From Nostoc sp. HK-01 (GTDB taxonomy: Bacteria; Cyanobacteriota; Cyanobacteriia; Cyanobacteriales; Nostocaceae): a stretch of DNA of 64,000 nucleotides. Below the pieces are notes generated by a model that did no database searches, had not been told where the DNA came from, and saw nothing but the letters and a program-made list of their open reading frames with translations. This document shows positions 1-64,000 of the stretch, one piece after another. Position numbers and translations under genes: made by a program. The stretch spans positions 4,715,501-4,779,500 of the forward strand of contig AP018318.1 of assembly GCA_003990705.1 (NCBI GenBank), in the 5' to 3' direction. Positions within the stretch are counted from its first letter, which is position 1. The number at the start of each line of letters is the position of its first letter.

Positions 1-227
1 TCAACTATCGCTATAACTGTTTTTCCGTCAGTTGAGATTTTTTAGTAGATGGTTAGCTTGTTGTCTGTCAAAATTTGCCGACAGATGACATGGTATCACA
101 TCAGTTAGTAGCTAATTGTGGCTAAGTTTGCTTTTTCTCTAATAAATGAGGACAAACAAGGTCTTCATAATTCCTGATATTTTAATGACATCATTTGCCA
201 CTATGAAATTTTCACTTTAATTGCAAA
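1..227. other. Intergenic start of window, no gene seen
   Basis: I see no coding frame or RNA gene here. It is AT-rich and presumably holds the promoter of the hydrolase gene that starts at 228. Confidence 0.5.
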
Positions 228-923
228 ATGCCGTTACCTACAGTTATTGTGCCGGGATATTTAGAAAGCGCGATCGCTTACCAGACTCTAGAAACATCCC
301 TGAAACAGTTGGGGTTTCCTACAGTCACGGTACCATTGCGACGGCGTGATTGGCTTCCTACTGTTGGTGGCAGACCTGTCACACCAATTTTACAAAAGCT
401 TGACCAGACTGTTAAACAAATATTACAAGCATATCCAGCCACACAAATCAATCTAATTGGACATTCAGCTGGTGGTTGGATTTCCCGGATTTATTTAGGA
501 GAAAAACCTTACACTCCCCGCAATCAAGCTCAACCATCTGTTTGGAATGCTCATCCTTTAATTGCTACCCTCATCACCTTAGGCACTCCGCATATCAGTC
601 AAGAACACTGGACGCGATGGAATCTCGACTTTGTAGCCAATAACTATCCCGGAGCATTTTACAAAAATGTCCGTTATGTGTGTGTTGCAGGCAAAACTAT
701 TTTTGGTGAACGGCGGCCTGGTAGCTGGTTAGCCTACAGCAGTTACCAATTAACTTGTGGTCAAGGAAACACCTGGGGCGATGGTATTACTCCGATTGCA
801 TCTGCTCACCTCGAAGGAGCAGAGAATCTAATTATTGAAGGTGTGAGACACTCACCCAGAAGCCCTGGAATTTGGTATGGCTCCCCAGAACCACTCAATA
901 TTTGGGCGAAATATTTAATTTAG
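228..923 (+). CDS. Alpha/beta hydrolase, lipase-like
   Basis: The 231-residue protein has the alpha/beta hydrolase nucleophile elbow GHSAGGW around residues 78-84, preceded by a strand ending NLIG, and an N-terminal stretch (PTVIVPGYLES) typical of the oxyanion side of small lipases. A His near the C-terminus (GVRHSPRSPG) could complete the triad. It has no signal peptide, so it probably acts in the cytoplasm on an acyl ester. The substrate cannot be read from the sequence. It stands alone, 97 bp before the next + strand gene. Confidence 0.75.
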   Translation: MPLPTVIVPGYLESAIAYQTLETSLKQLGFPTVTVPLRRRDWLPTVGGRPVTPILQKLDQTVKQILQAYPATQINLIGHSAGGWISRIYLGEKPYTPRNQAQPSVWNAHPLIATLITLGTPHISQEHWTRWNLDFVANNYPGAFYKNVRYVCVAGKTIFGERRPGSWLAYSSYQLTCGQGNTWGDGITPIASAHLEGAENLIIEGVRHSPRSPGIWYGSPEPLNIWAKYLI

Positions 924-1020
924 AAATTTTATATATCTTTGATAAATGCAACAAATATAAATATTTCTTAGTTAAAATGTAGTAAAAATACATATTTAAT
1001 AAAGAACAGGAGGGGTGAAT

Positions 1021-1650
1021 ATGCAAAGCACCCAGTTTGATAGAATTTTGCAGCGACTCGCAACGGTATTATCAGTCGTAATTCTGACCCTGTGCTTGAT
1101 TTATACCACTACTGGAATTTTGCTGTCTTTTTATTACGAACCAACAGCTGGTGGTGCTTACAATTCTTTGAAAATGATTAATACTCAAGTGCCTTATGGC
1201 TGGTTGTTTTACCGCACCCATGAGATAGCAGGTAATGGTTTAATTGCGATCGCCTTGGTGCAAATTGTCGTCATGTTTTTAGGGCGGCAATTTAGTCAGA
1301 GTTGGCTTGTAGCTTGGGTTAGCGGTATATTACTTACCTTAAGTGCGATCGGGCTAGATTGGACAGCTATGCTCCTTGATTGGACGCAAGAAGGATACTG
1401 GCGTTTCAGCATTGAATTGGGAACCATCGAAGCCATTCCTTTCATTGGTGAACAACTGCGAAATATCCTGACTGGTGGTGGAGCGATTAACACCCTCACA
1501 GTTGAACATCTTTACACCATTCACAGTTATATTGTGGCAACGGCTACCCTAGTTCTAGCAGTAGTGCATTTACTGGCGCTCCTGTGGCAAGAACAGCAAA
1601 TTTATACAGCGTCAAATCAACTTCCAGAAACATCACTAGTAGAGAGTTGA
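1021..1650 (+). CDS. Cytochrome b N-terminal (PetB-like) membrane protein
   Basis: This is a membrane protein of about 209 residues with four or five hydrophobic helices, related to the N-terminal half of cytochrome b6. I prefer the ATG at 1021 because AGGAGG lies 6 nt upstream; a GTG at 1015 is the alternative and gives 211 residues. In the 211-residue numbering, His69 in the second helix and the pair His170/His185 (spacing 15, as in cytochrome b6) match heme ligands, but the partner of His185 is Gln83 instead of His. It may therefore bind one b heme rather than two. Its 3' end overlaps the antiporter gene on the other strand by 34 bp. It is not in a pet operon, so it is a divergent paralogue rather than PetB itself. 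Confidence 0.7.
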   Translation: MQSTQFDRILQRLATVLSVVILTLCLIYTTTGILLSFYYEPTAGGAYNSLKMINTQVPYGWLFYRTHEIAGNGLIAIALVQIVVMFLGRQFSQSWLVAWVSGILLTLSAIGLDWTAMLLDWTQEGYWRFSIELGTIEAIPFIGEQLRNILTGGGAINTLTVEHLYTIHSYIVATATLVLAVVHLLALLWQEQQIYTASNQLPETSLVES

Positions 1651-3539
1651 GCCAAAGTTGGTACAGCAACTTCTTCTAGTTCTGGTAACTTTTCTACAGC
1701 CAAGGGTGTGGATTGACTAGCACCCGACAAGCGTTTTAACAGATTTGGTCTGGGGTCATGCAATAAATAAATAATGCGATCGCCTATTTCCCAGTCTTGA
1801 TTTGCTGGCATTACTTGTAGACGTTCTTCTCGTTCTAATAGTAGTGGTAGCAATACCCCAGTCCGAATTTTTTCTTGAATGCGCTCTTGTTGGCTGTCAA
1901 AATCGACTGTATCCAATGTTGTTGTTCCTAGCTTTACGCGTCCGTCATTCAGGTATTCATTCCAAGTCTTAATTGTTAATTCAGTCACAAAAGCTTGGTT
2001 TACAGTTTTTTGATTTCCACCATTACTCGCCTGCGGATCACGGGGAAAAACAGCTAACACACGGGGAGGATTAAATTCCTCAGCAGCACGTTGCGCCAAA
2101 ACAAAATTTACCTCACCGTTACTCGTCATCGCCACAAAAGTACCCATAGAAGCGAGTCCGGCTTCTTCTAAAACTCCGGTATCGAGAGCGCTACTAGCAA
2201 TCACGCGAATATTTTGCTCTGCGGCTTTTTCACAACTTTCCGGGTCTGTATCAATCATCACCACAGACTCTCCTCGTTCTTGAAACAAGCGAGCAATTAA
2301 CAAACTCAAGGAATTACAACCAACAATTACTACTCCAGTTGCATCCTTAGAAGTAATTTGTAATAACTGGGCAATTCCGCCAGCGGTTAACCCTTGGCAA
2401 ACTACTGTCATGATGATGGTCAGAAATACTAAGGCTTTAATGGCATCACCACCATTTATCCCATGTTGCGTGAGTAAAATTGCGAATAGTGAAGCCACAG
2501 AAGCAGACACAATCCCTCTAGGAGCTACCCAACTTAAAAATAACTTCTGTCGCCAGTTGAGATTACTGTTCCAAGTACAAGCCAGAATATTAATCGGCCG
2601 CACTACAAACATTAGAACTAAAACAGTTAATACACTACCCCAACCTAGGGCAAATACACTGGCAATTGATAAATCTGCCGCTAACAAAATGAAGAGAACG
2701 GATACGCTGAGAATTGTTAACTGCCCTTTAAAACTGCGTAAAAGACGTTCTTCCGGTACAGAAGAATTGGCAAATACTGCTCCTGCTACTACTGTTGTCA
2801 TCACTCCCGATTCACTACGAATCGTCTGGGCGAGAGAAAACAGACCCCAAAGTATTGCCAAAACTACAAGATTTTTCAACTCAAACGACAGCAAACTGGC
2901 ATACTTGAAAACCCAACTCATCAAGTAGCCACCGATTGCACCAATTGTCGCACCTACCCCCAAACGCATCAACAGACCAACAATGGCGTTAACTGGGTCA
3001 GCATCACCGTTAACAATCGTATCTAAAACCACGAAGGCTAAAATAGCACCCACTGGGTCAATTAAAACCCCTTCCCCTTCTAAGAGCGTTGCAACCTGTC
3101 GATCTACATTAATTTGTTTGAGCAGAGGCCCAACCACTGTTGGCCCCGTAACCACAACTATAGAAGCATAGAGAAAAGCTATATTCCAAGGAAATTCACC
3201 CAGCCAATGAGCCGCCATACTACCGCCAAGTAGGGTGATTAGCGTTCCTAGGGTAACGAGCAATTGCAGGCTAACTGAAACCCTACCTAATTCCCGCAAA
3301 TCTAAATTCAGTCCACCTTCAAACAGGATGATAGCCGTCGCTAGAGAAACAATTACTTCTAATCCTGTACCTAGCAAATGTGGGTGCAACAATCCCAGAC
3401 CATCAGAGCCGAGGATAATGCCCAATAAGAGCAATAAAACGATACTGGGTACACGCAAGTATGCAGCTATCACTTGGGCGCTAATACCTGCTACAACAGC
3501 GATCACCATCTGTAAGGTGATTTCAAGAGATGCTTCCAT
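1617..3539 (-). CDS. CPA-family Na+(K+)/H+ antiporter with TrkA-N-like domain
   Basis: The 640-residue protein has about 12 hydrophobic helices in residues 1-395, with family-typical segments such as EGGLNLDLREL and LEGEGVLIDPVGA, followed by a soluble nucleotide-binding RCK/TrkA-N-like domain (GVVIVGCNSLSLLIARLF, about residues 400-520). Such proteins exchange monovalent cations for protons across the plasma or thylakoid membrane, with the soluble domain as a ligand sensor. The ion cannot be decided from the sequence. It is transcribed alone and converges on the cytochrome b gene. Confidence 0.85.
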   Translation of the reverse strand: MEASLEITLQMVIAVVAGISAQVIAAYLRVPSIVLLLLLGIILGSDGLGLLHPHLLGTGLEVIVSLATAIILFEGGLNLDLRELGRVSVSLQLLVTLGTLITLLGGSMAAHWLGEFPWNIAFLYASIVVVTGPTVVGPLLKQINVDRQVATLLEGEGVLIDPVGAILAFVVLDTIVNGDADPVNAIVGLLMRLGVGATIGAIGGYLMSWVFKYASLLSFELKNLVVLAILWGLFSLAQTIRSESGVMTTVVAGAVFANSSVPEERLLRSFKGQLTILSVSVLFILLAADLSIASVFALGWGSVLTVLVLMFVVRPINILACTWNSNLNWRQKLFLSWVAPRGIVSASVASLFAILLTQHGINGGDAIKALVFLTIIMTVVCQGLTAGGIAQLLQITSKDATGVVIVGCNSLSLLIARLFQERGESVVMIDTDPESCEKAAEQNIRVIASSALDTGVLEEAGLASMGTFVAMTSNGEVNFVLAQRAAEEFNPPRVLAVFPRDPQASNGGNQKTVNQAFVTELTIKTWNEYLNDGRVKLGTTTLDTVDFDSQQERIQEKIRTGVLLPLLLEREERLQVMPANQDWEIGDRIIYLLHDPRPNLLKRLSGASQSTPLAVEKLPELEEVAVPTLAQLSTSDVSGS

Positions 3540-3949
3540 GTTGTAGATTTTGAGCGATAGATTTCAAAATCTCTTGTAAAGAAGTGTAAAGAGGACTTCT
3601 CCAGAGTACAGTATGACAATCTTTGTATCTGATTAAAATGTGATTTTCTTTCATACTGGGTTTTGTACGATACTCTATTGTCCCTTAGTTCTCACAAAAG
3701 TGGTAGTTTGCCAAACATTTTTAGATTTTCAGAGTGACTCAACAGATTAATCTGGGGGTTTTTGCCATTCAGGAACTCGTTAATTGGCTGTTTGTTGTGC
3801 ATACAAGAATTTTAGGTAAAAGCTTCCACCCATCTCACTTTGCCCTTTCTTCCCGCATCTTAGTTTATCTGCAATAAAAATTGTTTTTTTGCAAAAGCTG
3901 TTGACATCACTGGGAAAATTAGTTAATTTATAAAAGGTTTGATTGCGAT
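3540..3949. other. Intergenic region upstream of the antiporter and tRNA-Glu genes
   Basis: No gene is seen in these 410 bases. The region should hold the minus-strand promoter of the antiporter and the plus-strand promoter of the tRNA-Glu pair. Confidence 0.5.
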
Positions 3950-4022
3950 GCCCCCATCGTCTAGAGGCCTAGGACACCTCCCTTTCACGGAGGCGACGGG
4001 GATTCGAATTCCCCTGGGGGTA
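3950..4022 (+). tRNA. tRNA-Glu(TTC), copy 1
   Basis: A complete 73-nt cloverleaf is visible. The acceptor strands are GCCCCCA and TGGGGGT, the anticodon arm is CCTCC-CTTTCAC-GGAGG with anticodon TTC, and the T-loop is TTCGAAT. No CCA is encoded. In cyanobacteria this tRNA also feeds tetrapyrrole synthesis. Confidence 0.97.
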
Positions 4023-4070
4023 CTTTACCAGCAAGGCAGCATCAAACTAAAACACAGTCGAAAGTCTTAC

Positions 4071-4143
4071 GCCCCCATCGTCTAGAGGCCTAGGACACCT
4101 CCCTTTCACGGAGGCGACGGGGATTCGAATTCCCCTGGGGGTA
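4071..4143 (+). tRNA. tRNA-Glu(TTC), copy 2
   Basis: This 73-nt gene is base-for-base identical to the tRNA-Glu at 3950-4022 and lies 48 bp downstream. It is a recent tandem duplication or is kept identical by gene conversion. Confidence 0.97.
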
Positions 4144-4214
4144 TTTTAAAAGTCAAGTTTTCCCGTTCCCATTGTGTTAGTAAGGAAAACTTGACAAATT
4201 ATTGTTCATATTTA

Positions 4215-4802
4215 CTACGCCAACTGTGCTATACGCTGGTAAATTGCTAAAAGATTCAACTGTAAATCCTTACTCAGACGGCGTTCGATAATGGTCACTG
4301 GCATAGTTAGTTTTGGCCAAACTTGGATGGTGTAGCAAAGATTGGTTCCCATAATTCCGTCAACAGAGCAAGGCTCTAGTTTCCAACTACCAGAGAAGCC
4401 TTTGAAATCTCCTTCAACCATAGAGAAAGTAATTTGCTTGGGAAAATGTTCTTCCAAATCTAAAACTACACGCGCACAAAAGTTGACATTCAATAAGCGC
4501 TGAGAGCCTACTTGCTCAAGTCGAATACCACCGTGAGGATGCTCCATTAAACGACTTTTAGCTAGATTGGGGATGAAGTCAACTAAGGCTTCATAATCAG
4601 TCAGCACTTGCCATATACGTTCCACGGAATGAGGAATGTGAATTTTGGCGGAAATTTGTCGCTGTCGCTCTGCTATTTTCTCGATTTGGACGGCGACAGG
4701 AGGCAAATTAGCTGAATCAACAGCCAAGTTGTCCTCTAGGCTAGTTTCATCAATAGCGGTATTGAAATCAAGGTTTGCTGTGGAATTGTTTTGTTCAGTC
4801 AC
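4215..4802 (-). CDS. SRPBCC (cyclase/dehydrase, COQ10-type) family protein
   Basis: Residues 50-190 of this 195-residue protein read as a START-like SRPBCC fold: the opening IHIPHSVERIWQVLTDYEAL and later SGSWKLEP are typical of the polyketide cyclase/dehydrase group found in many cyanobacteria. The first 45 residues are acidic and low in complexity. The fold binds hydrophobic ligands; the ligand here is unknown. Only 8 bp separate it from the histidine kinase gene upstream on the same strand, so the two are probably co-transcribed. Confidence 0.75.
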   Translation of the reverse strand: MTEQNNSTANLDFNTAIDETSLEDNLAVDSANLPPVAVQIEKIAERQRQISAKIHIPHSVERIWQVLTDYEALVDFIPNLAKSRLMEHPHGGIRLEQVGSQRLLNVNFCARVVLDLEEHFPKQITFSMVEGDFKGFSGSWKLEPCSVDGIMGTNLCYTIQVWPKLTMPVTIIERRLSKDLQLNLLAIYQRIAQLA

Positions 4803-4810
4803 GGTCGGAA

Positions 4811-6880
4811 TTATAGTTCGCTTTCGTCTGAAAATTGGGGCAAGGTAAGAGTAAAAGAAACTTGGCTTTGTTCAGAATCGGGGATGGAAGTACTTTCAAC
4901 CGCGATCGCGCCATTCAAATGCTGTACTAAAGACTTGGCTAAAGCCAGCCCCAAACCCGTTCCCGGAGTCCATCGACCACCTTTACCACGCCGGAACCGA
5001 TCAAATATGTAGGTAGCTTCTTCTTCAGAAATTCCCCGTCCTGTATTAGTCACTTTAATAATAACTTGATCTACCAATTGCTCAACTTGGTGAAAGGCTT
5101 GTACATGAATTACAGTTTCCGGCTCTGAGTATGTACACGCATTCGTTAATAATTCTTGCAGGATACGGTTAAAACTTTCTAATTCAGTCTGTATTTTTAA
5201 CGAATCTTGGGGTAAATCCAGATTTATACTTAAGGTTTTAGTTGCCAGTTTTGAGTTCAGATTAGCTGCTAATCCCTGAATTCTCGTATTTAAATCTATA
5301 GTTTCAAATTGCGGACGTTCTTGCTTGGACTCTAACTTCTGGAGTGTCAGCAAATCATTAATTAAGTTAATCTCTTTCGTGCATTCTTGCTCTAGGATAT
5401 CCATGTATCTTGCTTGACGCTCTGGTTGAATTCCCGGCAAACGCAAATTCTTGATCGACATTTGCATATTGGTCAGTGGATACCGTAGGCGATCGCTCAT
5501 GTTGCTCAAAAATTCATCTTTGAGATGATTGAGTTCCCGTAGCTGCTCAACATATTGTCGTGTTTTTTCATGCAATTTCGCTTGCAATTCCAGACTACTT
5601 TGGAGTTTGGCTGTGCGCTCATCTACCAAAGTCTGTACCTGGCGCAATGTTTGTGACTGAATAATGGCATTGCTCATTTGAGCGCAGACCATTTCCACCA
5701 GATTTAATTCTGATGCTTGCCAACTACGGGCTGTTGCTTGTTGAAGAACAATAAACCCTAAAACTTTGCCTTGATTTTCTAATGGTACTAACAGTACCGC
5801 AGGCAAGATATCCAGTGTAAACAATGAAACAGCTGTCAAGGTGTCTTGGAGGTCTGTGTAATCATCGATAATTACGGCTTTTCCTGAATCTGTAAACACA
5901 CGTTGGCACAAACCACACTCAGAAATCAGAAATGACTGCGGCTCAACATCTGGCTTGGTAGCTGAATAACTTGATGTATTTCGGTTCCACTCAGCAACTA
6001 CGGTGGCCTTTGCTTTAGGAATTTGTTTTTTTGGTTGAGTTCTAAATAAAGGATCTGTATATTTGAGCAAGATAAGTAAGCCTCGGTCTGCCTGTAAAGA
6101 TTCGGCAGTAGACGAAATAGCTAACTGAAGCATTTGATTTAGCTCCAAATTACTCTTGCTTAATATAGTTAATTGCTTGATCAAGCTTTGATGTTCTTCG
6201 CTTTTTTGCAGATGCTCTTCTTGCGAGGTGATTAAATTCACTTGGGCAAATTGAGAAAAAGCGATCGCACAAGATGACTCAACAAAATTTAACAGTTGTT
6301 TTTCTGAATCACTCCAATTGTATGGTTGAAATTTTATCAGGCTAATCACACCATTATTTTGGCCAGCAAACCTAGTAGGAATAGCCAAAACAGATCTGAT
6401 TGGTAATGGCAGATGTTGTCCTCCTACTACCAAACTATCTTGGATAGTAGAAATATCCTCAATAGTAAATGGTTCCGCCGCACATTGAACTACAGGCGAG
6501 TCCATCAACAGATGCTCCGGGGAGAACATCTGACTTGGGTTTGGCATTGCCAAATACTCATCAGAACACCAATTGACAACGATTGATTCAGTGGATGCTG
6601 CGCTGGCGGATACTGTCACTAAACAACAGCAATCCACTTTAAAGGCATTTCCTAGCAATCGAGCAATTTCTTGCAGCATCAATGTCGTTGCTGAGTTATT
6701 GGCGATGATGTGATTAATTTTTTTTACCAACTGAAGAGTTGGTTCGTTCTGATGCTGCATCAGCTTGAGTGGGTATGATTGTAGTCGTTCTAGGTCATCT
6801 GGACACTGTGGCGGCAATGATAAACGTTTTTTCATTCCTGGCACGCTTTTAGATAATGACCTCATATCGTATGCACCCAA
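4811..6880 (-). CDS. GAF-domain sensor histidine kinase with degenerate H-box
   Basis: The 689-residue protein has two GAF-like regions (about 45-215 and 240-410), a coiled coil (412-452), a dimerisation region and a HATPase domain. The ATPase has an N-box around N580 (ELLTNACTYSEP), a G1 box (NTGRGISEEEA) and a G2 box (GTGLGLALAKS). In the H-box, the usual S-H-E-L-R-x-P-L reads S-D-R-L-R-Y-P-L, so D463 stands at the phospho-acceptor position. No membrane segment is seen, so it is cytoplasmic. It may bind ATP without normal autophosphorylation, or use another residue. It heads a probable operon with the SRPBCC gene. Confidence 0.85.
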   Translation of the reverse strand: MGAYDMRSLSKSVPGMKKRLSLPPQCPDDLERLQSYPLKLMQHQNEPTLQLVKKINHIIANNSATTLMLQEIARLLGNAFKVDCCCLVTVSASAASTESIVVNWCSDEYLAMPNPSQMFSPEHLLMDSPVVQCAAEPFTIEDISTIQDSLVVGGQHLPLPIRSVLAIPTRFAGQNNGVISLIKFQPYNWSDSEKQLLNFVESSCAIAFSQFAQVNLITSQEEHLQKSEEHQSLIKQLTILSKSNLELNQMLQLAISSTAESLQADRGLLILLKYTDPLFRTQPKKQIPKAKATVVAEWNRNTSSYSATKPDVEPQSFLISECGLCQRVFTDSGKAVIIDDYTDLQDTLTAVSLFTLDILPAVLLVPLENQGKVLGFIVLQQATARSWQASELNLVEMVCAQMSNAIIQSQTLRQVQTLVDERTAKLQSSLELQAKLHEKTRQYVEQLRELNHLKDEFLSNMSDRLRYPLTNMQMSIKNLRLPGIQPERQARYMDILEQECTKEINLINDLLTLQKLESKQERPQFETIDLNTRIQGLAANLNSKLATKTLSINLDLPQDSLKIQTELESFNRILQELLTNACTYSEPETVIHVQAFHQVEQLVDQVIIKVTNTGRGISEEEATYIFDRFRRGKGGRWTPGTGLGLALAKSLVQHLNGAIAVESTSIPDSEQSQVSFTLTLPQFSDESEL

Positions 6881-7596
6881 TTTCTTGGCATATTATTTTC
6901 ATTTAGTTATGTCGCGGCACCCTAGTTAGTGGCCAATTTTTTATCAAGACTTTCTCTCACCTGTTATAGCCCCTTTCTCTTGCAGATGAATAAGTAACTG
7001 GTATATTAATCTAATTTATACAGGGGTATAGAAAAATCTCTAAAATATATTAAGGTGATGCTTCGAGAGGATTTGGGGCTGGGACGCAGACCTAAACTAC
7101 TAGACTTTGGCCTAGGATAGCTTGTCGGTAACTATACATAAACCGTAATTTCTCTGGAATTAAGATAAAAACTCTCAAAAGTTTTACCGCATTAATACTG
7201 CTGAATATATTAAATTTAGTAATATTTATTGCTAAATATTTATCTTGTGCTAAGTACATTTCTATGGGTTTGCCAAAAATTAAATTCTATTATGACAGAA
7301 CCTTAGAAAAAACTCTGTGAGTGCTTTTGTCTCTTTGGAACAGGTTTATAGATAGTAATATCAAGCTTGTGGCTATATTTATTATGTGGTGATAAATCTT
7401 CTCATTTAATGTATCAAGTGTCATCGCATACCTAAAACTAAAACTCCAGTTTGCTTTTGAGATTGCCTATTGTGTTGGCAGCTTAATAAATATATATATT
7501 TTAAATAAAAAATATTGATAACGTGTGAAAGCTAAAGATTGAAAGCAGCCTAGTTAGCTGGATGAATAACTAAGCTGCCTTCGATTGAATTAAAAA
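6881..7596. other. Long AT-rich intergenic region
   Basis: I see no gene in these 716 bases. The stretch is AT-rich, with a TA-rich run near 7490-7515, and may hold the promoter of the histidine kinase. No clear hairpin or RNA is recognised. Confidence 0.45.
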
Positions 7597-7932
7597 CTAT
7601 CCAGCCAAACTTTCGACACTGAGAGGAACCATATCTCCGTTCCTGGTGAGTCCTAGTAACATAGGCTGTTGAGGTTGAATCAATTGACCTGTAAGTACAC
7701 AACGTTCTTCCTGCTGGGCGGTAGCGGCTATACTAGCTCGAATATCGGCTCTTGAAAATCGCGGTTTCCACTCACCGGATTTTTGCTGGACATAATTCCA
7801 GAGAATATCGCGGATTAAGGCTTGATAGCCTTGATTGCCAGCTATTTCTTTGAGTTTGTCTTTGAGTTCTCGCTCCAGGCGAATGCTGGTAACTTCCATA
7901 TCGGTAGTTGGGGTGCGAGTAATTGTGTGCAT
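7597..7932 (-). CDS. Ribbon-helix-helix (CopG-type) DNA-binding protein
   Basis: Residues 12-50 of this 111-residue protein (MEVTSIRLERELKDKLKEIA) fit the beta-strand and two helices of a ribbon-helix-helix DNA-binding domain. The C-terminal 50 residues are of unknown function. The start at 7932 is supported by AAGGAG about 8 nt upstream; an internal Met12 is an alternative. RHH proteins are often autorepressors or antitoxins, but no toxin gene adjoins it, so the target is unknown. Confidence 0.65.
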   Translation of the reverse strand: MHTITRTPTTDMEVTSIRLERELKDKLKEIAGNQGYQALIRDILWNYVQQKSGEWKPRFSRADIRASIAATAQQEERCVLTGQLIQPQQPMLLGLTRNGDMVPLSVESLAG

Positions 7933-8220
7933 GACTTTTTCTCCTTAAAGGTATAGACAGGATAGTAATACAAGTGTAGTATGTTTAAAGGAATGTTCAA
8001 TAGGTGAAATTTTCTGTGAAACCCATTTACCCCATCTCTACTTCTTTGCGTGCTGCCAACTGCCGATTTAGTTGGGAATCAGCTGCTATGGGAGTGGAGT
8101 ATTTATTTATGGGCGATGGTAGCCAAATTCATGGGCTAATCACAGAGGGGAATTATGATTTTAGATATCTCGGCATAGGCGCGCTGAATGCAAAACCACA
8201 ACCGAACCAAATAAGCGGGA

Positions 8221-8317
8221 GGTACAGACAAGAGAATGCTGTACCGATATAAAACCAGAAAAGTTTTTGGTAAGTTTCTAACCCCCGCTTCATTTAGACA
8301 AGAAGCGGGGGTTTTTT
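8221..8317 (+). promoter_or_regulatory. Two-hairpin leader or small RNA with terminator before the HNH gene
   Basis: A perfect 7-bp hairpin (GGTACAG/CTGTACC, 8221-8245) is followed by a perfect 12-bp hairpin (AACCCCCGCTTC/GAAGCGGGGGTT, 8280-8313) and a T-run to 8317. This is a strong rho-independent terminator on the + strand, ending only 4 nt before the AAGGAG of the HNH gene. It could end a short RNA or attenuate the HNH gene. Confidence 0.7.
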
Positions 8318-8333
8318 AATAAGGAGTGAAGCT

Positions 8334-8852
8334 GTGACAAGCGTAATGCAGGTGTTAGAGCAATCTGTAGTGGTGTTTTCGCAAAATTACTTACCACTGT
8401 GTCGCATAAATATTAAGCGAGCGATTGTGTTGTTAGTCACGAATAAAGCAGAACCACTGGATTTTGCTTCAGAAGGTGGATGGCGAGTTCATTCACCCAG
8501 TCTAGTAATTGACGTACCAAAACACATTCGTTTGAAAATTGGCTCTAATGAACGGACATGGAAAGTACCACCAGTAAATCGGCGAGAAGTTTTGCGACGA
8601 GACCACTACACTTGTCAATATTGCGGTAGCAGCAAACGCCTGACCTTAGATCATGTCATCCCGCGATCCAAAGGTGGTTTACATACTTGGGATAACGTAG
8701 TCATAGCTTGTGAAAAATGTAACTCTCGGAAAGGCGATCGCACTTTGTCTGAGACTGGAATGCGTCTACGGAAAATACCAAAGGCACCCATTCACCCCGC
8801 GATCGCTTTTGCAGAACAATTTTGGATAAATGTGCAAGCAAACCTGGAATAG
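8334..8852 (+). CDS. HNH endonuclease
   Basis: The 172-residue protein carries a complete HNH nuclease motif: C94-x2-C97 (CQYC), L105-D-H107 followed by PRSKGG, N121 and C126-x2-C129-N130. The two Cys pairs would bind zinc. The GTG start at 8334 has AAGGAG 7 nt upstream; an ATG at 8346 is possible. Stand-alone HNH proteins of this size are common in cyanobacteria and are also found beside mobile DNA. It lies 1.8 kb upstream of the tRNA array, which may or may not be meaningful. The gene follows a terminator-like leader. Confidence 0.85.
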   Translation: MTSVMQVLEQSVVVFSQNYLPLCRINIKRAIVLLVTNKAEPLDFASEGGWRVHSPSLVIDVPKHIRLKIGSNERTWKVPPVNRREVLRRDHYTCQYCGSSKRLTLDHVIPRSKGGLHTWDNVVIACEKCNSRKGDRTLSETGMRLRKIPKAPIHPAIAFAEQFWINVQANLE

Positions 8853-8868
8853 CAGGAGAGCATAAGGA

Positions 8869-9258
8869 ATGCTGAAATTAACTTATACCGAAAGGAGCTT
8901 TTGTTTAGAGTGTATTCCTCAGTCACTAGAGGAGTGGGTAACACAGCGCGTAATTTTCGCTATGCGAGTTGGACAAAATCTGTGTGTTGAACCCAGTACT
9001 GCTTCCTTTTTGCTACCTGTTGATCTTCCAGGGGTAGAAGCACTCAAGGCGGAAGTGAAACGAGATGATCGGGAAGTCATAGCCTTGTGTGTCTGCGATA
9101 GCGAATATATGGAAGTCACCCTACGCGGTTCTTGGCTATCAAACAGTGCTGAAGATTCTGTGGGTGTGTTCATCACCACCATGAGCGATCGCACCGAGTT
9201 CTTTCTGCAAAAACTGTGGCAAGAAGCGCAAGCTTGTACTTCGGTGATGAGCGAGTAA
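8869..9258 (+). CDS. Conserved cyanobacterial protein of unknown function
   Basis: This 129-residue protein starts 17 bp after the HNH gene, with AGGAG upstream, and is probably co-transcribed with it. It has no signal peptide or membrane segment and contains HIP1-type sites. I do not recognise a domain. The length, good start signal and protein-like composition support a real gene. Confidence 0.65.
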   Translation: MLKLTYTERSFCLECIPQSLEEWVTQRVIFAMRVGQNLCVEPSTASFLLPVDLPGVEALKAEVKRDDREVIALCVCDSEYMEVTLRGSWLSNSAEDSVGVFITTMSDRTEFFLQKLWQEAQACTSVMSE

Positions 9259-9329
9259 AAAAGTATGAAGTGTGAAGTGTGTAGACGCTTTTAGCGGCTT
9301 GCCGCAGGCTAGTATGAAATTTCATACTT

Positions 9330-10172
9330 CTACTTTGGGCTTTCTTGTAGGAGTTCGGGGATTGTTACGAATCGGTAGCCTTGCTGTTTCAGCCCAGCGA
9401 TGATTTGTGGTAGTGCTTCTACTGTTCTATGGCGATCGCCTCCACCATCGTGCATCAACACAATAGCGCCTGGTTTGGCACCTTTCAACACATTGTTAAC
9501 AAATGCTTGCGGTTTGGCATGAGGGTCAGTATCTGCTGAAGTTAATGACCACATAACTACAGAGTATTTCTGTCTTTTGGCATAAGCTGCTAATCCATTA
9601 TTTAAAAAACCTCCAGGCGGTCGAAACAAAGTTGTTTTGACTCCTGTTGTTTTGTAAATCAGATCAGATGTGCGGTCAATTTCCTTTTTGGCTGTGGCTT
9701 CATCCATACTTTTATACCAGTGATGCCAAGTATGGTTGCCAATGGCGTGTCCCTCAGCTACAACTTGCTTGGCAATTTCAGGATTTGCTTGTAAAGCACT
9801 CCCTACCCAAAAGAAGGTCACTTTAACATTATTTGCTTTGAAGATATCCAGCATTTGTAAGGTTGATGATGGCCAGGGGCCATCATCAACCGTCAAGGCA
9901 ATAACTTTCTCTTGATTACTAGGTTCTACTTTATATAAGGTTTTTCCTTGAAATTTCGTCAGAACCTCGAAATTAAGGTTTTCTAGATTAGTTGATGGCT
10001 GTGATTTAGCATCTATTGGACTGGTTACTGGTTGATCTGGCACTTGTGCTGCATGGACTTTGTTAATTGGATGGGCATTTTCCAATTTTGCAGACGTGCT
10101 ACAGCTTGTTACACAAAAGGCGATCGCAACAACACCAAATATTCTGTGTCGCTTCAGGTTCTTATCTGTCAC
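9330..10172 (-). CDS. Polysaccharide deacetylase (NodB domain), predicted lipoprotein
   Basis: The first 24 residues look like a lipoprotein signal with a V-T-S-C lipobox at Cys24. Residues 85-278 form a NodB-type carbohydrate esterase domain: the metal-site Asp in TVDDGP (D96/D97), the HxxxH region GNHTWHH (H147, H151), RPPGG, and the late motif VLMHDGGGDR. Such enzymes remove N- or O-acetyl groups from peptidoglycan or surface polysaccharide in the periplasm. It is transcribed alone, away from the tRNA array. Confidence 0.88.
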   Translation of the reverse strand: MTDKNLKRHRIFGVVAIAFCVTSCSTSAKLENAHPINKVHAAQVPDQPVTSPIDAKSQPSTNLENLNFEVLTKFQGKTLYKVEPSNQEKVIALTVDDGPWPSSTLQMLDIFKANNVKVTFFWVGSALQANPEIAKQVVAEGHAIGNHTWHHWYKSMDEATAKKEIDRTSDLIYKTTGVKTTLFRPPGGFLNNGLAAYAKRQKYSVVMWSLTSADTDPHAKPQAFVNNVLKGAKPGAIVLMHDGGGDRHRTVEALPQIIAGLKQQGYRFVTIPELLQESPK

Positions 10173-10296
10173 ATCAGGTTCCTAAAATATTCAGCCCATC
10201 ATAAGCTTGTAGTTTTACTTTTTAGAGAGGTTAATAAGTCACAAGCCAAGCAATCTAAGGGTTTTCAGCAATTTTTTAAAATTTTTTCTCAACCCC

Positions 10297-10336
10297 TTGA
10301 CATCTTTTGTAGTATTTATGTAGTATATATGTAGTG
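10297..10336 (+). promoter_or_regulatory. Candidate promoter of the tRNA array with 11-bp direct repeats
   Basis: TTGACA at 10297-10302 is followed after 18 nt by TAGTAT at 10321-10326, a reasonable sigma-70-type promoter facing the tRNA array. Overlapping the -10 region are tandem copies GTAGTATTTAT (10309-10319), GTAGTATATAT (10320-10330) and a partial GTAGTG (10331-10336), spaced about one helical turn, as an operator might be. Confidence 0.5.
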
Positions 10337-10370
10337 AGGCGAAAGACAAAGCCTTCCAAAGTTAAAAGTC

Positions 10371-10565
10371 ATGTTCTACACACAAATACAGAACAGGTAC
10401 TGGAATAAACGAAAGTCTCCAGTCAAAAAAGCCTCTCCCACTTCTAAACAACTAGAAGTAGAGGATATCCAAGCCAAAAGTTCTAAATTAGCTCAGGCAA
10501 AAACCACCGAATACATCAGTAATACACAACAGGTTTATTACTTAGAAAGTCGGTTATTTAGTTAA
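10371..10565 (+). CDS. Possible small protein ahead of the tRNA array
   Basis: A 64-residue frame, rich in Lys and Ser/Thr, begins with ATG shortly after the candidate array promoter and would lie on the same transcript as the tRNAs. I see no strong ribosome binding site and recognise no family. It could be a leader peptide or a chance frame. Confidence 0.25.
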   Translation: MFYTQIQNRYWNKRKSPVKKASPTSKQLEVEDIQAKSSKLAQAKTTEYISNTQQVYYLESRLFS

Positions 10566-10683
10566 CAGTTTTTCTTAATCAAAGTAATTTTTCCGAACCT
10601 TGAAAACTGAATAAGGAATGGGCAAGTTCACCAAAAATTATCTGTGCATCTAATCCTAAAAATTAGGCACAGATACCAAACAT

Positions 10684-10757
10684 GGGGGTATAGCTCAAAT
10701 GGTGAGAGCGATCGCCTGTCGAGCGATAGGTTGCGAGTTCGAGTCTCGTTACTCCCG
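10684..10757 (+). tRNA. tRNA-Asp(GTC), array gene 1
   Basis: Acceptor GGGGGTA/TACTCCC, anticodon arm ATCGC-CTGTCGA-GCGAT with anticodon GTC, T-loop TTCGAGT and discriminator G, as expected for Asp. The HIP1-like GCGATCGC forms one side of the anticodon stem, and the other side matches it. Confidence 0.92.
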
Positions 10758-10760
10758 TGT

Positions 10761-10834
10761 AGCCTTGTGGACGACTAGATAAGTCGCTGCGCCTCTCAAG
10801 CACAGAGAAGCGGGTGCAACTCCCGTCAAGGCTC
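10761..10834 (+). tRNA. tRNA-Glu(CTC), array gene 2
   Basis: Acceptor AGCCTTG/CAAGGCT pairs fully. The anticodon loop CTCTCAA gives CTC. The anticodon stem TGCGC/GCACA has one C-A mismatch, and the T-loop is TGCAACT rather than TTC. It is probably a weak or decaying tRNA. Confidence 0.7.
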
Positions 10835-10840
10835 CTATAA

Positions 10841-10913
10841 GGCTGAGTAGCCAAGTGGTTGAAGGCATTGGTCTGCAAAACCGACATCGTGAGTTCGATT
10901 CTCACCTCAGCCT
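10841..10913 (+). tRNA. tRNA-Cys(GCA), array gene 3
   Basis: Acceptor GGCTGAG/CTCAGCC, anticodon loop CTGCAAA (GCA), T-arm GTGAG-TTCGATT-CTCAC and discriminator T, the Cys identity base. Confidence 0.93.
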
Positions 10914-10922
10914 TTGGTACCT

Positions 10923-10994
10923 TGTAGTGTAGCTTAACGGTAAAGCCCTCGGCTCATAACCGAGTATATGCGGGTTCAACTCCCGCCACTGCTA
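10923..10994 (+). tRNA. tRNA with CAT anticodon (Met, or Ile2), array gene 4
   Basis: Anticodon arm CTCGG-CTCATAA-CCGAG gives CAT, and the T-arm is GCGGG-TTCAACT-CCCGC. The acceptor TGTAGTG/CACTGCT has a T-T clash at the first pair. It lacks the three G-C pairs of an initiator, so it would be elongator Met or lysidine-type Ile. Confidence 0.8.
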
Positions 10995-10996
10995 AT

Positions 10997-11068
10997 GCAG
11001 GGATGGTGTAACGGCAACACCTCGTGACTCCAAATCCGATGTTCTAGGTTCAAATCCTAGTCCCTGCG
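10997..11068 (+). tRNA. tRNA-Trp(CCA) with bulged anticodon stem, array gene 5
   Basis: Acceptor GCAGGGA/TCCCTGC and T-arm CTAGG-TTCAAAT-CCTAG pair perfectly, and the discriminator is G as for Trp. The anticodon loop CTCCAAA (CCA) is closed by TCGTGA against TCCGA, which pairs only if one T is bulged out. Confidence 0.65.
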
Positions 11069-11078
11069 TTCTACTTTT

Positions 11079-11151
11079 GCCCCCGTGGACGAACGGTTAA
11101 ATCACTGCACTTTCAAAGCGGAGATTGCGGGTTCAAATCCCGTCGGGGGAA
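11079..11151 (+). tRNA. tRNA-Glu(TTC), array gene 6
   Basis: Loop CTTTCAA gives TTC. The acceptor GCCCCCG/CGGGGGA mispairs at position 1-72, and the anticodon stem has an A-A clash next to the loop. The T-arm GCGGG-TTCAAAT-CCCGT is good. It differs clearly from the two housekeeping tRNA-Glu genes at 3950 and 4071. Confidence 0.75.
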
Positions 11152-11155
11152 TTAT

Positions 11156-11232
11156 GGGTCGATGGCCGAGTCTGGTTAAAGGCGACAGTCTGTAAAACTG
11201 TTCTATTTTGTTCGCAGGTTCAAATCGACCCA
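11156..11232 (+). pseudogene. Degenerate tRNA-Tyr(GTA), array gene 7
   Basis: Acceptor GGGTCGA/TCGACCC, anticodon arm ACAGT-CTGTAAA-ACTGT (GTA) and a long variable region fit tRNA-Tyr. After T-stem GCAGG and TTCAAA the sequence passes straight into the acceptor strand TCGACCC, so the 3' half of the T-stem (about CCTGC) is missing. The T-arm cannot form. Confidence 0.75.
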
Positions 11233-11236
11233 TTGT

Positions 11237-11326
11237 GGAGAGGTGGCTGAGTGGTTCAAAGCATCCTCCTGCTAAGAGGAAACGGGTAGTTAATACTCGT
11301 CGAGGGTTCAAATCCCTCTCTCTCCG
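11237..11326 (+). tRNA. tRNA-Ser(GCT), array gene 8
   Basis: A 90-nt class II tRNA: acceptor GGAGAGG/TCTCTCC, anticodon arm TCCTC-CTGCTAA-GAGGA (GCT), a long variable arm, T-arm GAGGG-TTCAAAT-CCCTC and discriminator G. Confidence 0.93.
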
Positions 11327-11331
11327 CCTGA

Positions 11332-11400
11332 AAAGTGCTGAGTGCTGAGTGCTGAGTCAAAATACTAGTCCCTAGCCTCTAGCCTCTAGCCCCTAATCCC
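11332..11400. repeat. Short tandem repeats inside the tRNA array
   Basis: Copies of a GTGCTGA heptamer (near 11335-11357) and of CCTCTAG-type heptamers (near 11371-11392) fill the gap between tRNA-Ser and tRNA-Arg. Such heptamers are a known trait of Nostocales spacers. Confidence 0.75.
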
Positions 11401-11404
11401 TATT

Positions 11405-11479
11405 GAGAGCGTGGTGTAACTGGATAACATCTCAGTCTACGAAACTGAAGAAGTGGGGGTTCAAATCCCTTCGCTCTCG
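11405..11479 (+). tRNA. tRNA-Arg(ACG), array gene 9
   Basis: Acceptor GAGAGCG/CGCTCTC, anticodon arm TCAGT-CTACGAA-ACTGA (ACG, read as ICG after deamination), T-loop TTCAAAT and discriminator G. Confidence 0.9.
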
Positions 11480-11486
11480 TTACATA

Positions 11487-11555
11487 GGAGAGATGGTGGA
11501 GTGGCTGATTCAAGTTGAATTAAACCAGTCCACGGGGTAATTACCCATCTCTCCT
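11487..11555 (+). pseudogene. tRNA-like remnant, array position 10
   Basis: A perfect 7-bp acceptor (GGAGAGA/TCTCTCC) and a D-arm-like TGGTGGAGTGG lie in the right place and spacing. The middle has no usable anticodon loop, only ATTCAA-G-TTGAAT, and the T-arm lacks TTC and is reduced to GGGTAATTACCC. It is probably a decayed tRNA; its original identity is unclear. Confidence 0.55.
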
Positions 11556-11561
11556 TCCTAT

Positions 11562-11635
11562 CCCCTGGTAGCTCAGTTGGTAGTAGTGCCTGTTTGAAAA
11601 ACAGGAGGTCGTCGGTTCAATTCCGACCTGGGGGA
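11562..11635 (+). tRNA. tRNA-Phe(GAA), array gene 11
   Basis: Acceptor CCCCTGG/CTGGGGG, anticodon arm CCTGT-TTGAAAA-ACAGG (GAA), T-arm GTCGG-TTCAATT-CCGAC, discriminator A. The D-stem GCTC has a weak partner. Confidence 0.88.
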
Positions 11636-11641
11636 CTGCGT

Positions 11642-11714
11642 TGCCTCGTAGCTCAGTGGTAGTAGCGATCGCCTGTTAAGCGAAAAGTCGCAGGTTCAAA
11701 TCCTGCCGAGGCAG
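11642..11714 (+). tRNA. tRNA-Asn(GTT), array gene 12
   Basis: Acceptor TGCCTCG/CGAGGCA, anticodon loop CTGTTAA (GTT), T-arm GCAGG-TTCAAAT-CCTGC, discriminator G, and CCA encoded at 11715-11717. A HIP1 octamer makes the 5' side of the anticodon stem and leaves an A-A mismatch at its base. Confidence 0.9.
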
Positions 11715-11722
11715 CCATTCAT

Positions 11723-11795
11723 TGCCGGGTGGACGAATTGGTAAGTCGCATCGCTCTGAACGATGAGGTTGCAGGTTCAAAGCCTGCCCTGGCAA
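11723..11795 (+). tRNA. tRNA-Gln(CTG), array gene 13
   Basis: Acceptor TGCCGGG/CCTGGCA, anticodon arm CATCG-CTCTGAA-CGATG (CTG), T-arm GCAGG-TTCAAAG-CCTGC, discriminator A. Many cyanobacteria read CAG with the TTG isoacceptor alone, so this is likely supernumerary. Confidence 0.85.
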
Positions 11796-11798
11796 TAA

Positions 11799-11871
11799 AG
11801 CCCTGTGGTGTAATTGGCAACATCCCGCCCTTTGAAGGCGAAGATTCCAGGTTCGACCCCTGGCAGGGCTG
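11799..11871 (+). tRNA. tRNA-Gln(TTG), array gene 14
   Basis: Acceptor AGCCCTG/CAGGGCT, anticodon loop CTTTGAA (TTG) on stem CCGCC/GGCGA with one mismatch, T-arm CCAGG-TTCGACC-CCTGG, discriminator G and CCA encoded at 11872-11874. Confidence 0.88.
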
Positions 11872-11880
11872 CCAAACTTT

Positions 11881-11985
11881 GCTCTTGTAGCCCAATTGGA
11901 AGAGGCTGCCGTCTCAAAAACGGTATGTTGTGGGTACCCTTTGGGAAGCCACCCTGAAGGGTGTCTACGAGTCTCACCAAGAGTA
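11881..11985 (+). tRNA. tRNA-Leu(CAA), T-loop interrupted, array gene 15
   Basis: Acceptor GCTCTTG/CAAGAGT, anticodon arm GCCGT-CTCAAAA-ACGGT (CAA), a 5-nt variable loop, and CCA encoded at 11986-11988. T-stem halves GTGGG and CTCAC are separated by a T-loop carrying a 31-nt insertion (11936-11966). Without it the loop would be TACGAGT. The short variable loop is odd for Leu. Confidence 0.75.
11936..11966 (+). repeat. 31-nt insertion in the T-loop of tRNA-Leu(CAA)
   Basis: The insert contains a hairpin CACCC-TGAA-GGGTG and is flanked by TAC on the left (from 11935) and TAC on the right (from 11966). It resembles the small dispersed repeats described in Nostoc. The neighbouring tRNA-Leu(TAA) has the same body without the insert, which defines its limits. 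Confidence 0.7.
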
Positions 11986-11994
11986 CCAAAACTA

Positions 11995-12070
11995 GCTCCT
12001 GTAGCCCAATTGGAAGAGGCGGCAGACTTAAAATCTGTTAGTTGTGTGGGTTCGACTCCCACCGGGAGTA
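11995..12070 (+). tRNA. tRNA-Leu(TAA), class I shape, array gene 16
   Basis: Acceptor GCTCCTG/CGGGAGT, anticodon arm GCAGA-CTTAAAA-TCTGT (TAA), variable loop about 7 nt, T-arm GTGGG-TTCGACT-CCCAC, CCA at 12071-12073. It has no group I intron, unlike the usual cyanobacterial tRNA-Leu(UAA). Confidence 0.85.
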
Positions 12071-12074
12071 CCAA

Positions 12075-12148
12075 CGGGATGTGGCGCAACTTGGTAGCGC
12101 GGCAGCTTTGGGAGCTGAAGGTTGCAGGTTCAAATCCTGCCATCCCGA
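12075..12148 (+). tRNA. tRNA-Pro(TGG), array gene 17
   Basis: Acceptor CGGGATG/CATCCCG, anticodon loop TTTGGGA (TGG), T-arm GCAGG-TTCAAAT-CCTGC, discriminator A. The D-arm TGGCGCAACTTGGTAGCGC is typical of Pro. Confidence 0.93.
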
Positions 12149-12151
12149 TAT

Positions 12152-12224
12152 GCCCCTGTGACGGAACGGCATACGTGCTGGAATCAGAGTCCAGATTTTA
12201 CAGGTTCAAATCCTGTCAGGGGTA
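12152..12224 (+). tRNA. tRNA-Leu(CAG), class I shape, array gene 18
   Basis: Acceptor GCCCCTG/CAGGGGT, anticodon arm CTGGA-ATCAGAG-TCCAG (CAG), T-arm ACAGG-TTCAAAT-CCTGT, discriminator A. The D-arm (ACGGAACGGCATACGT) looks Leu-like, but the variable loop is only 5 nt. Confidence 0.85.
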
Positions 12225-12228
12225 CTAA

Positions 12229-12305
<77 letters not shown>

Positions 12306-12317
12306 ATATCAGAGTAT

Positions 12318-12391
12318 GCCCTTGTAGCCCAACTGGAAGAGGTGCTTCGCTTAGAACGAAGAGGTTGCTGGTTCAAATCCAGTCAGGGGCA
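12318..12391 (+). tRNA. tRNA-Leu(TAG), class I shape, array gene 20
   Basis: Acceptor GCCCTTG/CAGGGGC, anticodon arm CTTCG-CTTAGAA-CGAAG (TAG), short variable loop, T-arm GCTGG-TTCAAAT-CCAGT, discriminator A. The D-arm matches those of the CAA and TAA genes in the array. Confidence 0.88.
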
Positions 12392-12400
12392 TTGGTGAAA

Positions 12401-12474
12401 TGCGGGGATGGAGCAAGAGTGGCTTAGAGGTCTCATAAGCCTCATATCAGCAGGTGCAACTCCTGCCCCCGTCA
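12401..12474 (+). tRNA. tRNA-Met(CAT), initiator-like, array gene 21
   Basis: Acceptor TGCGGGG/CCCCGTC has a mismatch at the first pair, as initiators do, and the D-arm GGAGCA resembles tRNA-fMet. The anticodon loop is CTCATAA, but the stem end GGT/GCC lacks the full three G-C pairs. The T-loop is TGCAACT. CCA is encoded at 12475-12477. Confidence 0.78.
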
Positions 12475-12477
12475 CCA

Positions 12478-12545
12478 AATAAGGCAAAAGTCACAAGTTA
12501 AAAGGCAAAAGTAAAGAAAAAGAAAATCTTTTTACTTTTTAACAA
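12478..12545. repeat. AAAAGT-type repeats between tRNA-Met and tRNA-Thr
   Basis: The spacer consists of near-repeats of AGGCAAAAGT and AAAGTTAAA, with a run of A followed by a run of T (near 12513-12540) that may form a weak hairpin. Confidence 0.5.
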
Positions 12546-12547
12546 GT

Positions 12548-12620
12548 GCTGGTGTAGCTCAACTGGCAGAGCAACTGACTTGTAATCAGTAGGTTGCAGG
12601 TTCAATTCCTGTCACCAGCC
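12548..12620 (+). tRNA. tRNA-Thr(TGT), array gene 22
   Basis: Acceptor GCTGGTG/CACCAGC, anticodon arm ACTGA-CTTGTAA-TCAGT (TGT), T-arm GCAGG-TTCAATT-CCTGT, CCA at 12621-12623. The discriminator is C, unusual for Thr. Confidence 0.92.
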
Positions 12621-12632
12621 CCAGAATACGAT

Positions 12633-12703
12633 GCGATCGTGGTGTAACGGCAGCATCAGAGTCTTCCAAACTCACGGTACGAGTTCGAGTCTCGTCGATC
12701 GCT
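12633..12703 (+). tRNA. tRNA-Gly(TCC), array gene 23
   Basis: Acceptor GCGATCG/CGATCGC, anticodon loop CTTCCAA (TCC) on stem AGAGT/ACTCA with one mismatch, T-arm ACGAG-TTCGAGT-CTCGT, discriminator T. A HIP1-like sequence forms the acceptor stem. Confidence 0.88.
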
Positions 12704-12712
12704 CTGAAACTT

Positions 12713-12784
12713 GCGGGTGTGATGTAATCGGTAGCATCTGAGTGCGCCACATTCAGCGTGTGGGTTCAAATCCCTTCACTCGCT
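12713..12784 (+). tRNA. tRNA-Gly(GCC), array gene 24
   Basis: Acceptor GCGGGTG/CACTCGC, anticodon arm TGAGT-GCGCCAC-ATTCA (GCC) with C at position 33, and a T-stem GTGGG/CCCTT with one T-T clash. The discriminator is T. Confidence 0.8.
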
Positions 12785-12789
12785 TGCGT

Positions 12790-12861
12790 AGTCCTGTAGT
12801 TCAACGGTAGAGCAATTGCCTTACAAGCAATAAGTTGCGGGTTCAAATCCTGTCAGGACTA
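12790..12861 (+). tRNA. tRNA-Val(TAC), array gene 25
   Basis: Acceptor AGTCCTG/CAGGACT, anticodon arm ATTGC-CTTACAA-GCAAT (TAC), T-loop TTCAAAT, discriminator A, CCA encoded at 12862-12864. Confidence 0.92.
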
Positions 12862-12870
12862 CCAATTATT

Positions 12871-12944
12871 GGGAGTGTAGCTCAACTGAAGAGAGCATCG
12901 AGCTTCTAACTCGAAGGTTGTAGGTTTGAGTCCTACCACTCTCG
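12871..12944 (+). tRNA. tRNA-Arg(TCT), array gene 26
   Basis: Acceptor GGGAGTG/CACTCTC, anticodon arm TCGAG-CTTCTAA-CTCGA (TCT), T-arm GTAGG-TTTGAGT-CCTAC, discriminator G. Confidence 0.9.
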
Positions 12945-13030
12945 CCTGAATAAGTCAAAAGTTAAAGGTTAAAAGGTAAAACAAAAAATTCAATTTTTAC
13001 TTTCTACTTTACACTTTTTACTTTCTTCAT
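12945..13030. repeat. AAAAGTT/AACTTTT-type repeats between tRNA-Arg and tRNA-Ala
   Basis: The spacer holds AGTTAAAGGTTAAAAGGT-like repeats followed by a run of TTTTTACTTTCTACTTT-like repeats. The two halves are roughly complementary. Confidence 0.5.
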
Positions 13031-13104
13031 GGGGTCATAGCTCAAATGGCTAGAGCGCCTGCCTTGCAAGCAGGAGGTTATGGGTTCAATTCCCATTGAT
13101 TCCA
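13031..13104 (+). tRNA. tRNA-Ala(TGC), array gene 27
   Basis: Acceptor GGGGTCA/TGATTCC, anticodon arm CCTGC-CTTGCAA-GCAGG (TGC), T-arm ATGGG-TTCAATT-CCCAT, discriminator A. The G3-U70 pair, the Ala identity element, is present. Confidence 0.94.
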
Positions 13105-13109
13105 CTGAT

Positions 13110-13184
13110 GGTGTCTGAAGCCAAAGCGGTCGAGGCACTGGTTTGTGGAACCAGTCACAGCGAGTTCAAGTCTCGTCGGACACC
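13110..13184 (+). tRNA. tRNA-His(GTG), array gene 28
   Basis: Acceptor GTGTCTG/CGGACAC with the extra G at -1 facing C73 that marks His, anticodon arm CTGGT-TTGTGGA-ACCAG (GTG), T-loop TTCAAGT. Confidence 0.93.
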
Positions 13185-13191
13185 CGTGAAT

Positions 13192-13274
13192 GGAAGATGC
13201 CGCTAAATGGTTGGCAACCGGTCTTGAAAACCGGGGTGGGGTAATACCCAGGAGTTCGATTCTTCCATCTTCCG
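13192..13274 (+). tRNA. tRNA-Ser(TGA), array gene 29
   Basis: A class II tRNA of 83 nt: acceptor GGAAGAT/ATCTTCC, anticodon arm CCGGT-CTTGAAA-ACCGG (TGA), a long variable arm GGTGGGGTAATACCC, T-loop TTCGATT, discriminator G. Confidence 0.9.
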
Positions 13275-13278
13275 CCTT

Positions 13279-13350
13279 CCACCTGAAGCCGAAAAGTGAG
13301 GCGCTGTGCTGATAACACAGAAACAGGAGGGGCAGTACCTCCCTGGTGGA
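13279..13350 (+). tRNA. tRNA-Ile(GAT) with odd T-loop, array gene 30
   Basis: Anticodon arm CTGTG-CTGATAA-CACAG gives GAT. Acceptor CCACCTG/CTGGTGG has one T-T clash. T-stem GGAGG/CCTCC is good, but its loop GGCAGTA lacks TTC, so T-loop modification and folding are doubtful. Confidence 0.75.
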
Positions 13351-13374
13351 TTTTACTTCCCATTCCTTATTCAT

Positions 13375-13446
13375 GGGTGGTTGGCATAGCGGCTGTGCAG
13401 CGGGCTTTTAATCCGCCATAGAGAGGTTCGACTCCTCTACCACCCA
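13375..13446 (+). tRNA. tRNA-Lys(TTT), array gene 31
   Basis: Acceptor GGGTGGT/ACCACCC, anticodon arm GCGGG-CTTTTAA-TCCGC (TTT), T-arm AGAGG-TTCGACT-CCTCT, discriminator A. It is the last gene of the array, 14 bp before the stop of the TPR gene on the other strand. Confidence 0.93.
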
Positions 13447-13460
13447 TTTTCAATAGACTT

Positions 13461-14483
13461 TTACAGAGAATCTATCTGCTGCTGTACTTTTTGCGATAGT
13501 GGTTGATACTCAATTTGCTGAGATAATTCATGAGCATTTTGGTAGCAAGATAGCGCCTTTTTTTTGCGTTTTGTTGAGGCGTACAAGTTACCCATATTTA
13601 ACAAGCTCGAAATTTCTCCCAGGCGATCGCCTAATTCTTGATAAATTGCGATCGCTTGCTTATAAAATTTCATTGCCTGCCAGTTATTACCCAAAATGCT
13701 GTAGGTATAACCAATGTTGTTCAGAGTTGTGGCTTCACCAGATCTGTCTTGAAGTGCGCGGCGAGATAAAAGTACTTGATAGTAAAGTAGCAGTGCTTGT
13801 TTAGGTTGCCCTAAATCACTGTAAACAGAAGCAATATTATTCATAGTAGTTGCTTCACCAACAAAATTTTTGACTGCTCGTTGAATAGAAAGTGCTTCCT
13901 GCAAAAATTCTAGAGCTTGTCCATGCTGGCCTAAGATACTGTAAGCAAACCCAAGACCATTTAATGTGGTGCCTTCACCAGAAAAATCACCTAGTAATCG
14001 CCGCATCGAGAGAATTTGGTGTTGTAACAACAGCGCACGTTTGGGTTCTCCTAATTTAGTGTAAATTAGTGCCACATCATTGAGCGTCGAAACTTCACCC
14101 TGAGTGTCTTGCAATCTTCTAAAGATTTTCAGAGCTTGATCAAGATATTTCAGCGCTTGCGAAAACTTTCCGAGACGGCTGTAGGTAGAACCAAGATTAC
14201 TCAGAGCAGTTGCTTCTGCTCTGGCGTTACTTATATCTTGAGCAACCAAAAGCGCCTGCTCAAAACACTCTAATGCCCTTTGAGGTTGCCAGCAACCAAG
14301 GTGAGCTAAACCGAGGTCGTTTAACGTGTAACCCTCTTTGGCACGATCAGAAATTGCTCTAGCTAATTCTAAATTTTTGGTTGCCAGAGCGAGTGATTCT
14401 TGAAGTTTACCTTGCTGGTAATAGCGGGTTGCTTGATCACGACGTTGTTCCCACTCTTGGACTGGATTGAATGATTGCGTCAT
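13461..14483 (-). CDS. Tetratricopeptide repeat protein
   Basis: The 340-residue protein is built of about seven 40-residue TPR units (residues 15-335) of the kinesin-light-chain type, with repeated elements such as ATTLNNIGYTYSILG and QALEFLQEAL. TPRs are protein-binding scaffolds. There is no catalytic domain, signal peptide or membrane segment, so it is probably a cytoplasmic adaptor. The gene ends 14 bp from the last tRNA of the array and marks its right border. Confidence 0.85.
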   Translation of the reverse strand: MTQSFNPVQEWEQRRDQATRYYQQGKLQESLALATKNLELARAISDRAKEGYTLNDLGLAHLGCWQPQRALECFEQALLVAQDISNARAEATALSNLGSTYSRLGKFSQALKYLDQALKIFRRLQDTQGEVSTLNDVALIYTKLGEPKRALLLQHQILSMRRLLGDFSGEGTTLNGLGFAYSILGQHGQALEFLQEALSIQRAVKNFVGEATTMNNIASVYSDLGQPKQALLLYYQVLLSRRALQDRSGEATTLNNIGYTYSILGNNWQAMKFYKQAIAIYQELGDRLGEISSLLNMGNLYASTKRKKKALSCYQNAHELSQQIEYQPLSQKVQQQIDSL

Positions 14484-15200
14484 TTGACCTCAGTTGCACT
14501 GGAGATACTTTAGGCAGGCTCTTGTTGAGCAAACACCCTTAAGACAGAAATTTTCTTAGGTTGCCCATCAATGTTAATCATTATTCTCTACCTTCAGATA
14601 TAGGATGTAAATAGGAAAGTGTGGTATATTTTTCGACTAAACTAACTAATTTATATAAATTTCTAAGATAATAGGTTAAGTTTCATAGCTTATTCTTGTA
14701 AATTCATCAACTCACTAATTGAATAAGTTTTTTTGACGTAAATCTAAAAAATAAGCAATATTTTAGTTAATTTAAGACTAGTGTCTTCAATGTATTGTCT
14801 AAGGGAATAATTTGTAGTTTTGTTAAGATATGTGAAAATTTCAAGGTAACGAAATCTTACATACCTTGAAAGGGTTATTCAGAGAGAGTAATTAGATAAA
14901 TCTGCTAAAGATAACCCATAATCTGCGTTGCTGCGACTTAAATATTTTTAATGGAGATCTTACACGAAGCTACTGTAATTCAGGTCTACAGAGACAAAAC
15001 CCCTTTTGGTGAAACTCCTATGTTGCTAATTTTCTTTTGTTGCAACGAGGATAAAAATACTTCCTCTAACCTTATACTTAAACAGAATCAGAAATTGAGC
15101 GATCGCTTTTTAAACCTCTCCAAACAACTTTTATTCTTAGATTGTTGACATTGGGTAATTTTAGATACTTTTTAAATTTATTTAAATTAAAATAATAATC
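14484..15200. other. Intergenic region, no convincing gene
   Basis: The 717 bases between the TPR and Uma2 genes hold only a weak 65-codon frame at 14951-15148, without a good start signal or recognisable content. The TPR gene promoter should lie at its left end. Confidence 0.45.
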
Positions 15201-15788
15201 TTAAATTTTTCGCTGCAACCAAGCAAAAACTTCATCAACTGAGAGCGTTAAATTCAAATCTTCTAACACTGGTAATATGTCTTTTCCAGCTAATAAATCA
15301 GGTAAACAATTAGGCTGGTAAACTAAAATAGAACGTTCACTGGGGTCAATTAGCCATCCTAGCTTACTGCCGTTTCTTAAACAATGTAAAATATTCCCAG
15401 TGACTTTAGTTTGACTTTGAGCAGGAGAGAGAATTTCTATTATCCAATTCGGCGCAAAATCAATACCACCGCTAATAATATCACCGCTATCATCAAGTGG
15501 TAATTGATTTTTGGAAAGAACCACCACATCAGGAACTACGGAACGATTACCAAAGGTACAGCGCAATTCTGGGAAAGCTTCGTAATTACTTTCTAACCCA
15601 TCAATTACTGCAACTAGACGTTTTTGCAATAAGCTGTGTTTACCTCCTCCCATAGGTTTCTGAATTGCCTCTGCGTTAATATATTCCCAAGCTGGTGACT
15701 CCTCAATGTAGGGAAGTTTTAAGAACTCCTCTAGAGTTGTGTTTTTTGGTACTGGGATTCTCCCTGGTGTCAACTCAACATTTTTCAT
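15201..15788 (-). CDS. Uma2 family endonuclease (DUF820)
   Basis: The 195-residue protein matches the cyanobacterial Uma2/DUF820 family, a PD-(D/E)XK nuclease fold: a conserved opening on TLEEFLKLP, the central VVPDVVVL and the strand ending WIIEILSP (catalytic D and E), then GWLIDPSERSILVY. These families are present in dozens of copies in filamentous cyanobacteria; their natural role is not established. It is a single gene. Confidence 0.9.
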   Translation of the reverse strand: MKNVELTPGRIPVPKNTTLEEFLKLPYIEESPAWEYINAEAIQKPMGGGKHSLLQKRLVAVIDGLESNYEAFPELRCTFGNRSVVPDVVVLSKNQLPLDDSGDIISGGIDFAPNWIIEILSPAQSQTKVTGNILHCLRNGSKLGWLIDPSERSILVYQPNCLPDLLAGKDILPVLEDLNLTLSVDEVFAWLQRKI

Positions 15789-16089
15789 CTTTAGGTAGGC
15801 ATTTCTGTATAGGGATTGCTAATCCTCATAGCTTGATATTGCTATAATTCACAAACAAAAAAACTTCACTAAACCTCGTGTTTAGGATTAACTGGAATAC
15901 CTAAAATTACATAGTTTTTATTATGCTAATTCTAGATGAGTAACTGGAATTTGCTCGGTTCTTTCAGGAAGTTTTGCTACGGTTACAACAGCATGAACCG
16001 TATGAAGAATATCAGCTGAGTAGTAACGATTACCGCAGGTATCAAAAATTTCATTTATTCACTTTGGATGGTTTGTTACATAAGCGTTT
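15789..16089. other. Intergenic region between Uma2 and AAA genes
   Basis: No gene is supported in this 300-bp gap. A frame entering from 15974 has no start signal and overlaps the AAA gene end; it could be a remnant of a lost gene. Confidence 0.4.
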
Positions 16090-17694
16090 TTATATCTCTG
16101 GTACGTATTGTCGAAGTCCATTTATTATATGTTCTCGATCAACAGAGTTGAGCATACGAAGGACGAGTTTTTCGTAACCGTTGCGACCAAGCTCAAAAAT
16201 TGAACAAACATTTGATACAAGTCCTTTATTGTTGTAGTATTTTAAGATGTCGTCGAGATTGCCAGAAGTAGCTAATCTAGTATACAAGTCAATATTGTTT
16301 GTGTAGGTCACATCGATATTCAAAGCATTAGTAGCATTTACAATCGAGGTCTTTATTGCCTGAAGCCCTACTGATTTAGTATCAATCTTACGTAGATTAT
16401 TCTCAATTGCCCTATACGTTCGTAGAGAGGCTTGACGCTCTATCTCTTTGCTAAGAAGACTTCTTGCCATCTCAGTTGCACGATTAACAACATCTTCAGG
16501 CTCAAGGTGTTGGTTTTTCGCTATCAGGCGTAAAGTTTGCTCATTCAGTAAAATATTTTCGATTTCTGCGACATCAATACAAAACACGCCATCAATTGAA
16601 AGTGATTGTATTTCATCGTCTGTTCGATAATCTCTATCGATGAGTCCAAAAACTTTTACATGATGAAAAGAGGAGTTAAGCCGAAGAGCGCGAACTGATT
16701 CAATGATATTCTGACAGCCACTTCTAGGGACGATGTTAGAATTTTTGTAAATTGATTGGTATATCGAGTGATCTTTCCCTCCCTTTTCTACTTCAACAAA
16801 AATAATTGTTCTGCGATTACCAAGCAACTCTAGCAATAGGCTTTCAGGAAATTCATCGACCTCTGGAACTTCTTCCCATAACCATCTATTAGTGCCGTCG
16901 AACTCTTTAACCCATATACTTGTTGTACTAACGCGTGTAGACGCGAAGTTAAGGTCATGTGTAATGTATACAAACAGGCAGTTCGGCTGTGCTTCTTCAA
17001 GCTTATTCCATAAAGATTGCATTATTGATGTGTGCAGATGTATTTCAGGCTCATCAATTACTAATATTGAACCTGGAGGAGCGCATAAACACTGTCCCAT
17101 TAGATAGAGTGCCACTCTTTCACCGTCACTCATTTCTTTTCCGTGGTACTGCGTTCCATAAATAATATCTTTGACGCTAACCTTTCCATCCTCTAAAAAA
17201 ATGTTTCTATGGGGAAGTATTTCTTTCCATAGTTTAACTAAAACATCAATTGGAGCATCTAGTACAGGAATATAGGCCTGTTTTCGACGTGTTTCCGCAG
17301 TATGATTTCTATCCCGTTCTGCGCTTCGTGCAAACAAATTGGAAAGAACTTTTCCATAATCATTCTGGAGGTAAGTTTCAGGATTTCCCCCCCAACGGTG
17401 ACTCCATTTAAATTGATTATTGGCATATTTGGGATCTTCATTACCCCAAATTAAATCATTTAGGGACTGCTCAAGAGATTTGATGACCGCATATTCAGGA
17501 ATCTCTAATGCTCTTTGGGCGGATATGCGGTGAACAATAATGTCGTTGTCAGCATTCCTCTCTATCCATGCTCCAAGCCTACTTTTTCCAGAGCCATTAG
17601 CACCTACAATAACTACAGAGCCGTTATGTTTTATCTCAACCTTACTTCCAGTTCCATCTGATTTAGGCAGGTATAGCCTTGGTTGTGAAGGCAT
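16090..17694 (-). CDS. AAA ATPase with DUF4435/TOPRIM-like C-terminus (OLD-like)
   Basis: The 534-residue protein has an SMC/ABC-type ATPase: Walker A GANGSGKS (31-38), a signature-like MSDGER (188-193), Walker B ILVIDEPE (210-217) and a His switch THD (245-247). The C-terminal part carries a TOPRIM-like acidic set, FVEVEKGGKD (299-308), GLIDRD (350-355) and VAEIENIL (375-382), as in DUF4435 proteins. This is the architecture of OLD-family nucleases, several of which act in phage defence. It is a single gene with no partner visible, next to the array and a Uma2 gene. The defence role is an inference. Confidence 0.75.
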   Translation of the reverse strand: MPSQPRLYLPKSDGTGSKVEIKHNGSVVIVGANGSGKSRLGAWIERNADNDIIVHRISAQRALEIPEYAVIKSLEQSLNDLIWGNEDPKYANNQFKWSHRWGGNPETYLQNDYGKVLSNLFARSAERDRNHTAETRRKQAYIPVLDAPIDVLVKLWKEILPHRNIFLEDGKVSVKDIIYGTQYHGKEMSDGERVALYLMGQCLCAPPGSILVIDEPEIHLHTSIMQSLWNKLEEAQPNCLFVYITHDLNFASTRVSTTSIWVKEFDGTNRWLWEEVPEVDEFPESLLLELLGNRRTIIFVEVEKGGKDHSIYQSIYKNSNIVPRSGCQNIIESVRALRLNSSFHHVKVFGLIDRDYRTDDEIQSLSIDGVFCIDVAEIENILLNEQTLRLIAKNQHLEPEDVVNRATEMARSLLSKEIERQASLRTYRAIENNLRKIDTKSVGLQAIKTSIVNATNALNIDVTYTNNIDLYTRLATSGNLDDILKYYNNKGLVSNVCSIFELGRNGYEKLVLRMLNSVDREHIINGLRQYVPEI

Positions 17695-17907
17695 ATGTCT
17701 TTCTTCGTTTTAATTGTTCAATGTTGATAAGGTTAAAAATATAACTTATTTTGTAGGAATATTGTATCTTGACCCTATCTAGTAGTGAATTAAAATTTTT
17801 TTTAGATAGAATTTCATTTCAGCTATTTTTCCAGAAGTTTCTAAACTTTGAGATAACCCATGTAAAATTGCTGCATTTGGTTCATGATGCAACGTAAATA
17901 ATAAAAC

Positions 17908-17933
17908 AAAAAGCCCGCTAATACGGGCTTTTT
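17908..17933. terminator. Rho-independent terminator after typA
   Basis: GCCCG and CGGGC form a hairpin with a CTAATA loop, flanked by a run of A and a run of T, so it can work on both strands. It lies 29 bp beyond the typA stop. Confidence 0.85.
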
Positions 17934-17961
17934 AAATTAATTAATTAAACGATCGCTTTAC

Positions 17962-19752
17962 TTACCGTTTTGCCAATTTCTTCGACATCTTCCGTAGACG
18001 AATTGATTGGGGTGTAACTTCCACCAACTCATCGGGGCCGATGTACTCTAATGCACGCTCTAAACTCATATCGATTGGTGCTTGCAACTGGACTAGTTCA
18101 TCACCACCCGCAGCACGGTGGTTGGTTAACTGCTTGGTTTTGCAGACATTCAATTCTAAGTCTTGAGGACGATTGTGTTCACCGACAATCATGCCTCGGT
18201 AAACTTTAGTACCAGGAGTGATAAAGAATGAGCCTCTATCTTCGGCGTTCTTCATGGCGTAGAAGGTAGAAACACCTTCTTCAAAGGAGATAAGTACACC
18301 TTTATTACGGGCTTCAATGTCACCACTGAGTTGACGGTAATCTAAGAAGCTGTGGTTCATGATGCCTTCACCGCGAGTCATCCGCATGAATTCACCACGG
18401 AAACCAATCAAACCACGGGCGGGAATGACGAATTCTAGCTGGGTGCGATCGCCACTTCCAGGTTGCATATCTTGCATTTCGCCTTTGCGTTGTCCCAGAC
18501 GTTCAATACAGCTACCAACTGCATCAGCAGGAACGTCTAAAACCAACAATTCATAAGGTTCGCAAGGTTGTCCGTTGATTTCGCGGTAAATTACTTGTGG
18601 TTGGGATACTTGGAACTCAAAACCCTCGCGGCGCATGGTTTCGATTAAGATACCCAAGTGCAGTTCTCCACGACCGGAAACTAGGAATTTATCGGGGGAG
18701 TCGGTTTCTTCAACGCGTAAAGCAACGTTGGTTTCTAGTTCGCGGAATAGGCGATCGCGTACTTGTCTTGATGTCACCAACTTACCTTCTTGACCAGCAA
18801 AGGGTGAATCATTTACCCAGAAGGTCATTTGTAAGGTAGGCTCATCCACTTTAATTAGTGGTAAGGCTTGGGGTTCGGTTGGATCAGTGATTGTTTCGCC
18901 AATGTAAGCATCAGCAAAACCAGCCACCGCAACAATATAGCCGGCGGTTGCTTCTTCCATCTCTACCCGTTTCAGACCTTCAAAGCCCATCAACTTGGTA
19001 ATTTTGCCTTTGACAATGGAGCCATTTTCTGTTACTAAAGCCGCTTGTTGTCCAGCGCGGATAGTACCGTTGTGGATTCTGCCAATGACAATCCGTCCCA
19101 AGTATTCAGAATAATCTAGGGTTGTGACTTGCAATTGCAGAGGCTTGTTGATATCGCCTACTGGTGGTGGAACGTGTTGGAGAATCGCATTAAACAGAGG
19201 CTGCATATCAACCGCTTCTGCTTCCATGCTTTCTTTGGCATAACCGCCCATACCGGAGGCAAACAGATAGGTAAAATCACACTGGTCTTCGTCTGCTCCT
19301 AATTCTAAGAATAGATCCAAAACTTTATCCACTGCAACGTGGGGGTCAGCTTGGCCACGGTCAATTTTGTTGACAACAACGATGGGACGCAAGCCTTTTT
19401 CTAAAGCTTTTTTCAACACGAAGCGAGTTTGAGGCATGGGGCCTTCATTGGCATCGACAATTAGTAGACATCCGTCAACCATGCCGAGTACACGTTCAAC
19501 TTCACCGCCGAAATCAGCGTGTCCGGGAGTATCAACAATATTAATCAGCGTTTCTTTGTAGCGAACTGCTGTATTTTTAGACAGAATTGTAATTCCGCGC
19601 TCACGTTCGAGGGCGTTAGAATCCATGACGCAATCCGGAACGTCTTCGCCTTCGCGGAAAATGCCGGATTGTTTGAGGAGTGCATCAACCAAGGTGGTTT
19701 TGCCGTGGTCTACGTGGGCGATAATGGCGACGTTACGAATTGGGAGCGTCAT
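17962..19752 (-). CDS. typA: Translational GTPase TypA/BipA
   Basis: The 596-residue protein has the full translational GTPase layout: G1 [10 protein letters not shown] at residues 12-21, the DTPGHADF switch, NKIDR, then domains II, III/V and the TypA-specific C-terminal domain ([16 protein letters not shown] and [17 protein letters not shown]). TypA binds ribosomes and aids 50S assembly and stress or low-temperature growth. It is monocistronic, with its own terminator and a 300-bp upstream region. Confidence 0.97.
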
Positions 19753-20069
19753 AGAGGCTTAGTGTCAACTCTAGAGAGGTTTTGTAGATTTACATTTAAG
19801 TGCTAGGCTGTTTTAACAGAATTAGGGGTGTTAGGCAAATTCTGTAAAGAACCTTTAACAATTCTAGCTTAATTGAAACAATTGCGAGGCTTTTTGTAAA
19901 TACTAGTGAAGCGGAAATTTAGCAGCTTTTAAAGCTCAAGCATTAAGTTGACAAAGACTCTAAGTGATATTGACATTTTTTTGAGAGTTGAATATTCCAG
20001 ATGCCTTTGTAGCGAGTTGTTTCAGCATTTGACTGACAATAAATAATCAACAGTTATTTTACATTTGAA
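19753..20069. other. Intergenic region upstream of typA
   Basis: No gene is seen in these 317 bases, which should include the minus-strand promoter of typA. Confidence 0.5.
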
Positions 20070-20576
20070 CTACTGAATTTTGCCATCAGTCCATTGTTGA
20101 TAATCATAACTAGTAGCAATTAATTGTTCATAGTCCTGTTGAATTACTGACCAATCTGCATAACCCTGCTCTACATAGTCAAGATCCATATCAATTTGAT
20201 AAATAACTCTTCTTAGTTCGTCGCCACAACTATGATCAAAAACTAAGTGATATAGCGATCGCAATAACTTACTATGTTCAGCTTTGGCAAAGCGATGATT
20301 TTCAGGCTCAAGCGTTGGATAAACTTTACCCAATTTAGCAATTAACAATCTTAAAGAAATTTCTAAATCTTGTTCGCCGGGAATAAAATCAAGCAAGTGG
20401 ATAATGTTTAATGGGTGTTTATATGCACTTGTAGATAGGTCAATCATCCAATCTTCAGGATGGTCGCTTTTTTCGATAAGTTGATCAGCCCAGTTGATAA
20501 TTTCATCGTGGGAACAAAGATTTAATTGAAATCCCATACAAAGGTAATCAGCGTAGTGTTTTAAACTGGGTTGCAT
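20070..20576 (-). CDS. Hypothetical protein, 168 residues
   Basis: An acidic soluble protein with no signal or membrane segment. I do not recognise a family. Composition and length suggest a real gene. It is divergent from the GUN4 gene with 47 bp between their starts, so they may share a control region. Confidence 0.6.
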   Translation of the reverse strand: MQPSLKHYADYLCMGFQLNLCSHDEIINWADQLIEKSDHPEDWMIDLSTSAYKHPLNIIHLLDFIPGEQDLEISLRLLIAKLGKVYPTLEPENHRFAKAEHSKLLRSLYHLVFDHSCGDELRRVIYQIDMDLDYVEQGYADWSVIQQDYEQLIATSYDYQQWTDGKIQ

Positions 20577-20623
20577 TTCTAACTACAACAGGCGTTCTGT
20601 AAAAGGCTACTTGTTTAAGGACG

Positions 20624-21091
20624 ATGAAATTAAAGCCATTTTTTCGCAGGATGGACAAACATTTGGTAAATTACAACACTTTAGAGGAGTTGCTTGCTCT
20701 AGAAAAGTGGTATGAAGCTGATTGCGAAACTACAAATATTCAACTTAATATAGTTGAGCGAGAAGAAGCAGAATCTTTATACTTTTTATTATCTGATTTT
20801 CCCTGCGAAGACCTTGTGATTTTAGATGAACTGTGGGTCAAGTATAGTTGTGGACGTTTTGGCTTTAGTGTCCAAAAGCATATTTACCAGCAGTTTAAAG
20901 GTAGCAAAAAATATACTAACTTTTGTGAACAAGTTGGATGGCGGGAAAATGGACATTGGAAGTATCCTCACGAATTAATATTTTCATTAGATGCTCCTTC
21001 AGGACATTTACCTTGGCTCACATCAGGATTTCGGATAAGTAAGCAATATGCGCGTGAGTGGTGTACTCGGATAGAGACTTGTGGACTTTAA
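20624..21091 (+). CDS. GUN4 domain-containing protein
   Basis: Most of this 155-residue protein is a GUN4 domain: DADCET-like EADCETTNIQL, the LW..YS.GRFGFSVQ block, and the VGWREN ... APSGHLPW region are all present. GUN4 proteins bind porphyrins and the best-known member activates Mg-chelatase. This is a single-domain paralogue whose domain lacks the usual N-terminal helical bundle. Filamentous cyanobacteria have many such paralogues, often fused to kinases, so it need not act in chlorophyll synthesis. Confidence 0.85.
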   Translation: MKLKPFFRRMDKHLVNYNTLEELLALEKWYEADCETTNIQLNIVEREEAESLYFLLSDFPCEDLVILDELWVKYSCGRFGFSVQKHIYQQFKGSKKYTNFCEQVGWRENGHWKYPHELIFSLDAPSGHLPWLTSGFRISKQYAREWCTRIETCGL

Positions 21092-21327
21092 TTTCAGTTT
21101 TGCGGTTATTTGCTAAATTTATAGCAGCATAGATGCGATCGCCCAAATTATTTCACTGTCAACAAACTAAAAATATCTGCTGCTTTTACTTGCAAATCAC
21201 TTAACACATCAAGAAAATGCTATGAAAATAAAAATTGAAGCATGAAAGAGAAAAAAACTGACTTCATACTTCAAAATTTAATATTTATTTATGCCAGACT
21301 GTAATCTGAATAACAGTCTTTTTTTGG

Positions 21328-22344
21328 CTAACGGAACATACTACTTACAGAGGTATCTTCGTGAATCCGCCAGATGGTTTCTCCTAAAAGATTTGCCACG
21401 GAAAGCACTACTAATTGCGGGAAGCGTTTGTCTTCTGGTAAGGGTATCGTGTTTGTGACGATGACTTCCTCAAACAAACCGCTGGATAAACGTTCAATGG
21501 CTGGGGGGGAGAAGACTGCATGAGTAGCACAGGCATATACCTGACGCGCTCCTTCTTCACGCAGCAACCTAGCGCCTTCGGCAATAGTTCCGCCTGTGTC
21601 GATCATATCGTCTACCAACACTGCTGTTTTGCCTTTGACATCGCCGATAACGTTCAAGACTTCCGCTACATTATGAGCTTGACGGCGTTTGTCAATAATG
21701 GCAAGTGGGGCATCATTGAGTTTTTTGGCAAATGCTCTCGCCCGTGCTACACCACCGACATCAGGAGAAACAACTACCAGATCAGGGAGTTGTTTACTAG
21801 CCAAATAATCGAGTATCACCGGCGAACCGTAAACATGATCAAAGGGTATATCGAAGTAGCCCTGAATCTGAGCGGCGTGCAGATCCATTGCCACAACGCG
21901 AGCTGCACCTGATTCCGTAATCAGGTTGGCAACCAGTTTGGCTGTGATTGATTCTCGTCCTGCGGTTTTGCGATCGGCACGAGCATAGCCATAATATGGA
22001 ATCACTGCTGTTACCTGTCTAGCCGAAGCCCGGCGACAGGCATCAATCATAATCAGCAATTCCATTAAGTGATCGTTAACTGGTTGACAAGATGGCTGGA
22101 TTAAATAAACATCACAACCTCTAATAGATTCTTGGATTTGAACATAAAGTTCTCCATCCGCAAATCTCTTGCGAATCATTGGCCCCAAGTCCATCCCCAG
22201 GTAACGAGCGACTTCTTGAGACAGTTGTATATTGGCAGAGCCAGAAAATAGCCGCAGGCGATGGTTTTCAGTTAGTCCTGTTGCAGCTGGCTGCACCTTA
22301 AAAGCGGCAGAACTGAGCACAGCAGATCCTCGAAGTGCATTCAT
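21328..22344 (-). CDS. prs: Ribose-phosphate pyrophosphokinase
   Basis: The 338-residue enzyme makes PRPP from ribose 5-phosphate and ATP, feeding purine, pyrimidine, His and Trp synthesis. The family motifs are clear: FADGELYVQI, the ATP-loop region YYGYARADRK, VVAMDLHAAQIQGYFDIP and the PRPP loop VLVDDMIDTGGT. The N-terminus is about 20 residues longer than in E. coli. It is single; the purine genes purL and purF of the same pathway lie 37 kb away. Confidence 0.97.
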   Translation of the reverse strand: MNALRGSAVLSSAAFKVQPAATGLTENHRLRLFSGSANIQLSQEVARYLGMDLGPMIRKRFADGELYVQIQESIRGCDVYLIQPSCQPVNDHLMELLIMIDACRRASARQVTAVIPYYGYARADRKTAGRESITAKLVANLITESGAARVVAMDLHAAQIQGYFDIPFDHVYGSPVILDYLASKQLPDLVVVSPDVGGVARARAFAKKLNDAPLAIIDKRRQAHNVAEVLNVIGDVKGKTAVLVDDMIDTGGTIAEGARLLREEGARQVYACATHAVFSPPAIERLSSGLFEEVIVTNTIPLPEDKRFPQLVVLSVANLLGETIWRIHEDTSVSSMFR

Positions 22345-23187
22345 GGCGAGATTATCATTTAGATATTTACCAGATTTAACCGGAATAGGCTAAATAAACA
22401 TCTGTGAGCTTTATTTAAGCTTTCATAAAAACTTTAAACATTTCTCAATAGAGCTACCATCAGTCCATTTTTCAGTCTTTAGTGGTAAACAAACCATCGA
22501 ATTCGTAACTGACCTATAGTGTGTAAGTTAGCCCCATAGTTGAGTCGTTCTCAACAACTCAAATTTCCTCTAGATTTAGTCTGGTAGAGTAATGATCCTA
22601 CCAACTGTATTGATTAATGAGTCCAACTCTTTTCAGCTTAAGTGAAGTAGAACTGGAACTCAGACAGTAGAAATACCCAAAATTAAATTCTTCTGGGGTA
22701 GAAGAATATTTTATGATACCAGCTACAAAATTATAAACTGACAAACTAAATTTTTGGATTATAAATTGGAGAAAAATTTTCAAATCTGCAAAATTAGTTG
22801 GGAAACTAGAAATTCTAGATTTTGGTTCAGGGGATTTACCCAGAGGGCGCAGAAAAGGAAGTGCATGATTGCGCTTTTGCTATCTACGCCAGCTTTCTTG
22901 TGGTTTTGGTAATCAGGTTGAAATTTGAATACGATTATTGCTTTTCTTAGGGTAGAATATCGCCGCAGGTCATTGTCGTGTAACTTACGTATGAAAATGA
23001 AAAATCAAAGGTGGGAGTGATGGGTTCACAAATTTATCAGGATGAGGGTAAAGAAATTTAGGGGCGTAAGGTGCAAAATCCTCAAACCGTGACAGCATAT
23101 CTCAAGGAAGAATTTTTGAGTGAATTCTATGTATTGTGTCCTCCAAACTCAGCTTTGTGAGGTCTGTGTATTCAGTTATGATTAAAT
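22345..23187. other. Long intergenic region between prs and a kinase gene
   Basis: These 843 bases hold no supported gene. Both flanking genes are transcribed outward, so the region should contain two promoters. A short frame at 22598-22783 on the minus strand is not convincing. Confidence 0.5.
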
Positions 23188-23199
23188 TTGAATTTATTT

Positions 23200-24894
23200 A
23201 TGCAACCTCCAATTACAATTGGTACTGTCTTACAAAACCGTTATCGGATAATTCAAATTCTGGGACAAGGTGGATTTGGCAGAACTTATTTAGCCGAAGA
23301 TCAGCGTCGGTTTAACGAACTTTGTGCAATTAAAGAATTAATTCCGATCGCAGCTGGGGTTGGTGCTTGGGAAAAAGCCCAAGAACTTTTTCAGCGAGAA
23401 GCGACGATTTTATATCAAATTGAACATCCGCAAGTCCCGAAATTCCGCGAAAGATTCGAGCAAGATCACCGTTTATTTTTAGTGGAAGATTATGTTGCGG
23501 GTAAGACTTATCGAGATTTACTAGTTGAAAAACAATCTATAGGTCAAACTTTTAGCGAACCAGACGTATTACAGTTGTTGCGATCGCTATTACCTGTGTT
23601 AGAACACATTCACAGTCGCGGGATTATCCACCGTGATATTTCGCCGGAAAATATTATTTTTCGGGATAGCGATCGCTTGCCAGTGTTAATAGATTTTGGT
23701 GTGGTGAAAGAACTGGCAACGCGCTTGCAAACACCAGAGACTAATATCAATGTTACTAGTGTGGGTAAATTGGGCTATTCTCCCAATGAACAAATGCAAA
23801 CCGGACGGGCTTATCCCAGTAGTGATTTGTATGCTTTAGCGGTGACAGCGATAGTTTTACTAACTGGTAAAGAACCGTCAGAGTTGTTTGATGAAACGCA
23901 GCTTACCTGGACTTGGCAAAAATTTGTGAGGGTAAGTCCGCAATTAGCTCAGGTAATTAATCGGATGTTACATCCTTTGCCGAGCGATCGCTATCAAAGT
24001 GCGGCTGAGGTCGCCCAAGCATTACAATTGGTCGAGAATCCCGGCGTAGCACCACCGCCACAAGTGTCAAATTTTCAAACAATTGCGGTTGGTCGTCGTC
24101 CCGATGCAATTCCACCACAACCATCTAACCGACCTGACCCTGTGATTCCCCCTAGCCGTTCTAACTCAGTGTTAGATAATCCTTTGGCGCTAGGTGCAAT
24201 TGGTAGTGCGGTAGTTATCCTTGCGGGTTTTGGTTCTTGGGCGTTGGTGAGTTCGATTCGCAGTCAGTCTAATACACAACCAGAGACAACCCCACCCGCA
24301 CCTCAGACTTTCCCCTCACCTGTCATTTCTGGCGGTACAACATTCGGAACACCCAGCAACACAGAACCAACTATTACTAGTAAGCGTCTGAGATTAGACG
24401 CATCGAACACAGCGACAGTAGAAAATTCGCTTAAAGCTGGTCAAATTATGGAGTATACCTTTTTTGGACAAGCTGGAGCTAAGTTAACTACACTGCTGGA
24501 ACAAGGCACAGGTATTAATTTGACTGTCTTAGCCCCGAATCGTCAAGTACTTGATAGTAGCGCTCAACAAGTAGGCTCTTATACGGGAATATTGCCGACT
24601 AATGGTAGATATACTGTGCAATTAAATCTTGCGCCTGGAGTTAGTGAAAGTGATTATAATCTCAGGGTAGCGTTAGAGAATCCACTTCAACCTTCACCAA
24701 CAGCAACTCCCACGCCAACACTAACACCAACATTGACACCAACGCCAACATTGACACCAACGCCAATACCAACATTTCCACCAGCATTTACGCCAACACC
24801 AACATTTACACCAATAATTCCTGGTACTAACGACAATCAATCGCCTATCAATAGCACAGATCAACCAACGCCTGATTTACAGAGTACTCCTTAG
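23200..24894 (+). CDS. Membrane-anchored Ser/Thr protein kinase (PknB-type)
   Basis: A Hanks-type kinase domain covers about residues 10-270: GQGGFGRTYLAED glycine loop, catalytic Lys in AIKEL, HRDISPENI catalytic loop and DFGVVKE. A single membrane helix follows (ALGAIGSAVVILAGFGSWAL, near residue 330), then a beta-rich extracytoplasmic domain (residues 400-495) and a C-terminal tail of repeated TPTPT-like units. I choose the ATG at 23200; a TTG at 23188 would add four residues. The outer domain probably senses a signal at the cell envelope. The substrate is unknown. Confidence 0.88.
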   Translation: MQPPITIGTVLQNRYRIIQILGQGGFGRTYLAEDQRRFNELCAIKELIPIAAGVGAWEKAQELFQREATILYQIEHPQVPKFRERFEQDHRLFLVEDYVAGKTYRDLLVEKQSIGQTFSEPDVLQLLRSLLPVLEHIHSRGIIHRDISPENIIFRDSDRLPVLIDFGVVKELATRLQTPETNINVTSVGKLGYSPNEQMQTGRAYPSSDLYALAVTAIVLLTGKEPSELFDETQLTWTWQKFVRVSPQLAQVINRMLHPLPSDRYQSAAEVAQALQLVENPGVAPPPQVSNFQTIAVGRRPDAIPPQPSNRPDPVIPPSRSNSVLDNPLALGAIGSAVVILAGFGSWALVSSIRSQSNTQPETTPPAPQTFPSPVISGGTTFGTPSNTEPTITSKRLRLDASNTATVENSLKAGQIMEYTFFGQAGAKLTTLLEQGTGINLTVLAPNRQVLDSSAQQVGSYTGILPTNGRYTVQLNLAPGVSESDYNLRVALENPLQPSPTATPTPTLTPTLTPTPTLTPTPIPTFPPAFTPTPTFTPIIPGTNDNQSPINSTDQPTPDLQSTP

Positions 24895-25020
24895 TACAGT
24901 TTTGCGTACAATCATGGTGAATTGAGGGTTGAAATTTCAACGCAGAGGGACGCAGAGGTAAGCGCAAAGGTAGGCTGAGAATTTGCTACGAATTAATGAA
25001 ATGCGCTATATTTACGTCTC

Positions 25021-25037
25021 GTAACGTGATCTGTTAC
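25021..25037. promoter_or_regulatory. Short palindrome before bioD
   Basis: GTAAC and GTTAC flank a 7-nt spacer 11 nt before the putative bioD start. It could be an operator or a chance repeat. Confidence 0.25.
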
Positions 25038-25048
25038 CTATTATCTAT

Positions 25049-25741
25049 TTGCAAAACAGATTGTTGAATACATTACTAATTACTGGAACTGACACGGAAG
25101 CTGGTAAAACTGTTTTAACTACAGCATTAGCCGCTTATTGGCAAAAATATTATCCGCAGCGTCACTGGGGAATTATGAAGCCAATACAATCGGGAATTGG
25201 CGATCGCGAATGGTATCAAAATCTGTTTAAGCTAGAACAATCGCCAGCAGAAATTACACCGTTGTATTTTCAAGCGCCTCTAGCGCCACCCATCGCCGCG
25301 GCTAGAGAAAATCGCCCAGTGGATTTAGCTGTGGTGTGGAAAACATTGTGTGAGATGCGATCGCGCTATGAATTTCTGTTGGTAGAATCAGCCGGTGGGT
25401 TAGGTTCACCCATGACTAACGAGTTAACAGTGGCTGATATCGCCGGTGAATGGCGTTTACCCACTGTTTTGGTAGTTCCAGTTAGATTGGGTGGAATTTC
25501 GCAAGCTGTGGCGAATGTGGCTTTAGCGAGACAATGCAAAGTTAATCTGATAGGTATTGTGCTGAACTGCATCCAACCGCGTACCGATGCAGAGATTACT
25601 GACTGGACACCACCAGAAGTAATACAATCATTTACACATATCCCGGTTTTAGGTTGCTTGCAGTATTTTGATAACCCAGCAGATTTAGACAAACTCGCTC
25701 AAGCTGCATCTAATTTAAATTTAGAGGCGCTAAATATTTAA
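25049..25741 (+). CDS. bioD: Dethiobiotin synthetase
   Basis: The 230-residue ATP-dependent enzyme closes the ureido ring of dethiobiotin in biotin synthesis. Visible motifs are the P-loop GTDTEAGKT, the substrate Lys in MKPIQSG, and ESAGGLGSPM. The frame opens with TTG at 25049; no better ATG is available upstream, so the start is uncertain by a few codons. No other bio gene is near, as is common in cyanobacteria. Confidence 0.92.
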   Translation: MQNRLLNTLLITGTDTEAGKTVLTTALAAYWQKYYPQRHWGIMKPIQSGIGDREWYQNLFKLEQSPAEITPLYFQAPLAPPIAAARENRPVDLAVVWKTLCEMRSRYEFLLVESAGGLGSPMTNELTVADIAGEWRLPTVLVVPVRLGGISQAVANVALARQCKVNLIGIVLNCIQPRTDAEITDWTPPEVIQSFTHIPVLGCLQYFDNPADLDKLAQAASNLNLEALNI

Positions 25742-25789
25742 GGAACTATTAAACTGAGAAAATAACCCAACGTGAAGTTGATGAGTTTA

Positions 25790-25930
25790 AAAACCCCTCT
25801 CCAAACCTCTCACGCCAGTCGCCTCAAGTCGGGAAACCCGCCCACGGCGCTGGCTCCCCGAAGCAGAGAGAGGCTTTGAATCTTTCCCCCCTTCCCTACC
25901 AGGGAAGGGGCTGGGGGTTAGGTTTGAGAG
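25790..25930. repeat. Dispersed repeat cluster with hairpins
   Basis: A GC-rich, palindrome-rich stretch unlike its surroundings. It includes GCCAG...CTGGC arms near 25814-25853 and a perfect 10-bp hairpin CCCCTTCCCT/AGGGAAGGGG (25888-25910). Such sequences are spread between genes in Nostocales genomes. The 68-codon frame across it is not a gene. Confidence 0.6.
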
Positions 25931-26026
25931 ACAGTTGCACACCATACTAACTAAAGGAGTTGGAGAGAGGTTTATCGAACTCACATTCACCAAATCTCAG
26001 CCGTCTTGTAGCAGTTTGTTGTCACA

Positions 26027-27244
26027 ATGGTTTCTACATTTCCCAATTCTTATTCTGTTGACTTATCCCGTGTGCGACTCTCAATTCGCACATTGCAACC
26101 ACAATTAGTAGAGTGGCGGCGGCGGTTACATCAACAACCAGAATTAGGCTTCCAAGAAAAACTGACGGCTGAGTTTGTCTCAGGTAAGTTGCAAGCATGG
26201 GGAATTGAACATCAAACTGGTATTGCGAAAACTGGTATTGTCGCCACCATCAAAGGTACTAAATGCAGCACTGAAAAAGTATTAGCAATTCGGGCAGATA
26301 TGGATGCTTTGCCCATTCAAGAACTGAACGAAGTACCTTATAAATCGCAGCATGATGGAGTAATGCACGCTTGTGGACATGATGGACATACTGCGATCGC
26401 ATTAGGTACAGCATACTATCTCCAGCAGCATCGAGAAGACTTTGCGGGGACTGTGAAAATTATCTTCCAGCCAGCCGAAGAAGGGCCGGGAGGTGCAAAG
26501 CCAATGATTGAGGCTGGAGTACTGCAAAACCCTGATGTGGATGCGATTATCGGGTTACACCTATGGAATAACCTTCCCTTGGGAACTGTCGGTGTTCGTG
26601 CTGGTGCGTTGATGGCGGCTGTAGAGTTATTCAACTGCACGATTTTAGGCAAAGGTGGACACGGCGCAATTCCCCATCAAACAGTTGATTCAATTGTAGT
26701 TGCAGCCCAAATTGTCAACGCCTTACAAACCATTGTCGCCCGGAATGTTAACCCCATCGATTCCGCAGTGGTGACTGTTGGCGCACTTCACGCAGGTACA
26801 GCCCACAATGTAATTGCTGATACCGCCAATATGAAAGGCACAGTACGGTATTTTAACCCAGAATTTGCTGGCTTTTTTCAACAGCGTATCGAGCAAATAA
26901 TTGCTGGAATTTGTCAGAGTCACGGTGCAAAATATGACTTAGAATATTGGAGCTTGTATCCTCCAGTAATTAACGATGCGAGGATTGCAGAATTAGTGCG
27001 ATCGATTGCCGAAGAAGTAGTAGAAACGCCTGTAGGAATTGTCCCAGAATGCCAAACAATGGGCGGCGAAGATATGTCATTCTTCTTACAAGAAGTTCCC
27101 GGCTGTTACTTCTTCCTTGGTTCTGCTAATCCAGATAAAGATTTAGCATATCCTCATCATCATCCACGATTTGATTTTGATGAAACTGTTTTACCAATGG
27201 GTGTAGAAATATTCATCCGTTGCATGGAGAAGTTTTTTAGTTGA
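26027..27244 (+). CDS. M20 family amidohydrolase (N-acyl amino acid hydrolase-like)
   Basis: The 405-residue protein matches the M20D peptidase/hippurate hydrolase group: LRRDLHQ-like WRRRLHQQPELGFQE near residue 30, the metal-site block HACGHDGHTA, PAEEGPGGA (catalytic Glu), and the C-terminal MGGEDMSFF and HHPRFDFDE. These zinc or manganese enzymes release amino acids from N-acyl or auxin-like conjugates. The exact substrate is unknown. It is a single gene. Confidence 0.92.
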   Translation: MVSTFPNSYSVDLSRVRLSIRTLQPQLVEWRRRLHQQPELGFQEKLTAEFVSGKLQAWGIEHQTGIAKTGIVATIKGTKCSTEKVLAIRADMDALPIQELNEVPYKSQHDGVMHACGHDGHTAIALGTAYYLQQHREDFAGTVKIIFQPAEEGPGGAKPMIEAGVLQNPDVDAIIGLHLWNNLPLGTVGVRAGALMAAVELFNCTILGKGGHGAIPHQTVDSIVVAAQIVNALQTIVARNVNPIDSAVVTVGALHAGTAHNVIADTANMKGTVRYFNPEFAGFFQQRIEQIIAGICQSHGAKYDLEYWSLYPPVINDARIAELVRSIAEEVVETPVGIVPECQTMGGEDMSFFLQEVPGCYFFLGSANPDKDLAYPHHHPRFDFDETVLPMGVEIFIRCMEKFFS

Positions 27245-27277
27245 ATTGAAAATTTTCATGCTGAAAATATATCCCAC

Positions 27278-27386
27278 CTAGAACTAAAGTTCCAGGCTAA
27301 TAGCTAAAGTCCACTCAAGTGGACTAGATTTTTTATGGAGTCCTCTTGAGAGGACTTGCGCTATGAGACTCGGAATTGATTCCGAG
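27278..27386. repeat. Array of four 18-nt hairpins spaced 30 bp
   Basis: Four hairpins with 8-bp stems and 2-nt loops start at 27278, 27308, 27339 and 27369. Their stems (CTAGAACT, AGTCCACT, AGTCCTCT, CTCGGAAT with their complements) differ in sequence, but size and spacing are kept; only the first has a single mismatch. Confidence 0.75.
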
Positions 27387-27454
27387 GCTTTATTTTGCGC
27401 CTTTGTGTGAGCTTTTGATATTATCATCAGCAGCACAAAAATATTGAATTATCT

Positions 27455-28585
27455 ATGTCTGAAAACAATACAGACACTCTTAAGAACTGGTTGATAATTC
27501 TAGCACTTATATTCATCCTGACTGTAATGGGTGTTGTTTGGTTATTTTTATTTTCTGACTTTGCATTTTTTAATGCAAAGGGTTTGGACACCTCCAATAG
27601 AATAGATTATGGAGCTAAAGTTTTAACAACTATTGGAACGATATTCGGTGGATTGGCAGTATTAATAAATGCTTACTATGCAGCTAAACGTTGGGAAGCT
27701 ATGGACAAAAGTGCTATGGCTGCTAATGAAAGTGCCAAAGCTGCCTTAAAAAATGCTGAAGCTGCACTTAAGAATGCTGTAATAGCGGAAGATAAACAAA
27801 TCACAGAACGCTTTGCAAAAGCAATTGAACAGCTTGGAAGCGAAAAGATTGAAGTGCGTTTAGGTGCAATTTATACGTTAGAGAGAATTGCTAAGGATTC
27901 CGCAAAAGACCACTGGACAATCATGGAAATTCTCACAGCATTTGTGCGAGAAAATGTGCCTAGAAAACTGGAAGAGGAAAATACAGAGAATACACAGCAA
28001 ATACCAAAAATTCGCACGGATATTCAAGCAGCACTCACTGTTATTGGACGGCGTAATTGTGACAATGAACAAGAAAATCAAAGGCTTGATTTAAGTAATA
28101 TTGATATTCGAGAAGCAGACCTCTACAATGCTAACTTGCAACAAGCATATCTCTACAATGCTAACTTGCAAAGAGTAAACCTTAAGGGAGCTAAATTGCA
28201 AGGGGCAGGCCTCGATCAAGCAAACTTGCAAGGGGCAGTTCTTGTTGAAACTAACCTACAATTGGCAGTCCTCCGCAAAGCTAAACTGCAAGAGGCATCC
28301 CTCGATCAAGCAAAGCTGCAAAAGGCAGGTCTCTTTGAAGCAAACTTGCAAGGGGTAGTTTTCGGTCAAGCGAACCTGCAAGGAGCATTCCTCAATAAAG
28401 CGAACCTGCAAAGAACAATCCTTAGTGGAGCGAACCTGGAAAGGGCAGACCTCCGTGAAGCTAACCTACAAGGAGCAACTTTAACAGGAGTTCAAAATCT
28501 AGAACAACGGCAAATTGACTTAGCGAAAGGCGATCGCACTACTATTCTGCCAGACTACCTCGAATATCCCGAACATTGGCAATAA
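27455..28585 (+). CDS. Membrane-anchored pentapeptide repeat protein
   Basis: The 376-residue protein has two N-terminal membrane helices (about 12-34 and 52-72), a helical linker rich in Ala and Lys (85-130), a helical module seen in related proteins (ERFAKAIEQLGSEKIEVRLG), and about 24 pentapeptide repeats of the A(N/K)LQ-x type in residues 220-345. The DNA repeats every 30 bp. The repeats should form a right-handed quadrilateral beta helix in the cytoplasm. The function is unknown. Confidence 0.85.
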   Translation: MSENNTDTLKNWLIILALIFILTVMGVVWLFLFSDFAFFNAKGLDTSNRIDYGAKVLTTIGTIFGGLAVLINAYYAAKRWEAMDKSAMAANESAKAALKNAEAALKNAVIAEDKQITERFAKAIEQLGSEKIEVRLGAIYTLERIAKDSAKDHWTIMEILTAFVRENVPRKLEEENTENTQQIPKIRTDIQAALTVIGRRNCDNEQENQRLDLSNIDIREADLYNANLQQAYLYNANLQRVNLKGAKLQGAGLDQANLQGAVLVETNLQLAVLRKAKLQEASLDQAKLQKAGLFEANLQGVVFGQANLQGAFLNKANLQRTILSGANLERADLREANLQGATLTGVQNLEQRQIDLAKGDRTTILPDYLEYPEHWQ

Positions 28586-28590
28586 CATTC

Positions 28591-29772
28591 TTAGTTAATG
28601 CGTAAAAATTTCTGTAATTGAGTTTGTATTAATGGCTGCTGAATATACACTTTGGCTGCTTCCATTAAATTGTGAAGATTCTCAGGACTGACATCATCGA
28701 TATCATCACTCAATCGCTTACCAATTAGCTCTCGGTCTAGCTTAAACTGCAATCGTAAAATATGGTCGTCTGGAATTATTTGGTCGGTGATGTACTCATG
28801 AACACCCGATGAAGCATCAAATAATATCCCAATAAGTGGCTGCGCCCATTGGATTAAACCCCAGCTTTCGGCTTGTTGAAATGGGATGATGCGTGTGCGA
28901 TCGCCTGTACCTATAGAAAGAATGGTAATATCTTCAATTGAATGCCCTAATCTTAAAGCTTCCGCTACAGCACAAGCTGATGGGTTATTAGCCGCAACAC
29001 CACCATCAATGGCAGAGTAAATACATTTAATTGAGTAGGTCGCAGTATTATCTGGTATAGTTTCCCACGGAGAATCTAATAAAGCTTCTCTTGTGTAACC
29101 TTTATATTTTTTGATAGTACGGGTTTGACCTGTACCTGTACCACTCACAATTCTAATTTGTGTATTGTTATAAAGGTTTTCTGTATGGGAAGCATCACCA
29201 TCTAAAGTAACAGTATCTTCTGTCGCTCTTTCCACTGTGCCTTTGACTATTCTATCTAGCTTATGTGCTGGGAAATAAGTAGGAGCCGAGGCAGAACAAA
29301 CGCAGATTTCCCAAAGTGGGACATTGCCATAATCTTTATCTTGTCGCCAGCTTTTAAATATAATTGGTTCTCTGGCAATGGTATCGTAAGCTGTAATTAA
29401 TAATTTTGGTTCAGGAATATCAAATAATTTTATTTCACCTAAATTTTCTTGGAGAACTTGAGTTAAACCAGCATCAGAAAACTTCGGTGCAGATATCCCA
29501 TATTTGAAAATCAAAGGTAGTCGCTGTAAAGAAAAAAGACTGCTGTAAGGAAAGATTCTTGCGCTTTTTTGTGTGTATAGATCGATGATATTTTGGCTGC
29601 TGCGACCTGTGGCGATCGCTGCTGCTAAAATTGAACCCGTTGAAGTGCCTGCTATTAAGTTAAAATACTCGTGCAAAGGTTGATTAATTTGCTGCTCAAT
29701 AGCTGCCAAAATAGTTGCTGCAACTACTCCCCTAATTCCGCCACCATCCAAGCTTAAAATCCGAAAAGGCAT
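28591..29772 (-). CDS. Patatin-like phospholipase with inserted domain
   Basis: The 393-residue protein has the patatin features: oxyanion loop DGGGIRG (9-15), nucleophile elbow G-T-S44-T-G, and catalytic D256-G-G. Between SAPTYFPAH and the DGG motif, where related patatins have a short loop, lies a beta-rich insert of about 70 residues (176-249) containing SGTGTGQTRTI, a motif I associate with phage structural or tail proteins. The enzyme should cleave acyl chains from phospholipids or glycolipids. It has no signal peptide. The role of the insert is unknown. Its stop lies 5 bp from the convergent pentapeptide gene. Confidence 0.85.
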   Translation of the reverse strand: MPFRILSLDGGGIRGVVAATILAAIEQQINQPLHEYFNLIAGTSTGSILAAAIATGRSSQNIIDLYTQKSARIFPYSSLFSLQRLPLIFKYGISAPKFSDAGLTQVLQENLGEIKLFDIPEPKLLITAYDTIAREPIIFKSWRQDKDYGNVPLWEICVCSASAPTYFPAHKLDRIVKGTVERATEDTVTLDGDASHTENLYNNTQIRIVSGTGTGQTRTIKKYKGYTREALLDSPWETIPDNTATYSIKCIYSAIDGGVAANNPSACAVAEALRLGHSIEDITILSIGTGDRTRIIPFQQAESWGLIQWAQPLIGILFDASSGVHEYITDQIIPDDHILRLQFKLDRELIGKRLSDDIDDVSPENLHNLMEAAKVYIQQPLIQTQLQKFLRIN

Positions 29773-29920
29773 ATTCCTCCGAATTTTGCTAATTTTGACT
29801 AAGTTTAGTAAATTACGTTAAAATTCGTATTTTTATGACAATATTATTTTAATTTAAAATCACCTTGAAAAATTATTTTTAAATTCAACATTATTTTTTA
29901 ATCAAACCTAACAATCTTTG

Positions 29921-30487
29921 ATGGAAAAAACAGAAAAACAAAAAATGTTAGCTGGCGAGTTATATTTAGCAGAAGATCCAGAATTAGTGGCTGAGAATAG
30001 GCGGGCCAGTCGTCTTTTGCAAAAATATAATAATACAATTGCGGAACAACAAGAGCAAAGACAACAAATATTACAAGAATTACTAGGTAAGATAGGAGAA
30101 AAAACTACCATTGTGCCGCCTTTTCACTGTGACTACGGCAGTAATATTTATGCTGGTGATAGATTATATCTTAACTATGGCTGTGTAATTTTAGACTGCA
30201 ATCTAGTTGAAATTGGCGATAATGTTTTGTGTGCGCCTTACGTGCAGATTTATGCGGCTTATCATCCCGTAGAACCAGAAATTCGTTTGACGGGTAGAGA
30301 ACTAGCTGCACCAGTTAAAATCGGTAACAATGTCTGGATAGGTGGAAGTGCAATTATTTGTCCAGGGGTAAAAATTGGCGACAACACGACAATTGGTGCT
30401 GGTAGCGTGGTTGTGAAAGATATACCTGCAAATGTTGTCGCGGCTGGAAACCCCTGTCGAATCATTCGCTATTTATCAGATAATTGA
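29921..30487 (+). CDS. maa: Sugar O-acetyltransferase (maltose/galactoside acetyltransferase type)
   Basis: The 188-residue protein has the N-terminal Mac domain (residues 5-60: MLAGELYLAEDPEL) and a left-handed beta helix of hexapeptide repeats with the catalytic His in YAAYHPVEP and the NVWIGGSAIICPGV and GAGSVVVKDIPANVVAAGNP blocks. It transfers acetyl from acetyl-CoA to a sugar hydroxyl. The ATG at 29921 directly follows a TTG; I prefer the ATG. Confidence 0.9.
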   Translation: MEKTEKQKMLAGELYLAEDPELVAENRRASRLLQKYNNTIAEQQEQRQQILQELLGKIGEKTTIVPPFHCDYGSNIYAGDRLYLNYGCVILDCNLVEIGDNVLCAPYVQIYAAYHPVEPEIRLTGRELAAPVKIGNNVWIGGSAIICPGVKIGDNTTIGAGSVVVKDIPANVVAAGNPCRIIRYLSDN

Positions 30488-30506
30488 GGCGAAAAATGGC
30501 TATATT

Positions 30507-30887
30507 CTAGAATTTGTAGCCTCTAGCCAGCCAATAGTGCCAATCTGCGATCGCTTCTTCTGTTTCACTATCTGCATCAATAGGCTTTATGTCTGATAAT
30601 TTTGCCGAATAGACATCATCATCCTTACCATTAATGTCAGCTACTTCCACATACATATCTTTTAAACACTCATCATCAGGAGCCATTCCTAGCACCTCGA
30701 CGTTTTTCTCTTCTATTGTCGATGTTTTGCGGGATTTCTTGGCCCACTTAGCCATAAACGGATAATTCAAAGCTTCTTCTAGGTAATAGTACCAACCCAT
30801 TGCCCGATCTTCTTTATCTTCCGCATCAACAATAATTTCTGTGGCGATGCGATTTTCTCTGGTTTCGTCGCGTTCAACACTAGACAT
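30507..30887 (-). CDS. CcbP-like calcium-binding protein
   Basis: The 126-residue acidic protein resembles CcbP, the small calcium-binding protein of heterocystous cyanobacteria whose removal allows the calcium rise that goes with heterocyst formation. Matching stretches are IIVDAEDKEDRAMGWYYYLE, VLGMAPDDEC and the end EEAIADWHYWLARGY. I recall this from the family and could not align it. It could be the CcbP orthologue or a paralogue. Confidence 0.72.
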   Translation of the reverse strand: MSSVERDETRENRIATEIIVDAEDKEDRAMGWYYYLEEALNYPFMAKWAKKSRKTSTIEEKNVEVLGMAPDDECLKDMYVEVADINGKDDDVYSAKLSDIKPIDADSETEEAIADWHYWLARGYKF

Positions 30888-31442
30888 AACAATAAAAAAC
30901 TTACGTATATTGCACCTTGATATGGTATAACCCTTTAGCTATTGACTGTCAATTTTTTTGCAGATGTGTCAACCAACCTGGAAATGAGCGAGCAAATCAG
31001 CGAAATTTTTGCATTGTTCCAGCTTTCTCGCCAAAACTGCGGAATCTCTCTAAGAATCTATTGTGAAGCTCATGAAGCATCCACAGGGTGATAATTTTTA
31101 ACATTTCTTGATCATAGGTTAATTATATGGTGTGATTATTAGCAATTTATAGCAATATGGTTGCAAAAGTCTGCCAATAGAGGGAACCGCTTGCTTGTGT
31201 AATTACCCTAAAACTTATCTTCCGGTTTTTTAGAACGATATCAAGAAATTTACTAGAGGTAGATATTATCAGAGGAGAGAGCGATCGCTTGGTCAAAATA
31301 TCTCAGTAATTTCAGATGACCAGACACAGTGTAGTGCTGGCATCGTCACAATTTCCTCATGTTTTATTTATAAAATCTGAAACCAGAGGTAATGAAGTTG
31401 TTGTTGAAATTAGTAGTTAATCTTTTCTTACAGCATTGACCT
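30888..31442. other. Intergenic region, no gene seen
   Basis: These 555 bases contain several HIP1 sites and no convincing frame. The ccbP-like promoter should lie at the left end on the minus strand. Confidence 0.45.
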
Positions 31443-31664
31443 ATGGCTAATAAATTATATCTAGTCGCGATCGCTGCGCTGAACAAGCACTCAAAACGCT
31501 ATGAATTAACGGTTTGCACTGCGGAAGTTGAACCAGATAAAGAAGACAAATTAGAGGATAAAGTTAATAATATGGCATTAACTATATATCCATTAAATAA
31601 ATATTCTCAACGTCAAATCCAAACACAACTTGTTGATCAAGAAACCATATCGAGGTGTATTTAG
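31443..31664 (+). CDS. Hypothetical small protein, 73 residues
   Basis: A soluble protein of mixed charge with ATG start. I recognise no family. The last two codons (Ile and stop) lie inside the left end of the palindromic element at 31659-31740, so the true C-terminus may have been changed by that element. Confidence 0.45.
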   Translation: MANKLYLVAIAALNKHSKRYELTVCTAEVEPDKEDKLEDKVNNMALTIYPLNKYSQRQIQTQLVDQETISRCI

Positions 31665-31740
31665 TTAGATTTATTCACAAGTTTTAGTAAAACTTGTGAA
31701 TAAATCTTTTAGATAGTAAATTTCCATCATCTAACTAAAT
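31659..31740. repeat. 82-bp palindromic (MITE-like) element
   Basis: The ends are perfect 12-bp inverted repeats (ATTTAGTTAGAT at 31659-31670 and ATCTAACTAAAT at 31729-31740). Inside is a perfect 18-bp hairpin with an AGT loop (31668-31706) followed by TTTT, which may also end transcription. There is no coding capacity. Confidence 0.65.
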
Positions 31741-31756
31741 ATTTCTCAGCAAAGTC

Positions 31757-32698
31757 ATGATTATGAGTATTATTGTTTTCGGCAGTATCAATATAGATTT
31801 AGTAGCTACAGCCACCCATTTACCAACTAGTGGTGAAACTTTGCTGGGAAACGATTTTTTTCAAATACCAGGAGGTAAAGGTGCAAATCAAGCAGTAGCA
31901 TTAGCACGGTTAGGAATTCCAACTCATATAGTAGGGCGGGTGGGAACTCAGAGTTTTGGTGCAGAATTGCTGAATCATTTGCAAACTGCTGGCGTACAAA
32001 CTGGCAATATTTTATTGGATGAAACGGTAAGTTCTGGAGTTGCCATAATTATTGTTGATGATGCAGGGCAAAATCAAATTGTGGTGATTCCTGGTGCTAA
32101 TGGAAAAGTAAATCACGAAGATGTAGAGAGGTTATTACCTTTATTACCAACAACTAAAGCACTGCTTTTACAATTAGAAATTCCCCTGAGTGCTGTTGTT
32201 GCAGCAGCTAAAGCTGGACGCAATGCCAATATAACAGTAATTCTTGATCCTGCACCTGCACAATCTAACTTACCAGCAGAACTTTACCCTTTGGTGGATA
32301 TTATCACCCCCAATGAAGTGGAAGCAGGACAATTAGTTGGGTTTACGGTAGATAGCCCAGAATCAGCAGCCAAAGCAGGGGCAGTGTTATTGCAAAGGGG
32401 TGTGAAATCTGCGATCGTGAAATTAGGTGCAAAGGGTGTTGTTTGTGCCACAACTGAGGAAACATTTTTTGTGCCAGCTTTTTCAGTTAATGTTGTGGAT
32501 ACTGTGGCGGCTGGTGATGCTTTTAATGGTGGTTTAGCAGCTGCACTTTACACCGGAATGACTTTACGTCAAGCAGTGATTTGGGGCGCAGCCGCAGGTG
32601 CTTTAGCAGCCACAAAATCTGGCGCACAAACTTCATTACCTGATAAGTTGACTTTTGAGGCTTTTCTGAAAGAAAAAAGTATGAAGTATGAAGTCTAA
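31757..32698 (+). CDS. rbsK: Ribokinase
   Basis: The 313-residue PfkB-family kinase phosphorylates ribose to ribose 5-phosphate. The motifs are GSINIDLVA, PGGKGANQAVALARLG near residue 40, and the C-terminal DTVAAGDAFNGGLAAAL, with the catalytic Asp. An ATG 6 nt downstream (31763) is an equally good start. It stands beside a cytosine-deaminase-like gene and a nucleoside hydrolase, which suggests it uses ribose freed from nucleosides. Confidence 0.9.
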   Translation: MIMSIIVFGSINIDLVATATHLPTSGETLLGNDFFQIPGGKGANQAVALARLGIPTHIVGRVGTQSFGAELLNHLQTAGVQTGNILLDETVSSGVAIIIVDDAGQNQIVVIPGANGKVNHEDVERLLPLLPTTKALLLQLEIPLSAVVAAAKAGRNANITVILDPAPAQSNLPAELYPLVDIITPNEVEAGQLVGFTVDSPESAAKAGAVLLQRGVKSAIVKLGAKGVVCATTEETFFVPAFSVNVVDTVAAGDAFNGGLAAALYTGMTLRQAVIWGAAAGALAATKSGAQTSLPDKLTFEAFLKEKSMKYEV

Positions 32699-32749
32699 AG
32701 TCTGAAATTACAATATTTAGCCTTTTGACCATTGACTATTGACCATTGA

Positions 32750-33181
32750 CTACTTCCCAATATCTTCATTCCATAATTCGGGGTTAGTTTGAATAAATTC
32801 ACTCATTATTTGTTCGCATTCATCTAAATTTAAATCAATAACTTCTACGCCGTGAGAAATCATAAATTCCTTAGCACCAGGAAATGTGCGAGATTCTCCG
32901 GCGATGACTTTTTTTATTCCAAATTGCACAACGGCACCGGCGCACAAATAACACGGCATTAAGGTTGAATAGAGTGTGGTACCTCTGTAAGTGCCAATTC
33001 TGCCAGCATTACGGAGACAATCAATTTCGGCGTGGGTAACAGGGTCGCTATCTTGGACGCGCTTGTTGTGTCCTCTACCAACAATTTTGCCATCCTTGAT
33101 GAGAACCGAACCGATAGGAATTCCGCCTTCTTGTCTACCTTGTCTAGCTTGGGCGATCGCAGCTTGCATAAATTCATCCAT
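32750..33181 (-). CDS. Cytosine deaminase-like nucleoside/base deaminase
   Basis: The 143-residue enzyme has the zinc deaminase motifs H50-A-E52 and P76-C77-x2-C80. Its overall plan, with TLYSTLMPCYLC and the C-terminal LWNEDIG, is strikingly like yeast cytosine deaminase (Fcy1), which turns cytosine into uracil. Guanine or other base deamination is also possible. Its start is 17 bp from that of the divergent nucleoside hydrolase gene. Confidence 0.85.
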   Translation of the reverse strand: MDEFMQAAIAQARQGRQEGGIPIGSVLIKDGKIVGRGHNKRVQDSDPVTHAEIDCLRNAGRIGTYRGTTLYSTLMPCYLCAGAVVQFGIKKVIAGESRTFPGAKEFMISHGVEVIDLNLDECEQIMSEFIQTNPELWNEDIGK

Positions 33182-33198
33182 TCTCTTATCCTCCTAAT

Positions 33199-34122
33199 AT
33201 GTCAAAACAACTTGTGTTAATGGATCACGATGGTGGTGTAGATGATTATCTCGCTACTATGCTGCTGTTGACGATGGATCATATCGAATTGCTAGGTGTG
33301 GTCGTCACTCCTGCTGATTGTTATGTTGAACCAGCCGTTAGCGCTACACGCAAAATCATTGATTTGATGGGATTTTCTCATATCCCAGTTGCCGAAAGTA
33401 CAGTACGCGGCATAAATCCTTTTCCCCGGCTTTATCGGCGTGATTCGTTTATTGTTGACCATCTCCCCATTCTCAACCAGCAGGATACTATTAATACACC
33501 TCTGGTTGCAGAACCGGGACAAGATTTTATGGTGCGGGTGTTACGAGAAGCACCTCAACCAGTAACGCTGATGGTAACAGGGCCATTAACGACAGTTGCA
33601 GTAGCGTTAGAACAAGCACCAGATATTGAAGCCAAAATTCAAAGAATTGTTTGGATGGGTGGCGCGTTGAATGTTGCTGGTAATGTGGAAAAAAGTTTAG
33701 AAGCCGGACAAGATGGTTCGGCGGAGTGGAATGTTTATTGGGATGCAGTTTCAGCGGCGCGAGTTTGGCAAACCCAAATTGAAATTATTATGTGTCCTTT
33801 AGATTTGACTAACAATGTACCAGTGACATCAGACATTGTGTACAAAATGGGCAAACAACGCCACTATCCTGTCTCTGATTTAGCGGGACAATGTTATGCA
33901 CTGGTGATTCCCCAAGATTATTATTTCTGGGATGTGCTGGCGACGGCTTATTTAGGACACCCAGAGTTTTATCAACTGCGGGAGTGGGAAACGGAAATTA
34001 TTACCACTGGTGTGAGTCAAGGACGGACTAAGGTTGTTCCTGGTGGTCGGAAGATTTATGCAATGGATACAGTTGATAAAGAGGCTTTTTATGCTTATAT
34101 CTTGCAGCAATGGGCGAGATAA
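33199..34122 (+). CDS. Inosine/uridine-preferring nucleoside hydrolase
   Basis: The 307-residue protein opens with the calcium-binding signature LMDHDGGVDD (D9, D11, D15, D16) of nucleoside hydrolases. Supporting segments are VTGPLTTVAVAL, WMGGALNVAGN, AEWNVYWD, and the late DTVDKEAFY. It cleaves nucleosides into ribose and base. With ribokinase and the deaminase next to it, it forms a plausible nucleoside salvage group. Confidence 0.92.
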   Translation: MSKQLVLMDHDGGVDDYLATMLLLTMDHIELLGVVVTPADCYVEPAVSATRKIIDLMGFSHIPVAESTVRGINPFPRLYRRDSFIVDHLPILNQQDTINTPLVAEPGQDFMVRVLREAPQPVTLMVTGPLTTVAVALEQAPDIEAKIQRIVWMGGALNVAGNVEKSLEAGQDGSAEWNVYWDAVSAARVWQTQIEIIMCPLDLTNNVPVTSDIVYKMGKQRHYPVSDLAGQCYALVIPQDYYFWDVLATAYLGHPEFYQLREWETEIITTGVSQGRTKVVPGGRKIYAMDTVDKEAFYAYILQQWAR

Positions 34123-34324
34123 GGATGTTGAGAAGGAATAGCTTCTTTAACGCAAAGGTGCGCTGAGGTTAACGCATTCGCCGTCAGGCGTTCCCGCAGG
34201 GTAGGTACGCTGAGGGTTTTTCTGTTTTCTGTCCGCATAAATAATTTAAGAATCAAATTGGATGGCTCTAATTGATAGGATGGAAAATAAATGTTTCTAT
34301 CATAATTAAGGGTTATTTTTTGAT

Positions 34325-35629
34325 ATGACTATTGTTCAAGTTGGGTCATCTTTAGTTGAGATTGCTGGGAAAACTCGCGCTGCTGCAAGTAAGTTGGCAA
34401 TTCTTTCGACAGAGGCGAAAAATCAAGCGATTGCAGCGATCGCTCAGGCATTAGAATCGTCTCAAGAAGAAATATTGCAAGCGAATGTGGCTGACTGTCA
34501 AGCGGCGGCGGCGGAAGGAATTGCTAAACCTCTATATAAGCGGTTGCAGTTAGATGAACATAAGTTAAGAGATGCGATCGCAGGAGTCCGAGATGTTGGT
34601 AAACTGGCTGATCCTGTTGGTAAAGTGCAGATTCACCGCGAACTTGATACTGGTTTAATCCTCAAACGCATCACTTGTCCTTTGGGTGTATTGGGAATTA
34701 TTTTTGAAGCACGTCCAGAAGCTGCAATTCAAATTGTTTCTTTGGCAATTAAATCAGGTAATGGCGTAATTCTCAAATGTGGTAAAGAAGCGGTACGTTC
34801 TTGTGAGGCGATAGTTAAAGCGATTAAACAAGGATTATCTCAAACTGCTGTTAGTCCTGATGCGGTGCAGTTGCTGACAACAAGAGAAGAAACTTTAGAA
34901 CTTTTGAAATTAGATAAATATGTAGATTTAATTATTCCTAGAGGTTCTAACTCTTTTGTGCGGTTTGTGCAAGAAAATACTCGCATTCCGGTACTCGGTC
35001 ATGCGGATGGTATTTGTCATGCTTATATAGATCAAGCCGCTGATATTAATAAAGCTGTAGAAATTACTGTTGATGCCAAAGCGCAATATGCTGCGGTTTG
35101 TAATGCTATTGAAACTTTATTAGTTCATCAATCAATTGCAGCGGAATTTTTACCCAAGGTTGCAGCAGCTTTAGCAGTCAGTAATGTGGAATTAAAAGGC
35201 GACAAACGCACATTAGCAATTTTACCCGACATCGCAGCGGCAACCGAAACAGACTGGGAAACTGAATACAGCGATTTAATCTTGTCGATTAAAATTGTAG
35301 ACTCGTTAGAAGATGCGATCGCTCATATTAACCAATACGGTTCACGCCACACCGATGTAATTGTTACTGAAGATATCGCCACCGCAGAAGCTTTCTTCGG
35401 CTTGGTAAATTCTGCGGGAGTATTTCACAATTGTTCCACACGCTTTGCTGATGGTTTCCGTTACGGTTTTGGTGCAGAAGTCGGTGTTAGTACTCAACAA
35501 ATGCCTCCCCGCGGCCCCGTTGGTTTAGAAGGATTGGTAACATATAAATATCAAATGACAGGCAATGGTCACATTGTCGCTAGTTACACTGGCGCGAATG
35601 CGAAAGCATTTATCCACCGAGATTTATGA
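34325..35629 (+). CDS. proA: Gamma-glutamyl phosphate reductase
   Basis: The 434-residue NADPH-dependent enzyme carries out the second step of proline synthesis. The family blocks are present: [13 protein letters not shown] near residue 120, LILKCGKEA-like [12 protein letters not shown], the cysteine region [14 protein letters not shown], and [21 protein letters not shown]. It stands alone; proB is not in the window. Confidence 0.97.
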
Positions 35630-35632
35630 ATA

Positions 35633-35740
35633 GAGGTGACAGGTTACAGGTGATAGGTTACAGGGTACAGGGTAGAGAGTTGATCTATTACTCAGCACGG
35701 GCTGAACGCCCCGCTACCGCTAACAGCACTTAATACTCAG
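35633..35740. repeat. Heptamer-like repeats after proA
   Basis: Near-repeats of the form GGTTACAGGTGATA and GGTACAGGGT follow the proA stop, similar to those at 52070-52105. Confidence 0.5.
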
Positions 35741-35745
35741 CACTC

Positions 35746-36324
35746 TTAATCAGGAAAAGCTAGACCTGTTCTTGGGTCACGGATATACAATCCTAGGGTG
35801 AGACTACGCATAGCTTCATCCCAAACGGGTGTTAACTGTTCTGCTTGGTCTGCCCAATAATCAAAGGTAATTAGGCATTGTATATTCGAGCCTAAGCCAA
35901 TGCAAATCCGGGAAAAAGCTTCCCGTGGTTCTGCTTGGGTGTCAATAAACTTCAGTTCTGTCCAGACGATTCTGGCGGTTTGACGCTTGAGGGTAAAAAC
36001 TTCTCCCTTCTCAATCACATCACGACTGTCTTCTTCTACGACTTTCTTTAAGGTAGCTTTGAGGGGAAACAAACTCCAGTCGTTGGGCGGTAAATGATTG
36101 AAAGATACTTCTAAACAGCAGTCATCTTTGGGCGGTTTTTTATCCATGAACTTGAAAGATTTCTCTTGGGGTTCAAACACCCAATTTTGAGGAACGTTGA
36201 AGCGAACAGCCCCCCGGTTGGCGACAAAAATTTTATAGCCTGATGGAGATTCCCAGTGATGATCAGGTTGGAGATCAAGCGTTTCTTTAATCCACTGGAG
36301 ATTGCTTTTTTTACGCTTTGCCAT
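35746..36324 (-). CDS. Conserved cyanobacterial protein, 192 residues
   Basis: A soluble protein with Trp-rich strands ([23 protein letters not shown]). It has no signal peptide or membrane segment. I cannot name the family. It is divergent from ureE with about 80 bp between the start codons. Confidence 0.65.
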
Positions 36325-36406
36325 AGTTTTAGCGATCGCTCACTTTGTTAATAATATCAAAATGTTGGATGATGAATATTTCGCGCAAAGGCGCAAAGGC
36401 GCAAAG

Positions 36407-36847
36407 ATGATTTTGACTCAACGTAAACCACCAGATGCTGATGCTGTGGTGAGTTTAACTTTAGCACTGACGGCGGAGGAACGCACCCGCAGTCGTCATC
36501 GGTTTGAGATGGCGGATGGTCAGGTTGTGTTTTTGCGTTTACCTAGGGGGACGGTGTTACGGGATGGCGATATTCTACAAGATGAAACTGATGGTAGTTT
36601 AATGAGAATTATTGCAAAACCTGAACCTGTGTTGACTGTATCGGCTACTTCATCAGTTTTATTAATGCGGGCAGCATACCATTTAGGGAATCGTCATGTG
36701 GCTGTGGAAATTACACCGAGTTATTTACGCTTATCACCAGATGGAGTTGTAAAAACGATGTTGGCACAGTTGGGACTGGAAATTGCCGAGGAAATTGCAC
36801 CGTTTCAGCCAGAATTAGGGGCTTATGGACACCATCACCCTCACTGA
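36407..36847 (+). CDS. ureE: Urease accessory protein UreE
   Basis: The 146-residue nickel metallochaperone delivers Ni2+ to the UreG complex for urease activation. I choose the ATG at 36407 (MILTQRKPP); the open frame runs 35 codons further upstream but that part has no family match. [14 protein letters not shown] is the central UreE signature, and the tail GHHHPH is the nickel-binding end. It overlaps ureF by 23 nt. Confidence 0.93.
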
Positions 36848-37514
36848 TATTCATTTTTTGGGGATTTTGCAGTTAGCCAGTCCAGCTTTACCTGTGGGCG
36901 CTTATGGTTATTCGGAAGGTTTAGAAACTTTAGTGGAAGATGGGATCATTGCTAATCAGGAAACTCTTCAGCATTGGCTAACCTCAGAATTACGTTACGG
37001 TGCAATTCGGCTGGAGGCGGCGGTGATGTTACGGGCGGCGGAATCTGCGAAAATTGGGAATTTAGAAACCCTATGTTACTGGAATCGCTGGTTATCGGCG
37101 GCGAGAGAAACGCAAGAATTGCGCAATTCTAGTTGGCAGATGGGGCGATCGCTGGCTCAATTAATTGGTAAACTACAACCAGAGCTACTACCTACTATTA
37201 ATAGTCTGGGTAATCGATGTAATTATGCGATCGCTTTTGGTATTGCTGTCGCCCATTGGCAAATCAATGTGAATGCTGCTTTATTAGCATATCTGCATAG
37301 TTGGGCTAGTAATCTCATCACCGCTGGAGTTAAACTCATCCCCCTCGGACAAACCGCCGGACAAGCATTATTGCTAGATTTACAACCGTTAATTAGTGCG
37401 ACTGTCCAAGAAATTCTGGTATTAAAAGATGATGAACTGAGTTGTTGTAGCTGGGGTTTGTCGTTAGCTAGTATGCAACATGAAATCCAGTATACAAGGT
37501 TGTTTAGAAGTTGA
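36825..37514 (+). CDS. ureF: Urease accessory protein UreF
   Basis: The 229-residue protein is the UreF scaffold that links UreG to the urease-UreD complex. [19 protein letters not shown] near residues 20-40 is the signature, followed by an all-helical body. Its start overlaps the end of ureE, indicating translational coupling. Confidence 0.95.
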
Positions 37515-37591
37515 AATTGATGGTCAAATTCGGGTTAGGCTATTTAGATATGGAAATGTATCCTAAAAATTAGGAGAAAAAATTTTTATCA

Positions 37592-37786
37592 ATGCCAACC
37601 TGCGACCAATCAAGGGCTGCTGTTTATGTCTGTCAATCACTCTCGGATATGTTACAGCCCATACATTTGTTTAGATATGATGCAATATATAAACATATAT
37701 TTATACTAGCCGGGATTAATGAAGGAATAGAAATCATTATTTTTGAAGATGGACGTTGGGAGTTTTACGAAGATGACCAAACCTGA
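37592..37786 (+). CDS. Small unknown protein, pair A first gene (DUF6888-like)
   Basis: A 64-residue protein with AGGAG upstream. Its core, VYVCQSLSDML and IFILAGINEGIEI followed by DGRWEFYED, matches the protein at 45869-46060 (CQNIT, IYILAGQETGI, DGKWRYEE). I recall this family as DUF6888. The stop overlaps the next gene by 14 bp, so the pair is translationally coupled. It lies between ureF and ureG. Confidence 0.75.
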   Translation: MPTCDQSRAAVYVCQSLSDMLQPIHLFRYDAIYKHIFILAGINEGIEIIIFEDGRWEFYEDDQT

Positions 37787-37967
37787 TTTTAGTCAAATGA
37801 CTCGTCAAGAATTAAAAGCTTACATTCGACAACACCCCACTGATGATGAAGCAATCAGAGAATTATTCGTCAAGCGTCGCAGTCCTAATGCAAAAATTTA
37901 TCCTTTCCCATACAACATGACGAAAGAAGAGATAACAGATATTTTCCGCCCCAAAAATACCAATTAA
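37773..37967 (+). CDS. Small unknown protein, pair A second gene (DUF6887-like)
   Basis: A 64-residue basic protein starting MTKPDFSQMTRQELKAYI, closely matching the start of the protein at 46057-46257 (MTKPNFAAMSKSELKAYL). I choose the ATG at 37773 because both copies begin there. The N-terminal 35 residues look like a small helical motif and the rest varies. I recall the family as DUF6887. The function is unknown. Confidence 0.75.
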   Translation: MTKPDFSQMTRQELKAYIRQHPTDDEAIRELFVKRRSPNAKIYPFPYNMTKEEITDIFRPKNTN

Positions 37968-37992
37968 AATTTTAACTTTTGCCTTTTAACTT

Positions 37993-38589
37993 ATGACTGC
38001 ATTTCGAGTAGGTGTTGCTGGCCCTGTAGGTTCGGGAAAGACGGCTTTAGTGGATGCTTTATGTAAGGAGTTGCGCGATCGCTATCATCTTGCTGTGGTG
38101 ACGAATGATATTTATACTCAAGAGGATGCACAGTTTTTGGTGCGTTCTCAGGCTTTAGCAAGCGATCGCATTTTGGGTGTGGAAACTGGCGGTTGTCCCC
38201 ATACAGCGATTCGTGAAGATGCTTCAATGAATTTAGCTGCAATTGAACAGTTAGAAGAACGTTTTGATAATTTAGATATAGTTTTTTTAGAAAGTGGTGG
38301 TGATAATTTAGCCGCTACCTTCAGTCCAGAATTAGTAGATTTAACAATTTACGTTATTGATGTGGCTGCTGGTGATAAAATTCCTCGTAAAGGTGGGCCA
38401 GGAATTACCAAGTCTGATTTATTAGTCATTAATAAAACTGACCTTGCACCATTCGTAGGCGCAGATTTAAGCGTGATGGAAAGAGATACGAAAAAAATGC
38501 GCGGTGATAAACCCTTTATCTTTACTAATTTAAAAACTCAATCAGGACTAGCTGATGTGATTCGTTTTGTTAGTAAACATATTGCTTGA
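37993..38589 (+). CDS. ureG: Urease accessory GTPase UreG
   Basis: The 198-residue SIMIBI GTPase powers nickel insertion into urease. The P-loop is [11 protein letters not shown], the metal site is in VETGGCPHT (Cys-Pro-His), and [15 protein letters not shown] and NKTDLAP are further family motifs. It follows ureE and ureF after the two small genes of pair A. The urease structural genes are outside the window. Confidence 0.97.
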
Positions 38590-39085
38590 AAATTTTACAT
38601 TTTTTAATTTATCAATACATCAGCGCAAAAGAACTCTGCGTTACTTTGCGCTGACCCTTGCGTCCCTCTGCGTTAAAAAAGATTTCTAAAATAACAAATT
38701 TATTGCTTCTTGCCCTCTATCTTTCGTTAGATAGAAATAATATCTTCCTCATCCTAAAGTGAATTTAATTATAGAGTTACAATAATTGATAGCAATTAAT
38801 AATTAATCTGGTATCTTAAAAATGATTTTTAGCTATCTTCAGCCAGAGTTTAGTTAGAAATTAGCAAAGCAATTCTATTCTTAAAAGCGCTTGTGCGAAA
38901 ACATCAACTTACTCATCCAAGACAACGATTTTTTGTCGATGTCTTGATTAAGAATGGTTCTTAGATAATTTAATTTGCATAATGACGCTCTTAAATAGCA
39001 GCGTACAGTATTTATTTCTTTGCCCAAATCAGTATCAGCCAGCAGCAGACTACAAAACTACTCTTAACTTCCCAAGGATATAGTA
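38590..39085. other. Intergenic region before the giant kinase
   Basis: No gene is seen in these 496 bases. Near 38621-38690 lies a GCGTTA/TGCGCTGA-type repeat common in Nostocales spacers. The promoter of the poly-HAMP kinase should be in the right part. Confidence 0.5.
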
Positions 39086-42000
39086 ATGGCAACCGAACAG
39101 TTAATCAGAGAAAGCGACAATCTTGATTTAAAACAACTGCTAAAAACACTAACTGCTGTTAAAAAAGGTGACTTTTCTGTTCGGATGTCTGTAGACCAAA
39201 CAGGTCTAGCTGGGAAAATAGCTGACACGCTCAACGATATTATTGATCAAAATGAGCGTATGGCATTAGAACTACAACGCATTGGTAATGTTGTCGGTAA
39301 AGAAGGCAAAATTACTGAACGCGCTTCTATGGGAACTGTGCGCGGTTCTTGGTCAGATTGTGTCAATTCTGTCAATACTCTAATTACAGATTTAGTCCAA
39401 CCCACCGCCGAAACTACACGGGTGATTCGGGCGGTAGCGAATGGGGATTTGTCTCAAACCATCCCTACAGAAATCGACGGTAAAGCCCTCAAAGGTGAGT
39501 TTCTGCAAACAGCCAATATCGTCAACACAATGGTGGATCGGCTGGGTTCCTTCGCCTCGGAAGTAACACGGGTAGCGCGGGAAGTGGGAACAGAAGGAAA
39601 ATTAGGTGTACAAGCAGAAGTTAAAGGGGTAGCGGGTACCTGGAAAGACCTCACCGACAACGTGAATTTAATGGCGGGGAACCTGACAGGACAGGTGCGA
39701 AATATTGCCGAAGTTGCAACGGCGATCGCCAATGGTGACTTATCGAAGAAAATTACTGTTAACGTCAAAGGCGAAATTCTAGAACTGAAAAACACCGTCA
39801 ATACAATGGTGGATCAGTTGAATTCCTTTGCATCAGAAGTAACAAGGGTAGCGCGGGAAGTAGGAACAGAAGGAAAATTGGGCGTACAAGCAGAAGTCCG
39901 TGGTGTGGCGGGTACATGGAAAGACCTCACCGACAACGTGAACTTGATGGCGGGAAATTTGACAGGACAGGTAAGGAATATTGCGGAAGTTGCAACGGCG
40001 ATCGCTAATGGTGATTTATCCAAGAAAATTACAGTTGATGTCAAAGGTGAAATTCTCGAACTGAAAAACACCATCAATATCATGGTGGATCAACTCAGTT
40101 CATTTGTGTCAGAAGTAACCAGGGTAGCGAGAGAAGTAGGTAGTGAAGGAAAACTGGGTGTACAAGCAGATGTAAAAGGTGTTGCGGGTACGTGGAAAGA
40201 TTTGACAGACAGTGTAAACTTCATGGCGGGAAGTTTGACAGCCCAAGTACGGAACATCGCCGAAGTAACAACGGCGGTGGCGAATGGTGACTTGTCGAAG
40301 AAAATCACCGTGGATGTGAAGGGTGAAATCTTGGAGTTGAAGAACACTATTAATACAATGGTGGATCAACTCAACTCCTTCGCTTCGGAAGTAACGCGGG
40401 TAGCGCGCGAGGTGGGAACAGAAGGAAAACTCGGCGTACAAGCAGAAGTGCGAGGGGTTGCGGGAACCTGGAAAGACCTCACCGATAACGTGAATTTGAT
40501 GGCGGGGAACCTGACAGGACAGGTGCGGAATATCGCAGAAGTTGCAACGGCGATCGCTAATGGTGACTTGTCGAAGAAAATTACTGTAGATGTCAAGGGC
40601 GAAATTTTTGAACTCAAAAACACCATCAATATCATGGTGGATCAACTGAGTTCCTTTGCATCAGAAGTAACGCGGGTAGCGCGAGAAGTAGGAAGTGAAG
40701 GGAAACTGGGTGTACAAGCGGATGTGCGGGGTGTAGCTGGTACATGGAAAGACCTCACAGACTCAGTAAACTTCATGGCGGGAAGTTTGACAGCCCAAGT
40801 GCGGAACATCGCAGAAGTGACAACGGCGGTGGCGAATGGCGACTTGTCGAAGAAAATCACCGTGGATGTGAAGGGTGAGATTTTGGAGTTGAAAAACACC
40901 ATCAATACAATGGTGGATCAACTCAACTCCTTCGCCTCGGAGGTAACGCGGGTTGCTAGGGAAGTGGGAAGTGAAGGAAAACTGGGGGTACAAGCAGAAG
41001 TCCGAGGGGTGGCGGGTACGTGGAAAGACCTCACCGACTCGGTGAACTTCATGGCGGGAAGCTTGACAGCCCAAGTGCGAAATATTGCTGATGTAACAAC
41101 AGCGGTGGCGAATGGTGACTTGTCGAAGAAAATCACCGTGGATGTGAAGGGCGAAATTTTAGAGTTGAAAAACACCATCAATACAATGGTGGATCAACTG
41201 AGTTCCTTTGCATCAGAAGTAACCAGGGTAGCCCGTGAGGTGGGTACAGAAGGAAAACTGGGGGTACAAGCAGAGGTGCGAGGCGTTGCGGGTACGTGGA
41301 AAGACTTGACAGGTGCGGTGAATATGATGGCGGGGAACCTCACCGACCAAGTACGCAGCATTGCGGAAGTTGCAACAGCGATCGCAAATGGTGACTTGTC
41401 GAAGAAAATCACAGTCCAAGTTAAAGGTGAAATTCTCGAACTGAAAAACACCATCAATATCATGGTGGATCAGTTAAATTCCTTCGCCTCGGAAGTAACA
41501 AGGGTGGCGCGGGAAGTAGGTAGTGAAGGAAAACTGGGTGTACAAGCAGACGTGAAAGGGGTTGCGGGTACGTGGAAAGACCTCACCGACTCGGTGAACT
41601 TCATGGCGGGAAGTTTGACAGCCCAAGTACGAAACATTGCGGCGGTGACGACGGCGGTGGCGAATGGCGACTTATCGAAGAAAATTTCTGTTGATGTTAA
41701 AGGTGAAATTCTGGAGTTGAAAAACACCGTCAACACGATGGTGGATCAACTCAACTCCTTCGCTTCTGAAGTAACGCGGGTGGCGCGAGAGGTGGGAACG
41801 GAAGGAAAATTGGGCGTACAAGCAGAAGTAAAAGGCGTTGCAGGTACTTGGAAAGACCTCACCGACTCGGTGAACTTCATGGCGGGAAGCTTGACAGCCC
41901 AAGTGCGGAACATCGCCGATGTGACGACGGCGGTGGCGAATGGCGACTTGTCGAAGAAAATCACTGTGGATGTCAAAGGTGAAATTCTGGAACTGAAAAA

Positions 42001-45000
42001 CACCATTAATACAATGGTGGATCAACTCAACTCCTTCGCCTCGGAAGTAACGCGGGTAGCGAGGGAGGTGGGAACGGAAGGTAAATTGGGTGTACAAGCC
42101 TACGTGCGAGGGGTTGGCGGTACGTGGAAAGACCTGACCGACAATGTGAACTCGATGGCGGGGAATCTGACAGCCCAGGTGCGGAACATTGCGGAAGTAA
42201 CGAAGGCGGTGGCGAATGGTGACTTGTCGAAGAAAATCACCGTGGATGTCAAAGGTGAAATTCTCGACTTGAAGAACACCATCAACACAATGGTGGATCA
42301 ACTCAGTTCCTTCGCATCGGAAGTAACGCGGGTAGCGCGGGAGGTGGGAACGGAAGGTAAATTGGGCGGTCAAGCTGTGGTACAAGGGGTGGCTGGTACC
42401 TGGAAAGACCTCACCGACAATGTAAACTCGATGGCGGGTAACTTAACAGCCCAAGTGCGAGGAATTGCGCGAGTTGTGACCGCCGTTGCGAATGGCGACT
42501 TGAAACGGAAATTGATGTTAGATGCTAAAGGTGAAATTGAAACCTTAGCAGAAACCATCAACGAAATGATTGATACCCTAGCGACCTTTGCCAATCAGGT
42601 AACAACCGTAGCGCGGGAAGTAGGAATTGAAGGGAAGTTAGGCGGTCAAGCTAAGGTTCCAGGTGCAGCCGGAACGTGGAAAGACTTGACAGACAACGTA
42701 AACGAACTAGCTGCGACACTCACAACTCAGTTACGCGCGATCGCCGAAGTAGCAACAGCAGTAACAAAAGGCGACTTAACCCGGTCAATATCCGTAGAAG
42801 CACTAGGAGAAGTGGCAATCCTCAAAGACAACATCAACCAGATGATTGCCAACCTGCGCGAAACAACCCAAAAGAACACCGAACAAGACTGGTTAAAGAC
42901 CAACCTCGCCAAGTTTACCCGAATGCTGCAAGGTCAGCGCGACTTGGAAACCGTCTCCAAACTAATTCTCTCGGAACTTGCACCATTGGTAGGCGCACAA
43001 CACGGCGTATTTTACTTAATGGATGCGGGAGAACAACAACAAGCATATCTGAAATTACTTAGCAGTTACGCATACCGCGAACGCAAACATCTAGCAAATC
43101 GTTTTCAAATGGGCGAAGGTTTGGTCGGACAATGTGCTTTGGAAAAAGAGCGAATTTTGTTAACAGAAGTCCCGATGGATTATGTCAAAATTAGTTCTGG
43201 TTTAGGTGAGTCCAGCCCACTCAATGCCGTAGTTTTACCCGTGTTATTTGAAGGACAAGTGACAGCGGTGATAGAACTCGCTTCCTTCCGCCGCTTTAGT
43301 GAGATTCATTTAACATTCTTCGACCAACTCACTGAAAGTATTGCGATCGTTCTCAATACAATCGCCGCTTCCATGCGTACCGAAGAATTGCTCAAACAGT
43401 CCCAATCTTTGGCAGAAGAACTCCAAACCCAACAAAACGAACTCAAAGAAACTAACAAACGTCTCGAACAACAAGCCCAATCACTGAAGACTTCTGAAGA
43501 TTTACTCAAGAAGCAGCAAGAAGAATTACAACAAACCAACGCCGAACTCGAAGAAAAAGCCGAGTTGTTGGCACAGCAAAAGAAAGAAGTCGAGTGGAAA
43601 AACCGCGAAATTGAACAAGCCAGATTATCTTTAGAAGAAAAAGCTGCCCAACTCGCCCTATCATCCAAATACAAATCAGAATTTCTGGCGAATATGTCCC
43701 ACGAACTGCGGACACCGTTAAATAGCCTGTTAATTTTGGCGAAGTTGTTGACAGATAACATCGATGGGAATCTCAGCACCAAACAAGTTGAATATAGTCG
43801 CACCATTTACTCCGCCGGGAATGACTTGTTAGCGCTGATTAATGACATCCTCGATTTGGCGAAAATTGAATCGGGAACCATGTCGATTGATATGTCTCAG
43901 ATGTTAGTTACAGATTTGCGAGATCAAACCGATCGCACCTTCCGCCAAATCGCCCAAGACAAAGGACTCGGTTTCACCATTGAATTAGGTACTGAACTTC
44001 CCAAAGCAATTTATACTGACCCCAAACGTTTGCAACAAGTCCTGAAAAATCTCCTTTCCAACGCCTTTAAATTTACCGATCGCGGTGAAGTACGCTTGCA
44101 AATAGATGTCGCCAAGCAAGGATGGAGTATTAATCAAGAAACCTTGAACCGCGCCCCAATAGTAGTTGCCTTTTCTGTCATCGATACAGGGATTGGTATT
44201 GCCCCCGAAAAGCAAAAAGTGATTTTTGAAGCATTTCAACAAGCCGACGGCACTACTAGCCGCAAATACGGCGGTACAGGGCTAGGCTTATCCATCAGCC
44301 GAGAAATTGCCCGTCTGTTTGGTGGAGAAATTACCTTAGTAAGTAGCCTAACTCAAGGCAGTACATTTACCTTCTACTTACCACAATTCAATTCTGAGTC
44401 AACATTCACCACTCCTGAACCAACAACTCAACGAATGGCGACTCAGCCAGCAACCTTCAACACACAGCACACAACCACCTTAGCAGTCACTGAAGTGCAG
44501 CCAACAGAGGTAGTTAATCCCGTTGCATCCCCAACACAGTGGCTGATCCCTAACTCCCAAGTGCCAATTTTAGAAGACGATCGCATTGATATCCACAATG
44601 GCGATCGCATCTTGTTAATTGTCGAAGATGACATTCATTTCGCTCGCATCCTCTTAGAAATGGCACAGCAGCAAGGATTCAAAGTCATCGCCGCCCAAAG
44701 TGGTAGTAATGGTTTAGCATTAGCCCAACAATTCCAACCTTTGGGGATTTTACTTGATATCCGCCTACCTGATATGGATGGTTGGACGGTGTTAGATCGC
44801 TTAAAACATGATCCAAATACCCGTCATATTCCTGTACATATCATGACAGTCGAAGAAGGCAAACGACGGAGTTTGCAATTAGGCGCGTTAGCATATTTGC
44901 AAAAACCAGCCAGCAGCGAAAGTATATCTGAGGCTTTAAACAAAATTAAAGGTTTTGTGGAACGGCGGGTGAAGAATTTGCTGGTAGTTGAAGATGACGA

Positions 45001-45775
45001 TACTCAACGCCATAGCATTGTGGAGTTAATTGGTAATAGCGATGTTGCTACTACCGCCGTCGCTTCTGGTGCAGAAGCCTTAGAGGCGATTAACACCCAA
45101 CAATTTGATTGTCTGGTGCTAGATTTGGGGCTACCCGATATGAACGGCTTTGAACTACTTCAGCAAATTAAACAACAGCCCAATGGTGAATCTTTACCCA
45201 TCATTATTTACACAGGCATTGAATTGAGCAAATCCCAAGAATCAGAACTACGACGGATTACCGAAACAATTATCGTCAAAGATGTGCGATCGCCAGAACG
45301 TTTGCTTGATGAAACTACATTATTCTTACACCGAGTCCAAGCCGCTTTACCAGAACCCAAACGCCAAATACTCGAACAACTGCACTCCCGTGACTACATC
45401 CTGGCAAATAAAAAAGTATTAATTGTTGATGACGATGTCCGCAATATCTTTGCCTTGACCAGTATGCTAGAACGCTATCACATGCAGGTTATCTATGCAG
45501 AAAACGGCAGAGATGGCATCACACTGTTAGAAACTACACAAGATATTGATGTGGTGTTAATGGATGTGATGATGCCCGAAATGGACGGTTACGAGACAAC
45601 CCGCTTAATTCGGCAAAATGAACGATTCAGAGCCTTACCAATTATTGCCCTCACCGCCAAAGCTATGCAAGGCGATCGCGAAAAGTGCATCGAATCCGGC
45701 GCATCAGATTACATCACCAAACCTGTAGATATTGAACAGTTACTTTCTTTATTACGCGTTTGGCTGTATCGGTAA
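39086..45775 (+). CDS. Giant poly-HAMP hybrid histidine kinase
   Basis: The 2229-residue protein has no membrane segment. After two divergent HAMP-like units (1-155) come twelve tandem 92-residue units (about 156-1259) with [21 protein letters not shown] and ANGDLSKKI blocks. Then follow a GAF domain (about 1285-1430), a coiled coil (1432-1525), a HisKA domain with H1539 in SHELRTPLN, a HATPase domain (about 1650-1767) and three receiver domains (about 1842-1955, 1963-2080, 2109-2229). The third receiver has the full acidic pocket ([14 protein letters not shown]). This layout resembles fungal group III osmosensing kinases. It is a soluble phosphorelay sensor; the signal is unknown. Confidence 0.93.
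39551..42862 (+). repeat. Twelve tandem 276-bp repeats coding for HAMP units
   Basis: The DNA repeats with a 276-bp period that matches the 92-residue protein unit. The inner ten units are nearly identical and the last two are more diverged ([14 protein letters not shown]). The many long frames on the minus strand here are mirror frames of the repeats. Confidence 0.9.
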
Positions 45776-45868
45776 ACTAACAGTAGAGACACAGCACAGC
45801 AGCGTTGTTAAAGTTACTCATCAACTGTTGCTTCGCTGTGTGTTTATTTATTGCAGTTTACAATTATA

Positions 45869-46060
45869 ATGAGCAACGTACTTTATCCTACTTCAGAACA
45901 GACAAGAACGTGCTTTATAATTTGTCAAAATATTACGAGTTTGTTTTTGCCTATTTTTCTAGTCCGCATCGATGAACGTACTGGAAACATTTACATTCTG
46001 GCTGGACAAGAAACAGGTATCTTAATTACACGCGATGGCAAATGGAGATACGAAGAATGA
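45869..46060 (+). CDS. Small unknown protein, pair B first gene (DUF6888-like)
   Basis: The 63-residue protein is a paralogue of the one at 37592-37786: shared CQ-x-L/I, NIYILAGQETGI and DGKWRYEE segments. I use the ATG at 45869; the frame could extend to a TTG at 45851. It ends inside an ATGA overlap with the next gene. It lies 94 bp after the giant kinase. Confidence 0.72.
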   Translation: MSNVLYPTSEQTRTCFIICQNITSLFLPIFLVRIDERTGNIYILAGQETGILITRDGKWRYEE

Positions 46061-46257
46061 CAAAACCAAACTTTGCAGCAATGAGTAAATCTGAGTTGAA
46101 AGCTTATCTGTTAAAACATCGCAACGATACTGAAGCTTTTCACGCTTTGATGGATAAAATCACATCTGAGCCGAATCAAACATTTTATACAGTTGAAGAG
46201 GTAGAAAAGCTAGAAGAATTAATTGAAGATAGAAGGCGCTTTCAAGAAAATAGTTAG
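46057..46257 (+). CDS. Small unknown protein, pair B second gene (DUF6887-like)
   Basis: A 66-residue protein whose first 30 residues (MTKPNFAAMSKSELKAYLLK) match the second gene of pair A. The C-terminus (YTVEEVEKLEELIED) differs from pair A and is strongly helical. Start and previous stop overlap as ATGA. Confidence 0.75.
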   Translation: MTKPNFAAMSKSELKAYLLKHRNDTEAFHALMDKITSEPNQTFYTVEEVEKLEELIEDRRRFQENS

Positions 46258-46444
46258 TATAAAAACTGTAGTAAAAATGTAGGTTGGTTGAAGCAATAGC
46301 AAAACCCAACAACATCATATATCTGACTTCTCCAGAAAGTCAGGCATCTAGATATTACATCAAGATTTGACAGCTTAAAATACACGGGTGAATGAAACAG
46401 TTAATCCGCTATCCTAAACAATAATCTGGAAAACAATAGCGGTA

Positions 46445-47410
46445 ATGACTCACCACAGTTTAAAAGCGACCAAAAAAACAGTACATCTTGGTGGTTTCTC
46501 CCATTTATTAACACCAGCACTCACTATTGATTCTGGTGACACCATTGATGTTGAAACCTTCACAGGTTACTACATTTATGACAAAGCGCCACCAGAATTC
46601 CTCACCCCAGAATTTGTGGATATCTGCCAAAATCTGCCAGATGAACGGAAAATTGCTGGAGGGCCGCATTTACTTACAGGGCCGATTTATGTGCGCGATG
46701 CCGAACCAGGAGATGTATTAGAAGTAAAACTAGAAGCGATCGCACCACGTTTACCAGTTGGCTTTAATGCTATTCGTCCAGGTTGGGGAGCCTTACCAGA
46801 ACATTTTACCCAGCCTGCGTTGAGATTCATTCCCTTAGATTTAGCTAATAATATTGCAGAATTTCCCGCCAATAGCCGCATCAAAATTCCCCTCAAACCC
46901 TTTTTTGGTATCCTGGGGGTTGCAACTCCTACAAGCGATCGCAATTCCATTCCCCCCGGTAATTATGGCGGTAACATCGATAACCGCGAACTCCAAGCAG
47001 GTTCGCGGTTATTTTTACCCATTTACGTTCCCGGAGCATTATTTTCTCTTGGTGATGGACATTCTGCACAAGGAGATGGAGAAGTAAATGTTACCGCCAT
47101 TGAAACCTCTATGAACGGTAAAATATCCCTCAAACTTCGCCAAGATTTATCACTCACAACACCCATTGCCGAAACCCCCACAGATATCATTACAATGGGC
47201 TTTGCTGGAACTTTAGATGCAGCCCTAGAACAAGCTTTAAAAAATATGATTGATTTTTTGAAGCATTTTGCCAATTTATCAGCAGAAGATGCTTATGTTT
47301 TGTGTAGTTTAGCTGTAAATTTTCGCATCACCCAAGTTGTGAACAGTCCTCAAAAAGGAGTTCACGGGATGTTACCCAAATCAATCTTGTCCCCTAAAAT
47401 TATTTTGTGA
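46445..47410 (+). CDS. Acetamidase/formamidase family protein
   Basis: The 321-residue protein matches the FmdA_AmdA family: GPIYVRDAEPGDVLEVKLE near residue 80, PGNYGGNIDNRELQAGSRLFLPI near 180, and HSAQGDGEVNVTAIE near 205. Members hydrolyse formamide or short amides to ammonia and acid. A nitrogen-scavenging role is plausible, but the substrate is not determined. Confidence 0.9.
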   Translation: MTHHSLKATKKTVHLGGFSHLLTPALTIDSGDTIDVETFTGYYIYDKAPPEFLTPEFVDICQNLPDERKIAGGPHLLTGPIYVRDAEPGDVLEVKLEAIAPRLPVGFNAIRPGWGALPEHFTQPALRFIPLDLANNIAEFPANSRIKIPLKPFFGILGVATPTSDRNSIPPGNYGGNIDNRELQAGSRLFLPIYVPGALFSLGDGHSAQGDGEVNVTAIETSMNGKISLKLRQDLSLTTPIAETPTDIITMGFAGTLDAALEQALKNMIDFLKHFANLSAEDAYVLCSLAVNFRITQVVNSPQKGVHGMLPKSILSPKIIL

Positions 47411-47435
47411 TTCAACACAAAACAAAGATTTTTGT

Positions 47436-47807
47436 ATGTCAAATATTCTTGTACAAATGCTACTCATTGGTTTAGCTGCTGGCGTTGCTGGTGGGATGTT
47501 TGGTATTGGTGGTGGTGCAATTATGGTGCCAGCAATGGTACTTTTGCTAGGAATGGATCAAAAATTTGCCACAGGAACTTCCATCGCCGCCCAAATTTTA
47601 CCCATTGGGATTTTAGGCGCAGCAGTTTACCATCGTAGCGGTAACATCAACATCAAATATGCAGTGATGATTGCCCTTGGTTTAGTAGTAGGCAACCTCT
47701 TTGGTGCCTTATTTGCTAATCAGCCGTTTATTAGCAGTGAAACCATGAAAAAATTATATGGCATCTTTTTATTGCTCATAGGTGCAAGATATTTGTTCTT
47801 CCGTTAA
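47436..47807 (+). CDS. Half-length TauE/SafE-type membrane protein
   Basis: The 123-residue protein has four hydrophobic helices and the TauE/SafE signature GGMFGIGGGAIMVPAMVLLLG followed by ATGTSIAAQILP. Full TauE/SafE proteins have two such halves and about 250 residues. This one has a complete ending (LIGARYLFFR), so it is likely a natural single-half form that works as a dimer, not a fragment. It begins 25 bp after the amidase gene, so it may carry a related anion. Confidence 0.85.
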   Translation: MSNILVQMLLIGLAAGVAGGMFGIGGGAIMVPAMVLLLGMDQKFATGTSIAAQILPIGILGAAVYHRSGNINIKYAVMIALGLVVGNLFGALFANQPFISSETMKKLYGIFLLLIGARYLFFR

Positions 47808-47899
47808 TCATTTAGTTCACACAAGGGTGAAGGATGTACGCGATTTTTCACTTACACCCTTACACCCAGCCTCAATCAATAAACAAGTGTACTTAACTC

Positions 47900-49150
47900 C
47901 TACTGCACTTGAGATGGAAAAGCACCAGGACGCACGGACAAATTCAATGTTTGTCCATTACGGCGTAACTCTAAGCGCAAATCTCCGCCAATTCGACTTT
48001 GATCAACTGCTTTCTGGACACTCTCAGCGTCTGTAACAGCGTTACCTTCCAGTTTTTGAATAACATCACCCGCACGTAGTCCGGCTTTTGCGGCTGGTGA
48101 ATTAGGCAGAACTTTCACAACTAAAACACCTTTATCTTCATCAATACTTAAACCACTATTGGGATCAGAATTAATATTTTGTTTTAGTTGTGGTGTTAAT
48201 CCAATCATCTGAATTCCCAGATAAGGATGCTCAACTTTACCTGTAGAGATCAGTTGATTAGCAATGCGTTGTGCTGTAGCGATAGGAATAGCAAAACCTA
48301 TACCTTGCGCTCCTTGAATAATAGCTGTATTCATGGCGATTACTTCACCACGGGCATTGAGTAGCGGCCCGCCAGAGTTACCAGGATTAATTGCTGCATC
48401 AGTTTGAATAAAATCTACACGCTTATCAGATGCACCAATTTGATTACTACTGCGTCCAGTGGCGCTGATGATACCTGTAGTTACTGTATTATCTAATCCT
48501 AAAGGATTGCCGATCGCGATCGCCCATTCTCCTGGTTGCAATTGGTCAGAGTTACCCACACTGACTGTAGGCAAATTGCTGGCTTGAATTTTGACAACCG
48601 CTACATCAGTTAAATCGTCTTTTCCTAAAACCTTACCTTGATAACTCCGCCCATCCTTGAGGATGACTGTTACTGTATCAGCACCATCAACAACGTGAGC
48701 ATTAGTCAAAATCTGACCATCACCACTGATAATAAACCCAGAACCAGTACCGCGCTCTACTCTTTCTTGAGCTTCTGGTAGTTGTGAACCAAAAAAGCGG
48801 CGTAACAATGGGTCATTGAACTCGTCTGGTAATTGACTTTTTACAGTGCGTGAAGAATTAATTCGCACGACTGCTGGGCCTACCTTCTGTACCACCTGAG
48901 TCACAAAATTAGGGTCTGTACCAGCCACGATAGGCGGTGCAGCATTAACTCGACTCAAGGCCAAATTCGATGCACTTTCCGACACCTGCGACTTATGGTT
49001 AGCAAGATAACCACCTGTCAAGGTCATACCAGATCCTAGCAACACTAGCGATAGAGAAGCTGCTGCTTTCTTCCAAGACGCTTGTTTGCGGTATTTGGTA
49101 TCTAAATTGCTATTTAATGGGTTATTTCCGTCTGGTATTTGATTTTGCAT
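47900..49150 (-). CDS. HtrA/Deg-type serine protease with PDZ domain
   Basis: The 416-residue protein has an N-terminal membrane anchor or signal (29-50), a trypsin-like domain with H152 (TNAHVV), D182 (DLTDVAVV) and S259 (GNSGGPL), and one PDZ domain (about 305-405, [13 protein letters not shown]). It corresponds to the cyanobacterial HhoA/HhoB/HtrA group, which degrade damaged proteins in the periplasm or lumen. Which of the three it is cannot be told here. Confidence 0.94.
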
Positions 49151-49568
49151 TGCTGTCTGAAAAGTTGTTTGAATCTATTACTAATGTAGACAGCGTTTAT
49201 TACACTTTTGTTACAGCGCTATAGCATTAATGTGAAAATGTGAAAATTTTCCTAGTCAGGAGCCTTAATTCGATTTTTTGACGGCTATTAAAGGATTTGG
49301 GTGTTTGAGGGGTAAGTCTTAGCCATGTATTACGCGCTGCGATATAAAGACGCGACTCTTTTAGATAGTGTAATTCACTCACTTGAAATCTGGTGCGATC
49401 GCAAATCCTAGTAATTCAGATTTTTGCTCGCTGACAAACTATTATCTCTATCTTAGGAAATTAAGCCTTTTGACTCATCGTTATTTCTTATAACTTCCGA
49501 AAGAAGCTTTTATGGATTCTAAAGTCCAGAATTAATAAATATTATTTTGGCAAATATATCTAACTAAA
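49151..49568. other. Intergenic region between htrA-type and amylase genes
   Basis: These 418 bases between divergent genes hold both promoters. No gene or clear repeat is seen. Confidence 0.5.
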
Positions 49569-51245
49569 ATGGCAAATTTAATTGAATTTAAATTATTTGC
49601 TCCCCGTAATGAACAGGCAAGTTTAATCGGCTCTTTTTCTGACTGGCAAGATATACCATTAGAAAAAACCGAAAATGGCTATTTCCAGACTCAAATATCA
49701 TTAGCAGATGGAATTTACTCATATAAATTTCGAGTGCAAACAAAAAGTCCTCAGTTTCAACTTAATGAATGGGTAGATGTAATTGATCCCTACGCTACAG
49801 ATATTGATGAAGCCAGAGAATATGGTGTGATGCAGATTAAAAATGGTGAACGAATTATCGACACATATATTTGGCAATATGATGATCATCCCCTGCCACC
49901 AAATGAAGAATTAGTCATATATGAATTGCATATTGCAGACTTTACTGGCGATGAAAGTGAGCCTGATAAACGTGGTAAATATTTAGGAGCGATCGCCAAA
50001 CTAGATTATCTTTGTGAACTAGGCATCAATGCAATTGAATTAATGCCTGTAAATGAATATCCTGGTGATTATAATTGGGGTTATAAAGTTCGCCATTTCT
50101 TTGCTACTGAATCTAGTTATGGGACTACAGAAGATTTAAAGCAATTTATTGATGAATGTCATAGTAGAGGCATTCGGGTTTTTCTCGATGGAATTTACAA
50201 TCACACAGATGAAGCATGTCCGTTAATGCTAATTGATAGAAATTATTGGTATTACGAACATAAACATTATCCTGAAGACCCTGATAATTACTGGGGGCCA
50301 GAGTTTAACTATAATAACTACGATGAAAAATTAAATATCAAACCTGCATGGAAATATATTGGAGATGTAGTACAATTTTGGATTAAAGAGTACCATGTTG
50401 ATGGTATTCGGTTTGATGCAGTGCGCCAATTAGCTAACTTTGAATTTTTAGAATGGTTGGCACAACAAGCAAAACAAAGTGCCGCACCAAAACAGTTTTA
50501 TAATATTGCCGAACACATTCCCGACACCAGCACTGTAGTCAAACCAGATGGGCCATTAGATGCTTGTTGGCATGAAAGTTTTCACTATTTTATAATTCCT
50601 TTAATTTGTGGAGACAAATTTGAATTAGAGGAAGTCATGTCGGTATTAGATCCGAGAAAACAAGGTTATGCCACAAGCATAAATGTAATCAATTATTTAG
50701 CTACCCATGACCGTGAACGGCTATTAAGAGAATTAGGCGATCGCGGTATTTTTGGTAAAAAGGCATTTACTAAAGCTAAATTAGCAGCCGTTGTACTTAT
50801 GACAGCAATGGGTATACCTATGCTATGGATGGGTGATGAATTTGGTGAATATCAACAAAAAAGTAAAAGCGTAACTCAACCCAAAAAAATTAATTGGTCT
50901 TTACTAGCAAACGTCCAAAATTATGAGTTATTTCAGTATTATCAAAAACTCATTGCTTTACGTCAGCAAACTCCAGCTTTGCAAAGTGACAATATTAATT
51001 TTTTTCACACCAATGCTGAGGCTAAAGTCTTAGCATATATTCGTTGGCATAATCAAGGTTCTCAAGTTGCTATAGTCCTCAACTTTTCTCATCAACATCT
51101 CATTGATTACGCCATTCCAAATTTTCCGATGACTGAATCTTGGTACGATTGGTGCGATAATTGTCAAATAAAAGTTAGCGAAGATACTTTATTAACTAAT
51201 ATCCCAGGCTATACCGCTAAGATATTCATTTCCCAGCCACATTAA
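49569..51245 (+). CDS. Alpha-amylase family (GH13) enzyme with N-terminal CBM48-like domain
   Basis: The 558-residue protein has an N-terminal beta-sandwich (residues 5-100: GSFSDWQDIPLE) like CBM48, and a GH13 barrel with the four conserved regions: FLDGIYNHT (D207, H212), GIRFDAVRQ (nucleophile D283), NIAEH (acid/base E315) and ATHDRE (H380, D381). The second-last part is a short C-terminal beta domain. It resembles glycogen branching or debranching relatives (GlgB/GlgX/trehalohydrolase), but the specificity is not clear. No signal peptide, so it likely acts on glycogen or oligosaccharides in the cytoplasm. Confidence 0.88.
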   Translation: MANLIEFKLFAPRNEQASLIGSFSDWQDIPLEKTENGYFQTQISLADGIYSYKFRVQTKSPQFQLNEWVDVIDPYATDIDEAREYGVMQIKNGERIIDTYIWQYDDHPLPPNEELVIYELHIADFTGDESEPDKRGKYLGAIAKLDYLCELGINAIELMPVNEYPGDYNWGYKVRHFFATESSYGTTEDLKQFIDECHSRGIRVFLDGIYNHTDEACPLMLIDRNYWYYEHKHYPEDPDNYWGPEFNYNNYDEKLNIKPAWKYIGDVVQFWIKEYHVDGIRFDAVRQLANFEFLEWLAQQAKQSAAPKQFYNIAEHIPDTSTVVKPDGPLDACWHESFHYFIIPLICGDKFELEEVMSVLDPRKQGYATSINVINYLATHDRERLLRELGDRGIFGKKAFTKAKLAAVVLMTAMGIPMLWMGDEFGEYQQKSKSVTQPKKINWSLLANVQNYELFQYYQKLIALRQQTPALQSDNINFFHTNAEAKVLAYIRWHNQGSQVAIVLNFSHQHLIDYAIPNFPMTESWYDWCDNCQIKVSEDTLLTNIPGYTAKIFISQPH

Positions 51246-51316
51246 TAATAAGATTGGCGCTGAGTAAATTTTTGTGTTATGGTGTCGGTTTTTACAGGGT
51301 TCCCTACTTCTAACTC

Positions 51317-52060
51317 ATGATTAAGCGCCAACAATTTTCCCAATCTCTAGCCTTTTTATCTTTATTAGCAGCATTAGGAATTGATTTAATCATTCCTCAA
51401 GTTGTAGCCCAAACTAGTATCAAGACATCTTTCGCTAAAAGTGTAGCATTTACCTGCAATGACAGCGAAATAAGCATCAAAGCTAAAAACGGGCCGAAGA
51501 TATCTATTGGAAGCAAAAACATCTACATTGGTTATCAACAAGTATCATCTCAAAACAAAGATCCCCGCATCATTCGCTTTGATAACGGTGTAAAAAAATG
51601 GTGTCGTAGTGACTATGAAATCACTAATGATGATGGTACAGGTTACGGGTTGTTATGGGATGGGGGAAACGTTTTGTATGGCGTTTTCACTTCGACGGGT
51701 AGCCAAACTGGTAATGATTTTCGCCGCTTTGCTAAGAACGGTTGGTTATCTTCTTATGGTAGCGGTGGTGGTGCAAAAGTAGCCATTATCGCCAGAATTA
51801 ATCCTACCAATGGTAGTGTTTATTCTGCGACCTTTGTCACTGCCAAAAAGCCGAATGATGGTAAAACTAACTCTTTAGCTGTCACTAATTTGTCATGGAA
51901 TGGCACAACTTTAAAAGTACTAGCAGATTCCTGGTGGAGTCCACGGCGTGCTGATAAAAATTCTATGACTTGTGCTGGTTCATCACCTTATAAATACACA
52001 GCCGTATTTACTAGTGATTTAACAAAGGTAAACTCGGCTACGGCTGTTAATTGTAGTTAA
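51317..52060 (+). CDS. Secreted protein of unknown function
   Basis: The 247-residue protein has a Sec signal peptide (residues 1-31, ending VVAQ), then a beta-rich mature part with four Cys and many Gly, Asn and Trp residues (DGTGYGLLWDGGNVLYGVF). It is probably periplasmic or exported. I recognise no named family. Confidence 0.65.
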   Translation: MIKRQQFSQSLAFLSLLAALGIDLIIPQVVAQTSIKTSFAKSVAFTCNDSEISIKAKNGPKISIGSKNIYIGYQQVSSQNKDPRIIRFDNGVKKWCRSDYEITNDDGTGYGLLWDGGNVLYGVFTSTGSQTGNDFRRFAKNGWLSSYGSGGGAKVAIIARINPTNGSVYSATFVTAKKPNDGKTNSLAVTNLSWNGTTLKVLADSWWSPRRADKNSMTCAGSSPYKYTAVFTSDLTKVNSATAVNCS

Positions 52061-52229
52061 GAGGGTTAGAGGTTATAGGTGACAGGTTACAAGTGATAAA
52101 AAGGGGTATAAGGGTTTTGAATATCTACATCCCTATGGATAAGTCAAAATTCAAAAGTAGGATAATTTTTGACTTTTAACTTTTGAATTTTGACCTAATT
52201 TTGCCCTACATCCTGTTGTTTATGCCTAA

Positions 52230-53621
52230 CTAAAACTCAGCATTTTGTGGTGTACGTGGGAAGGGAATAACATCACGAATATTACCCATACCTGTCATGA
52301 ACTGCACAAGTCTTTCAAAGCCTAAACCAAACCCGGCGTGAGGTACAGTACCGAAACGCCGCAAGTCTAAATACCACCACAAATCTTCGGGTTTCATTCC
52401 TTGCGCTATCACCCGCCGTTCTAGCACATCTAAACGTTCTTCTCTTTGAGAACCGCCGATAATTTCTCCAATTTTAGGTGCGAGAATATCCATTGCGCGG
52501 ACTGTTTTTTCATCGTCACTCAAACGCATATAAAAAGCTTTAATTTGCGCTGGATAATCTGTCACAATTACTGGCTTTTTAAACAATTGCTCTGCAAGAT
52601 AGCGCTCATGTTCTGATTGTAAATCTAAGCCCCAATTCACAGGATAATCAAACTTAACATCAGCTTTTTCTAACAGCTTGATGGCATCTGTATAAGTCAG
52701 GCGCTCAAATTGATTGTTAATAATATTTTCGGCTGTAGCCAAAACAGTATCATCAATGCGTTGGTTGAAAAATTCCATGTCTTCGGGGCATTTTTCTAAC
52801 ACATAATTAAAAATATGTTTGAGAAATGCTTCAGCTAAATCCATATCACCTTCTAAATCGCAAAATGCCATTTCTGGTTCAACCATCCAAAATTCTGCAA
52901 GGTGACGGGAGGTATTAGAATTTTCTGCACGGAAGGTGGGGCCAAAGGTGTAGACGTTAGAAAAAGCCATCGCCATAACTTCTGCTTCTAACTGGCCACT
53001 AACTGTTAAATAAGTGGGTTTAGTAAAAAAGTCTTGGGTATAATCTACAGCTTGGTTGTCAGTGCGGGGAATATTTTTGAGATCTAAACTAGTAACGCTA
53101 AATAGTTCACCTGCACCTTCGCAATCACTGGCGGTGATAATGGGGGTGTGTACCCACAAAAAGCCACGTTCTTGGAAGAATTGGTGAATTGCTGTTGAAC
53201 AAGCATTTCTGACACGGAAAACTGCGCCGAAGGAGTTGGTGCGCGATCGCAAATGTCCAATAGTACGCAAAAATTCAAATGAGTGGCGTTTCTTCTGCAA
53301 AGGATATGTTTCGGGATCAGCTTCACCGTAGACTTTCACCGCCTCGGCTTTCAATTCAATACGCTGTCCCTTTCCTTGAGAAGCCACTAGTACGCCATTA
53401 ACTTCAACTGACGCACCTGTGTTCAGTTTTTTCAAAATTGCCTCAAAGTCAGGCAAATCCTGATGGATGACAACTTGCAAATTCGCTAGTGATGAACCGT
53501 CATTGACTTCAATAAAAGCAAATCCTTTCAAGTCACGCTTTGTTCTTACCCAGCCTTGAACTACAAGAGACTCATCAGGTTGACCACTTCGCAATATTTC
53601 TGCAATTTGTCGATTTACCAT
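52230..53621 (-). CDS. asnS: Asparaginyl-tRNA synthetase
   Basis: The 463-residue class IIb synthetase has the N-terminal OB-fold (residues 15-100, [19 protein letters not shown]), motif 2 with [24 protein letters not shown], and motif 3 near the end ([12 protein letters not shown]). It charges tRNA-Asn. A supernumerary tRNA-Asn gene sits in the array at 11642. The gene upstream on the same strand ends 2 bp before its start, so the two are co-transcribed. Confidence 0.96.
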
Positions 53622-53623
53622 AT

Positions 53624-53992
53624 TTACCCAGCACAGGATTTTAATATCCAGCCTATGATAACGCCCATTCCACCAAAGCGGATGGCTTGCCAGAAAGGTT
53701 TTTTCAGACTACGCCAAGAAAATAACCGACTTTCTAAATTAATTTCTAGCAATTCCAATTGCTTTTGAATTTGCTGTAACTCAGCTTTGATTTCTGGTGT
53801 TTGAGGTTTATTTTGTTTTAATTCTTGCTGACGTTGTTGCCATTCTGCCTTTTGCTCTTGATCGCTCTTGATTTGAGTGTATCGTTCTTTGATGGAGATC
53901 AGCGATCGCTCTACTTCTGCTAATTCTTGCTCAAAATCTGGTGATTGATTTTCTTCAGACGAAGAATTATGTGACTTTCTCGGCGGCTTCAT
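53624..53992 (-). CDS. Coiled-coil protein with C-terminal membrane anchor
   Basis: The 122-residue protein is highly charged, rich in Gln and Glu, with a long coiled coil (about 18-90) and a single hydrophobic C-terminal helix ([14 protein letters not shown]). It lies 2 bp upstream of asnS and is probably in the same operon. The function is unknown. Confidence 0.6.
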
Positions 53993-54065
53993 TGACTGGT
54001 AGTAAATTAAGATTGATGTAATGCCAATAGTTAAAAGTTACTAGTCAATCCCCAAATTTATAAAT

Positions 54066-54341
54066 ATGGAATCTCTTCATCCTCCGCACTTAGAACTCAG
54101 CACCCTAGAACTAGCGCAAGCCCTCATGGAAAGACTCACCATCTCTCCTAACGATTGGCATCGCCTCAAGTCTAACCGCAATTCTCGCGCTAGTGAACAA
54201 GCCGCGGCGGCTCTTGTATTTCTCCTCAAAAACCAACCACAAGAAGCCCTCGCCCGCTTAGAACAAGCCACAGGCTGGCTAGATAAATCAATATCTGCAC
54301 CCCCATGTCCCACACATGGACAGAAGAAAATGGGAAGTTAA
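54066..54341 (+). CDS. Small cyanobacterial protein of unknown function
   Basis: The 91-residue protein (start MESLHPPHLELSTLELAQAL) is helical and soluble, with ALVFLLKNQPQEALARLEQA as its best-conserved-looking part. Its TAA stop is also the first three bases of the target duplication of the IS1-family element that follows, so the IS sits directly behind the gene without damaging it. Confidence 0.65.
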   Translation: MESLHPPHLELSTLELAQALMERLTISPNDWHRLKSNRNSRASEQAAAALVFLLKNQPQEALARLEQATGWLDKSISAPPCPTHGQKKMGS

Positions 54342-54346
54342 AAGTT

Positions 54347-55100
54347 GGCGTTGCATAATAGAGGGATGAATTGAGGTAATCTACTGTGCAATGTCCATAC
54401 TGTGAGTCTACGGAAATTAGAAAGAATGGAAAACGGAGAGGTAAACAAAATCACATCTGTACTAACTGCGATCGCCAATTTATTGATGTGTACGATCCGC
54501 CAAAAGGATACTCAGAGGAACTTAAACAAGAATGTTTAAAAATGTATCTTAATGGGATGGGTTTTCGTGGGATTGAACGTGTTAAAGGTGTACATCATAC
54601 TACTATAATCTCTTGGGTAAAACAAAGAGGAGAAAAGCTGCCAGACGTACCCCAAGAAGATGCTGTACCAGAAGTTGGAGAACTAGATGAATTAGAGACA
54701 TTCATAGGTTCAAAAAAAACAAAATCTGGTTGTGGACAGCAGTAAATCACTTTACTCAAGGTATTTTAGCCTGGGTCTTAGGAGACCATAGTGCGGAAAC
54801 ATTCGAGCCATTATGGGAAATTGTGAAACAGTGGGAAAGCTATTTTTATGTGACCGATGGCTGGAAAGTTTACCCCAGTTTTATACCAGATGGAGACCAA
54901 ATTGTGAGTAAAACATATATGACGCGAGTAGAAAATGAAAATACCCGATTACGTCATTATCTTGCACGCCTTCACAGAAAAACTTTATGCTATTCCAAAT
55001 CAGAACAAATGCTGAGACACTCAATTAAATTATTACTTCATTATTTGAAGTATCAAATTGTACCTATATAAATTAATTCATCCCTTTATTCAGCAACGCC
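54347..55100 (+). mobile_element. IS1-family insertion sequence, apparently complete
   Basis: A 754-bp element is bounded by 26-bp inverted repeats (GGCGTTGC... at 54347-54372 and its complement at 55075-55100, four mismatches or fewer). TAAAAGTT occurs directly on both sides (54339-54346, 55101-55108), an 8-bp target duplication typical for IS1. The target is a heptamer-repeat spacer, so part of this match could be pre-existing repeats. Confidence 0.9.
54386..55071 (+). CDS. insAB: IS1 transposase, two frames joined by -1 frameshift
   Basis: Frame A (54386-54745, GTG start) has two zinc-finger Cys pairs (CPYC, CTNC) and a helix-turn-helix region. Frame B, in the -1 frame, carries NKIWLWTAVNHF, TDGWKVYPSF and VENENTRLR. 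They overlap at an A8 run (54712-54719) where ribosomes could slip back one base and make the DDE transposase, as in IS1. Catalytic residues would be the Asp in LDELETF, the Asp in TDGW and the Glu in VENEN. Nothing looks broken. Confidence 0.9.
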
Positions 55101-55174
55101 TAAAAGTTAAAAGTTAAAAGGTAAAAGTAAAAAGAATAGAAACTTTTGCCTTTTGCCTTTTTATTTTTTACTTG

Positions 55175-55624
55175 TTATCGCCTCAAAGATAACCGGGGGC
55201 GATTTTCCATCTGTTTACACAATCTTAATTCTGTACCTTTGCGGCTCCATTGTACCTGATCAAAAATTTGATGCAGGAGACATAAACCTCGACCACTTTC
55301 TGAATCATCAGATGGTAAATAATCTGTAGGATCTTCTTCAGAACTTGGTTCTGGCTTAAAGCCTTGGCCTTGGTCTGATATCACCCACCAATACTGATTA
55401 TCTATTAAAGAAAAACGGACTACAACTCTTTTACTGGGATCAAGATTATTACCATGTTTTGCGGCATTTACTAAGGCTTCTTGGAGTCCTAGCCGCAATT
55501 CTGCTTGTAATTTAGCTGGAATTTCTGCCAGCAGTAAATCTAATATGGGACAAAGATAGAGAGTAGAGGCAAAACTAAGAGTGCCCCAATAACGTCCAAC
55601 CGGACGGAGCGAAATACTAATCAC
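55175..55624 (-). CDS. Anti-sigma regulatory factor (RsbW-type ATPase)
   Basis: The 149-residue protein is a HATPase of the anti-sigma-factor kinase group: N-box EALVNAAKHGNNL, G1-like SDQGQGF and GRGLCLLHQIFD. RsbW-like proteins bind sigma factors and phosphorylate antagonist proteins. No partner gene is adjacent, so the target is unknown. Confidence 0.85.
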   Translation of the reverse strand: MISISLRPVGRYWGTLSFASTLYLCPILDLLLAEIPAKLQAELRLGLQEALVNAAKHGNNLDPSKRVVVRFSLIDNQYWWVISDQGQGFKPEPSSEEDPTDYLPSDDSESGRGLCLLHQIFDQVQWSRKGTELRLCKQMENRPRLSLRR

Positions 55625-56055
55625 AAGAGAAACCCCATAGCTTTCAGTTAGCTAGACATCAGTTTGCTTGTACGCGCACCCTGACAAAATTGGAGGTGGT
55701 CATGCTGCCTTCAAACTTGCGTCTTTTATACTAAGTTTTGAAAATGCTAGGGAGCATTTACTCTGTTTATGAAATTCGATTGTTGATACATAAAACGGCT
55801 TTTAAAAACTGCTATTGCAGTCAGCAACTTAGAATTTGCTGAAAATTTTTTAGAAGTATTAGGATGATGTTTGTATTGCCGATTTGTATGTCAGACAACC
55901 TTATTCATAATTAATGAGAGTCTATGCAACGTTAGTTGTTTTAACAAAATCATTTCTATTTTCAGGTTAATACGATTTTAGCATTGTTACTATGCAAGAG
56001 ACTACAAATTTGCAATTTAAGATTTTGATAAAGAGTTAGTACTCTTATTTAAATG
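55625..56055. other. Intergenic region, no gene seen
   Basis: These 431 AT-rich bases hold the promoter of the RsbW-like gene. I see no RNA or repeat. Confidence 0.45.
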
Positions 56056-57414
56056 TCATAACACAAGAAAGGCAGCAGCTTCTACATGAGATGTTTGTGG
56101 GAAAAAATCAGCAGGTTGTACACGTGTAAGTGTATATACGCCTCCTTGACATAACAATTTCAGATCACGAGCAAGTGTAGCTACTTTGCAGCTGACGTAA
56201 ACGATGCGTGCAGGTTTCGATCGCAGTAATGAATCGATGACAGAGCGATCGCATCCTTTACGTGGCGGATCTAGTATGACCACATTCGGTATTATTCCCA
56301 TTTGCGGCAGTAAATTCTCTACCGCACCGACTTGGAATGTAACATTATGTATACTGTTGCGCTCGGCGTTCAAAATTGCCTGTTCTACTGCTTGGGCTTG
56401 CACTTCCAAACCCACTGCTTGACGCACTTGCTTGGCTAGAGGCAGAGTTAAGGTACCAATCCCACAATAAGCGTCAACTAGCACTTCATCCCCTTGGAGG
56501 TTCAATTCTGATTGAATTACCTCTAACAGTGCTTCGGCTGTTTCCGTAGAAACTTGGAAAAATGTATCTGGGCGAATTTGAAATTCTAAGTCGGCAAATT
56601 TTTCTTTGAGATAGGGAACACCTGCAATAGTGCGAGTTTCTGTCCCAAAAATGGCATTTGTCCGTTCAGGGTTGCGATTTAAAGCAATTCCCACTAATTG
56701 GGGATATCGCTGCAACCACTCCTCGGCTTGTTCGGTAATTTTCGGTAAATTCCACTCATTAACTACCAAAGTTAACAAAATTTCACCAGTTCGACGGCCA
56801 ATACGTAAACCTAAATGACGAATTTGTCCTTTGTGTCGTTGTTCATCATAAATTTTCCAGCCGCGTCTTTGAATATCTTGCTTAATTTCAGCAAGTAATG
56901 GATTTAATCGAGAATCTTGGACAGGGCATTGATTTAAGTTAACTAAATGATGACTACCCTTTTGGTAATATCCCGCTTGTACTTGTCCTGTCGCAGAAAC
57001 ACTGAAAGGATATGTAGATTTATTGCGGTATCCCAAAGGCGATAAGGCTGTCAAGACGGGATCTACTGATGGTGCAGTAAAACCACCGATGCGCTGCAAA
57101 GCTTGAATAACTTGATTACGCTTGGCTTCTAATTGATATTCATAATTAATATGCTGCCACTGACAACCACCGCACTTATCAGCCACAATGCAACTCGGTC
57201 GAATGCGGTGTGAGGATGGGTGCAATAGCTGTATGAGTTTGCCATGAGCATATTTAGGCTTGACATGTAATAAGCGTACCTGGACGCGATCGCCTGGTAC
57301 AGTATCTGGTACGAATACCACACGATCCTCGTAGCGACCGACACCATCACCAGTATCAGTGAGATCGGCGATCGCAATTTCAATTAATTCACCTTGTTTC
57401 CAAATATTAGTCAT
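56056..57414 (-). CDS. rlmD: 23S rRNA (uracil-5-)-methyltransferase, RumA/RlmD type
   Basis: The 452-residue SAM-dependent enzyme has an N-terminal TRAM domain (residues 1-60), an iron-sulphur Cys cluster (CIVADKCGGCQW, about 74-86), SAM motif VDAYCGIGTLTLPLA, DPPRKGCD, and the catalytic Cys in VYVSCKVAT. It methylates uridine at the RlmD or RlmCD site of 23S rRNA. The precise site is not provable here. Confidence 0.93.
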   Translation of the reverse strand: MTNIWKQGELIEIAIADLTDTGDGVGRYEDRVVFVPDTVPGDRVQVRLLHVKPKYAHGKLIQLLHPSSHRIRPSCIVADKCGGCQWQHINYEYQLEAKRNQVIQALQRIGGFTAPSVDPVLTALSPLGYRNKSTYPFSVSATGQVQAGYYQKGSHHLVNLNQCPVQDSRLNPLLAEIKQDIQRRGWKIYDEQRHKGQIRHLGLRIGRRTGEILLTLVVNEWNLPKITEQAEEWLQRYPQLVGIALNRNPERTNAIFGTETRTIAGVPYLKEKFADLEFQIRPDTFFQVSTETAEALLEVIQSELNLQGDEVLVDAYCGIGTLTLPLAKQVRQAVGLEVQAQAVEQAILNAERNSIHNVTFQVGAVENLLPQMGIIPNVVILDPPRKGCDRSVIDSLLRSKPARIVYVSCKVATLARDLKLLCQGGVYTLTRVQPADFFPQTSHVEAAAFLVL

Positions 57415-57416
57415 TG

Positions 57417-57445
57417 GTCAATAGTCAATAGTCATTTGTCAAAAA
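57417..57445. repeat. Heptamer repeat GTCAATA upstream of apcD
   Basis: TCAATAGTCAATAGTCATT-like repeats also occur at 58196-58225 and, inverted, at 58572-58603, so apcD lies between copies. Confidence 0.55.
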
Positions 57446-57537
57446 TTATTCTCTCCTGCACCCTTACACCCCTGCTTCCCTTCTGTACCTCCAACTCGTT
57501 AAACTAGCAAATAATATTTATCGTGATTACAATAATC

Positions 57538-58023
57538 ATGACTGTAATTAGCCAAGTTATTCTCAAAGCTGACGACGAACTGCGTTACCCCAGCAGTGGC
57601 GAACTCAAAAGTATCAAAGAATTTTTGCAAACAGGCGAGCAACGGACGCGCATTGCTGCGACCTTAGCCGAAAACGAAAAAAAGATAGTTCAGGAAGCAA
57701 CCAAACAACTTTGGCAAAAACGTCCTGATTTTATCGCACCTGGTGGCAATGCTTACGGTGAACGCCAACGCGCTCTGTGCATCCGTGACTTTGGATGGTA
57801 TCTACGCCTGATTACCTATGGCGTACTTGCTGGTGACAAAGAACCAATTGAAAAAATTGGTTTAATTGGTGTGCGCGAAATGTACAATTCTCTGGGTGTT
57901 CCTGTCCCTGGAATGGTAGAAGCCATCAATTCTTTGAAAAAAGCCTCCCTCGACCTACTAAGTGCAGAAGACGCAGGAGCAGCATCACCATACTTTGATT
58001 ACATCATTCAAGCGATGTCATAA
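57538..58023 (+). CDS. apcD: Allophycocyanin alpha-B subunit
   Basis: The 161-residue phycobiliprotein is a terminal emitter of the phycobilisome core that passes energy to photosystem I. It binds phycocyanobilin at C81 ([12 protein letters not shown]). The rest agrees with ApcD: start [18 protein letters not shown] and end [13 protein letters not shown] choose the ATG at 57538; a GTG at 57523 would add five residues. It is monocistronic, unlike apcAB, and is followed by structured DNA. Confidence 0.95.
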
Positions 58024-58071
58024 TCCAAAGTTAGTTTTGCTTCTTTAGATGTGCCTTCCGGTCTCTTAAAG

Positions 58072-58184
58072 TGAGTGCAAAGTCTTAGCACTCAAAGATA
58101 AGATCTCTAATTTGATCATACTCTCCCCACATTTGGTAGTGGCTTTGGCCGTCTCTGTGTCAAGTTACCAACCAACTGTGGGGA
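58072..58184 (+). terminator. Structured region after apcD, possible terminator or small RNA
   Basis: A 7-bp hairpin (TGAGTGC/GCACTCA, 58072-58094) is followed by a two-part hairpin: TCCCCACA/TGTGGGGA (58124-58131 with 58177-58184) enclosing TTGGTA/TACCAA (58133-58138 with 58166-58171), and then AATTTTGTTT. Confidence 0.5.
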
Positions 58185-58259
58185 AATTTTGTTTATTGGT
58201 CAATGGTCAATAGTCATTTGTCAAAAGGCAGGAAGCAGAAGCCTGAAGAATCAAGTTTC

Positions 58260-58345
58260 ATAATTCATGCTACCCTTCTCCTGTCGGAGACGCTACGCGT
58301 AGCTTGCTTCCCCGTAGGAGTACGGGAACGCCGAGGGCGAACACA
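58260..58345. repeat. GC-rich dispersed repeat
   Basis: GGAGACGCTACGCGTAGC and TAGGAGTACGGGAACGCC are familiar parts of a palindromic repeat common in Nostoc spacers. Confidence 0.6.
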
Positions 58346-58364
58346 CTTCAGACTTTTTGAGATA

Positions 58365-58399
58365 CAAAAAGCCGACAGTTTTTCATCAAAGCTGTCGGC
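58365..58399 (-). terminator. Minus-strand rho-independent terminator without a known gene
   Basis: Read on the minus strand, GCCGACAG and CTGTCGGC form a perfect 8-bp stem followed by TTTTTGTA. Both neighbouring genes are on the + strand, so it would end an unannotated minus-strand RNA from the 58400-58640 region. Confidence 0.55.
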
Positions 58400-58643
58400 G
58401 ATTAGTGTGTTCCCTATTAATGACTCGGCTAGAGTTCAGTTGTATGTAATTATGCCAATTTGGCTATGGTCATGAGACGATCTCAATCATGTTTCTATGT
58501 GATTGTCGTCACTCAAGTGTTACTATCGAGCGGTATCTACTTAAGTGAGTCACAACGCAATAGGGACGACAGATGACCATTGACTATGGACTATTGACCA
58601 TTAACTATAAAATAGTCTTCTGTCCCCTTGGTGCATTATTCCC

Positions 58644-60995
58644 ATGACCACCACCCCCAAAGATCCGTTTTCTCCCCAAGAAATTGCAGCCGAAGGTATA
58701 AAGCCAGAAGAATATGCCGAAATTGTGCGACGTTTAGGTCGTCATCCTAACAAAGCAGAACTGGGAATGTTTGGGGTGATGTGGTCAGAACATTGCTGCT
58801 ACAAAAATTCCCGACCATTACTCAAACAATTTCCGACTACAGGCCCCCGCATTCTCGTAGGCCCTGGTGAAAATGCCGGAGTTGTTGACCTAGGTGAAGG
58901 ATTACAACTGGCCTTTAAAATTGAATCTCATAACCACCCTTCGGCTGTCGAACCCTTCCAAGGAGCCGCCACGGGTGTCGGTGGTATCCTCAGAGATATT
59001 TTTACAATGGGTGCGCGTCCCATTGCTTTGTTAAACTCCCTGCGCTTCGGTTCTCTAGAAGATGCTAGAACCCAAAGGATATTCACTGGGGTAGTATCAG
59101 GCATCAGCCATTATGGTAACTGTGTTGGGGTACCCACTGTTGGTGGTGAAGTCTACTTTGACCCTGCTTATGCGGGAAATCCCTTAGTCAATGTGATGGC
59201 GTTGGGATTGATGGAAACGTCAGAAATTGTTAAATCTGGTGCATCAGGTTTGGGTAATCCTGTGTTGTATGTCGGTTCCACTACGGGACGCGATGGGATG
59301 GGCGGTGCAAGCTTCGCCAGTGCGGAATTAAGTGATGCGTCAATGGATGACCGTCCGGCTGTGCAGGTGGGCGACCCATTTCTAGAAAAGTCATTAATTG
59401 AAGCTTGTTTAGAAGCATTTAAAACAGGTGCAGTTGTCGCCGCCCAAGATATGGGTGCAGCGGGGATCACCTGTTCTACTTCCGAAATGGCTGCCAAAGG
59501 CGGTGTCGGCATTGAGTTAGATTTAAATAAGATTCCCGTGCGGGAAACGGGCATGGTTCCTTATGAATATTTACTTTCGGAATCTCAAGAACGAATGTTA
59601 TTTGTTGCCCATAAAGGTCGGGAACAAGAATTAATTGATATTTTTCATCGTTGGGGACTTCAGGCTGTTGTCGCTGGTAAAGTGATTGCTGAACCCATTG
59701 TGCGAATTATATTTCGGGGGAAAATTGCCGCAGAAATTCCCGCTGATGCTTTAGCAGAAAATACCCCACTTTACGAGCGTGAGTTATTGGCAGAACCGCC
59801 AGAATACGCCCGTCAAGCTTGGGAATGGACAGCAGATGCTTTACCTGCTTGTACAATTGCGGGTATCGGCAGCCACAGTTGGCACGATATCTTATTGACT
59901 TTATTAGATACACCTACGATCGCCTCGAAAAATTGGGTATACCGCCAGTACGACCATCAGGTGCAAAATAATACTGTCACTCTTCCAGGCGGTGCAGATG
60001 CGGCTGTAGTCCGTTTGCGTCCACTGGAAGGGCAAGGGAGCAAGGGAGCAGGGGTGCAGGGGGGGGGTACTTATAAAACCGCTGTGGCGGCTACGGTAGA
60101 TTGCAATCCCCGCTATGTTTACCTTGATCCCTATGAAGGTGCTAAGGCGGTTGTAGCAGAAGCCGCACGCAATCTTAGCTGTGTGGGTGCAGAACCACTG
60201 GCTGTGACTGATAACCTGAATTTTGGCAGTCCCGAAAAACCCATTGGTTATTGGCAATTGGCAGAGGCTTGTCGGGGTTTGGCAGAAGGTTGTCAAGCAC
60301 TATCTACACCAGTCACAGGGGGGAATGTTTCTCTCTACAATGAAACCCTCGATTCTCAAGGAAACCCCCAACCAATTTATCCGACTCCTGTGGTGGGGAT
60401 GGTCGGGTTGATTCCTGATTTCACGAAAATTTGTGGTCAAGCTTGGCAAGCAAGCGGTGATGTCATTTATTTATTAGGGTTAACCGTACAAGCCAAAGTT
60501 GAATTGGGAGCCTCGGAATATTTAGCTACTATCCACAATACTGTAGCTGGCAGACCACCACGGGTAAATTTTGACTTAGAACGCCGTGTGCAGCAGGTTT
60601 GCCGTGAGGGCATTCGGGAGGGTTGGGTGCGTTCAGCCCATGATTGTGCTGAAGGCGGATTAGTTGTAGCGTTGGCAGAATCTTCAATTGCGGGCAATTT
60701 GGGTGCCGAAGTGAAATTAGAAATCGCCCCAAACCAGTTACAACGTCTTGATGAAGTGCTGTTCGGTGAAGGCGGGGCGAGAATTATCGTTTCCGTGGGA
60801 TCAGAACAACAAGAAATGTGGGAATCATACTTACAGGCACATCTGGGACAAAATTGGCAAAAACTAGGCACGGTTAATAATTGTGATGCAGGTTTGACGG
60901 TTTTAACTACTGATAATCAAACCTTAATCACAGTTAGTATTGAAGATATGAAGGGTAGTTACAATAATGCGATCGCCAAACGCCTCGCAGCATAA
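58644..60995 (+). CDS. purL: Phosphoribosylformylglycinamidine synthase, large subunit (PurL)
   Basis: The 783-residue enzyme uses ATP and ammonia from PurQ to make FGAM in purine synthesis. The small-PurL features are clear: [15 protein letters not shown] (catalytic His), [15 protein letters not shown], and GGEVYF-like VGGEVYFDP. Around residues 464-474 a Gly-rich stretch ([14 protein letters not shown]) is encoded by octamer repeats ending in a G9 run and looks like an in-frame repeat insertion. The reading frame stays open. purF follows 170 bp downstream. Confidence 0.96.
60035..60067 (+). repeat. Octamer repeat and G9 tract inside purL
   Basis: AGGGAGCA occurs twice (60035-60050), then GGGGTGCA (60051-60058), then nine G (60059-60067). 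The insert is in frame but the G tract is prone to slippage. Confidence 0.85.
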
Positions 60996-61164
60996 AAAAG
61001 CCTCAAGTAACCAGTATGAAGTCTAAAATTTCACACTTCAGACTTCATACTTCATCCTTCTTAAGGTACTGTTTTAATAAGTGGTTAAAGATTTGTTAAG
61101 AACAAGTAACCATTTAAAGCCATAATCCCAGTGACTTGACACCCCCACCAGGAGCAAAGCCAGC
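60996..61164. other. Spacer between purL and purF with palindromic repeat
   Basis: ATGAAGTCTAAA and CAGACTTCATACTTCAT-like parts form an imperfect inverted repeat near 61012-61050, possibly a terminator or repeat; the remaining sequence should hold a purF promoter. Confidence 0.45.
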
Positions 61165-62664
61165 ATGATTCCCATCCATTCCGTCACTTCGGATGAATAC
61201 CCCGAACAGACTTGCAACTCAACTAATAGTCAAGAAAATCGTCCTGATAAGCCAGAAGAAGCTTGCGGTGTCTTTGGCCTCTACGCACCAGAACAAGACG
61301 TTGCTAAACTGACCTACTTTGGATTGTATGCCCTCCAACATCGGGGTCAAGAGTCAGCTGGGATTGCGACTTTTGAAGGTACAAAAGTCCACCTCCACAA
61401 AGATATGGGCTTGGTGTCTCAAGTATTTAACGAGTCTATTTTAGAAGAGTTGCCAGGAAATCTCGCCGTTGGTCATACTCGCTATTCCACCACTGGTTCT
61501 AGTCGCAGAGTTAACGCCCAGCCTGCGGTAGTGGAAACGCGCTTAGGTTCCATAGCACTCGCACATAACGGTAATCTTGTCAATACAATGCAATTGCGGG
61601 AGGAGTTACTCCAGAGCAATTTTAACTTAGTCACCACCACCGACTCCGAAATGATTGCCTTTGCGATTGCCGAAGCAGTCAACGCTGGTGCAGACTGGTT
61701 AGATGGGGCAATTCAAGCATTTCACCGCTGTCAAGGAGCCTTTAGTTTAGTCATTGCTACACCAGTTGGGGTGATGGGAACCCGTGATCCTAACGGTATT
61801 CGACCTTTAGTAATTGGAACCGTAGGTAGCAATCCAGTTCGTTACGTATTATCTTCTGAAACTTGCGGTTTAGATATTATTGGCGCTGAATACCTGCGAG
61901 ATGTCGAACCAGGCGAGTTAGTCTGGATTACGGAAGAAGGTTTGGCTTCTTATCACTGGAGTCAACAACCGCAACGTAAATTGTGCATTTTTGAAATGAT
62001 TTACTTTGCCCGTCCTGATAGCGTTATGCACAACGAAAGTTTATATAGCTATCGGATGCGTTTAGGCAGACAACTCGCAGCCGAATCTTTTGTGGAAGCT
62101 GATATTGTCTTTGGTGTACCTGATTCTGGTATCCCCGCCGCCATCGGATTTTCTCAAGCTTCCGGTGTATCCTACGGTGAGGGCTTGATTAAGAATCGCT
62201 ACGTTGGGCGTACCTTTATTCAACCAACCCAAAACATGCGCGAGTCAGGTATCCGCATGAAACTCAACCCCCTCAAAGATGTACTGGCGGGTAAACGAGT
62301 TGTGATTGTCGATGATTCAATTGTGCGGGGAACTACGAGCCGTAAACTGGTGAAAGCCTTGCGTGATGCAGGTGCAGCAGAAGTACACATGCGAATTTCT
62401 TCCCCGCCTGTTACACACCCTTGCTTTTACGGCATTGATACCGATACTCAAGATCAATTAATTGCCGCTACCAAATCAGTTGCAGAAATTGCTCAACAAT
62501 TAGAAGTCAACTCCCTAGCCTATCTCAGTTGGGAAGGAATGCTCACAGCGACAAGAGAAGATACCAATAGTTTTTGTTCTGCCTGCTTTACCGGAGATTA
62601 CCCGATCGCCATTCCTGAACAAGTAAAACGTTCTAAATTGATTTTAGAAAAGGTAGTAGTCTAG
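61165..62664 (+). CDS. purF: Amidophosphoribosyltransferase
   Basis: The 499-residue enzyme catalyses the first step of purine synthesis from PRPP and glutamine. A 33-residue leader precedes Cys34 (EEACGVFGLY), the Ntn glutaminase nucleophile freed by processing. HRGQESAGIA and the PRPP loop VVIVDDSIVRGTTS are present. Four Cys near the end (with PCFYG and FCSACF) suggest the iron-sulphur-containing type found in Bacillus and cyanobacteria. A strong terminator follows. Confidence 0.97.
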   Translation: MIPIHSVTSDEYPEQTCNSTNSQENRPDKPEEACGVFGLYAPEQDVAKLTYFGLYALQHRGQESAGIATFEGTKVHLHKDMGLVSQVFNESILEELPGNLAVGHTRYSTTGSSRRVNAQPAVVETRLGSIALAHNGNLVNTMQLREELLQSNFNLVTTTDSEMIAFAIAEAVNAGADWLDGAIQAFHRCQGAFSLVIATPVGVMGTRDPNGIRPLVIGTVGSNPVRYVLSSETCGLDIIGAEYLRDVEPGELVWITEEGLASYHWSQQPQRKLCIFEMIYFARPDSVMHNESLYSYRMRLGRQLAAESFVEADIVFGVPDSGIPAAIGFSQASGVSYGEGLIKNRYVGRTFIQPTQNMRESGIRMKLNPLKDVLAGKRVVIVDDSIVRGTTSRKLVKALRDAGAAEVHMRISSPPVTHPCFYGIDTDTQDQLIAATKSVAEIAQQLEVNSLAYLSWEGMLTATREDTNSFCSACFTGDYPIAIPEQVKRSKLILEKVVV

Positions 62665-62698
62665 AGCAGTAATTACATACTTCGCTGATTAATAAAAT

Positions 62699-62743
62699 AT
62701 CCGGCTATTAGACCACAAAGGTAATCTGATAGCCGGATTTTTA
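62699..62743 (+). terminator. Rho-independent terminator after purF
   Basis: ATCCGGCTAT (62699-62708) pairs perfectly with ATAGCCGGAT (62729-62738) and is followed by a T-rich tail, 35 bp after the purF stop. Confidence 0.85.
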
Positions 62744-63062
62744 TCATATAAAAAACTTATATTTCCTAACAGAAATTGTCATACTAACTTTTTGCTGGCT
62801 ATATTTATTAACGGTGATCATAAATGTCTGATAATGATCACAAAAGTCATCTTGTAGAGGCTTGCAGGAAATCAAGCGATCACCTTCAGATAAGCGCTAA
62901 CTATTGGTTTAATTTACTTTTAATTTTCTACAATTGAAGTAAAATTATTGACTGTGCCACTTTTCATGGCGGAATGTAAGCTGAAAAACGAATAACCAAA
63001 AAGTGGTAGCAATATAGCAGTTTCCCTCAAAAACTCACCTCTAACCGAACCTTTTCTCACAA
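62744..63062. other. Spacer between purF terminator and kinase gene
   Basis: No gene is seen in these 319 bases. They should hold the promoter of the REC-kinase gene. Confidence 0.45.
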
Positions 63063-64000
63063 ATGAGTTCACTATTGCCTAGCCCTGACAAAATTTTGGT
63101 TGTCGATGATTCTCCAGATAATGTTTTTTTAATTAAAACAATACTTGAAGAAGAAGGATATATAGTTAGTACTGCCGAAAACGGTATTGTAGCATTAACA
63201 CACTTACAAGCGTCTCCCTGTGACTTGGTATTGCTTGATTTAATGATGCCAGGTATGGATGGCTATGAAGTCACCAGGCGCATCCGTGGGGAAATGAATT
63301 TGCAGCAATATATTCCCATTCTGTTAATTACGGCTCACGATGCACCCAATGTCGCACGTGGATTAGATTTGGGTGCTGATGATTTTATTCGTAAACCTGT
63401 AACCGTAGATGAATTACTCGCCAGAGTGCGATCGCTTTTACGGCTAAAACATAGTATGGATGAGCGTGATGAAATTGCCCGTCAACGAGAAGATTTTGTT
63501 TCCCGCCTCACCCATGACTTACGTACGCCCTTAGTTGCTGCTGATCGGATGTTAATGCTGTTTGAGCAAGGTGCTTTAGGGCAGTTATCGTCGCAAATGC
63601 AAGAAGCACTCACCATTATGGCGCGTAGCAATACTAACTTGCTGTCGATGGTGAATACCTTATTAGAAGTTTATCGATTTGAAGCTGGGCGCAAAACCCT
63701 AGCCTTTCAACCCGTTGATTTAAAGCAGTTAATTGCCGAAGTAGTTGGTGAACTAACACCCTTAGCACAAGTTAAAGCCCTAACTATCAAACAGGAGTAC
63801 GCCGAAGAATTAACCAAAAGTAATATTATGGGCGATCGCTTGGAACTGCACCGTCTTTTAACTAACTTGATAGGTAATGCCATTAAATTTACTGAATCTG
63901 GCCAAGTAGCAATTCGTCTTTCCTCTGTACAGGAAAATAATGAAATTTCTGCCTCTAGACTCTCGTCATCTACCCCTAGTGGTGATTATATTAATATTGT
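63063..64000 (+). CDS. Response-regulator/histidine-kinase hybrid, 3' end beyond window
   Basis: The open frame of at least 312 residues runs off the right edge. It starts with a receiver domain (residues 9-125) with VVDDS, the phospho-Asp in LLDLMMPGMDG and a late Lys in FIRKPV. A HisKA domain follows with the His of LTHDLRTPLVAAD near residue 153, then the beginning of a HATPase N-box (LLTNLIGNAIKFTESG). REC at the N-terminus before the kinase is a common cyanobacterial plan. The protein has no membrane segment in the visible part. Confidence 0.92.
   Translation, partial: MSSLLPSPDKILVVDDSPDNVFLIKTILEEEGYIVSTAENGIVALTHLQASPCDLVLLDLMMPGMDGYEVTRRIRGEMNLQQYIPILLITAHDAPNVARGLDLGADDFIRKPVTVDELLARVRSLLRLKHSMDERDEIARQREDFVSRLTHDLRTPLVAADRMLMLFEQGALGQLSSQMQEALTIMARSNTNLLSMVNTLLEVYRFEAGRKTLAFQPVDLKQLIAEVVGELTPLAQVKALTIKQEYAEELTKSNIMGDRLELHRLLTNLIGNAIKFTESGQVAIRLSSVQENNEISASRLSSSTPSGDYINI

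Follow-up and report, generated by a model that had tools for sequence, protein, structure and literature searches.

The window, which is the whole 64,000-nucleotide stretch of Nostoc sp. HK-01 DNA that was analyzed, carries a dense tRNA array, listed here with those of its genes that needed individual attention.

10684..13446, + strand: tRNA array of 31 tRNA or tRNA-like genes (ARAGORN, Rfam, hand reading)
11156..11232, + strand: tRNA-Tyr(GTA) without the 3' half of its T-stem (42 bits with RF00005)
11488..11555, + strand: degenerate Ser-like remnant (hand reading)
11881..11988, + strand: tRNA-Leu(CAA) with a T-loop insertion (16.1 bits with RF00005; hand reading)
12403..12475, + strand: initiator-like CAT gene (hand reading)
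13190..13274, + strand: tRNA-Ser(TGA), for which an 8-bp acceptor stem and a 4-bp T-stem are possible (tRNA-Sec model, hand reading)
13279..13351, + strand: non-canonical tRNA-Ile(GAU)-like RNA (hand reading, conservation, covariation)
13375..13446, + strand: tRNA-Lys(TTT), the final array gene (ARAGORN, Rfam)

Using ARAGORN, 24 tRNAs were identified between positions 10683 and 13447, all on the + strand, and Rfam model RF00005 at its gathering score gave 25 in the same stretch, adding Tyr-GTA and Gly-GCC; Glu-CTC had no RF00005 match even at an E value of ≤10. The union of both programs is 26 genes, and hand reading added five (the Ser-like remnant, Leu-CAA, the initiator-like CAT gene, Ser-TGA, and the Ile-GAT-like gene), which bears out the 31 plus-strand genes within 2.8 kb counted in an earlier note. 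As Rfam E values reach 4.3e-14, chance is negligible as an explanation of the array. L-arrays were reportedly defined by Tran in 2016 as at least 20 tRNA genes at high density, and 26 software calls, or 31 genes by reading, lie within 2.8 kb here. Approximately 27 of the 31 genes seem intact on hand reading, with four apparently damaged or doubtful (Tyr, the Ser-like remnant, Leu-CAA, and a Trp gene with a poor anticodon stem). Genes for all 20 amino acids can be named, as the note had claimed, but the Tyr gene is truncated and the Ile gene, which the note did not flag, is non-canonical. Spacers of short repeats can be read within the array.

Intact Tyr copies are present in related arrays and in a second array of the same genome. 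The Ser-like remnant was matched in 18 of 36 type I arrays and in none of 25 type II arrays, and the initiator-like CAT gene in 43 of 61 arrays. For Ser(TGA), the exact arrangement GGAAGATG...CATCTTCC was found in 51 of 62 arrays. tRNA-Sec has the anticodon UCA and an 8/5 branch; the Ser gene at 13190 was rejected as a tRNA-Sec, its anticodon being UGA and its score with the Rfam tRNA-Sec model 42.8 bits, under the cutoff of 47. It may resemble the 8/4 class of serine tRNAs reportedly described by Mukai in 2017, as well as tRNA-Sec, in that an 8-bp acceptor stem with a 4-bp T-stem is possible for it.

Upstream of the array lie its putative control region and a group of protein-coding genes.

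7597..7932, - strand: RHH-like trcR homolog of 111 aa, probably the repressor gene (RHH_4, Leu44, motif)
7966..7982, - strand: trcR autoregulatory motif ATACTACACTTGTATTA (sole exact genome match to ATACTACANNTGTATTA)
8004..8252, + strand: ORF of 82 aa placed like asr0855 (position only)
8334..8852, + strand: HNH endonuclease in the position of alr0856 (HNH_5, 2.5e-16)
8869..9258, + strand: alr0857-family protein (NCBIfam alr0857_fam, 171 bits, cutoff 75)
10297..10326, + strand: array promoter TTGACA-N18-TAGTAT (promoter scan; conserved upstream of related arrays)
10308..10337, + strand: three TrcR-type boxes, TGTAGTAT, TGTAGTAT, and TGTAGTGA (box sequence from the consulted sections of PMC10272220)
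10371..10565, + strand: 64-codon leader ORF (conservation, dN/dS)
10639..10675, + strand: leader hairpin before the first tRNA (-13.7 kcal/mol, z -5.5)

The promoter scan of the region returned four promoter-like sites versus 3.5 in shuffled sequences; thus, the weight of the promoter rests on its conservation. The tandem TGTAGTAT boxes overlap its -10 hexamer TAGTAT, and the exact tandem pair occurs only once in the 7.52-Mb genome. With up to two mismatches allowed, 14 operator sites were found in the genome versus two for a reversed control; two of the 14 overlap in the array promoter, and others include the promoter of the second array and a one-mismatch tandem operator that precedes rtcB by approximately 130 nt; the product of this gene is an RNA ligase that serves in tRNA repair in other bacteria. 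A two-mismatch pair at C1:2586658 lies near a weak tRNA match (L046, L052). In 56 of 62 arrays the operator pair is matched in 12 or more of its 14 positions, and L119, L145, and L150 have sufficient upstream sequence yet no good operator. Among 34 loci from a collection-wide search, 29 carry the pair and five (L204, L209, L226, L249, and L254, three of them from Microcoleus) do not; 24 of the 34 fall outside the earlier array set, and the pair is present in 19 of these, among them loci titled Laspinema, Limnofasciculus, and Aphanothece.

The leader ORF, a conserved trait of chromosomal-type arrays, was identified in 62 of 192 family genomes, five of the 62 with an internal stop, and has a median dN/dS of 0.44; it is presumably translated. 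Pfam gave no match to it, NCBIfam nothing close to a cutoff, and a plasmid search one weak match, located inside a restriction enzyme gene.

The trcR homolog, found in 188 of 192 family genomes, matches RHH_4 with an E value of 0.0089, below the Pfam cutoff, and its residue 44 is a Leu, as singled out in the consulted sections of PMC10272220. It lies 2.4 kb upstream of the array promoter, and in 52 of the 60 genomes that list both, no more than 6 kb separates it from the leader ORF. Its autoregulatory motif spans -50 to -34 relative to the start of the ORF; the TrcR footprint at its own gene is given as -53 to -28 in those sections of PMC10272220. The 82-aa ORF had no family match in Pfam or NCBIfam. 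TrcR relatives in IMG/VR included none that could be confirmed; among named phages, nine Nodularia records carry relatives with 35.6% identity, which agrees with two phages with TrcR being named in the same part of PMC10272220. In one Nodularia phage, a 12.3-kb stretch had TrcR boxes at chance level (16 versus a mean of 15.8).

An array of this kind is already known, namely the trn operon of Anabaena sp. PCC 7120, which TrcR represses and stress induces. According to the consulted sections of PMC10272220, that operon has 26 tRNA genes on the delta plasmid and is silent until translation is inhibited; TrcR represses it, elongation inhibitors relieve the repression, the TrcR protein falls on stalled elongation, both HNH genes respond to TrcR, and the operon favours survival (citing Santamaria-Gomez 2021). 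As far as that source extends, the window array shares with it a long same-strand tRNA operon, a TGTAGTAT operator over the -10 TAGTAT, a TrcR protein, and a regulon that joins rtcB and HNH genes to the operon. The window array differs in its location on a 6.5-Mb contig, its linkage to trcR, its 64-codon leader ORF, and its 31 genes (the leader and 3' end of the 7120 operon were left out of this comparison), and the HK-01 genome also holds the second, plasmid-type array. With a TrcR box in the promoter and trcR 2.4 kb upstream, the assignment in the earlier note to an L-array of the Anabaena trn type is upheld.

We consider it probable, at roughly 70%, that the window array is a TrcR-controlled chromosomal operon of reserve tRNAs. 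A reserve translation set, as the note proposed, is the best reading because of the TrcR-box promoter, the nearby trcR, and the operator-like site at rtcB, together with homology; by analogy, promoter and homology support a stress-reserve role, and the array would be expected to share the repression, induction, and survival benefit of the 7120 operon. During normal growth, TrcR from the nearby gene would occupy the tandem boxes over the -10 hexamer and would silence not only the array but also trcR itself, the HNH gene, and rtcB. On stalled elongation TrcR would drop, allowing one long transcript of the leader ORF, the hairpin, and then some 30 tRNAs, which the normal processing enzymes would cut out. 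The array would add Glu-CTC and Gln-CTG to the housekeeping set, and Ile would be supplied via the tRNA-Ile(GAU) with its normal anticodon loop, A73, and remodelled D-loop/T-loop elbow.

This Ile-like RNA is the only Ile gene of the array. It was not called by ARAGORN and had no Rfam match at an E value of ≤10, and in the array stretches examined ARAGORN called no tRNA-Ile, canonical tRNA-Ile(GAU) included, in any of 61 other arrays; the Ile-like RNA itself was found in 60 of the 61. It forms a cloverleaf whose arms, with 7, 3, 5, and 5 pairs, are of near-standard length. Two alignments were prepared. In A1, identical copies were collapsed, L128, L144, and L148 were dropped by hand for shifted acceptor ends, and L130, L150, and L151, unmatched by the extraction pattern, are missing. 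A2 comprises 106 sequences hand-picked from 132 unique matches by excluding spurious, indel-bearing, and near-duplicate ones; it includes L128, L144, L148, L150, and L151 and excludes L130. Pairing holds in 96.6% of alignment cells, 14 of 20 pairs are altered on both sides, and 147 cells are doubly changed versus 27.9 ± 7.0 after shuffling and at most 48 with slid partners. The anticodon loop CTGATAA (CUGAUAA) is that of the housekeeping tRNA-Ile, and A73 is present. The D-loop GAAAAGYGA and T-loop GGCAGTA lack the G18-G19 and T54-T55-C56 combination; U8, G18, and T54-T55 are missing, C56 is retained, and an equivalent of G19 is possible. U8, G18, and T54-T55 are thought to be used in RNase P cleavage, CCA addition, and EF-Tu binding, and because it lacks them the RNA may not act in translation. 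Under the reserve operon reading it would work as a tRNA. According to the consulted part of PMC7609411, tRNA-Pyl and type II mitochondrial tRNAs function even though they lack the bases that normally pair the D-loop with the T-loop. The Ile-like RNA resembles them in lacking the usual pairing bases; it differs in being bacterial and in its near-standard arms, C56, and Ile anticodon.

It is possible, though we doubt it, that the Ile-like RNA is instead a tRNA mimic acting off the ribosome, for example as a regulator of the stress response or as a decoy bound by an enzyme whose target is the anticodon loop of tRNA-Ile. Such a role is consistent with the absent elbow bases and with the unbiased loop count from 62 array modules, which were picked by BLAST rather than by their loops: every one of the 62 has the anticodon loop unchanged and 60 retain the T-loop GGCAGTA, whereas the variable loop drifts. 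Identity to the window copy has a median of 95.9%, a conservation close to that of the best array genes. However, its arm lengths come close to the normal ones, it retains A73 and the Ile anticodon loop, and it fills a slot in a complete set, since the arrays yielded no further Ile gene call. Tentatively, and with similar doubt, these arrays may have exchanged tRNA-Ile for a distinct Ile-anticodon class with a remodelled elbow and a stress job outside or beside decoding, expressed from a TrcR island. The job could be that of a decoy, a sensor, or a dedicated Ile donor; the RNA is conserved across one large cyanobacterial order, in loci titled from Nostoc to Microcoleus and Oscillatoria, and the island links repressor, HNH nuclease, and tRNA set, with an operator common to the repair ligase gene. 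If true, an Ile-anticodon tRNA with a non-canonical elbow, long kept in a stress operon, would test what translation needs of the elbow, and repressor, nuclease gene, and array in one locus would be a clean setting for the purpose of reserve tRNA sets. The covariance model and operator make the whole class searchable. The Ile-like RNA, the leader ORF, and the plasmid HNH linkage look new in Rfam, Pfam/NCBIfam, and literature searches that did not take in the primary 7120 papers or Tran 2016.

A loop-pattern scan of the genome contig collection found the Ile-like RNA in at least 117 stretches, of which the 80 listed were examined; loop constancy in such sets is partly by construction, because they were selected by anticodon loop and T-loop. 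Model searches revealed T-loop variants such as AGCAGTA and AGCATTA. A recent copy of the housekeeping tRNA-Ile was rejected as its origin, as overall identity is 0.42; the anticodon loop is shared. A viral origin was also rejected: no exact pattern match was found in viral contigs, and the 25 phage collection records at E ≤ 10 gave, among those listed, at most 38% coverage at E values near 2.

Array genes share identities of 0.52 to 0.86 with housekeeping tRNAs and are thus not copies of these. Glu-CTC and Gln-CTG were not found in the housekeeping set, a list that may be incomplete because 150 of 564 candidates were scored. It is unlikely that insensitive array tRNAs replace housekeeping ones cut by an anticodon nuclease, as the note had suggested. 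The operator-like site upstream of rtcB and the distance from housekeeping tRNAs would fit this, and phage tRNA sets are so interpreted in the consulted part of PMC10264068. However, the entire anticodon loop is identical to that of the best housekeeping gene in 10 of the 21 window genes that can be compared and in 13 of the 24 from the second array (11 differ in each), and 64 of 84 window loop positions outside the anticodon are identical (76%) versus a median whole-gene identity of 0.62; loops are therefore no more changed than bodies, and escape from anticodon nucleases is not supported. Positions 32, 37, and 38 are identical in 44 of 63 cases, and since some loops differ there, single genes could still be resistant.

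It is quite improbable that the array is a decaying, currently useless pile of acquired tRNAs. Damage affects at least three of its 31 genes (Tyr, Leu-CAA, and the Ser-like remnant), short-repeat spacers lie inside the array, and in the second array Ser-GCT is split by an insertion, but conservation across genera extends to the promoter, the operators, the order of genes, and stem covariation, and the reported survival benefit of the 7120 operon (PMC10272220, consulted sections) argues likewise.

The array is present in 102 of 192 family genomes by the cutoff used, and its function is dispensable because arrays are absent from approximately half of the family; array loci were hand-picked from the listed matches. 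The second, plasmid-type array lies on a 93-kb contig. Plasmid arrays of other Nostocales (PCC 7524, C052, CENA543, PCC 7601/7712, and others) are homologous to the window array and have the Ile-like RNA in common with it, but they have a short leader of approximately 93 to 105 nt without an ORF and an HNH gene upstream. It is very improbable that HNH gene and array act as one unit, the former as a stress-induced nuclease that cuts housekeeping tRNAs and the latter as the source of resistant ones. An HNH paralog does lie 5' of plasmid-type arrays at 21 of 25 loci, a close HNH homolog occurs in 14 plasmid records, the same 14 that hold long cyanobacterial arrays (with the gene upstream in all 14), and both 7120 HNH genes respond to TrcR, as noted above (PMC10272220). 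However, the gene occurs in 145 of 192 family genomes versus 102 for the array, leaving many carriers without one; several plasmid-type copies look broken (L128, L130, L131, L132, and L142); and its HNH domain has matches both among DNA nucleases and in several defence families. Phages were rejected as a means of spreading the array, as none of 896 matching phage records covered 80% of it and the best listed covered 6%.

Least probable of all is that the Ile-like RNA is an array 3'-end signal (a terminator or exonuclease block) merely resembling a tRNA, for although it lies at or near array 3' ends with a terminator-like T-arm, tRNA-Lys follows some 20 to 180 nt later in many arrays, the terminator scan gave two hits versus a shuffle mean of 3.7, and termination needs no conserved D- and anticodon loops. 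The Ile-like RNA is absent in nine of 102 genomes with an array and present in one of 90 without. In plasmid gene tables, which omit RNA genes, an entry of none is no proof of missing annotation. Of the 15 plasmid records in which the Ile-like RNA was identified, 13 match at least 80% of its length; one of Nostoc sp. UHCC 0870, with no close HNH homolog, carries the Ser and Ile-like genes only, which weakens the HNH count.

Within the array stretch (10683-13447), ARAGORN called 24 tRNAs, all on the + strand, and Rfam called 25 at the gathering score. The union of the two sets comprises 26 genes, and sequence reading together with a permissive Rfam search added five more, bringing the total to 31; the number of genes and the coordinates reported in the earlier note (10684-13446) were correct. 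Its statement that all 20 amino acids are covered holds insofar as each is named, but Tyr is represented only by a gene lacking the 3' half of the T-stem, and Ile only by a gene missed by both ARAGORN and Rfam. The array-bearing window covers positions 4715501-4779500 of C1 (G000), a 6.49-Mb contig presumed to be the chromosome; the genome totals 7.52 Mb across 8 contigs. A second array, with 25 ARAGORN calls, is present on the 93-kb contig C4. In the C4 array (stretch L001), the Ser-GCT gene is interrupted by an insertion that, read by eye, is transposase-like (about 6320-7420), and one and the same altered T-arm run, TTGCTCTTTCAA, recurs in the Pro and Thr genes (L001:7835-7910 and about 8389-8460), where it apparently disrupts the T-stem. 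The T-loop TGCAACT, with G at 55, is found in Glu-CTC of both arrays (window 10761-10835, missed by RF00005; L001:5626-5702) and also in the window CAT gene at 12403.

In Anabaena PCC 7120, according to PMC10272220, the site bound by the RHH repressor TrcR, TGTAGTAT, overlaps the -10 box TAGTAT in the trn promoter; the trn operon is derepressed upon trcR deletion, and TrcR is lowered by elongation inhibitors. The following features were identified in and around the window array:

7597-7932, - strand: trcR homolog ORF, with a motif upstream and Leu at position 44; its RHH match is weak and does not reach the Pfam cutoff
10297 (TTGACA) and 10321 (TAGTAT), + strand: array promoter with an 18-nt spacer, by promoter scan
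10308 and 10319 (TGTAGTAT) and 10330 (TGTAGTGA), + strand: TrcR-type boxes, by sequence match
10371-10565, + strand: 64-codon leader ORF within the long leader of the chromosomal-type array
10639-10675: hairpin (z -5.5) between the leader ORF and the first tRNA
13279-13351, + strand: terminal Ile-like RNA, a cloverleaf with arms of 7, 3, 5 and 5 pairs and, in the window copy, one acceptor mismatch

The exact tandem operator pair occurs once in the genome. Allowing up to two mismatches, 14 genomic sites were found (two overlapping in the window promoter) against 2 for the reversed control; these include the C4 array promoter (C4:71448) and, about 130 nt upstream of rtcB, a one-mismatch site. 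One two-mismatch pair lies about 380 nt from a minus-strand tRNA match that is weak and too long and was not called by ARAGORN (L046; G000:C1:2586163-2586283). Across 62 arrays (the window array, the C4 array and 60 from relatives), the pair was present at 12 or more of 14 positions in 56, while base shuffles of each upstream stretch gave means of 6.2 to 9.5 positions and a maximum of 13. Among the other six, L102, L126 and L147 have less than 65 nt of upstream sequence, no good match was found upstream in L119 and L145, and L150 scores 11. In loci from a collection-wide search, 29 of the 34 with enough upstream sequence carried the pair; this set overlaps the 62 arrays, and of its 24 new loci 19 were positive, including loci titled Laspinema (L223), Limnofasciculus (L225) and Aphanothece (L257). 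Three of the five loci lacking the pair among the 34 are Microcoleus (L204, L226 and L249).

The autoregulatory motif reported for trcR has a single exact match in the genome, at 7966-7982, just upstream of the trcR homolog; Leu at position 44 is a TrcR residue named in PMC10272220. An 82-aa ORF, an HNH gene (2.5e-16) and an alr0857_fam gene above the NCBIfam cutoff follow in that order, which is the order of all0854-alr0857 in PCC 7120, genes that rise upon trcR deletion (PMC10272220). By promoter, operator and regulator, the window array is grouped with the TrcR-repressed trn operon, and it would be expressed in the same way. With homologs in 188 of 192 related (family) genomes, TrcR is far more widespread than the arrays. 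Sixty genomes list trcR together with the leader ORF: the two are no more than 6 kb apart in 52, lie farther apart in seven and are on separate contigs in one. A TrcR-like protein (35.6% identity) is encoded by Nodularia phages, for example at 6001-6303 in L329 (Nodularia phage 2AV2), and might prevent induction of the host regulon in infected cells.

The arrays form two classes. In chromosomal-type arrays the operator is mostly about 350 to 500 nt upstream of the first called tRNA, and in plasmid-type arrays about 93 to 105 nt upstream, or farther where the first gene is uncalled. The leader ORF was extracted from 33 of 37 chromosomal-type loci (of the other four, two have no promoter region in the stretch and two have an altered start or frame) and occurs in 62 of the 192 family genomes, with an internal stop in five of these; its median dN/dS of 0.44 (520 pairs) indicates mild constraint. 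Of 25 plasmid-type loci, 21 have an HNH gene upstream; the four without one are L134, L145, L147 and L151, and among these L145 alone comes with a long upstream stretch. The HNH copies in L128, L130, L131, L132 and L142 are apparently split, partial or stopped. HNH homologs (E < 1e-30) were found in 14 records of the plasmid collection, which coincide with the 14 top cyanobacterial records of the array search; in them the gene is on the same strand, 0.23 to 2.5 kb upstream of the array match. The HNH gene, present in 145 of the 192 family genomes, is commoner than arrays and so not bound to them. A reduced locus, L314 (G052:C50:20500-21400), carries the leader ORF and tRNA-Lys together with an Ile-like RNA that is drifting; no other tRNA was called within the 0.9-kb stretch.

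The terminal Ile-like RNA has the anticodon loop of the housekeeping tRNA-Ile (CTGATAA) and keeps A73 and C56, while U8, G18 and T54-T55 are replaced, the D-loop being GAAAAGYGA and the T-loop GGCAGTA. With modules chosen by BLAST, the anticodon loop was intact in 62 of 62 copies and the T-loop in 60 of 62. In an alignment of 106 copies, 96.6% of cells pair and both sides change in 14 of 20 pairs. Doubly changed cells, which count sequences and not events, numbered 147; shuffles gave 27.9 +/- 7.0 and slid partners no more than 48, the latter control weighing most because related sequences can exceed shuffles. Unaided, RNAalifold predicted 16 pairs, all inside the given structure, and single-sequence folding of the window copy was mildly better than shuffles (z -1.8). 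A diverged copy (L316) folds differently, the copy in array L130 has lost its 3' half, and acceptor halves are mismatched in some plasmid-type copies, as if recombined. The terminal RNA is a conserved RNA and not a general pseudogene, and it may decode Ile codons. Directly before it, Ser-TGA has eight acceptor and four T-stem positions that can pair, and 51 of 62 arrays carry its pairing segments GGAAGATG...CATCTTCC unchanged; in Rfam it resembles tRNA-Sec, with a score under the cutoff.

The terminal RNA was matched in 60 of the 61 other arrays at a median identity to the window copy of 95.9%, a value like that of Ala and Thr; Trp and Gln-CTG score higher, in fewer arrays (52 and 47, respectively). 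In the fetched stretches, ARAGORN called no tRNA-Ile(GAT), whether in the 61 arrays or in the 92 collection loci with at least eight tRNAs; two of the 92 have an Ile(tat) call. By covariance model, the RNA was found in 94 of the 192 family genomes: taking a best E below 1e-24 in the array search as array presence (102 genomes), it occurs in 93 of these, is missing in nine, and of the 90 remaining genomes one (G043) has it. Sampling across the phylum gave matches at E <= 0.1 in 33 of 386 genomes, with all strong matches within the same order; matches above E 0.02 look like chance. A weaker match (38 bits, G395) is a normal tRNA-Ile beside tRNA-Ala. A DNA pattern search of genome_contigs found at least 117 stretches with the terminal RNA; every one of the 80 listed by title is cyanobacterial, among them Microcoleus, Oscillatoria, Lyngbya, Phormidium and Symploca. 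In 64 of these 80 loci the RNA directly adjoins a Ser tRNA or a stretch resembling one, and at least five tRNAs are chained upstream of it in 59.

As compiled, the housekeeping set comprises 50 tRNAs, including two Ile-GAT, and one group I intron match was noted alongside; the list is possibly incomplete, as 150 of 564 candidates were scored. Neither Glu-CTC nor Gln-CTG, both present in the window array, was found among these 50. Identity to the best housekeeping gene with the same anticodon ranged from 0.54 to 0.86 for the window array and from 0.52 to 0.79 for the C4 array. The proposal that the array replaces tRNAs attacked by an anticodon nuclease gained no specific support: the whole anticodon loop equals the housekeeping loop in 10 of the 21 window genes compared and 13 of the 24 from C4, and for the window set identity at loop positions other than the anticodon is 76%, compared with a median of 0.62 for the genes. 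Two housekeeping tRNA-Glu(TTC) genes, both scoring 57.1 bits, lie in tandem at window 3950-4022 and 4071-4143.

Judged against the sources covered, what appears new is the terminal RNA as a near-constant array component, together with the leader ORF and the fact that array, trcR and HNH genes are linked. Elsewhere in the window, a 2229-aa ORF (39086-45775) is accompanied by many antisense ORFs, which suggests internal repeats.
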